From a virus: a stretch of 26,608 bases of DNA. Both the position numbers and the translations under genes were made by a program. Below, piece by piece: positions 1 to 26,608 of the stretch; the stretch's first letter is position 1; each line of letters begins with the position of its first letter. The DNA is taken from positions 1-26,608 of the IMG/VR virus record IMGVR_UViG_3300025806_000180. One strand, written 5' to 3'. The notes under the pieces are model-generated. The model had not been told where the DNA came from. It saw nothing but the letters and a program-made list of their open reading frames with translations, and did not search any database.

Positions 1-104
1 CTGGACACAGTAGAATCAACATTAGAAGTGTTTAAACTTCCGTCCTGTTGATTATCTGCTGTTGCAGACAACGCAACAAACAACAATGCAAGCAACACTC
101 TCAC
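1..104 (-). CDS. Secreted phage protein, N-terminal fragment with signal peptide (partial)
   Basis: This gene is cut by the left edge; 34 codons are visible. It starts at a GTG directly after the TAA of the M15 peptidase gene and in the same frame. A second GTG two codons later is an alternative start. The translation begins MRVLLALLFVALSATA followed by DNQQDGSLNTSNVDS. That is a basic residue, a run of about 12 hydrophobic residues, and an A-T-A type cleavage site before a polar, Asn/Ser/Thr-rich chain, as in a Sec signal peptide. There is no strong Shine-Dalgarno sequence, so translation may be coupled to the upstream gene. Its place after the endolysin would suit a spanin or other late secreted protein, but nothing visible proves this and there is no lipobox cysteine in the visible part. 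The function is unknown. Confidence 0.6.
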   Translation of the reverse strand, partial: MRVLLALLFVALSATADNQQDGSLNTSNVDSTVS

Positions 105-464
105 TTAGTAGCACCAAGCTACAGGAGTCTTACCATCGTGAATAGCCCGGTCGTCCACATGGATAAATGTACGAGCCACTCCAACGCCGCTAAAGCCAAG
201 GGCGAACGCCTGTTTAATAATCTCGTATCGTTGATTGCCACCAACCGCTTTGATGTCTGCTGCATAACCTTGGGCATGTGTTCCGGGTTTCTCCTTACGT
301 GCTTCTATTGAATGTGATGGGCTACGATAGCCGCTAGTAATGATGAAGGGAAACCCGCAGGCTTCCCGAAGTTCATCTAGTCTGTGGATAAAGTCCACGT
401 TCATTTTGTTTTCGCCAGTTTCTTGGCAGTTAAAGTCTTCTAGTTTAAAGTATTTAAATTCCAT
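105..464 (-). CDS. Endolysin-type peptidase M15 (D-Ala-D-Ala carboxypeptidase-like)
   Basis: This 119-aa protein is a compact M15-family zinc peptidase, the type used by many phages to cleave peptidoglycan stem peptides at lysis or during entry. Family motifs are visible in order: SGYRSP at residues 44-49, the zinc-binding GTHAQGYAAD with His63 and Asp70, and FIHVD with His102 and Asp104. The length matches single-domain phage M15 enzymes. There is no signal peptide or cell-wall-binding domain, so export would need the holin. The ATG overlaps the stop of the giant upstream gene as TAATG, and an AAGGAG lies about 10 nt upstream. The holin candidate is about 15 kb away, so the lysis genes are not one cassette. 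Family assignment is firm; the role in lysis is inferred from family and context. Confidence 0.9.
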   Translation of the reverse strand: MEFKYFKLEDFNCQETGENKMNVDFIHRLDELREACGFPFIITSGYRSPSHSIEARKEKPGTHAQGYAADIKAVGGNQRYEIIKQAFALGFSGVGVARTFIHVDDRAIHDGKTPVAWCY

Positions 465-3400
465 TATGCTACGTCTCCTTTTAAGTTAGCTCTAAGGGCT
501 GCTATTGTTCTACCGCTAGTAGGCTTAACTTTTCTTGGTTGAGTCAATAAACTAACTGGCTCGTCCTTAGCTACTTGTTGGGCTTGAGCTGAGATAACTT
601 CTCCGCCTTCAGCAAACATAGGCAGTCCTTTTTGTATATCTTTTCTCATTGCGTCTGTAATTTCTAACGTAGGCAGTGTGACTGTACTATCATTTTGTTT
701 ATACTCTACCATTTTAATTTCAACACCATACTTTTTAGCAAAGTTATTTTTCCAAAGCTTCATTAAAGTTTTGTCATAAAAGTCTAAGAACTTTTTACCT
801 TCACCAGCCTCTATGTTTTTGTTGTTGCGTTCAGCTTGCATTCGACCTGTAGTTAAAGCAACTTGGTCATATCCTTCATCTGTTGCGGTAATCATAGCTT
901 TACGAAGACCTTGTAAAGCCCAACGTTTCTCAGATTTAAACGGTAGGTCTGGTACTTTCTCAATTAATTCTTCTGCGGATTCCATTGTTGCAGAATCATA
1001 ATCTTCTCTGGTTGCGTAACCTTTTGCTTTACCCGCCTGCTGTGCATCAGACTGAATCTCGTCTATTAACAAAGTTTTGTTAAACGCATCGTCTACTTGT
1101 TCAGCATCTGCAAGTCTTACGTGAGCTACAGGGTTTGCAATGTCAGGAAAGTGAGAATGCTTATAATCTTTGTTTACTTTCTTAAACTTAGAGGGTAGTG
1201 AAAATACTAACTCACGATAGTTTAAAGTATCGGCTCCTTCAAAAGCATAGTCCAAGTGCGTTGGAATAGTAACAAAGTCTCCTCCTGTTGCGCTTCCTGC
1301 GTTAAACTCATCCATAAGCTCGTCATACATTCTATCCCAAGCCATTGGGTCATCGCTATCAAGCAAGTCATCCATCATTTCTTTTTCGAAAGGTTTGTTT
1401 TCAGTCAGCCAGTCGTCAAATAAATCAAACTCAGCATCGTCTGATAAGTCATCTAAAGGCATATCCTCGTCTACCGTTTCTTTTCTTTTTACGTGCCGTC
1501 CCACATTAACATCAAAATCAAAATCGCTTTGCCCGAAAAACTCTTGAACTTCTTCTTTTGTTACCGGCTTGTTGTTACCAAACTTTTCGGTAGCTCCTGT
1601 CCAGTCTAGTTCTTCTTCAGTTACTTTAGGGTCTTTCTTCATAGCGTTTAAATGTGCTTGACCCGGCTTAGGCTTAGAGCCTGTCAGTTTTTGTGAAGCT
1701 TTCTCTGCTGCGCTGTAGAATCCAGAAGTTTTCTTAGGTGCAAAAGCTTTTGTAATTCCGCTTACAAGGCTGCCAATTGCATAGTTCTGTCTAGGGTCAG
1801 CCGCATCAAACTTAGCTGAAGTAGTAAGTTTAAACTGTTCTGGTTCAAAAAGAATGTAAGAATATTCCGACTCTCCGTTAAAACCAAACTCAATTTCATT
1901 TTTATACTTAACAGAATCAAAACCAAATCGTTGCAGTTCTGTGCGTAAATCAATGTTCAACTCATTTTTCATTAAGTCCGTTTCTAATACATCTACTAAA
2001 GTTTCTTTAGGTCTAGTTTGAATATCCATAGCACGAGAGCGCAAAGCTTTCATTCGTTCAATAGATGCTTTAGTTACTTTACCGCCAGAATCTTCAACGT
2101 TAGTAAGCAGCTCGTTGATTCCATCCTTAGAAGCTAGAATTTTATCTCCAGCCCAAGTGTCTACAATAGTTTCTCCGTTGTACACTAAAGGTTTACGAGC
2201 ACTAATATATCCTGCTTGCATTTCATTTGCAGGAAGAACATAATCTGAGCCGTGCTTATCTTTAGCTACTTGATTAAGCTGTTCAAATTTCTTTTCGTAC
2301 TGAGTTTTTGTAGGCTTAGAGTTTTTAAAAGTTTTATATATATTTGCAGCTCTGTCAGCAGGATATAAATCAAACAACATATCTCTTAACTTAATAGTGT
2401 TTGCAACGCCTTCTGACCCGCCGTGCATTCCCATTTCTCTAGCAAACGGAAATGCTACATTAAACTCGCTAGTCTTAAAAGTTTTAATAGAGCGATAAAT
2501 TATTTCTTGAGTATCTGACTTTGCAACGTGCTTCTGCAAAGCTTTAGTTCGTTGAGCATCAGTAAGACTATCAGCTATGGTTTCTTGAGCGTCTAATCTA
2601 GGAGCTTTAAACTTACTAAAGTCTACGTTGCCATTAGCTGCAATCTTAACAATAGCATCTCTAGCAATAATAGGAGCACCTTCTTCAGAGATAAGCGGCT
2701 CTTTAGTTTTAATAACAGCAGTCAAAAAGTCGTGAGTTGCGTCTAAACTTTCTTCATCAAAGTTAGCTTTAGATGCAGCAGCTCGGTCAGCTTCTGTAAT
2801 GTTTATATTTACTTTTTCGTAAACACGCTTAACGCTTTCAAGCTCAGAAGACACAGCAAGCTTTAGAACATCTTTACTATTACCAACATCTTTAGTTTCT
2901 GCAAGCGTTTGCAGTGCAAAAATTTGGTCGTCAGTATAGCCTAAATCTCTCTGGTACTCAGCCATATTTTCACTAGCTTTAGCAGGGTCTGATTCATTTA
3001 AACCTTTTTGAAAGTTGCTATTATTTTTTGCATCGTCTAAATAGCCTAGCTTAGCGTTAAGCATTGTAGAAATATTAGCTTCTGCTAACTCGCTTGCTAC
3101 TGCTTCGTTAAGTTGTATTTTACCGCTTTGTAACTCTAGACCTACAGCGCCTTCAATTTTATTAGCGGTCTGCTGCAAAGCTTTGTCGTTAATAAGACCT
3201 TTAGTAGAACTCTTTAAAGTTCCTAGCATGTCTCCACTTAAAGCAACCGGCAAAGATTCTTCTATTGGAGCTACGTTTGGCTTTTTAAACAATCCTAAAA
3301 GTGCAGAGCTTGCTTCAGCAGCTACCTTGCCACCAGCATTAAATTGTAACGTTTTTGGTTTTTTATCAAACTCTTCAATGAATCCACCAAATACATCTTT

Positions 3401-6400
3401 CTGTGCGTCTCTTAAACTACCCTTGTATCGACGAACATTATCTTCACCAATTAAAGTGTCTCCAAAATAACTTCCAGAAAGAATAGGTACTTTACCGCCT
3501 ACTGTTGGAATAATGCCTTGTTGGATTAACTTTAACGTATCTGAGGCTGCGGGGCCAAAAGGCATTGTAGCATAAGCCAAGTTGCTTTTAGCGTACTTAG
3601 AAGCAGTTTGAGCACGTTGGAAACTATCTAGCAGTAAACCATTACCACCCCAACGAGCAACTGCGGTGCCTAAAATCTCATCTAAATCTTTACCACGTTC
3701 ACTTTCACCACCAGTACGTAAGTAGTTAGTCCATCGAGCCATACCAGTCATAATAGCTCCGGCAGCTACAATCTTACCACCGTTACGTGTAGGAGCTTTA
3801 ATAAGAGACTTAGCAGCGCCTTTCAGTACGGTGTTACTAAACGCCGCAGGATAACTAAGAAGCTGAAAGAACACAGCAGTTTTAGGGTTAGAGAACAGCA
3901 GAGGCTTTAAGCCTGACATTGCAGTAGGCTGAAGAACTACAGAGTTTGTGTAACGTGCAACGCCTCCCAAGAAATCATTCTTGTAAAAATCATCGGTTCG
4001 TTTGGCTCCGCCGTCATACCACTTAGTAGCCTGTTTAAAATCAATACCCAGCTCAGCTAGTTCGCCTGCAAGTATTTCTCCATCTCTGTCTAAAGGCTTT
4101 CCCTTATATCGTGTAGCAAGTTTTTCAATGTTTTCGTTTACAAGAGACTTGCCGCTTGAGTGAGAAACATTCTGTACAAACTTAGTCCACTGGTCTAGCA
4201 TGTTTAAACGGAAGAACTTATTACTTGCTTTCTGCAAGCCTTCAGTCATCAACTCGTCGCCTGCAAGTCTATCACCAACTTGAGCAAGTGCTTGGTCTAC
4301 GTGAATACTAAAGTCACGCATTTCTTTAAGAGCTTCGTTAGCTGTTAAGCCGTTTTTGTTCCTTAGCTCTGACTCAAGGTCTTTAGTAATACGCTTGTGA
4401 GACTGCTGCATAGCGTCTGCAAAACCTTTAACAGAGTTACGTACACCTGCTTTTTGAATGTTCAAAAATACTTCTGTTAAACTCGATACAGTTGCTAGGC
4501 CCAAAAGAGCCACACGGTTTGTAAAGCTATAAGCATCTACAGCAAGCTGTGTTTTGTTACCGTAACGCTCCATGCCTTCACCAGTTGCAGAACGATAAAG
4601 CTTTTCAAGCTGTCGTTCAATTTTAGGTGAAAACTCTTGGCCTGCTTCTTCCATTTCTTGTCTAATACGATTTACATAAAAACCTTTAAAGTCATCAAAA
4701 TTATTAACGCCTAGTACACGATGCTTAGCAATAGACTTACCTGCTTGGAAAGTGTAAGCATGTAAAGAACCAAGAACGTCGCTGTTTAAAAACTCCTCAA
4801 AGTCTGCGTCATTACCGATAGTATTAATCTTACGCTTAGCACTAAAGAAGTGTCCACCACCGCTACCTGCGTCTACTTGATTTTTTACATCAAGCATGTT
4901 TTCTACAGTAGCTTTAGCTTTAGTTCGAGTCATTCCTGCTTTTGTTACAAACTTTTCAATTAGTCCTTTTTTATTTTTTTCAATAGCGCTTCGGCTCCAC
5001 ATACGAGGAACATAGTTTTCTTGTAGTTTATCAATAATGCCAATGCTCTGAAGTTTAACACCCATTTCATTATACAGCTCTCTAGTTTCTAAAGCAGCTC
5101 TGTTAATTGCTGCATTAGTAGTATCATCGAACCCGGAATGTTTAAGAGGTTTATTGCTTCTCATGCTTTTACTTAAAGCATCATTAATGTCTGTTGCAAG
5201 TTTAGTGTCTAGCTCACTCAAAGAAAGAGAATCCACAATAGAACGGAAACGTTCGTTAAACTTACCAGTAACTTCACGCTGTACTTCAGACAAATCTTTT
5301 GCAACTACTTCGTCTTGAATTTTATATTTAATGCCAAACTCGTGGCTTAGTTTTTTCTGTAGTTGTGCGGCAGTCCCAGAAAACTTAGTTATTGGAGACA
5401 ACACGCCTGCTGCTTTGCCATAAAAGTTTCCGGTTAAATCTGAAGCTACTGTATATAGACCTTGTTTAATAGCGCTAGTACGGCCTTCAACAGTAGTTTC
5501 GTTATCTGCTGCTGCTCTAATGCGAGCTAAAATTTCTTTCTTAGTTGCTTCACCGCCACCTAAATCTTCAGCAAACTTTGTAGCTGCTGCGTCTAAAGCC
5601 TCATCATCCATATCAAAAGTACGTGCAGTCGCATCGTCAGTACCGTTTACAGTTTTAGCTGTTGCACCTTCAGGGCCGCTAATACGTAAAGCTTCATCTA
5701 CTACAGAACCGCCTGATGCAGGAATCCACTCACCTTCTACACCTTCGTCAAAAGCTTTTGAGGCTTCAGGAGCAGGAAGTTCCTTACGTGGCTCAGTTGA
5801 TTCTCTAAATGCTTTATTACCATGCTTAGAGTTTGAATATAAACCAGCGCCCTTACTAAGTGCAAAACCAAACGTACCACCTATTGCGCCACCTACAACT
5901 GTTTCTAACGCACTATAGTCTTCTCTCCCTTTAATGTCAGCAGAAATATCTAACTCTTGCATTATGTGAGAAGCAGTTAAACCATGACCTGTACCAACAA
6001 GCGTAGAAGCTTTAATAGGATTTTTAGTTGCAGCGGCTACCGAAGCTTTAACAGCTTTAGTTAATGCGTTTTGACCTGCTTGCTGTGCTGCTCGCCTAGC
6101 TGCTACAGTTGCTGCGGTTCCTGCACCAAACGTAGTTACTCCTGATAGTAGTCCACCAACAGTTGCTAAACCTTCAGGGCTAAACACTACGTCAGAAGCA
6201 TAGTCTTTAATTGCATCAAAAGTTTCGCCTGAGCCTGTTATAGAAGCTTTGTCCCAACGAGTTTTCATAACTCTGTAAGCTCTTTTAACTTCTTCTGGAG
6301 CATTTTTTAAAGAAGCAGCCAAGGAAATAGGAGCGCCTATTCGAGCTGTTAAGTCTCTCATATACTCAGCAACATCATCAGTCTGCCCGGTAGATGCTTG

Positions 6401-6622
6401 GTCAATTGCATAACGACCTACACCTTGGGTTTTAGCCAAGTAGTCTGTAAGGACTTCATAGTTTGCTAAAACAGTTTCATCGTTTTCATAATCTGTTACT
6501 GAATACTGTGATGGAATATAAGCTCCTTCTCGAACTGCTTCTTCTTGTTGAGCAGTCATGGAAGAGTCTGTTATTCCTTCAGCAGTAGAATCAAGTGCAA
6601 GTTGATATATATTATCTGACAT
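464..6622 (-). CDS. Giant internal virion protein with polyvalent-protein domains (2052 aa)
   Basis: This is the largest gene of the window, a probable virion protein ejected with the DNA. Residues 1-300 include an Ala/Gly-rich stretch near 150-260 (VGGLLSGVTTFGAGTAATVA). Around 700-960 there is a segment like the LPD38-type domain of large polyvalent proteins, with RYTNSVVLQPTA and SNPKTAVFFQLLSYPAAF. Around 1470-1595, GYISARKPLVYNGE and later FGFDSVKYKNE with YSYILFEPEQFK resemble the second half of the ART-PolyVal (ADP-ribosyltransferase-like) domain. From about 1630 to 2035 a composite domain follows: GFYSAAEKASQKL, EEELDWTGATEKF, NYRELVFSLP, LLIDEIQSDAQQAGKAKGY, ALTTGRMQAERN and GLPMFAEGG. 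This block recurs at the C-terminus of giant phage proteins. An Asp/Glu-rich stretch at about 1720-1770 interrupts it. AAAGGA precedes the ATG. No lytic transglycosylase motif is obvious. Domain names rest on remembered consensus patterns; enzymatic activity is unproven. Confidence 0.85.
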   Translation of the reverse strand: MSDNIYQLALDSTAEGITDSSMTAQQEEAVREGAYIPSQYSVTDYENDETVLANYEVLTDYLAKTQGVGRYAIDQASTGQTDDVAEYMRDLTARIGAPISLAASLKNAPEEVKRAYRVMKTRWDKASITGSGETFDAIKDYASDVVFSPEGLATVGGLLSGVTTFGAGTAATVAARRAAQQAGQNALTKAVKASVAAATKNPIKASTLVGTGHGLTASHIMQELDISADIKGREDYSALETVVGGAIGGTFGFALSKGAGLYSNSKHGNKAFRESTEPRKELPAPEASKAFDEGVEGEWIPASGGSVVDEALRISGPEGATAKTVNGTDDATARTFDMDDEALDAAATKFAEDLGGGEATKKEILARIRAAADNETTVEGRTSAIKQGLYTVASDLTGNFYGKAAGVLSPITKFSGTAAQLQKKLSHEFGIKYKIQDEVVAKDLSEVQREVTGKFNERFRSIVDSLSLSELDTKLATDINDALSKSMRSNKPLKHSGFDDTTNAAINRAALETRELYNEMGVKLQSIGIIDKLQENYVPRMWSRSAIEKNKKGLIEKFVTKAGMTRTKAKATVENMLDVKNQVDAGSGGGHFFSAKRKINTIGNDADFEEFLNSDVLGSLHAYTFQAGKSIAKHRVLGVNNFDDFKGFYVNRIRQEMEEAGQEFSPKIERQLEKLYRSATGEGMERYGNKTQLAVDAYSFTNRVALLGLATVSSLTEVFLNIQKAGVRNSVKGFADAMQQSHKRITKDLESELRNKNGLTANEALKEMRDFSIHVDQALAQVGDRLAGDELMTEGLQKASNKFFRLNMLDQWTKFVQNVSHSSGKSLVNENIEKLATRYKGKPLDRDGEILAGELAELGIDFKQATKWYDGGAKRTDDFYKNDFLGGVARYTNSVVLQPTAMSGLKPLLFSNPKTAVFFQLLSYPAAFSNTVLKGAAKSLIKAPTRNGGKIVAAGAIMTGMARWTNYLRTGGESERGKDLDEILGTAVARWGGNGLLLDSFQRAQTASKYAKSNLAYATMPFGPAASDTLKLIQQGIIPTVGGKVPILSGSYFGDTLIGEDNVRRYKGSLRDAQKDVFGGFIEEFDKKPKTLQFNAGGKVAAEASSALLGLFKKPNVAPIEESLPVALSGDMLGTLKSSTKGLINDKALQQTANKIEGAVGLELQSGKIQLNEAVASELAEANISTMLNAKLGYLDDAKNNSNFQKGLNESDPAKASENMAEYQRDLGYTDDQIFALQTLAETKDVGNSKDVLKLAVSSELESVKRVYEKVNINITEADRAAASKANFDEESLDATHDFLTAVIKTKEPLISEEGAPIIARDAIVKIAANGNVDFSKFKAPRLDAQETIADSLTDAQRTKALQKHVAKSDTQEIIYRSIKTFKTSEFNVAFPFAREMGMHGGSEGVANTIKLRDMLFDLYPADRAANIYKTFKNSKPTKTQYEKKFEQLNQVAKDKHGSDYVLPANEMQAGYISARKPLVYNGETIVDTWAGDKILASKDGINELLTNVEDSGGKVTKASIERMKALRSRAMDIQTRPKETLVDVLETDLMKNELNIDLRTELQRFGFDSVKYKNEIEFGFNGESEYSYILFEPEQFKLTTSAKFDAADPRQNYAIGSLVSGITKAFAPKKTSGFYSAAEKASQKLTGSKPKPGQAHLNAMKKDPKVTEEELDWTGATEKFGNNKPVTKEEVQEFFGQSDFDFDVNVGRHVKRKETVDEDMPLDDLSDDAEFDLFDDWLTENKPFEKEMMDDLLDSDDPMAWDRMYDELMDEFNAGSATGGDFVTIPTHLDYAFEGADTLNYRELVFSLPSKFKKVNKDYKHSHFPDIANPVAHVRLADAEQVDDAFNKTLLIDEIQSDAQQAGKAKGYATREDYDSATMESAEELIEKVPDLPFKSEKRWALQGLRKAMITATDEGYDQVALTTGRMQAERNNKNIEAGEGKKFLDFYDKTLMKLWKNNFAKKYGVEIKMVEYKQNDSTVTLPTLEITDAMRKDIQKGLPMFAEGGEVISAQAQQVAKDEPVSLLTQPRKVKPTSGRTIAALRANLKGDVA

Positions 6623-6640
6623 TAAATTTTGTCCTTTAAA

Positions 6641-8707
6641 TTATGTAGCTGGAGTATGGCGGTCTGGACGCTTGCCTGTTGAAAAGTATGCTTCTTTTTC
6701 TTCGTCCGTTAAATCTGCAAGTTCGGCTTCGCCTAAAGTATAACCATATTTTTTAGTGTAAGTATTATACAAGTCGTCGTATGTTTTTTGCCTTGTGTTA
6801 ATTCTTTTTTCTAGCGCATCTATCATACCAAAAGTTACCTGACTTGTTCTATCCTTTGAAAACTTGTCAAATCTCTCTATGTCGCCGGTTAGGTTTTTAT
6901 AAGCTTTTATTATTGTTCTATATTCCTTTCGCTGTGCCCTTCTTGTCCCATCTGTATCTATTTTGTTTTCTTTATTAGCGTGTCCTGCGAATTCAGGAGG
7001 AAGGCTTAAAGGTGCTATACTTTTAACTCCGCTTACAGTTGTTGTTGTTGTATCGGTATCAGAGTCCTCATTATTATTATTATTATTACCGCTATTGCCA
7101 GAATTATTGCTTAAATATGTAAGGGCTGCTTTAACTTTATCTGAAGGAGAAAAACTTTCAAAGTCTTTAGGGTTTTTAAATATTAACTCTAAAGCATCCA
7201 TTTTAGCTTTAACTACGTCTTCGTTAAGTGAACCTGAAAAATAATTGTATCCGGGCTTACCCTTAACTCCACGCTCACCTGCTACTGTGCTGAATAAATT
7301 AATTCTTTGAGCATCATCCATGTCTACTAAAGAGTTATAAAGTTTTGTATTGTCGTCAAAAAGTCTTGCCATTGAAGTTTTACCATTTGTTAGCTTGCTG
7401 CTACTAACTAGCGTATCTATAGCAAATAAAGTCCCAAACGTATTATTATGTCCAAAAGCATTTACACCTCCTTTATTCGCTGCTTGTTCTACAGCTTGTT
7501 GAAGATATATTTTACGGCCCATCTCTGCTGAAGCCCATCCTTCGTTACGTGCAGTAATGCCAGCCATAACCATACCACGAGAAAAAGCTTCTTGCTTTTG
7601 TACTAACAAGTCTGCAAATCCGTCATCGCTATTTGATTCTAGCTTACCGTCAGTTTCTATTGAAATTCTTTCTCCAAAAACTTTATTCAAAGCTGCAATA
7701 GAATCTCCCGGTGCTTGATGAAACTCCTGTACTCCTAATGTAACTTGGTTTTTAGTCAACATACTTGCGCCAGTATTAAAATCTATACTTCTATTTTGAC
7801 TTGCTGCACTGTAAGGAACATAACTACCGTTAGGGCCGATAACGTGTACTGTTATATCAGTTACCGTTTTACCGTTTACTCGACTTTGTGTTGTAATAGG
7901 ATAACCTTTAACTGTTTCTTGCTCACCAGTAACAGGATGCGTAGTAGAAATGTCTACAGCATCACCTATAACAGGAGCTGGAACACCGGGGTCAGTAGGT
8001 AGGTTAGTAGCAACATACTTAGAAAGAACAGCGTTGCGTGTTTTCTTCCAAGCAGAACCATAGTCTTTTTGAAACTGTTTAGATTCTGTAACCATGTTGT
8101 CGTTGATTAAATTGTGTAAATCAGCGTCGGGGTCTTTACCAAACAGTCTACTTACTCCTTCACCTATAAAACCACCCACAGTTTTATCAGGCGCAGCGTC
8201 TTTTTGTTTTTGTACATACGCATCAGTGTTACCTGAGTTTAGATACTCTTGCGTAGCTGCAAACCTATCTTCAAGAGCTTTTACTCTTTTAGGCTTTAAA
8301 GCTTTAACAGATGTAGTCAGCCAGTCGTTAAAAGTAGTTTGGCTGTAACTTCCACTTGAATAAGTTTCGTGCCATTTGGCAGTTAAGCTTTCTCTTAGTT
8401 GTTTATCAGCCAAGCCTTCTATTCCACCACTTTCATTTTCAGCTTCTTGAAACATTTTAATATCTTTATTTGCTAGGTCGTAACCAGTCTTAACTGTCAT
8501 TCTTGACCGCAGCAACTGTTCGTCATTTAAGAATTTTTGTTGTCTAGATTCTAAAGCACTATTAGCCACACCAATAGCTACTTGCATACCTAACTTTTTC
8601 CAAGCGTTTCTTTTAGCGTCTTTTTTATTGTCTCTTGCTATCTTGTCGTTTCTTTCACGAATACCAGCAAGTAAACTTTGTCCATATGCAACTGAGTCTT
8701 GTTCCAT
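6641..8707 (-). CDS. Large virion-module protein of unknown function (688 aa)
   Basis: I do not recognise a named family. The N-terminus (about 1-60) is charged and helical (ERNDKIARDNKKDAKRNAWKK), followed by the short nonpolar LGMQVAIGVANSAL. The middle is a mixed-composition globular region. Residues about 530-560 form a low-complexity linker of Asn, Asp and Thr runs. A helical charged C-terminus follows (ALEKRINTRQKTYDDLYNTYTKKYGYTLGEAELADL, given here only as a landmark, about 630-665). It lies between the 204-aa virion protein and the 2052-aa giant protein, 18 nt from the latter, and has AAGGACAATAAAC before its ATG. By position it is probably an internal or ejected virion protein, comparable in place (not in sequence) to the T7 internal core proteins. 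Confidence 0.75.
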   Translation of the reverse strand: MEQDSVAYGQSLLAGIRERNDKIARDNKKDAKRNAWKKLGMQVAIGVANSALESRQQKFLNDEQLLRSRMTVKTGYDLANKDIKMFQEAENESGGIEGLADKQLRESLTAKWHETYSSGSYSQTTFNDWLTTSVKALKPKRVKALEDRFAATQEYLNSGNTDAYVQKQKDAAPDKTVGGFIGEGVSRLFGKDPDADLHNLINDNMVTESKQFQKDYGSAWKKTRNAVLSKYVATNLPTDPGVPAPVIGDAVDISTTHPVTGEQETVKGYPITTQSRVNGKTVTDITVHVIGPNGSYVPYSAASQNRSIDFNTGASMLTKNQVTLGVQEFHQAPGDSIAALNKVFGERISIETDGKLESNSDDGFADLLVQKQEAFSRGMVMAGITARNEGWASAEMGRKIYLQQAVEQAANKGGVNAFGHNNTFGTLFAIDTLVSSSKLTNGKTSMARLFDDNTKLYNSLVDMDDAQRINLFSTVAGERGVKGKPGYNYFSGSLNEDVVKAKMDALELIFKNPKDFESFSPSDKVKAALTYLSNNSGNSGNNNNNNEDSDTDTTTTTVSGVKSIAPLSLPPEFAGHANKENKIDTDGTRRAQRKEYRTIIKAYKNLTGDIERFDKFSKDRTSQVTFGMIDALEKRINTRQKTYDDLYNTYTKKYGYTLGEAELADLTDEEKEAYFSTGKRPDRHTPAT
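7038..7088 (-). repeat. Two neighbouring trinucleotide repeats coding Thr and Asn runs
   Basis: On the plus strand, four GTT units (7038-7050) and six TTA units (7071-7088) lie 20 bases apart inside the 688-aa gene. They encode a run of five Thr and a run of six Asn in a disordered linker. Repeats of this kind are prone to slippage, and changes in whole units would keep the frame. Confidence 0.85.
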
Positions 8708-8709
8708 GT

Positions 8710-9324
8710 TTATTGTCCTTCAGGTGGAGCCATTAGGCTAGGTTGTTGTGGAGCTTCGGTTTCTTCAGGTACTGGTTCTGTAGGAGGCGACAACAAGCTA
8801 TCTAGCTGTGGAAGAGCTTCCATTTCAGACTCCATCTCAGAAGTTACAAAACCTTGCGGTATAAAGTTAGCGTTCTTGGCTGATTTCCTAAGAGTTTCTA
8901 AACGGTCTTCTTCCATCTTAGCTCCAAAAACTTCATCCTCTGCGCCTTCTGAATCAATCTCAACATCTATATCTAAACGTTCAGCAAGTGCAATTAACAT
9001 ATAAGCTAAGGGTTCAGCAGTCATAAGCATCAAGTCAGGATTCATTGTGCCTTCTGAAAACTCTTTAAACAGAATAGTTTGTACCATGTTCATTACCGGC
9101 ACACCTTCTGACAGTCCCATCATAAGACTTGGATATACTTCTTCATCAGTTACAAAGTCCCACAAGTATTCATTAATCTCGTGAATATTTGTAAACTTTG
9201 GGGCTTGCTCATAAGGTGCAGGAGCATCAGGGTCGTTTGTTAAAGACTGTCCGGGAATAGGTCGTCCCATTTTACTTCTTTCAGTTTGATAGTCTTCAAA
9301 ATTAAAAGCTTCTTTTGTAGCCAT
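8710..9324 (-). CDS. Conserved marine-phage virion protein (PIPGQSLTNDP family), function unknown
   Basis: This 204-aa acidic protein has the near-N-terminal signature GRPIPGQSLTNDP (about 20-32), then FTNIHEINEYLWDFVTDEE and a helical part with GVPVMNMVQTILFKEF and NPDLMLMTAEPLAYMLIALAERL (landmark, about 112-134). I remember this combination from proteins in structural modules of many marine podo- and myoviruses, where they are annotated only as hypothetical or virion proteins. The C-terminal 60 residues are Pro/Glu-rich and look disordered. The ATG overlaps the stop of the upstream 420-aa gene as TAATG, so translation is probably coupled. The cofactor, partner and exact place in the virion cannot be read from the sequence. 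Confidence 0.8.
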   Translation of the reverse strand: MATKEAFNFEDYQTERSKMGRPIPGQSLTNDPDAPAPYEQAPKFTNIHEINEYLWDFVTDEEVYPSLMMGLSEGVPVMNMVQTILFKEFSEGTMNPDLMLMTAEPLAYMLIALAERLDIDVEIDSEGAEDEVFGAKMEEDRLETLRKSAKNANFIPQGFVTSEMESEMEALPQLDSLLSPPTEPVPEETEAPQQPSLMAPPEGQ

Positions 9325-10586
9325 TACGCCATTCCTCCTCGTCTAATATTCATTTGTTCTTGATAGATACTTGCACCATAGCCATAAGGATTTTGTTGCG
9401 TGTAAGATGTTGGGTTAATAGACATCTGCATTGCTCGGTCATTTATTTCAGGAGAACCGTAGTCTCGAATACCAGCAGACTGATAAGCTTCGACATAAGT
9501 GCCGTAGCTTACAGGAGCTTCTGGAACTTTTACGATTCCGGCTTCTTGAGACAAGCGTGTCGTAACATCTTGTTTTAGCTGCGCTCCTACATCTGTAATT
9601 GCTTCAACACCATAATCTAAAGCTTCGTCTGTAAGTGCTCGACCTAAAGACCTTCCGTCTTTAAACTCTGTGTACTTTTCTTTTACAGCGTCCACAGCTT
9701 CGCCGGGAAGTGCAGCTATTTTCTCGCCAAAAGTTTTTTCTACAGCTTTTGTTTGGAACTCAATAGGGCTTTTAACAGTCCCTGAGTAAGAGTCTATAGT
9801 GCTTTGTATATTATTTATACCGCCTTTAGCATCGCCCAGATTTGAAAAGTCAACTTCGCCGGTAGGCTTAAAGTTTTCAAAAGATTTGCTTATATTATCT
9901 ATACCGCCTTCCATGCTTTGAGGGTCTAAAAGACTTCCTCCAGTCCTACCAATTTGTCCCGGAATAGTTCCGTCGCCAGTTAAGCCTGTAGCCTTGTCAA
10001 TAACGTTTTGTTGCTTAGCTGTAAATATTTTCTTAGCGTTTCCAAACTCTTCAAGACCGCCATTAAAAGCTTCAGTAATAGCGTTAATGTTTTTATCAAT
10101 ACCTGATTGCACTGTGCTCCAAGCAGACTTACCTGTACTTGAGTCTACAAAAAAACTATCCGAAGCATTAGCAAGCTTAGGAAACATCTTTTCCATACCG
10201 GGGATTTTCTTTAGTGCAGTTTTAGTAAACTCACCTAAAAAACTAGATACTCCGTCAGTTACTGTTTTAAAAGCCGATGTTCCTGCTTTTGCAAACTTAG
10301 CGCCTGACTGAAGAATTTTACCCGCTGTTTGTGCAAGCTTACCGCCTTTAGCTAGAAACCCTGTTACACCTTTAAAGGCTGTGCCGATAGAAGCAGAAAA
10401 GCCGTTGGCTAACATCCCTCCTATTCCCGGAAGAATAAAAGCCAAGCCAAGTTGACCTACAATGCCAATCTTGTTCATAAATTTACCAAAACTTTTAAAG
10501 GCTGACTTAATACCTTTACCAATTTTCTTGAAAGCGCTTTTAACTCCGCCTTTAATTTTTTTCCAAGCTTTGCTGAGAAATCCCAT
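9324..10586 (-). CDS. Virion protein with Lys-rich amphipathic N-terminus, possible membrane-active ejection protein
   Basis: This is a 420-aa protein. Its first 40 residues contain 12 Lys and no acidic residue, with Phe, Trp and Ile spaced every 3-4 positions (MGFLSKAWKKIKGGVKSAFK and onward), which would form strongly basic amphipathic helices. Residues 40-60 are hydrophobic and Gly-rich (IGIVGQLGLAFILPGIGGML), and a second Lys/Ala/Gly helical region runs to about 120. The rest is less biased, with SYGTYVEAYQSAGIRDYGS near the C-terminus. Similar 'MGFL..W..IK..KK' proteins occur in marine phage structural modules. The N-terminus resembles membrane-active peptides, so a role in DNA ejection through the inner membrane is plausible but inferred. 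AAAGGTATTAAA precedes the ATG. Confidence 0.75.
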   Translation of the reverse strand: MGFLSKAWKKIKGGVKSAFKKIGKGIKSAFKSFGKFMNKIGIVGQLGLAFILPGIGGMLANGFSASIGTAFKGVTGFLAKGGKLAQTAGKILQSGAKFAKAGTSAFKTVTDGVSSFLGEFTKTALKKIPGMEKMFPKLANASDSFFVDSSTGKSAWSTVQSGIDKNINAITEAFNGGLEEFGNAKKIFTAKQQNVIDKATGLTGDGTIPGQIGRTGGSLLDPQSMEGGIDNISKSFENFKPTGEVDFSNLGDAKGGINNIQSTIDSYSGTVKSPIEFQTKAVEKTFGEKIAALPGEAVDAVKEKYTEFKDGRSLGRALTDEALDYGVEAITDVGAQLKQDVTTRLSQEAGIVKVPEAPVSYGTYVEAYQSAGIRDYGSPEINDRAMQMSINPTSYTQQNPYGYGASIYQEQMNIRRGGMA

Positions 10587-10622
10587 TTTAATACCTTTAG
10601 TTTTAATTAGTTATTTAGATGT

Positions 10623-13600
10623 TTATTTAGATACTTCATCGACCCACTTATAAGCGTCTGCACTATTCTTTTCTGCAATCTTTTCATTACCAATTGCTGT
10701 TGCAGTTAATTGAGCTTTACGTTGCTTTTCATTTTCAAAAGCTTGACGAATATATGCTGCTTCGTCTCTAAGCTGCTGCCATACCTGCGTCAACTCTTGT
10801 GACGTTAAGTTAAAAGTCATTTGAGCGTTTTGCATGTTAGCAGCATTTTGCGCTGCGGTATCAGACAAGTTGGCTTGTCGTCGCCACTGCTTATTAGATT
10901 GCTCAACTGCCTGTGCGTTTGAAGCGTTCCACTGGTCTCGTGCTAAGTCTTGAGTCTCGTTAAACTTTGCAATGTCTGTTTCGAGCTGTGCGCTAAACTG
11001 TTCAGCTTGTAGTTTATTGCCTGCGTTTAAAGCTGCAATACGGTTCTTTTCAGTAGTATTGAATTGGTTTCTAGCTGAGTTAGCTGTCGAATTATACTGG
11101 CTAATCTGCGTATTAAGATTCTGCATAAACTGGTCAGCTTGCTGTTGATTGGCTGCGTTAAACTGTCTAGCTGCGTTTGTCGCAGACTGGTCGCTTAACA
11201 TAGCTTGTTGTTTCTGCTGAGCTGATAATATAGTTGCTTGCTGCTCGTTATTTAAATTAGCCATATCCATCTGCAAGAAAGCCTGTGCGTTTTGAACTGC
11301 AAGCTTAGCATTCTTATCTAGATTAGCTAAGTCCAGTGAAGCCATTGAACTAGCGTTTAGCATAGCGGCTTGTTGGTCAGCATTAAACTCATTAGCTACC
11401 ATAGTTTGCATAAACTTACTGTTAGTCAACTCAACTTGCTGAGCTGCGTTAAACTTAGCTAAATCAATTCCAGCATTAGTTTGTGCGTTTACAACTGCTC
11501 GTTGTTGGTCAGCATTTAACTGAGCTTGGTTCATCTCAGAAGCAATCTTACCTTGAAGTAAGTTAGTTTGCAAGCGCTTGTTAAGATTAGCTAGTTCTGT
11601 TTGCTGTGCGGCATTTAAGTTGTCTGAAGATGCTTGGTTTAGAGCAGACAGATTAGCTAAACGCATCTGTTGGTCATTGCTCAAGTTAGCTAAGTTCATC
11701 TGTTGCTCAAACTCTGCATTCTTAGACAAGAAGTCTGCTGCAATTTGTTTGTCCTGAGACGTAGCGTTTTGAATAGCGGCAGCATTATTTTGAGCAATAG
11801 GCAGAGCACTTTGAATAATAGCATTAAACAAAGCATCACGACCAATGCTAGAGGCACTCATACCACGCTTAGCTAAATTACCTTCAACCTTAGCAAGAAT
11901 TGGTCTAGCCCATGCAGGTATTTCGCCATCTTCCATACCTGCCATCAAAGATTCCATCTGAGCACTCATCAAAGCTTCTTGAGGCAAGCCAGACAAAGTA
12001 GTCTTAATATCTTCTGGAAGGCTATCCATTTCATCAGCAATTAACTGAGGATTATCTGCAAGACGCTTAGCAATTTCTTCGTCTTTTAAGCCTTGGTTTC
12101 TTAGGTTCTTAACTACGTTGTCTTTACTAATCTTACGTTTTTCAAGCTGGTTGTACTCATACATACTCATAATTTCAGCAGCTTCGCCGTCTGGAGCAGG
12201 CTCGCCTGTGATAGCTTCACGAGTTTTTGCTTCAGCGTCTGCTGTTTCAGCTACAGTAGCTTCTTCACCAGTTACTTTTTTAACATAAGAAGCTTTATTA
12301 ACATCATAAACTACTTCGTTAGCCAGAGCTTCTGCTTCTGCTTCTTCGTCTCTTTTAGCAGCTTCAGCTCTTTCTGTAAGTTCAGCATCATCTAACTCTG
12401 CTTGAGCTTCATCGCTTACTGTGCCTTCAGCTCCTACAACAGCGTCTGGTGTGCCTACTGTTTTGGCGTTTACTTTAGCGGCTGTGTTATCTGTAATAGC
12501 GTCAACTTCGTCTACTTCTTTTTGCTGTTCTGCTATGACTTCGTCAGCTACAACACTTTCTGCTGTAAGCACTGAAGCATCGTCAAGAGTTTGAGTCTCT
12601 TCTTCTGAAGTTGTAGTAAGCGCTTGTCTTTCTGCTGCATCACCAAACTCTTCATCCCACTCATACTTATCTTTAAGATAGTCTGTACTTGTTTGACCGC
12701 CTCTATATGTATTAGGGTCTGGAGCATCTGGAATAATATCACTAGCTCCACTTGTTTCTACTTCAACTTCTGGAGTATTGTAGCCCGGCCCAGTTACTTT
12801 TACAAGAGGTTCGCCAGATTTGCCCTTGCCTACAACATCAACCGACCCTTCGCCCACGTTTCTGTCGCCATCTACAGAACCAGTTTGAGTTGAACGACCG
12901 TAACCTGTACTTTCTTCTTGATTATTTGCCACACTATTTACCTTTGTTATTGCGCTTCCGGCAGGAGATTGACCTGCCGTAGAATTAGGCGTTCCACCGG
13001 GGCCGCCTCTACCTTGTGTTCCGCCCATATTACTATAGCCACCGCCACTTAAAATTTCAGAGCCATCTGGCAGATTAACTGTCCACTCCGGTGGGTCTCC
13101 GCTTTCCCAGTTTGCAGGGTTCCAAGGGTTTTCATCCCACGAGCCAATAAACTCACCTATGTCATTAAAGAGAGTGCCGTCAACAATAGAAGCCCCCACT
13201 CTAATAGTAGGAGACATCATTGCTATGTCTTTAATGCCTGACCAAAGCTTTGCAAACGTGCCTTCGCCTTCAACAGACATGTCCATGTTTTCGTCATATT
13301 CAGCCTGCGTAGAACCGTCTTGACCTACAGCACCGGGGCCAGAAGGTCTCCAGTCAGGGTCTCCTGAAGGCCCGGCATCTACGTCACTGTCTTTACGTGC
13401 GCCTTTTTGTGGAAGAGGCTTCTGCTCATACACTGACTTGTTGTTGTCGCCAAAACGAGCGTCAGCGTTTCCTGTGCTTTTGCCAGTTTCTTTTCCTGCG
13501 TCAGCGCCTTCAGCTTCAGGTTGAGTTTCTTGCTCTGAGGGAGCTAAAGGTTCTAAAGGCTGCGACTCATATACAGGAGCTGAACCATCTTTACCTTCGC

Positions 13601-14039
13601 TTACAAGCACAGCATCTTTAGGAGTGTTTTCTTCTTCCCATGCAGCTAAATCGTCTTTATAGGCTTTACTTGTTTTGCCACCCGGGTAGTCATTAGCGTT
13701 AGGCTTACCTAGCTTTTCGTCTAACTCTTCTTGTTCTTCTTTTTCTTTTTTCTTTTTCTTCTCTGTCTTTTTTGACTTAGTTTTCTTCCCGCCAGAATTA
13801 CCTGCGCCTGAAGGAGCTTTAGGGCCGGGGCCACCCGAAGTGCCTCTCGAAGGGCCTCTAGGCTCGTAGCCACTCATATCTACACCACCACCGGAGCCAC
13901 CTCTGCTTCCTGTTACAATGACTTCATTTACAGGAGCGCCGCCACCACCACCGACACCACTGTATCCGCCAGAATTAAGTTTAAGACGTTTAGCTTGTAA
14001 TTTTTTTAAAGCTTTAGAGGCTCTAGTTGATTTAGACAT
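10623..14039 (-). CDS. Large helical-repeat virion protein (1138 aa)
   Basis: The N-terminal 120 residues combine Gly-rich stretches with a Lys/Glu-rich block (KKTKSKKTEKKKKKEKEEQ, about 83-101). The region to about 640 is low-complexity, acidic and probably disordered. It contains a duplicated short motif: PNANDYPGGKTSKAYKDDL near 113 and PDPNTYRGGQTSTDYLKDK near 437. From about 640 to 760 it looks globular (AEIMSMYEYNQLEKRKISKD; IPAWARPILAKVEGNLAKRG). From about 783 to 1067 it is built of 22-residue Gln/Asn/Ala-rich helical repeats. It starts within the last 8 nt of the glycosyltransferase gene, after AAAGGAACACATAA. I recognise no named family. Its place among internal/ejected protein candidates and its rod-like repeats suggest a structural or ejection role, which is inference. 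Confidence 0.8.
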   Translation of the reverse strand: MSKSTRASKALKKLQAKRLKLNSGGYSGVGGGGGAPVNEVIVTGSRGGSGGGVDMSGYEPRGPSRGTSGGPGPKAPSGAGNSGGKKTKSKKTEKKKKKEKEEQEELDEKLGKPNANDYPGGKTSKAYKDDLAAWEEENTPKDAVLVSEGKDGSAPVYESQPLEPLAPSEQETQPEAEGADAGKETGKSTGNADARFGDNNKSVYEQKPLPQKGARKDSDVDAGPSGDPDWRPSGPGAVGQDGSTQAEYDENMDMSVEGEGTFAKLWSGIKDIAMMSPTIRVGASIVDGTLFNDIGEFIGSWDENPWNPANWESGDPPEWTVNLPDGSEILSGGGYSNMGGTQGRGGPGGTPNSTAGQSPAGSAITKVNSVANNQEESTGYGRSTQTGSVDGDRNVGEGSVDVVGKGKSGEPLVKVTGPGYNTPEVEVETSGASDIIPDAPDPNTYRGGQTSTDYLKDKYEWDEEFGDAAERQALTTTSEEETQTLDDASVLTAESVVADEVIAEQQKEVDEVDAITDNTAAKVNAKTVGTPDAVVGAEGTVSDEAQAELDDAELTERAEAAKRDEEAEAEALANEVVYDVNKASYVKKVTGEEATVAETADAEAKTREAITGEPAPDGEAAEIMSMYEYNQLEKRKISKDNVVKNLRNQGLKDEEIAKRLADNPQLIADEMDSLPEDIKTTLSGLPQEALMSAQMESLMAGMEDGEIPAWARPILAKVEGNLAKRGMSASSIGRDALFNAIIQSALPIAQNNAAAIQNATSQDKQIAADFLSKNAEFEQQMNLANLSNDQQMRLANLSALNQASSDNLNAAQQTELANLNKRLQTNLLQGKIASEMNQAQLNADQQRAVVNAQTNAGIDLAKFNAAQQVELTNSKFMQTMVANEFNADQQAAMLNASSMASLDLANLDKNAKLAVQNAQAFLQMDMANLNNEQQATILSAQQKQQAMLSDQSATNAARQFNAANQQQADQFMQNLNTQISQYNSTANSARNQFNTTEKNRIAALNAGNKLQAEQFSAQLETDIAKFNETQDLARDQWNASNAQAVEQSNKQWRRQANLSDTAAQNAANMQNAQMTFNLTSQELTQVWQQLRDEAAYIRQAFENEKQRKAQLTATAIGNEKIAEKNSADAYKWVDEVSK
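10838..11689 (-). repeat. About twelve 22-residue (66-nt) tandem protein repeats
   Basis: Inside the 1138-aa protein, anchors such as LSNDQQ, LNAAQQ, LNADQQ, FNAAQQ, FNADQQ, LDKNAK and LNNEQQ, then FNAANQ, YNSTAN, LNAGNK, FNETQD and SNKQWR recur. Within each series they fall exactly 22 residues apart. An 11-residue half unit (GKIASEMNQAQ) sits after the second unit and a 9-residue spacer before FNAANQ. A 22-residue period is two 11-residue hendecads, as in long straight helical rods or amphipathic sheets. The copies have diverged at DNA level, so the repeat is ancient or under protein-level selection. Confidence 0.85.
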
Positions 14040-15072
14040 TTATGTGTTCCTTTGCTGTGGAGCTTTGTATTGTTTTTAAAAATTTATAGTTTCTTTGTAC
14101 AGCACTTTTCTTAGCGTTTCTAGGAAGCTTAACAGCTACCGTTTTTACTTTATGTACATAAGGAGTAGTTAAGTTGTAGTCTTCTCCTACGTAATTAATT
14201 GGATAATCTATCCTGAGCTGCGGGAGCTTAACGTTTTCGTGCAGCTCTCCAGCTTCTTCCATTTTTTCTAACTCAACTAAGTAAGCGTCCATCCACTCAT
14301 AATCAGTACCAAACTGAGATTCTACCATTACAGTCCCTGCGGTTCTTTCGTCGTACAAGTAAGTTGCAGGTTTTTCGTCTGTAGAATAAAAAGTTAAGTT
14401 ACCAAGCACTGCTTCGTTTTTTAACTTAAACATTTGTAAAGTATCTTCACCGATAATTAACTCTTCGTTGAATCTGAACTTAGCTGCTTTCCTGCTGAGC
14501 CATGTTACACGACAGTGCATTTCACGACCCTGCGAATACTTTTGATGTTGGGTATAAAACTTATAGTGTAAGTCTTGGAAGTACATAGACTTCTCTTGGC
14601 TTAATCCTACTTCTTCTCTAAACATTGTATAGTAATCAGACCTTAACAACGTAGAGTAACTTACAGTAAAAGGATTTATAGCTTCAACTTTGTCATCTAT
14701 AACTCTTAAAGAGTTTTGATTTATCAAGCATACTGCGTCTGGAGGAGTTTTTGATTTAGCCAGTTGCTTATACATCCACACGCCGTGGGGAGTTAAAACA
14801 TCGTCGCCGTCTATCATTACGCAGTAATCGTTTTTAGACTCTTCAAAAATATCTAGTACAGAGTTTTTTCCTTTTGACGGCGTTCCGTTGCTTTCTGTAA
14901 TATAATATTCAATTTTATTTTCTATGCAAAACTTTTTAGCTGCTTCGATATAGTTTTCATCTAAACTGTTTATAACTACCACAGCATCTTCTGGTTGAAT
15001 ATTACTGTGGTCAGCGTCAAAATGTCTTACAAGTGCACCATAATCCGTCGATGTCAAAATATAAAATTGCAA
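14032..15072 (-). CDS. Family 2 glycosyltransferase inside the structural module
   Basis: This 346-aa protein has the N-terminal half of a GT-A fold glycosyltransferase: a beta strand start (MQFYILTSTDYG), AVVVINSLDEN at 30-40, YYITESNGTPSKGKNSVLD at 56-74, and the metal-binding VMIDGDDVLTPHG at 85-97, where DGDD supplies the Asp residues that hold the nucleotide-sugar. WLSRKAAKFRFNEELIIGED near the middle matches the region that usually carries the catalytic Asp/Glu. The start codon is TTG, immediately after the TAA of the holin candidate, with AAGGAG 8 nt upstream. No transmembrane segment is seen, so the enzyme should be soluble. The substrate is unknown: candidates are virion proteins (for example the tail fibre), phage DNA, or host surface sugar. 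Family assignment is secure and the target is not. Confidence 0.88.
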   Translation of the reverse strand: MQFYILTSTDYGALVRHFDADHSNIQPEDAVVVINSLDENYIEAAKKFCIENKIEYYITESNGTPSKGKNSVLDIFEESKNDYCVMIDGDDVLTPHGVWMYKQLAKSKTPPDAVCLINQNSLRVIDDKVEAINPFTVSYSTLLRSDYYTMFREEVGLSQEKSMYFQDLHYKFYTQHQKYSQGREMHCRVTWLSRKAAKFRFNEELIIGEDTLQMFKLKNEAVLGNLTFYSTDEKPATYLYDERTAGTVMVESQFGTDYEWMDAYLVELEKMEEAGELHENVKLPQLRIDYPINYVGEDYNLTTPYVHKVKTVAVKLPRNAKKSAVQRNYKFLKTIQSSTAKEHINV

Positions 15073-15243
15073 TTATTTCTCCTTATTTAATAATCCCTGT
15101 ACTGTCTCTGACTCAAAAATCCTAATACCTAACCATACAATAGTGAAGACAGAAGCAATAGGCGGCAGCCAAGTTGCTAAGGCCATAACACCTGTGGATG
15201 CTGCTGCAATGTCTACTACTTCTTTGCCTTCTTCAACGGTCAT
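15073..15243 (-). CDS. Holin-like small membrane protein (56 aa)
   Basis: This short gene encodes a 56-aa peptide: an acidic N-terminus (MTVEEGKEVVDIAAAS), a hydrophobic stretch at about 17-43 (VMALATWLPPIASVFTIVWL, then GIR), and a charged tail ending NKEK. The pattern WLPPIASxxTIVWLGIRIFE with a following ETVQ resembles small holin-like proteins of marine podoviruses as I remember them. It has a textbook ribosome site (TAAGGAGTAATCC before ATG). It sits 10 nt after the 95/85-aa gene and abuts the TTG of the glycosyltransferase gene. With one hydrophobic segment interrupted by Pro-Pro, it could be a class III type or pinholin-like protein. The endolysin is about 15 kb downstream. The gene is real by its RBS and packing; the holin function is probable. 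Confidence 0.75.
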   Translation of the reverse strand: MTVEEGKEVVDIAAASTGVMALATWLPPIASVFTIVWLGIRIFESETVQGLLNKEK

Positions 15244-15253
15244 GGATTACTCC

Positions 15254-15511
15254 TTAGTCTTCTGATTCTTGGGCTAGTTGGTAAGCTGCGTAAGCTGCAA
15301 CTACTTCGCTTGTATGTACTGTTGCACAGATGCCCTGTACTTCAGTTGACTCGCTGCTGTAGTCGTCACCCGCTGAAATTACTTTGCGACTAAAAGAACG
15401 GTTAAGTTCTACACCGTCTTCTTTAATTACAGTTGCAGTACGTACCTGTACAGCTTTGTAAGGGCCTACTACTTCAATTTTATCTTCGATTGTTTCTTTT
15501 ATTAAACTCAT
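15254..15511 (-). CDS. Small conserved phage protein, function unknown (85 aa)
   Basis: The open frame extends to an ATG at 15541. The start at 15511 is preferred because AGGAGATAAAA lies just before it and the protein then begins MSLIKETIEDKIEVVGPYKA, a natural start for this group. The rest reads VQVRTATVIKEDGVELNRSF, then SRKVISAGDDYSS, and ends in an Ala-rich helix (SEVVAAYAAYQLAQESED). Similar small proteins next to tail-fibre genes are common in marine phages, with the pattern 'VRTATVI.EDG.E..RS..R.V..PGDD'. They have no established function that I know. The protein has no signal peptide or membrane segment. A tail-fibre accessory or assembly role would fit the neighbourhood but is inference. 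Confidence 0.8.
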   Translation of the reverse strand: MSLIKETIEDKIEVVGPYKAVQVRTATVIKEDGVELNRSFSRKVISAGDDYSSESTEVQGICATVHTSEVVAAYAAYQLAQESED

Positions 15512-15550
15512 TTTTATCTCCTGTCTGTACTTAGAATCCACTAAGTATAA

Positions 15551-18268
15551 TTAAGCGTCTGTGTAGTATACTGCTGAAAAGACTATTTCGTTTGAAGCAC
15601 TTGCGGTAATTAGTGTAAAGTTTGAGCCGCCTGCATTATAAGCATCTAGGTTTACCATGTTACCTGATGAGCTTCCTCGTCGTGTAAGTGCAAATTCTGA
15701 GCTACCTCGAACTGCATAGCCACCCGCCGGGAATCTTCCTGACGTAAAAGTTTTAATTTGCCCACAATGTAAAGTGCCGTTTTGTAACTCATCAACATCA
15801 CTAGAAACTACAAACGGAAGCCCTGTAATCCTAAGGCCACCGGCTGCGTCTGTACCGCCGGGCGAGTTATCTACAGAAGCTGTTCTAATACGACCAGTAA
15901 GCGTTACTAAACGACCTACTTTTGTATAGTATCCACCAGTATTTTGGTACGAAACGTCAGGTGCAGCAGTAACTGCCGTATATGCCGGTGTCCAAGTTCC
16001 TTCTTCGTAGTCATCAAGGGTATTGCTGCTTGCGTTACCTGCAACAGCGTCAAAGATTATTCCATTTGCATAAACGTTTCTAAACTTAGAACTAGACAGA
16101 CCTAAATCTATAGTGTTATTTAAAGCGCCGTTAGTAGAAGTCCTAGGATGTATAGACGAAGGGGTAAACTTAATACCATTATTAGTACTGTCACAAAGGA
16201 TTGCCCTGTTACCGCCTGTAGAAAAGAAGTTTGCGTTAGTAACACCACCAGCCTTTAAACTCAGGATAGCGCCATCAGCAGTTCCGGTTCGGTCTACAAT
16301 AAGAGTTGGGTCTGTACTGGCAGAGCCTGCACCTGCAATAGTAGTTATGCCAGCAGAAAGAGTTCCAGTAACGGCAGCGCCGCCGTCAACAGTTTCTAAA
16401 GTTTTAATGTTGTTGTAGTAAAGCTCTACGCCTAAGTCTTGTGTAAAGAATGCAAGAGTTTTAGTTCCACCAAAGTTTTTAATAGTTACTTCGTTTCCTC
16501 GTAAACTTAAAGCTCCGGGGCCTTGCTCTCTGATAACACTGTTTGTACCGTTATGGAAAATCTCCATAGCGCCGGTATCGCCAAGCTTGATAATCTTATC
16601 AGTTGGTAACGCAAGTCCGCTATCAATAGTTACAATACCTGTAGAGTCTGCAATAGAACCTGCGGCTGAGCCGTCACGAGCTTTAAGTGTTGTAACTTCG
16701 ATACTAGGGGTATCAATAGCAGTAGTAGCATTTATCGTACCAGTAACATCTAAACCTGTTGGGAGGACTTCAGCTGCTAAAGAACCGTCTACATGGAGTT
16801 CAATATGAGAGCCTGCTGCTGCATTAGCACTATCTGAGCTTAGTTTAAGAACACCATTGTCTGCTCGGATTACGGCTGTAGTAGTATTATCAATAAGCTC
16901 TAAGCCTGCTCCTATATCTCCTGATTCAAGGCGAGCAGTTACATCTGTAGTGGCGCTATAAACGTGAAAAGGTTTTAGAGGTAATAAAGGAACATTACCA
17001 TTACCGTCGCCATAGTCTTTTAAACCTATGCCAACTTTGGCTGACGCGACATGAACGCCTGTTGTCAGAGTGCCTGTATCAGTCGTCTCTATTTTCTTTT
17101 GTCCGTCGTGATATAGCTCTGCTGTATCGCCTTCTACAGCCCTAATTAAAGTCTTGTTGTCAGCAGCGTTTCGAACAGCAAATGAACGAGTAGGAAGACG
17201 TAAAGTTCCTGCGGAATGTACATGTTTAATGTAGCTGTTGTTACCATCATGGGTTAGCTGCAAGCTTGAAGTAGCGTCACCAACAGTCAAACCTGTTGAG
17301 GCTGTTGCCGTACCAGTAATAGATGCGCCTGCGCTAGTAGTCTCAAACATTTTGCTGTTGTTGTAATACAAGTCTACAGGGCCGGTAGAATCAAAGTTAG
17401 CCATTGTGCTGTTATCGGTTCCCACAAACACATCGGTGCTTGCAGTAATGTTTAGATTGCCTGTACCTGTATCTTTAATGTAAGAGTTGTTACCGTCGTG
17501 ATAGATTTTTAAGTCGTCAGCATCACCAACCGAAATAATCTTACCATCTTCAAACTTCATGCCCGTAGTCGTTAGCGTAGCAACAAGTGAATTAGTTCCT
17601 CTAAATTCTGTTCCAGTAGAACTTACCTGTAAAGACGCTGAGGCGTTATTGCTGCCAATATTAACGTTAGCGTCGCCCTGAATAAATAGATTACCAGAAC
17701 CCAGTTCTTTAATGTAGCTATTACTTCCATCGTGATAAATACGCAGGTCTCCGGGTGATGCGCTCAATTGACCAAACGCAAGAGCCATGCTATCAGCAAA
17801 ATGAAGTGCGTTTAAACTTTTGTCAAAAGTAATTTTATTAGCTGCTGTAGTACCCACAAATGTTGTGTCGTCTGAAATATTTAAAGTTTCAAAGTCTCCG
17901 TTTACGGAGTAAACATTTGACATCTTAACGGATGGCGCACCTATACTAAGAGTGTTGTTAGCCGACCCTGAAAGGGTTGATGGAGTTAATCTCATAGTCA
18001 ACGTAGAAACTCCAGATGAGTTCTCCACGTAAAAGTCCCAACGATTAATAGAAGCGTTTACTTCAATTTTATTTTTAAAGTCTTGGTCGCCAATCTTAGA
18101 AATTGCTGCGCCTTGACCAGCACTGCCGTCATGCGAGTGACCTGTAGTGCCGCTGCTTGCGTATACAAAAGCATTTAGCAGTTGATTAAACTCATTGTTA
18201 AAAAGAGCCGCAGTAATGATGTTACCATCTGAAAGTGTACTTTGTCGTGTATAGCTTGTGCCTGCCAT
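15551..18268 (-). CDS. Tail fibre / receptor-binding protein with HDG repeats (905 aa)
   Basis: The N-terminus (MAGTSYTRQSTLSDGNIITA, then GHSHDGSAGQGAAISKIG at about 43-60) matches the virion-attachment region of podovirus fibres. The shaft carries repeated units of the type IYHDGSNSYIKELGSGNLFI, with five to six copies between about 172 and 620. They are interspersed with GLDVTGT/SAGITTIAG-like beta repeats that suggest a trimeric beta-helical rod. Near 750, LDDYEEGTWTPAYTAV begins a C-terminal domain common to many marine phage fibres, followed by a Gly/Ser-rich beta domain ending SNEIVFSAVYYTDA that probably contacts the receptor. AGGAGATAACTAG precedes the ATG, and the upstream gene ends 5 nt before it. 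The product should be a trimer at the tail tip that sets host range. The adjacent glycosyltransferase might modify it. Confidence 0.9.
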   Translation of the reverse strand: MAGTSYTRQSTLSDGNIITAALFNNEFNQLLNAFVYASSGTTGHSHDGSAGQGAAISKIGDQDFKNKIEVNASINRWDFYVENSSGVSTLTMRLTPSTLSGSANNTLSIGAPSVKMSNVYSVNGDFETLNISDDTTFVGTTAANKITFDKSLNALHFADSMALAFGQLSASPGDLRIYHDGSNSYIKELGSGNLFIQGDANVNIGSNNASASLQVSSTGTEFRGTNSLVATLTTTGMKFEDGKIISVGDADDLKIYHDGNNSYIKDTGTGNLNITASTDVFVGTDNSTMANFDSTGPVDLYYNNSKMFETTSAGASITGTATASTGLTVGDATSSLQLTHDGNNSYIKHVHSAGTLRLPTRSFAVRNAADNKTLIRAVEGDTAELYHDGQKKIETTDTGTLTTGVHVASAKVGIGLKDYGDGNGNVPLLPLKPFHVYSATTDVTARLESGDIGAGLELIDNTTTAVIRADNGVLKLSSDSANAAAGSHIELHVDGSLAAEVLPTGLDVTGTINATTAIDTPSIEVTTLKARDGSAAGSIADSTGIVTIDSGLALPTDKIIKLGDTGAMEIFHNGTNSVIREQGPGALSLRGNEVTIKNFGGTKTLAFFTQDLGVELYYNNIKTLETVDGGAAVTGTLSAGITTIAGAGSASTDPTLIVDRTGTADGAILSLKAGGVTNANFFSTGGNRAILCDSTNNGIKFTPSSIHPRTSTNGALNNTIDLGLSSSKFRNVYANGIIFDAVAGNASSNTLDDYEEGTWTPAYTAVTAAPDVSYQNTGGYYTKVGRLVTLTGRIRTASVDNSPGGTDAAGGLRITGLPFVVSSDVDELQNGTLHCGQIKTFTSGRFPAGGYAVRGSSEFALTRRGSSSGNMVNLDAYNAGGSNFTLITASASNEIVFSAVYYTDA
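16385..17760 (-). repeat. Degenerate HDG-type repeats in the tail fibre shaft
   Basis: Copies in gene order are LRIYHDGSNSYIKELGSGNL (near 17,730), LKIYHDGNNSYIKDTGTGNL (near 17,490), LQLTHDGNNSYIKHVHSAGT (near 17,250), AELYHDGQKKIETTDTG (near 17,100), MEIFHNGTNSVIREQGPGAL (near 16,550) and VELYYNNIKTLETVDGG (near 16,410). The first three are about 80 residues apart. The gradient from strong to weak copies suggests successive duplication and divergence. Confidence 0.8.
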
Positions 18269-18272
18269 CTAG

Positions 18273-19925
18273 TTATCTCCTGCCTGCGGGAACGTAATTA
18301 ATATATAAACCGTTAATGGTATATGGTGAAAGTTGGTCTTCGCTACTTATTTTATAAGCACTAGAGTAACAGCTCCCCTGAACCGGCTGGCGTATAAGGG
18401 GGTTGTCTGATGCTCCAAAATAAGATGTAAAAGTGTCGTTGCTAAATCTACTTACTCCAAACTCTGCAACTGGATAAATAGAGGGTAGTGTATAAGTTGG
18501 AGGCTGCTGAATATTAGTGTCTTCAAAATCAAAAGCAACACTAAGCTTAGGCTCTGCTGCAACTGTAATATTGTTGTCGTCGGGAGTCGCTGAGATTTTA
18601 ACGTACTGAATAGTTTTACGTGTACCCATATCACCAAAGTCTAAAGAAGGTGACTGATACTCTGCTTTAATATTAGTGTCTGTTCCAGAATGAACAAACT
18701 TATTTCCTGAATCGTGGATATAGACTTGTCCGAGCCTATCACCGTGATAAGCAGCTTCTCCTCCTCCAGTGCTTAAAAGTTCTGAAGTTGATGCAACAGA
18801 TTCAATACCGCAGGTTTCAGACCACTCGTAACCTTGCCCTGTAAATGTTCCAATAATTCCTCTAGTTATTGCTGGCGCTTGGCCTGCTTTATTATAGAAT
18901 AAACGATACTGAGATTTGTTACGTAAAACTAAACTTGAAATAGTATATGGAACAGTAGAGCGTGTAATTCTTGAGATAATATTTTGGATATTTCTACTTA
19001 CTGACGTAAGCTCAACGTCATCAATTCGAGACGTACCTGCTAATGTTCGGATTCCGTCGGGAGCTAAAAATACTAAGTCGCCGCCAATTTCTTGAATACT
19101 GAACTGGTCTACGCAACCTATATTTTTTGTAATAGGAACCACGGCTGTAGTAGCGTCAGCAGATTCTAAATTAACTACTTTGTAAATACTATTCTTGCAG
19201 AATACAATTAAGTCACCACGAAAACTTTTTAGTCCTACAACTCTATCAGCCAGTCTTATTGCGTTTGAGCCTGTGCCTGAAAAATTAGGTACGTCATTTA
19301 GGGTGCTAGTGTATATTTCATTCGGGTCTAAAGCTGTTCCCCCTACTACTAACTGTTGTCCGTGGATTGTAGATGTTGAGGATGCGACAAGAGTTTGATG
19401 AGAATGGTCTACTAAAGGGCCTGAAACATATCTACGAGTAGCGTCATTGATTGCGTCTGTGCCTGTAGTATAGAAGTAAAAAGGAGCATTAACACCGTCA
19501 CAAATAACTACTTCGCCGTAAGGAGATAAGTTTCCTTCATATATTGAAATAGAGCATTGACCTTGGGCTGTACGTGCATCTACTGATTGGGCAGTAAATT
19601 CAGCATAAGTTTTTGCTCCTCCGCTAATAACTCCTCTGTTAATCTGTAGCCAAGCAACAAAATCAGGAGTCCAAAAAATCCCTGTTCCACTACAGACTAA
19701 TAGCCCTCCTGCATAAGCTACCATGCCTAAGATAGTGTTATTACCATTAGGCTTAGAGACACCTGCGACAAGAAACCCATTGATACGTCGATAGCCGCCG
19801 TCGGGGTCTACTTCAAAGTTAATTAACTCTGTAGCAGCTCCGGGCTGTTGGAGCAGTTCAAGCTGACTAAGGTTGGTATTAAGACCACCTTTGCACGAAA
19901 AACCATACGGTTGGGAAGCTGCCAT
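18273..19925 (-). CDS. Tail / stabilisation protein (P22 gp10-like)
   Basis: This 550-aa protein begins MAASQPYGFSCKGGLNTNLS and continues with ELINFEVDPDGGYRRINGF. That 'GG(L/I)N......G.A..L.N(F/Y)....G..R..G' opening is typical of phage stabilisation proteins that close the head-tail connector. The body is beta-rich with propeller-like repeats, for example VVGLKSFRGDLIVFCKNSIY and SIQEIGGDLVFLAPDGIRTL, each a landmark for the 'G..L.VF....IY.V' motif. It ends TINGLYINYVPAGRR. It follows the adaptor gene by one base and precedes the tail fibre, the expected order for connector, nozzle and fibre. It may equally be named tail tubular protein B-like, since the two groups occupy the same position. 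Fold-level assignment is good; the precise homologue is less sure. Confidence 0.78.
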   Translation of the reverse strand: MAASQPYGFSCKGGLNTNLSQLELLQQPGAATELINFEVDPDGGYRRINGFLVAGVSKPNGNNTILGMVAYAGGLLVCSGTGIFWTPDFVAWLQINRGVISGGAKTYAEFTAQSVDARTAQGQCSISIYEGNLSPYGEVVICDGVNAPFYFYTTGTDAINDATRRYVSGPLVDHSHQTLVASSTSTIHGQQLVVGGTALDPNEIYTSTLNDVPNFSGTGSNAIRLADRVVGLKSFRGDLIVFCKNSIYKVVNLESADATTAVVPITKNIGCVDQFSIQEIGGDLVFLAPDGIRTLAGTSRIDDVELTSVSRNIQNIISRITRSTVPYTISSLVLRNKSQYRLFYNKAGQAPAITRGIIGTFTGQGYEWSETCGIESVASTSELLSTGGGEAAYHGDRLGQVYIHDSGNKFVHSGTDTNIKAEYQSPSLDFGDMGTRKTIQYVKISATPDDNNITVAAEPKLSVAFDFEDTNIQQPPTYTLPSIYPVAEFGVSRFSNDTFTSYFGASDNPLIRQPVQGSCYSSAYKISSEDQLSPYTINGLYINYVPAGRR

Positions 19926-19926
19926 A

Positions 19927-20697
19927 TTATACGAATCTCATTCTGTCGTCAGTCATATAGAAGGGAGTAGGCTCAATAAGATTAGAGCGCATACTGTCGA
20001 GTCCTTTCTTGTAATCATCTAGTGCGAATGCTGCTGCTTGTGGATTGTCTTTAAACTGCCAGATGTAGTATCGAGCACGAGCTAGTAATACAACAGAGTA
20101 CATCTCTGGGAATACAATCTCGTCACCGAAGCTTACAAGCTTTGTAGGGAGGTTGTAAGCATAGAACCATACACGGTATACTTTATCTGGGATTGGGCTT
20201 AGGCCGAACTTACGTGCGTCTGGGCTACGTATAACTCGGTCTGGTTCGCCGTATGATTGTGTGTCTGCATCGTCTAAGTTTTCTCCGATGCGACGAAAGC
20301 TTTTCCACTCTTGGGTGGTTGTAAATCGTAAGTTGTTACCTACATAGGGTGCAGTTTCGCCTGCTACGTCTACTGTAGTGATATAGAAGTTATCCCAGTC
20401 AACTGAACCGTAATCATCTTTGATGGAATCACTAGAAGCTTTTAGCTCATAATAACGCTGTCCTGCAACGGTCTCTACATATACATTACCATACATGGGG
20501 TCAACTTCACCACTTTCGCCAGCAGTTAGAAAAGGCCATTGAGGTTCTTGGTTGATAATATCAAAGTACGCTTTATTTAGAGAATCTTTAACGTGCGCCT
20601 GTACACCGATAGCTGTAGAAAAGTTACCTGATTCAAGAGGTACTTCGTTTAGCTCTCGGAGAAGCTCATTGGTTAAGTCTAGGTAGGTTGTTGCCAT
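19927..20697 (-). CDS. Head-tail adaptor (tail tubular protein A / gp4-type)
   Basis: This 256-aa protein opens MATTYLDLTNELLRELNEVP and continues with VKDSLNKAYFDIINQEPQWPFL, a helical pattern shared by the adaptor proteins that bind below the portal (T7 gp11 and P22 gp4 groups). The middle has QRYYELKASSDSIKDDYGSVD and FRRIGENLDDADTQSYGEPDR. The final third includes the helical VLLARARYYIWQFKDNPQAA and FALDDYKKGLDSMRSNLIEP, again usual for this family. Its gene is the first after the capsid gene and its terminator, and is followed by the tail/stabilisation gene one base later. Only a weak ribosome site (AAAGG about 12 nt before ATG) is seen. It should form a ring of about twelve copies linking portal and tail nozzle. 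Confidence 0.85.
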   Translation of the reverse strand: MATTYLDLTNELLRELNEVPLESGNFSTAIGVQAHVKDSLNKAYFDIINQEPQWPFLTAGESGEVDPMYGNVYVETVAGQRYYELKASSDSIKDDYGSVDWDNFYITTVDVAGETAPYVGNNLRFTTTQEWKSFRRIGENLDDADTQSYGEPDRVIRSPDARKFGLSPIPDKVYRVWFYAYNLPTKLVSFGDEIVFPEMYSVVLLARARYYIWQFKDNPQAAAFALDDYKKGLDSMRSNLIEPTPFYMTDDRMRFV

Positions 20698-20720
20698 AGG
20701 TTATTTAGCCTTTAAATTTG

Positions 20721-20750
20721 TTAAAAGATTGGGGGCCTTTTACAGCCCCC
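20721..20750 (-). terminator. Hairpin terminator after the major capsid gene
   Basis: On the coding strand a perfect 6-bp stem, GGGGGC and GCCCCC, encloses the 8-nt loop TGTAAAAG (20731-20750). It is followed by AATCTTTTAA, a modest T-tract (20721-20730). It lies 18 nt after the capsid stop codon and 33 nt before the adaptor gene. A partial terminator directly after the capsid gene is the arrangement of T7 (T-phi after gene 10), where it raises the capsid transcript over the tail genes. Confidence 0.75.
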
Positions 20751-20768
20751 GCACTTAATTGTTACAGC

Positions 20769-21743
20769 TTATGCAATCTTAATGAAAGCACCTACAACAG
20801 CTTCAGGTCGAAGAACCTTAACGCCGAATACGTGCAAACCACGACAGATGTCACCGAAGCTATCTGGGTCACGGATGACCTCAGTGCTGGTGATAGTCTG
20901 TGCAGTACATACCGCAGACATGTGACCGCCAAGAACAACACCGGAAGCAGTGGTGCTAGGCATGTTGTTAGACTTGTACATGCTAAAGCCACGCAGCTTA
21001 CCAGAAGTAACGAGACCGTTACGGATGGAGCCTGTGCCAGCATTGAAGTCTACAGACAACAGCTTAGAACCAGACTGGCTGAGCTGCTCGTAAAAAGCAG
21101 GGCCAGCTACTATCCAACGACCTTCTTCAGGAACGTTTTGCTCGTCCAGAAGCTTAGCCATACGAGCCAGCAGGTCGAGAGGGTCAGTAGAACCAGAACC
21201 ATTAAGCAGGACAGAGCCAGTAGCTGCGTCCAAACTTGCAGCAGTAGCGGTAGCGTCAGAACCGATTTGCATGTCTGGGCCAGAAGCTGATACACCAGCT
21301 TTAATAGCAGCCAGTACAGCAACGTCAAATGCGTCACGCAGAGCGTAAGCAGCAGATGAAGCAGCAGCTTCCTTAAAGTTTACGTGAGACATAGAAGTTT
21401 CGATGTCATCTACTTTGAACTTAAAGGCGTTGGCAGTATCAACTACAAGAGTAACTTCTGAGTCAGTCAGCAAAGTAGCAGCGGTGTCAGTCTTACCACG
21501 AGTGTAAGGGCTAACAGCGATTACTGGTTCTTTGATAATTTTTACAGAATCGCCAAATGCTGAAATTTCACCGGCATAATCGGTGTTAGTGATTGCTTCG
21601 GCTACCGACGCTTTACGGAAGAAGTTAAGAACCTTCTTGGAATAAATTGCGGGTAGGAAGAAGCTATTGGTTTGTCCAGCAGTACCTGCGTCAAAGTTAC
21701 TTGTTGCAGAACCGTTAGAACCTGTTTGAAAAAATTGAGCCAT
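20769..21743 (-). CDS. Major capsid protein (HK97-fold, T7-like size)
   Basis: This 324-aa protein begins MAQFFQTGSNGSATSNFDAG and continues FFLPAIYSKKVLNFFRKASV, the 'L..F...VL..F...S' entry typical of podovirus coat proteins. DSVKIIKEPVIAVSPYTRGK and TLVVDTANAFKFKVDDIETS (about 70-117) match the extended loop and spine-helix start of the HK97 fold. AAASSAAYALRDAFDVAVLA is the spine helix. WIVAGPAFYEQLSQSG and FSMYKSNNMPSTTASGVVLG (about 210-262) are the P/A-domain strands seen in this group. The C-terminus reads LHVFGVKVLRPEAVVGAFIK. Scaffold lies immediately upstream and a terminator just downstream, and AAGGAAACATAATC precedes the ATG. Its base composition is more G+C rich than its neighbours, usual for the most highly expressed gene. 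I see no frameshift product. Confidence 0.93.
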   Translation of the reverse strand: MAQFFQTGSNGSATSNFDAGTAGQTNSFFLPAIYSKKVLNFFRKASVAEAITNTDYAGEISAFGDSVKIIKEPVIAVSPYTRGKTDTAATLLTDSEVTLVVDTANAFKFKVDDIETSMSHVNFKEAAASSAAYALRDAFDVAVLAAIKAGVSASGPDMQIGSDATATAASLDAATGSVLLNGSGSTDPLDLLARMAKLLDEQNVPEEGRWIVAGPAFYEQLSQSGSKLLSVDFNAGTGSIRNGLVTSGKLRGFSMYKSNNMPSTTASGVVLGGHMSAVCTAQTITSTEVIRDPDSFGDICRGLHVFGVKVLRPEAVVGAFIKIA

Positions 21744-21776
21744 GATTATGTTTCCTTAAATTAAAGACAATTGTTG

Positions 21777-22565
21777 TTAAGCTACTACTCTGCCTTCCAT
21801 AATGGCTTCGTCGATTTCTTTTTCATATTTATCGTACTGGGCCATAGACAGGGCAGCAATCTCCCTTTGTGACCACACTTTTGCTTCTTTAGCATCAATG
21901 GATGTTGTTTTGGTTGAAACCATATCCGCTGCTGAGGCTGTGGTCGAAGTTTGTGACTTCGCTACAGTACCTTGAGAAGTTTGTAAACCATTCTCTAACT
22001 TATATAAGTCGATAGCTTTGACCGCTAAACCTACATTATCTGGATTATTATACACCCAGTCTTGAATTGCTTCTGGCTGTGCTTTGGCCCAACCGTGGAA
22101 CTCTTCACTTTGGCGAATGTCTGCAAAGTCTGGATGCGCTGAAGCAAGCGTTTGCTCTGCTTCTCTTCGCTCAATCCTTGCTTCACGTTCGTCTAGTGTA
22201 TATGTTCGTGCCGGTTCTAGTGCCTCAGCTTCTTGTTCAACATACTCGTTTTCAAGTTCTGCTTCAGTGTTATCCTCGTGACGTACGGCCTGTTCAACTT
22301 GCTGTGTCATTCGAGCTTCTGCTTGTAGTTCTTGTTCTTTCTGCTTGAACTCATTAATCTTAGAGTCGTAGTGTTTCTTTAGGTCATCGTATCGCTTTTT
22401 GTAGTTAGCACTTTCTTCATCAGGGGCCTTTCGGGTGGCCTGACTAGGTTCGTGGTAAAGACCATCAGCATTTTGAAAAGGGGCATCTGGTTCGTTGCCA
22501 TAGTCTTTTCTCATGTTGTATAGGTTTGCTACTTCTTCTTCTTGTATTTCTTGTACTTCGCTCAT
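21777..22565 (-). CDS. Capsid scaffolding protein
   Basis: This 262-aa, strongly acidic and helical protein lies directly before the capsid gene. Residues about 50-130 form a coiled-coil with many Glu/Gln/Lys (NYKKRYDDLKKHYDSKINEF, KQKEQELQAEARMTQQVEQA). A compact helical part follows: TLASAHPDFADIRQSEEFHG, WAKAQPEAIQDWVYNNPDNV, GLAVKAIDLYKLENG. This 'HPDF..IR.S.EF..WA..QP' pattern is typical of marine podovirus scaffolds. The C-terminal basic/acidic helix (SMAQYDKYEKEIDEAIMEGR) would contact the coat protein. AAAAGGAG lies before the ATG, overlapping the downstream edge of a repeated stem-loop. One further stem-loop copy falls inside codons near residue 45. Scaffolds guide assembly and leave before DNA packaging. 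Confidence 0.88.
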   Translation of the reverse strand: MSEVQEIQEEEVANLYNMRKDYGNEPDAPFQNADGLYHEPSQATRKAPDEESANYKKRYDDLKKHYDSKINEFKQKEQELQAEARMTQQVEQAVRHEDNTEAELENEYVEQEAEALEPARTYTLDEREARIERREAEQTLASAHPDFADIRQSEEFHGWAKAQPEAIQDWVYNNPDNVGLAVKAIDLYKLENGLQTSQGTVAKSQTSTTASAADMVSTKTTSIDAKEAKVWSQREIAALSMAQYDKYEKEIDEAIMEGRVVA

Positions 22566-22697
22566 GTCACACTCCTTTTGGGGCTTGTCGTCTTTTCAAG
22601 GTAGCCGAGATGTTAGCTAGACATTCGGGGCTTGATACTACAAGGTGGCCTCTAGGTTAAAATTAAAAGTGATAAGGGGCTGCGCTAACAGGTGGCC
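22423..22697 (-). ncRNA. Cluster of four matching stem-loops around the scaffold gene start
   Basis: On the coding strand each copy reads GGC(C/T)AC, a short stem-loop, then CCCC. Copies in transcript order: 22676-22697 with stem CTG/CAG and loop TTAGCG; 22627-22650 with CTTG/CAAG and loop TAGTAT; 22580-22606 with CTTG/CAAG and loop AAAAGACGA; 22423-22440 (inside scaffold codons) with CC/GG and loop GAAA. The inner stems differ in sequence and length but stay paired, while the flanking bases are nearly constant. The first and last copies also have an outer stem (GATAAGG/CCTTATC and TCAGG/CCTGA), leaving the same CCAC/CC internal loop. The first three start 47-49 nt apart. I recognise no known RNA family. 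A regulatory or processing element of the late mRNA is the leading guess; a protein-binding DNA site is possible. The fourth copy could be chance. Confidence 0.55.
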
Positions 22698-22702
22698 TTA
22701 TC
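22657..22702 (-). terminator. Possible weak terminator after the 482-aa gene
   Basis: The 7-bp stem GATAAGG/CCTTATC overlaps the last codons and stop of the 482-aa gene and encloses the first stem-loop of the repeat cluster. On the coding strand it is followed by ACTTTTAATTTTAA, a T-rich run. The shape fits a leaky intrinsic terminator or a 3'-end stabilising hairpin before the scaffold-capsid pair. The long interrupted apical part makes it weaker than the post-capsid hairpin. Confidence 0.4.
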
Positions 22703-24146
22703 GTTTGCGTACGCTTGGCATTGCGTTAGAACTAAGCATCTGGTTATGGACTCCTAAATCGGGGTCTTCCATATCCATCAAGTTAGGCATTACGCTTCCG
22801 CCTCCGTACTTTTTCATTAAACCGCCATCGTAAGCACGTTCTGCATCATCCATCATAGTCTGAAGCTTTTCTGTGCCTAGCTGGTCGGTTGCTTTTCTGG
22901 TGAAAACAAATTCACCATCCGACAACCTTGCGGGTATCGAATCTGATGTGCCTGTGCCGGGGCCTTTAACGGCTCCTTCACCTGCAAATTCTCCGGCTGT
23001 ATCCATGATTTTATCAAAGATAGCGCCTAGTTTCTCGTCGCCTTCAAGAGCTTTGAGAAGATATTCTTGGTCGTCAGCCTCTAAAGACTCTTCCATTACG
23101 TACTCTGCGTACTTGTCTTCCATCTCATCGTCTGGAAGTTGTGAAGCTTCTACAGCAGCTTTCTCACCTTCTGGGATATTGTCGTAAGTATCGACAGGCT
23201 TATCCAGCATTGAGCCGCCTTCTGCGTAACCAATCTTAGTATCAGTTCCCGGAGCTTCTACTTCTTTTACTGGGTTAATGCGGTTATTATCGGGTTCAAT
23301 AGGGTCAGGGCCTTCTAATGCTGTTATGCTGCTGGCGTTAGTTAATGAGCCTTTTTCTCTTTCTAGTATTCTTGAAAATAGTCCATTACCGGAACTGCTA
23401 CTTTGATTGTCGATTATTCCTTTAGCCGCCTTCATAAGACCGCCGAAGAACTTGCCTTCTCGCATTTCTTCGTCAGTAAGAAGCTTAGCACCGCTTTCTT
23501 TATCTAGCTTAATTGCTGCTTGAAATCTTGTTTCGCCGTCAAACGAATCTTCAATTTCTTGGAAGCGTCGGTTAATAGTCTCACGAGACTTATCAGTTTT
23601 AGCTTTTGCAATTTCTTTTTCATACTGCTTAGTAAACATAATAAGTTTATCTACATCGCTATCGCCCATCTCACCGCCTTCGCTTTTAGCTTCACGGCTG
23701 TCTTCTACAAACGCAGTAAGCTTTTCAAAGTCGTCGTTAGCTAAAAGAGGCTTGGACTCTTCATCCATTTGTGTGCGGTGCAAATCAGTAATGAACTCAG
23801 CAATAGATTGCTTGGACTCAACGATAGGGGTATCAGCCACTTCGTTTAAAGACTCCATGATGAACTGCTTGTCCATCTTTTTGTTTCCGCCTTGGAACTT
23901 GAAAGAGTTTACAAGCTGGTTAGTGTCTTTAATGTTTTCCATCTTTACTTTAGGGGCTTCTGTTTCTGCACTGCCTTTTGTTTTAGATACAGCTTCAGCC
24001 ATCTCTTCAACTTCTATAGGGGTTGTGCGTTCAGGGCCACGAGCAGCCACGACATCTTTACGAGCTTCGGACAACAATGCGTCAGCACCCTCTGCCGCTG
24101 CTTGAGCTACTGAGCCTACTGCGTATTTTAGTTTAGGTACTTTCAT
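22698..24146 (-). CDS. Accessory structural protein with GPGTGTSDSIPARLSDGEFV motif (482 aa)
   Basis: The product is acidic and largely helical. Its N-terminal 60 residues are Ala/Glu-rich, and the middle has charged segments such as IMFTKQYEKEIAKAKTDKSR. At about 385-416 it carries VKGPGTGTSDSIPARLSDGE followed by FVFTRKATDQLG. This motif is spread widely in phage structural proteins of otherwise unrelated sequence, often near the C-terminus and often, as here, with an AEGG motif (YAEGGSMLDKP, about 310-320). The motif's function is unknown to me; processing or virion attachment have not been shown. The C-terminal 60 residues are Gly/Met-rich and basic (ending MPSVRKR). The ATG overlaps the TGA of the 78-aa gene, with AGAGGA before it. 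By position between portal and scaffold it is probably a head or core protein. Confidence 0.75.
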   Translation of the reverse strand: MKVPKLKYAVGSVAQAAAEGADALLSEARKDVVAARGPERTTPIEVEEMAEAVSKTKGSAETEAPKVKMENIKDTNQLVNSFKFQGGNKKMDKQFIMESLNEVADTPIVESKQSIAEFITDLHRTQMDEESKPLLANDDFEKLTAFVEDSREAKSEGGEMGDSDVDKLIMFTKQYEKEIAKAKTDKSRETINRRFQEIEDSFDGETRFQAAIKLDKESGAKLLTDEEMREGKFFGGLMKAAKGIIDNQSSSSGNGLFSRILEREKGSLTNASSITALEGPDPIEPDNNRINPVKEVEAPGTDTKIGYAEGGSMLDKPVDTYDNIPEGEKAAVEASQLPDDEMEDKYAEYVMEESLEADDQEYLLKALEGDEKLGAIFDKIMDTAGEFAGEGAVKGPGTGTSDSIPARLSDGEFVFTRKATDQLGTEKLQTMMDDAERAYDGGLMKKYGGGSVMPNLMDMEDPDLGVHNQMLSSNAMPSVRKR

Positions 24147-24379
24147 CGTTGTTCCTCTTTTCTTTGTCGGGCTTCAATAGCCTGTTCTTTTAGTTGTAGT
24201 AAGTTAGCCAGTGAACTCGCTTTCCCCTGCTTGCGGTACAGCTCCTGTTCCGATGTTGCCACCGCCAGTGCCTGTAGCTCCAAGTTCCGTAGGTGGTTGA
24301 GGTGCTCCTTCAGGGCCTCCCATAGCTCCGGGTTGTTCACCAGCGGCCCCAGCCGCCCCGCCATTTCCTTGTCCAGCAT
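24143..24379 (-). CDS. Overprinted small helical protein within the portal 3' end (78 aa)
   Basis: This gene overlaps the last 176 nt of the portal gene in another frame, then extends 61 nt beyond it. Evidence that it is real: a strong ribosome site (TAGGAGCACAAA before ATG), an ATGA overlap with the next gene that suggests coupled translation, and an orderly amphipathic composition (VNNPELWEALKEHLNHLRNL, ELQALAVATSEQELYRKQGK, then ASSLANLLQLKEQAIEARQR). Helical proteins with the pattern 'LWE.L...L..L......L..A..E.ELYR.QG....L..LL.L.E' follow portal genes in other marine podoviruses as I remember them. The function is unknown. It could assist packaging or portal assembly. Confidence 0.8.
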   Translation of the reverse strand: MLDKEMAGRLGPLVNNPELWEALKEHLNHLRNLELQALAVATSEQELYRKQGKASSLANLLQLKEQAIEARQRKEEQR

Positions 24380-26381
24380 TTTGTGCTCCTATAATTTGTG
24401 CCATCATTGCAGCTTCTTCTGGGTCATTAAGAATCTCGTCAGGGTCGAGGTCAAGGCTGTAAGCCAACTCGCTAACAATCTTAGAGATTTTAACAAACGG
24501 TGCAACGGCAGGATTCTGAGCTGTCTGCAAGAACATAGTCAAACGCTGACTACGTACTTCTTTTTGCATTAAGCTGTTAGTACCCATTGCTCGAACTTCC
24601 AAGTCGCCTTGGATGTCTAGTTCACCTTCAAAGAACTGCATGTTCCATTGGTAGTATGCTTCGCCAAGAGGCTTTAGCAGGAAGTCATCAATGTTCTTAA
24701 TAACTGTTTTAATGTTGAGAGACGCTGCACCCAATAGCATAGACATACCAGATGCTGTACGAGTCATCGACTGTACGCCTGTCTGACCGTGGGAGTAGCT
24801 TGGGATGCCTGTCTGTTCGTCAGCAAGCTGTCGGAACTTGTCAAACATCATCATGTTTTCTTGCGAAGTGTTAGGGAACTTCATACCATAAATAGCCTGT
24901 CCGGGTTGTCCTGCCTGACGGCGGAAAACTTTGCCCGGATAGATGTCCATGCTCTGACCGCCTACTAACGCTGACTCATCTACGTCAAACACTAGACTAC
25001 CTGCAAGCGCAAGGTTATCAATAGCCATTCGAGCGTGACCATTCATTATCTGTTGAGAGTCGTCCATATTCTCAGCGACACCAATGCCGAAGAAAGAGTA
25101 AGGATTACGCTCGTAAGGAAAGGCGTTGTATGGAAGTCGGTAAGGAGTAAATGGATTAACAACACCACGCAAAAGCTTTCCATTACTAATCCAAGCATTA
25201 ACTTGAACTTCATCTAGGTCATCTACCTCATCGGGCAATTCCATACCCACTTCTCGTGCATATTCAGCATCCATGATGCCCCAGTATTCAAGAACTTCAA
25301 ACTGACCTGAACCGTAGTCTTCTGAACGTTGGTCGTCTTTTAGTTCATGCTCGTAATCTTTTTCAACGTAGTTAGGCCCCATCTGGAGACACTCACGTAT
25401 TGCATCCTTGTCGAAGAACGGCATCTTGCTCAATGCTCTTAGCTGAGACTTATTCATGCGGTGACGGTGTACAATGTATTCACACTCGTCAATAGAAGTT
25501 GCAGCAGGGTCAGGGAAGAAATCCCAGATACTTACAAACTCTAAACGAGGCACACGAACATTTAACGGACTGTACTCTCGCTCGCCGTCTTCGTTAGTTG
25601 TCCAACGGCTTAGAGTCTTGTTATAGTTGAATGGGCCTTTAACAATACCTGTACCAAATAACGCAGATTCAAGTAGTGCATTACGTAGCTCGCTTGAACC
25701 ACTAGACTCTTCAATTTGGTCGTGAATTAGAATCTGCATATTACGTGCAGCTTCTTTAGCAGGGGAGCGTTCCAAGACTTGTGGGTTAGGAGATGCTCCG
25801 TCTTTTAATTCTATGTTTGCTTCTTTAATAGATTCAGATAGTACGTCTTTTGTAGCCGTAAGTGTCGCACCCGGCCCAAGAACCTGACCATCGCCTTCGT
25901 AGCCAACGTCGTAAGGGTCTTTAACTTCTTCTGGTTCTACTGGCGGCTTATACTCTGGGGCGCTTGTTTCAATGCCTGTTGCGCCTTGTTCCATGTGTTG
26001 ATACTTGGCAATACCTTCAGGCAGTCGTGTTTCACGTACGCCAATTGGAAACTCACCTGTACCAAAGATAACATCAATCAACTGACCAAACGCTGCAAGA
26101 ACTTTAGTCTTAGTAACCTTTACGAATACTTTAGACTTTTCTGACTCACGGAAACGAATGTTCTTGGCATAGATGCCACGGAAGTTATGGTAGGCTGTTA
26201 GCCAACGCTTTTCGTCGAAGTCTCGTGCTTGTTCAGCCTGAGCGTAGCGGTCTTCTACTAAGCCTACGAAACGGTTGCGAACATCTTCTTCTAAGTCAAG
26301 CTCATAGCCACCAGCGGTTTCTTCATCGCTAAAGTAGATTTCGTCCATTGTTCCGTATTCTTCGTTTTCTTCTTCGTTCAT
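24204..26381 (-). CDS. Portal (head-tail connector) protein
   Basis: This 725-aa protein begins MNEEENEEYGTMDEIYFSDE and has the body of a podovirus portal. Landmarks are FDEKRWLTAYHNFRGIY and VFVKVTKTKVLAAFGQLIDV (about 55-100), then LRNALLESALFGTGIVKGPF (about 230-250). The clip/wing region includes FVSIWDFFPDPAATSIDECE. The core has YERNPYSFFGIGVAENMDDS, QQIMNGHARMAIDNLALAGS and MTRTASGMSMLLGAASLNIK (about 540-560), followed by PLGEAYYQWNMQFFEG. A dodecameric ring at one vertex, through which the terminase packs DNA, is the family role. The last 60 residues are Gly/Ala/Pro-rich (NAGQGNGGAAGAAGEQPGAM) and lie over the 78-aa gene; this tail looks disordered and shaped by the overlap. The start has only a weak ribosome site, three bases after the terminase stop. 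Confidence 0.9.
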   Translation of the reverse strand: MNEEENEEYGTMDEIYFSDEETAGGYELDLEEDVRNRFVGLVEDRYAQAEQARDFDEKRWLTAYHNFRGIYAKNIRFRESEKSKVFVKVTKTKVLAAFGQLIDVIFGTGEFPIGVRETRLPEGIAKYQHMEQGATGIETSAPEYKPPVEPEEVKDPYDVGYEGDGQVLGPGATLTATKDVLSESIKEANIELKDGASPNPQVLERSPAKEAARNMQILIHDQIEESSGSSELRNALLESALFGTGIVKGPFNYNKTLSRWTTNEDGEREYSPLNVRVPRLEFVSIWDFFPDPAATSIDECEYIVHRHRMNKSQLRALSKMPFFDKDAIRECLQMGPNYVEKDYEHELKDDQRSEDYGSGQFEVLEYWGIMDAEYAREVGMELPDEVDDLDEVQVNAWISNGKLLRGVVNPFTPYRLPYNAFPYERNPYSFFGIGVAENMDDSQQIMNGHARMAIDNLALAGSLVFDVDESALVGGQSMDIYPGKVFRRQAGQPGQAIYGMKFPNTSQENMMMFDKFRQLADEQTGIPSYSHGQTGVQSMTRTASGMSMLLGAASLNIKTVIKNIDDFLLKPLGEAYYQWNMQFFEGELDIQGDLEVRAMGTNSLMQKEVRSQRLTMFLQTAQNPAVAPFVKISKIVSELAYSLDLDPDEILNDPEEAAMMAQIIGAQNAGQGNGGAAGAAGEQPGAMGGPEGAPQPPTELGATGTGGGNIGTGAVPQAGESEFTG

Positions 26382-26384
26382 GTA

Positions 26385-26608
26385 TTAGTATCCAAAGGTT
26401 GAGTCAACAGGCCGAAAACTTGCTTCTTTTCTAAACTGTCTGAGTTGGCTTATTGTATCGTTAATTCTAGGTCTAGCCATGATGAGGTAGCGTAGTGCAT
26501 CGTATGCGTGGTCAGATGCGTTAGTGTCTACGTCTTCTGGCTTCTTCCTGTCTAAAGGAATACTTTGAAGCTCACGTATCAGGTTAGGGCATGTATTAAA
26601 TATTTGTA
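26385..26608 (-). CDS. Large terminase subunit, C-terminal fragment (partial)
   Basis: The last 74 codons are in the window; the rest lies beyond the right edge. The fragment reads LIRELQSIPLDRKKPEDVDT, then NASDHAYDALRYLIMARPRI, and ends SFRPVDSTFGY. The DHAYDALRY motif, with an acidic residue 5-8 positions before it, is the hallmark of the final helix of the terminase nuclease domain, whose Asp helps bind metal. The terminase is the ATP-driven motor and nuclease that packs DNA through the portal encoded next to it. The TAA stop is three bases before the portal ATG. Confidence 0.88.
   Translation of the reverse strand, partial: QIFNTCPNLIRELQSIPLDRKKPEDVDTNASDHAYDALRYLIMARPRINDTISQLRQFRKEASFRPVDSTFGY

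What the first reader, a model, noticed from the sequence alone, without database searches (positions are those of the whole stretch)
464..2000. Giant protein carries a polyvalent-type C-terminus, including a partial ADP-ribosyltransferase-like segment
YISARKPLVYNGE followed about 100 residues later by FGFDSVKYKNE and YSYILFEPEQFK matches the second half of ART-PolyVal domains; the usual N-terminal half with its His motif is not obvious to me. It is followed by the IDEIQSD / TTGRMQAERN composite domain frequent in huge phage and conjugative proteins. Such proteins are proposed (Iyer and colleagues, polyvalent proteins) to enter the host with the DNA and act on host targets or defences. This one may therefore be an effector delivered at infection.
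Basis: partly seen in the sequence, partly recalled or inferred. Interest (0 to 1): 0.7.

Follow-up and report, generated by a model that had tools for sequence, protein, structure and literature searches.

The report
Phage ejection protein with enzyme-like tail
The tail end of a giant protein, probably carried inside a short-tailed virus of bacteria and pushed out with its DNA, is built from two modules shaped like enzymes that tag other molecules, but the active site of the first has been rewired, so whether it still works as an enzyme has to be tested.

Summary
Residues 1368-1620 of the 2052-aa ORF (464-6622, minus) form one complete domain starting at base 2521, outside the stated 464-2000. 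Its AlphaFold model (pLDDT 85.6) matches ADP-ribosyltransferase (ART) folds over its full length; the best match is a domain of the cyanophage A4 pre-ejectosome protein, which has the usual H-Y motifs. Pfam ART-PolyVal hits 20 of 40 relatives (best 7.7e-7), though not the window protein. The "missing" first half is present but altered: strand-1 His is Arg (34/39) or Asn (5/39), strand-2 Tyr is His (40/40), the Asp of GFDS is kept (40/40). So it is an ART fold with an R-H-D site, not an H-Y-D family member.

The "IDEIQSD/TTGRMQAERN" domain models as a GNAT acyltransferase fold (50 of 50 listed structural matches), but its acetyl-CoA loop is not conserved.

The protein lies in the internal-virion-protein cluster. 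In six relatives the ART part is a separate gene directly downstream of the core gene, and the GNAT-like module has been exchanged between close relatives. Delivery with the DNA is likely; an active effector is unproven. LysM modules beside it in relatives hint at an envelope role.

The parts
464..6622 (-). Giant ORF, 2052 aa, probable internal virion (ejection) protein
   Evidence: ORF; phrog_7348 and phrog_6958; tblastn to podophage structural proteins
3623..4825 (-). Core region, residues 600-1000, best conserved part, shared with phage virion proteins
   Evidence: 63-78% identity to ten relatives; core profile found in 71 ORFs of the fetched loci
1763..2521 (-). ART-fold domain, residues 1368-1620
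   Evidence: Alignments A2/A3; Pfam in relatives; model; VIA-align
2492..2494 (-). R1377, strand 1, where the canonical ART has His
   Evidence: R 34, N 5 of 39; strand 8-12 of the model
2423..2425 (-). H1400, strand 2, where the canonical ART has Tyr
   Evidence: H 40 of 40; strand 32-35 of the model
1916..1918 (-). D1569 of GFDS at the start of strand 5, canonical Asp position
   Evidence: D 40 of 40; strand 203-207 of the model
587..1264 (-). GNAT-fold domain (IDEIQSD/TTGRMQAERN composite), residues 1787-2012
   Evidence: Alignments A4/A5; model pLDDT 91.2; 50 of 50 listed VIA rows are GNATs
105..464 (-). M15-type peptidase gene, start overlaps the giant's stop
   Evidence: phrog_894 endolysin 2.2e-29; also downstream in many relatives

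Best explanation
The ORF is the giant core protein of a podovirus internal (pre-ejectosome) complex. It is packaged in the head and ejected with the DNA, in the way known for T7 gp16 and N4 vRNAP. Its first ~1100 residues are the ejection part; the rest is exchangeable cargo: an ART-fold domain with a rewired R-H-D site, then a GNAT-fold domain. After ejection the cargo refolds and modifies or binds host (or phage) components early in infection. Shown here: ORF, core homology, both folds by prediction, altered catalytic positions, gene splitting, module exchange, purifying selection. Inferred: packaging, delivery, NAD+ or acyl-CoA binding, catalysis and targets.
For: Gene order portal, major capsid, tail, amidase/IVP, fibre-like, large proteins, giant ORF, M15 peptidase. 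Core shared with podophage virion proteins. Best fold match of the ART-like domain is residues 1419-1600 of 9k3a_B, cyanophage A4 pre-ejectosome (Z 6.3, 4.8 A, 137 aligned); 9k3a_B is Anabaena phage A-4L ORF27L over all 1717 residues, which reads LYHGT...GTYFS...GVDALT and lies in a similar gene order. In six relatives (L041, L048, L053, L064, L074, L075) the giant is split near window residue 1100-1200 into a core gene and an ART gene; in five the next ATG is 2-10 bases after the core stop codon, in L075 the genes overlap. The GNAT-like module was exchanged: L004 v L016 synonymous distance 0.23 in the core, 0.18 in the ART, 1.57 in the GNAT-like domain, and the trees disagree. The ART-like domain is under purifying selection, dN/dS 0.05-0.37 in six pairs.
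Against: H and Y of the H-Y-D site are absent in all aligned relatives. Foldseek found no PDB match with E<=0.001 for either model, and VIA Z of 4-8 is modest. The GNAT acetyl-CoA loop is not conserved. LysM-type motifs follow the ART domain in at least 14 of 39 relatives, suggesting a periplasmic place for part of this region. The core and ART profiles do not find A-4L ORF27L by sequence.
Confidence: 0.55

Rival explanations
1. Same ejection protein, but the ART- and GNAT-fold domains are no longer enzymes: they are building blocks of the pre-ejectosome or of the trans-envelope channel, or ligand-free binding domains.
For: H-Y lost in strands 1 and 2; acetyl-CoA loop not conserved; the A4 ART domain is an ordered part of a solved pre-ejectosome; LysM-type motif right after the ART or GNAT-like domain in at least 14 of 39 relatives and an M15 peptidase gene next door.
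Against: Position-specific conservation of E1396, H1400, D1569, Y1573, N1575 and E1578 (all 40 of 40) at 20-37% overall identity looks like a site; modules come as separate genes or are absent and exchanged, which fits cargo better than scaffold.
Confidence: 0.33
2. A canonical, active ART-PolyVal effector that ADP-ribosylates host proteins, as first proposed.
For: Pfam ART-PolyVal matches in 20 of 40 aligned sequences; ART fold; canonical H-Y motifs in the A-4L counterpart.
Against: 0 of 39 relatives have His in strand 1 and 0 of 40 have Tyr in strand 2.
Confidence: 0.07
3. A lysis or cell-wall enzyme ('endolysin'), as the phrog_7348 label says.
For: phrog_7348 label, E=0; LysM-type region in the longer relatives; M15 peptidase gene downstream.
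Against: The window protein stops before the LysM region and no Pfam or NCBIfam peptidoglycan-hydrolase domain was found in it.
Confidence: 0.03

Closest known systems
Anabaena phage A-4L (cyanophage A4) ORF27L, pre-ejectosome protein, PDB 9k3a chain B
   Same: Similar late-gene order; giant internal protein with an ART-fold domain near the C-terminus; best structural match
   Different: Keeps LYHGT and GTYFS (canonical H and Y); no sequence-profile match to our core or ART family; 1717 aa and no GNAT-like module found with our profile
ART-PolyVal (PF18760), prototype in the Roseovarius Plymouth podovirus 1 vRNAP
   Same: Strands 3-4 (GYI.VKNPL like VDLQKPMEI), GFDS like GYDG, last strand; ART fold
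   Different: R-H-D instead of H-Y-D; long helical insert before strand 5
RimI-like GNATs of polyvalent proteins (Iyer et al. 2017, PMC5512222, section 11 read)
   Same: GNAT fold in the same phage polypeptide as an ART-type domain
   Different: Not recognised by any Pfam GNAT model, no conserved acetyl-CoA loop; whether it is the same family as BAR32501.1 was not tested
N4 vRNAP (gp50) and T7 gp16, ejected giant core proteins
   Same: Giant virion protein with N-terminal ejection part and C-terminal cargo (passages of PMC12633501)
   Different: No RNA polymerase or transglycosylase domain was found in the window protein

Membership tests
ART-PolyVal (PF18760, H-Y-D clade) | Sequence match to the family model over its cut-off | tested here: inconclusive
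   Window: no match. Aligned sequences: 20 of 40 at E<=1, best 7.7e-7; four relatives scanned singly score 17-23 bits against a cut-off of 31.2
ART-PolyVal (PF18760, H-Y-D clade) | ART fold | tested here: met
   Model pLDDT 85.6; all 16 VIA rows spanning residue 1 to 233-235 are ART-fold proteins, Z 4.1-6.3; viral library lists proteins named PolyVal ADP-ribosyltransferase at E 0.029 and 0.8
ART-PolyVal (PF18760, H-Y-D clade) | Histidine in strand 1 | tested here: not met
   R 34, N 5, H 0 of 39
ART-PolyVal (PF18760, H-Y-D clade) | Tyrosine in strand 2 | tested here: not met
   H 40 of 40; strand assignment from the model
ART-PolyVal (PF18760, H-Y-D clade) | Aspartate in strand 5 | tested here: met
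   D of GFDS 40 of 40
GNAT acyltransferase superfamily | GNAT fold | tested here: met
   50 of 50 listed VIA rows are GNATs, best Z 8.1, 126 aligned at 3.6 A; Foldseek best E 0.026, an acetyltransferase
GNAT acyltransferase superfamily | Q/RxxGxG/A acetyl-CoA loop after strand 4 (motif recalled) | tested here: not met
   Window reads QQAGKA but relatives read HQAGSK, HQTATG or SQAISR; the invariant residues there are E.Q.D
Polyvalent protein | Two or more unrelated functional domains in one large protein encoded with late virion genes | tested here: met
   Virion core, ART-like and GNAT-like domains, late-gene block
Polyvalent protein | Delivered into the host with the DNA | not testable with these tools
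   Needs virion and infection proteomics
Podovirus internal core (ejection) protein | Homology and gene position | tested here: met
   phrog_6958, KPP25 and LUZ24 structural proteins; gene order like A-4L
Podovirus internal core (ejection) protein | Present inside the virion | not testable with these tools
   No proteomics at hand

The most novel reading that the evidence does not exclude
An ART-fold enzyme family with a rewired R-H-D active site, coupled in one ejected podovirus protein to a previously unrecognised GNAT-fold family (the 'DEIQSD' domain). The two are injected as an exchangeable two-enzyme cassette that uses NAD+ and acyl-CoA on host targets or defences in the first minutes of infection.
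Probability: 0.25. Interest if true: 0.75.

Novelty: new variant of a known kind. Interest (0 to 1): 0.5.

Why it matters
It turns a vague 'polyvalent C-terminus' into two testable modules with named residues. It gives a fold to the DEIQSD domain, which occurs in several phage giants and for which no Pfam model matched. It links ART-type cargo to the podovirus ejection machine, where a version with canonical motifs sits in a solved pre-ejectosome protein. If active, R-H-D would be an unusual ART chemistry; if inactive, it would show enzyme folds re-used as parts of an ejection machine.

Tried and rejected
LPD3 as the identity of the second half: E 0.11-0.14 only, one member. SirC_C match in 4-5 members of the IDEIQSD alignments (best 1.3e-4): not seen in the window protein and not matched by the fold; set aside as chance or as belonging to an insert, not resolved. 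Sequence search of the PDB with the ART or GNAT-like profile or the whole giant: nothing relevant. A relative of the ART domain in cellular genomes: 10 pattern matches, 0 confirmed. Profile comparison of A3 with single A-4L and RPP1 sequences: no significant match, so the strand equivalences to them rest on the model's strands and on reading the motifs. An automatic MAFFT alignment placed the RPP1 YHGT against strand 2 instead; I judged this wrong because a helix follows strand 2 at once in the model, as it seems to in the canonical sequences. That is an inference, and a larger canonical ART-PolyVal alignment was not built. Adaptive evolution of the ART domain: no sign, dN/dS below 1 in all six pairs. 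VIA rows with helical bundles (residues about 107-203 only) were treated as noise from the helical insert. The LysM count used a strict motif and misses at least L069, where NCBIfam shows LysM-type matches. Rows dropped before the 40-row alignment: near-identical copies, partial copies (for example L022, L079, L083) and L082, which holds unknown bases.

Full report
What is there. The window is the whole of a 26,608-base virus record. Read on the minus strand it holds a late-gene block: portal (24204-26381), major capsid protein (20769-21743), tail protein (19927-20697), an amidase with a weak internal-virion-protein match (18273-19925), a fibre-like protein (15551-18268), several large proteins mostly without families, the 2052-aa giant (464-6622), and an M15-type peptidase whose start overlaps the giant's stop (105-464). 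The giant matches phrog_7348 (labelled endolysin) over residues 32-1886 and phrog_6958, a virion structural family, over residues 703-945. tblastn finds parts of it in 84 phage records, including KPP25 and LUZ24 structural proteins. It is therefore most likely an internal virion (ejection) protein. The 'endolysin' label probably comes from the C-terminal LysM region of longer relatives, which the window protein lacks.

The observation. All five motifs are present, but the first lies at about base 2209 and the module starts at about base 2521, outside the given interval. Relatives were gathered from viral contigs. After near-identical, partial and ambiguous copies were left out, 40 sequences including the window's were aligned. 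The conserved unit is residues 1368-1620, including the part upstream of YISARKPLVYNGE. The 15 invariant columns include E1396, H1400, GFDS, Y1573, N1575 and E1578.

ART or not. Pfam finds no ART-PolyVal in the window protein, but matches 20 of the 40 aligned sequences at E<=1, best 7.7e-7. The AlphaFold model has pLDDT 85.6 and pTM 0.81, with strands at 8-12, 32-35, 100-106, 111-114, 203-207, 220-224 and 230-232 and a helical insert before the fifth. Foldseek against the PDB gives no E<=0.001. VIA-align puts at the top residues 1419-1600 of 9k3a_B, cyanophage A4 pre-ejectosome (Z 6.3, 4.8 A, 137 aligned). The other rows that span the model from residue 1 to 233-235 are MbcT, NatT, tankyrases, PARP4, ARTD2 and an anti-CRISPR (6kyf; recalled to be the ART-fold AcrIF11). 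In all, 16 of the 50 rows are ART-fold; the rest are mostly helical proteins on the insert. In the viral library three models reach E<=0.001, none with a useful name, and proteins named PolyVal ADP-ribosyltransferase appear at E 0.029 and 0.8. Taken together the ART fold is well supported, though each Z is modest.

The active site. Iyer and colleagues describe these ARTs as H (strand 1), Y (strand 2), D (strand 5) (passages of PMC5512222). 9k3a_B is Anabaena phage A-4L ORF27L, full length; its domain reads LYHGT...GTYFS...GVDALT. The RPP1 prototype reads LYHGT...GLFFT...GYDGA. In our family strand 1 reads YR (R 34 of 39) or YN (5 of 39), strand 2 reads GxHVGT (H 40 of 40), and the Asp of GFDS is 40 of 40. 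The window residues are R1377, H1400 and D1569. The strand assignment is an inference from the model: one automatic alignment preferred another register for RPP1, and profile comparison with single canonical sequences was not significant. By the membership test this is not an H-Y-D ART-PolyVal; it is an ART-fold family close to it with an R-H-D site. It is not decaying: dN/dS is 0.05-0.37 in six pairs of relatives.

The IDEIQSD domain. A model of residues 1787-2012 with 38 aligned sequences has pLDDT 91.2 and pTM 0.87. All 50 listed VIA rows are GNAT acyltransferases: the C-terminal domain of M. tuberculosis ICL2 (Z 8.1, 126 aligned, 3.6 A), AtaT, TacT, KacT, Elp3, Naa10 and others; 352 of 998 chains reach Z 5. 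Foldseek's best PDB match is also an acetyltransferase (E 0.026). No related Pfam family was matched. The acetyl-CoA loop motif is not conserved: the family instead keeps E.Q.D after the strand, and a nearly invariant Tyr and invariant Asp further on (Y163, D164 of the domain). The same domain occurs in Pseudoalteromonas phage PH1 (one copy) and Dolichospermum phage Dfl-JY45 (two copies in a 2407-aa ORF).

Modularity. In six relatives with the same core (L041, L048, L053, L064, L074, L075; L045 is like L041) the giant is split at about window residue 1100-1200. In five of them the core gene ends and the next ATG follows 2-10 bases later in another frame; in L075 the genes overlap. In L085, L089, L091, L092 and L094 the ART gene follows a 1245-1288-aa or similar ORF that the core profile does not match. 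Between L004 and L016 the synonymous distance is 0.234 in the core and 0.178 in the ART, but 1.574 in the GNAT-like domain, and its tree contradicts the core tree; this is module replacement. The window's ART region has diverged fast (33% to L004, core 78%, GNAT-like 77%) but groups with L018 as the core does, while its GNAT-like domain groups with L003/L004.

How it may work. Shown: a virion-type core, two enzyme-type folds at the C-terminus, and splitting and exchange of these as cassettes. Inferred: packaging, ejection, refolding, catalysis. By analogy with N4 vRNAP, whose domains are thought to refold in the cytoplasm (passages of PMC12633501), the pair would act on NAD+ and acyl-CoA in the cell. 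The main reasons for doubt are the altered sites in both domains and the LysM-type motif after the ART or GNAT-like domain in at least 14 of 39 relatives, which places this region near peptidoglycan at some stage. A scaffold role therefore remains a serious rival.

Literature. Polyvalent proteins, their ARTs and ART-GNAT neighbours are known (passages and section 11 of PMC5512222; passages of PMC9503650). Passages of PMC10386132 and PMC12810830 were seen too. I saw no paper on an R-H-D ART family or on a GNAT fold for the DEIQSD domain in searches, which cover only the held open library; the cyanophage A4 paper was not held.

Noticed in passing
464-6622 (minus), label phrog_7348: The family label 'endolysin' would mislead annotation: the window protein ends just where relatives such as L004 start a LysM region and about 450 further residues.
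   Followed up: yes
GNAT-like domain in L013, L097, L099, L101 and others: Many relatives carry inserts of about 35 and 80 residues inside the GNAT-like domain that the window protein lacks; L003 lacks the longer one, which may be what matches SirC_C.
   Followed up: partly
L003 9224-10244: The giant ORF of L003 ends at 2105 aa and a 338-aa ORF follows at once, either a real split or an assembly frameshift.
   Followed up: no
22698-24146 (minus): A 482-aa ORF between portal and capsid genes whose residues 323-454 resemble parts of tail tape measure and endolysin families, unusual for that position.
   Followed up: no
6641-14039 (minus): Proteins of 1138, 420, 204 and 688 aa upstream of the giant have no or only weak family matches; they are candidates for the other ejection proteins.
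   Followed up: no
L178 2166-9389: A 2407-aa ORF of Dolichospermum phage Dfl-JY45 carries two copies of the GNAT-like DEIQSD domain.
   Followed up: no

Follow-up and report, generated by a model that had tools for sequence, protein, structure and literature searches.

Four short hairpins near the start of the scaffold gene of a viral DNA raise the question of whether they form a genuine RNA element and, if so, which molecule reads it. The window analysed here is the whole stretch of viral DNA (26,608 nt, positions 1 to 26,608 of IMGVR_UViG_3300025806_000180). Judged by portal and coat, the isolates nearest to it are HTVC115P, a Pelagibacter phage, and further phages of the HMO-2011 type.

Four hairpins before and inside the scaffold gene

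An earlier note had described four copies of one stem-loop design in the window without giving their strand. All four were found, and all lie on the minus strand. They share a GGCYAC-stem-loop-stem-CCCC design and are located before and inside the scaffold gene of this HMO-2011-type phage. The minus strand is also the coding strand of this region, and the surrounding genes all lie on it. The features of the region are as follows.

24204-26381, minus strand: portal
22698-24146, minus strand: 482-aa protein that precedes the scaffold gene
22676-22697 (pattern; 22671..22702 with outer stem), minus strand: hairpin copy 1, GATAAGG-CCAC-CTGT-tagc-GCAG-CC-CCTTATC, 36.7 bits
22627..22650, minus strand: hairpin copy 2, GG-CCAC-CTTG-tagtat-CAAG-CC-CC, short outer stem, 9.2 bits
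22580..22606, minus strand: hairpin copy 3, GG-CTAC-CTTG-aaaagacga-CAAG-CC-CC, 15.4 bits
22572..22579, minus strand: scaffold-gene Shine-Dalgarno region, AAAAGGAG, immediately next to copy 3, with the spacing kept across relatives
21777..22565, minus strand: scaffold gene, 262 aa, assigned by synteny between portal and coat, phrog_13678, alignments and the AF2 helix at residues 51-96; likely target and likely binding protein of the hairpins
22423-22440 (pattern; 22419..22444 with outer stem), minus strand: hairpin copy 4, GTCAGG-CCAC-CC-gaaa-GG-CC-CCTGAT, 20.3 bits
20769..21743, minus strand: major coat protein, encoded after the scaffold gene, phrog_267 major head protein, related to the HTVC115P and HMO-2011 coats

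The 262-aa protein is likely to be the scaffold, judging from synteny, composition, a predicted helical model and weak structural matches to annotated scaffolding proteins. In structure searches, this model gave no matches in the PDB, and among viral models it gave unnamed relatives and the weak matches that include scaffolding proteins. Elsewhere in the window, at 464-6622, a 2052-aa structural protein matches a PHROG annotated as endolysin over most of its length.

As the earlier note described, three of the copies lie in the intergenic gap. Copies 1-3 occupy the gap before the scaffold gene, with the outer stem of copy 1 containing the stop codon of the preceding gene and copy 3 ending 14 nt 5′ of the scaffold start codon; copy 4 sits within the scaffold ORF at about codon 43 and not in the gap. 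A pattern scan of both strands found no further copy in the window, in agreement with the earlier reading by eye, and a first-order Markov simulation of the same composition gave 0.02 such matches per window. A covariance model built mainly from relatives was then run on the window, and nothing beside copies 1, 4 and 3 scored above 10.5 bits. The low score of copy 2 is due to its missing extended outer stem, and its exact relatives were recovered by a pattern scan.

Copy 1 alone folds into the expected structure (z -3.6), while copies 2 and 3 were not stable by thermodynamics alone in in silico folding. Since the folding energy of the whole UTR was no better than that of shuffled sequences, thermodynamics alone does not reveal the element. 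The covariance models of Rfam 15 gave no match to the part of the window that contains the hairpins with an E cutoff of 5, and none with a cutoff of 1 in six relatives. An intrinsic terminator would show a G+C-rich stem followed by a T run; here a Shine-Dalgarno site follows the gene-proximal copies (e.g. CCCCAAAAGGAG).

Conservation of the element upstream of scaffold genes

Relatives were sampled by gathering 80 contigs via the coat protein and scanning them for CYAC facing CC or CA with any paired flanking stems. Nearly all of these contigs carry the loop upstream of the scaffold gene, with differing stems. In an enlarged set, the strict scan found the element upstream of the scaffold gene in 222 of the 228 coat-carrying contigs with enough upstream sequence, and the density of matches was 933 per Mb upstream of the scaffold gene compared to 29 per Mb elsewhere. 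As a negative control, the scan was repeated after the letters of the loop had been permuted or altered, and it gave 0 to 14 matches compared to 319 with the loop itself, which, together with the simulation above, shows that the pattern is rare in chance sequence. The consensus is an asymmetric internal loop (5′-CYAC-3′ facing 5′-C(C/A)-3′) with an invariant G-C outer closure, a C-G or U-A inner closure and freely covarying stems. The CCAC/CC internal loop to which the earlier note had drawn attention is the constant part of this design.

Five of the six scan misses carry weaker, compound or displaced versions by inspection (L037, L271, L273, CRP-1 L104 and ctYwJ313 L105), and the sixth, CHOED (L109), carries a loop variant. 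In L271 and L273, about 2 kb separate the element from the coat gene downstream, which suggests a long scaffold or an inserted gene. A few contigs have no detectable element; one of these, the MAG contig L318 (L318:2900-4001), encodes a typical KKRYGDLRRH scaffold and may have lost the element naturally.

Viral contigs were also scanned with DNA patterns blind to the coat gene. Counts from all of the collections are lower bounds, and closely related contigs are not independent. A CCTA/TAGG inner-stem pattern was present in at least 97 stretches of viral contigs, and a coat gene lay within 1.6 kb in 95 of the 96 with room downstream; the sole coat-less match (L122) is in a stretch without visible phage structural genes. 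A two-loop hairpin pattern was present in at least 120 stretches. Among the 121 matches listed, a coat gene lay downstream in 100 and the contig ended too early in 13; of the 8 listed without a coat gene, one (L378) does have a scaffold gene, and the other 7, among which L446 appears twice, resemble low-complexity repeats. A GC-rich CCGC/GCGG stem pattern gave many coat-less matches, which were taken as chance in GC-rich DNA.

The position of the element is tightly kept. The distance from the end of the last element to the scaffold start codon is 10-22 nt in about 140 of 146 distinct cases, the Shine-Dalgarno sequence usually following the element directly, and this conserved hairpin adjoins the ribosome-binding site of the presumed regulated gene, as in an operator. 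In most of the isolate genomes with a model match, the scaffold UTR was the top-scoring place. In addition, close relatives of the window carry an extra copy within the scaffold gene, around codons 38-49, in which the encoded peptide varies (ATRKAP, ATSEEDGTP, ATPEEAP and others) and the stem is retained by paired changes. The main comparative paper on HMO-2011-type phages does not mention hairpins, non-coding elements or promoters.

Covariation and two arrangements of one loop

In a gap-free alignment of 30 elements that had been chosen partly by pairing, 93% of cells were paired compared to 64% after shuffling, 9 of 10 pairs changed on both sides, and the covariation score was 0.743, compared to 0.227 for shuffled elements and 0.14 or less with the partner slid. 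Because of this choice, each stem was retested on sets chosen without that stem. Inner stems in sets chosen by the outer stem alone were 82-90% paired, with shuffled values of 38-43% for the two least constrained positions, and outer positions 3-5 in the CCTA set were 95-100% paired compared to 64-66% in shuffles. All 15 distinct versions of the two-loop set form the outermost and innermost central pairs, but positions 3 and 4 were no better than shuffles. The tests on independently chosen sets agree for most stem positions. All 173 distinct elements are closed on the outside by G-C; on the inside, they are closed by C-G or U-A, apart from one case of U-G.

The asymmetry between G.U and A.C (19 compared to 9) weakly favours the mRNA strand. 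The earlier note had left open whether the motif was RNA or DNA; position and coding context argue for RNA on the mRNA strand and against a DNA motif. The absence of conservation or covariation in related phages had been set beforehand as evidence against the motif, and both were found to be strong. Frequent occurrence of the pattern in shuffled sequence had likewise been set as evidence against it, and the pattern proved rare in the simulation. Taken together, these sequence comparisons support well that the design is a real, widespread RNA element.

Two topologies of the element were found. Phages like that of the window carry one to four single-loop hairpins (a tandem, SAR11-type arrangement), and in SAR116, Roseobacter and Rhizobium phages two inverted loops are mostly joined in a single hairpin. 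The two-loop form, present in HMO-2011, CRP-345, CRP-212, CRP-3, ctYwJ313 and many contigs, has opposite-facing loops with a helix of about 5-7 bp between them at the centre, as in HMO-2011 (GTTGG-CTAC-TCACT-CC-CCATAC...GTGTGG-CTAC-GGTGG-CC-CCAAC). The occurrence of one loop in two arrangements indicates that the loop is the functional unit, and the inverted pair suggests binding by two protein subunits. An alternative fold that pairs GGCTAC with the second arm is preferred by the energy model in HMO-2011 and CRP-345; it was rejected as the family structure because, by inspection, it is impossible in variants like TTATC/GATAA or CTATG/CATAG.

The first loop base changes with scaffold residue 63

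The scaffold proteins of the group diverge widely, and nearly all keep the motif KKRYxDL(K/R)xH or a close form. In the window, this conserved helix is KKRYDDLKKH at residues 56-65, within the confidently predicted AF2 helix. The loop starts with A or G instead of C in gammaproteobacterial relatives (CHOED, Aeromonas phages 1233 and MQM1, and Slicky01) and in Roseobacter phage CRP-738. The scaffold residue after Leu/Ile (K63 in the window) is Gln in 19 of 19 contigs with an A or G loop, compared to K/R in 384 contigs whose loop is of the CYAC type; in 5 further K/R contigs, the loop was not found by a simple search. In the coat tree, CRP-738 falls inside the roseophages beside L477 and L483, both of which have R and CTAC. 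Since CRP-738 nests among R/CTAC roseophages, loop and residue switched jointly at least twice.

We then asked which protein columns share a rare residue common to both switched lineages. Only 1 of 282 scaffold columns (K63) did so, compared to 0 of 327 coat columns; groups were labelled by residue, and labelling by loop yields identical groups. The scaffolds of CRP-738 and L477 are 62% identical, and the Gln-bearing proteins differ elsewhere too. Since there are only two events and 38% of the scaffold residues differ, the tie between loop and residue is circumstantial and not proof. Within that limit, the co-segregation of the loop base with residue 63 is strong circumstantial evidence, from sequence, for the scaffold as reader.

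A putative translational operator read by the scaffold

The position of the hairpins and their change in step with one scaffold residue suggest that free scaffold probably switches off its own production. We therefore consider the hairpins to be, more likely than not, a translational operator of the capsid-scaffold gene to which the scaffold protein would bind as a repressor; of the functions proposed in the earlier note, the binding of a protein close to the scaffold start agrees best with the evidence. Each copy in the mRNA forms two short helices around an asymmetric internal loop (5′-NYAC-3′ facing two bases). The part recognised would be the loop with its flanking G-C pair, and the rest of the stems would need only to pair. 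Free scaffold, via the conserved basic helix KKRYxDL(K/R)xH, would bind the loops beside the Shine-Dalgarno sequence and block initiation, and procapsid assembly would relieve repression by using up scaffold. Several loops per mRNA, as tandem hairpins or as two inverted loops about 5 bp apart, could allow cooperative or dimeric binding.

An operator bound by a different protein, such as the coat, another phage protein, or a host RNA-binding or ribosomal protein, is a possible but unlikely reading. A site beside the Shine-Dalgarno sequence with a fixed loop would suit any RNA-binding repressor or activator, and the coat gene accompanies the element as regularly as the scaffold gene does. However, the loop changes follow a scaffold residue and no coat column, and since the hosts span alpha- and gammaproteobacteria, a single host reader is less likely.

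We find it rather improbable that the hairpins set the levels of scaffold and coat mRNA through processing or stability, as RNase III or RNase E sites or as protective hairpins. This function had been among those proposed earlier, and several hairpins per UTR do head the scaffold-coat segment, but the analysis gave it no support. RNase III substrates are long, near-perfect duplexes of about 20 bp, whereas the helices here are 2-8 bp on each side of the loop, and a fixed, base-specific loop, copies within the ORF and tight spacing to the start codon would be unexpected.

A riboswitch, with the internal loop as a small-molecule aptamer in tandem, is very improbable. Although an aptamer could well take the form of a small conserved loop repeated in tandem in a 5′UTR, no alternative pairing common to the family and no switching platform were seen, the loop base changes together with a scaffold residue, and copies within codons 38-49 would be unusual. 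Chance or common DNA ancestry without RNA function is hardly credible, for although copies within one phage could be recent duplications, this reading is contradicted by covariation, with both stem sides changing while the loop stays, by the low permuted-loop controls and by the same loop in two topologies.

Relation to known regulatory RNAs

Returning to an operator read by the scaffold, autoregulation of the P22 scaffold gene (gene 8) was reported by Wyckoff and Casjens 1985 (cited in PMC5744158); on phage scaffold autoregulation, the literature consulted provided the citation of this report only. The phages described here resemble P22 in having a P22-type coat (the HMO-2011 coat is annotated PF11651), a scaffold gene just before the coat gene and a proposed feedback on scaffold synthesis. 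They differ in that nothing convincing of the element was found before P22 gene 8 and that the P22 scaffold has no profile similarity to the scaffold of the window's group. Since P22 has neither, the likeness is one of proposed working, and homology is not implied. We know of no defined RNA target for P22 scaffold autoregulation.

Translational operators of phages include the MS2 coat hairpin and the T4 RegA and gp43 operators. Like these, the element is a small hairpin by a ribosome-binding site, here proposed to be read in feedback by a phage structural protein as those are by structural or replication proteins. In contrast, it has an asymmetric internal loop, occurs in several copies as tandem or inverted pairs, and belongs to the scaffold gene of a dsDNA phage. 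An asymmetric internal loop inside a stem-loop is also described for the C-loop of ribosomal and thrS RNAs (PMC8570644), a likeness by general description that serves as a lead only.

On balance, and a little less firmly than for the operator itself, we favour the view that the hairpins represent a new RNA operator family, in which the scaffold would read an asymmetric loop via one helix and procapsid assembly would control scaffold translation; in this family, the loop base and residue 63 would have switched together at least two times, and two multi-site topologies would have evolved. The element is a compact, natural and widely conserved candidate for the RNA read in scaffold autoregulation, with a specificity pair of one residue and one base. 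Rfam lacks this structured RNA, although the phages that carry it are among the most abundant marine groups. The element also offers a marker for the scaffold genes of the HMO-2011-type group, which are left as 'hypothetical protein' in databases.

Observations between the scaffold and coat genes

In HMO-2011 and several CRP roseophages, a gap of 220-260 nt between the scaffold and coat genes contains a strong TTGACA...TATAAC promoter-like pair. The same gap (L098:13663-13902, L102:3221-3482, L104:3199-3461, L106:3235-3455 and L107:3262-3482) contains a partly conserved leader, GGATTACC...GGCC...GCACCC, which could represent another structured RNA ahead of the coat gene. In Sinorhizobium phage phiM6 (L108:3317-3385), a possible extra copy of the loop, TAAAGA-CTAC-CCATA...TATGG-CC-TCTTTG, lies upstream of the coat gene.
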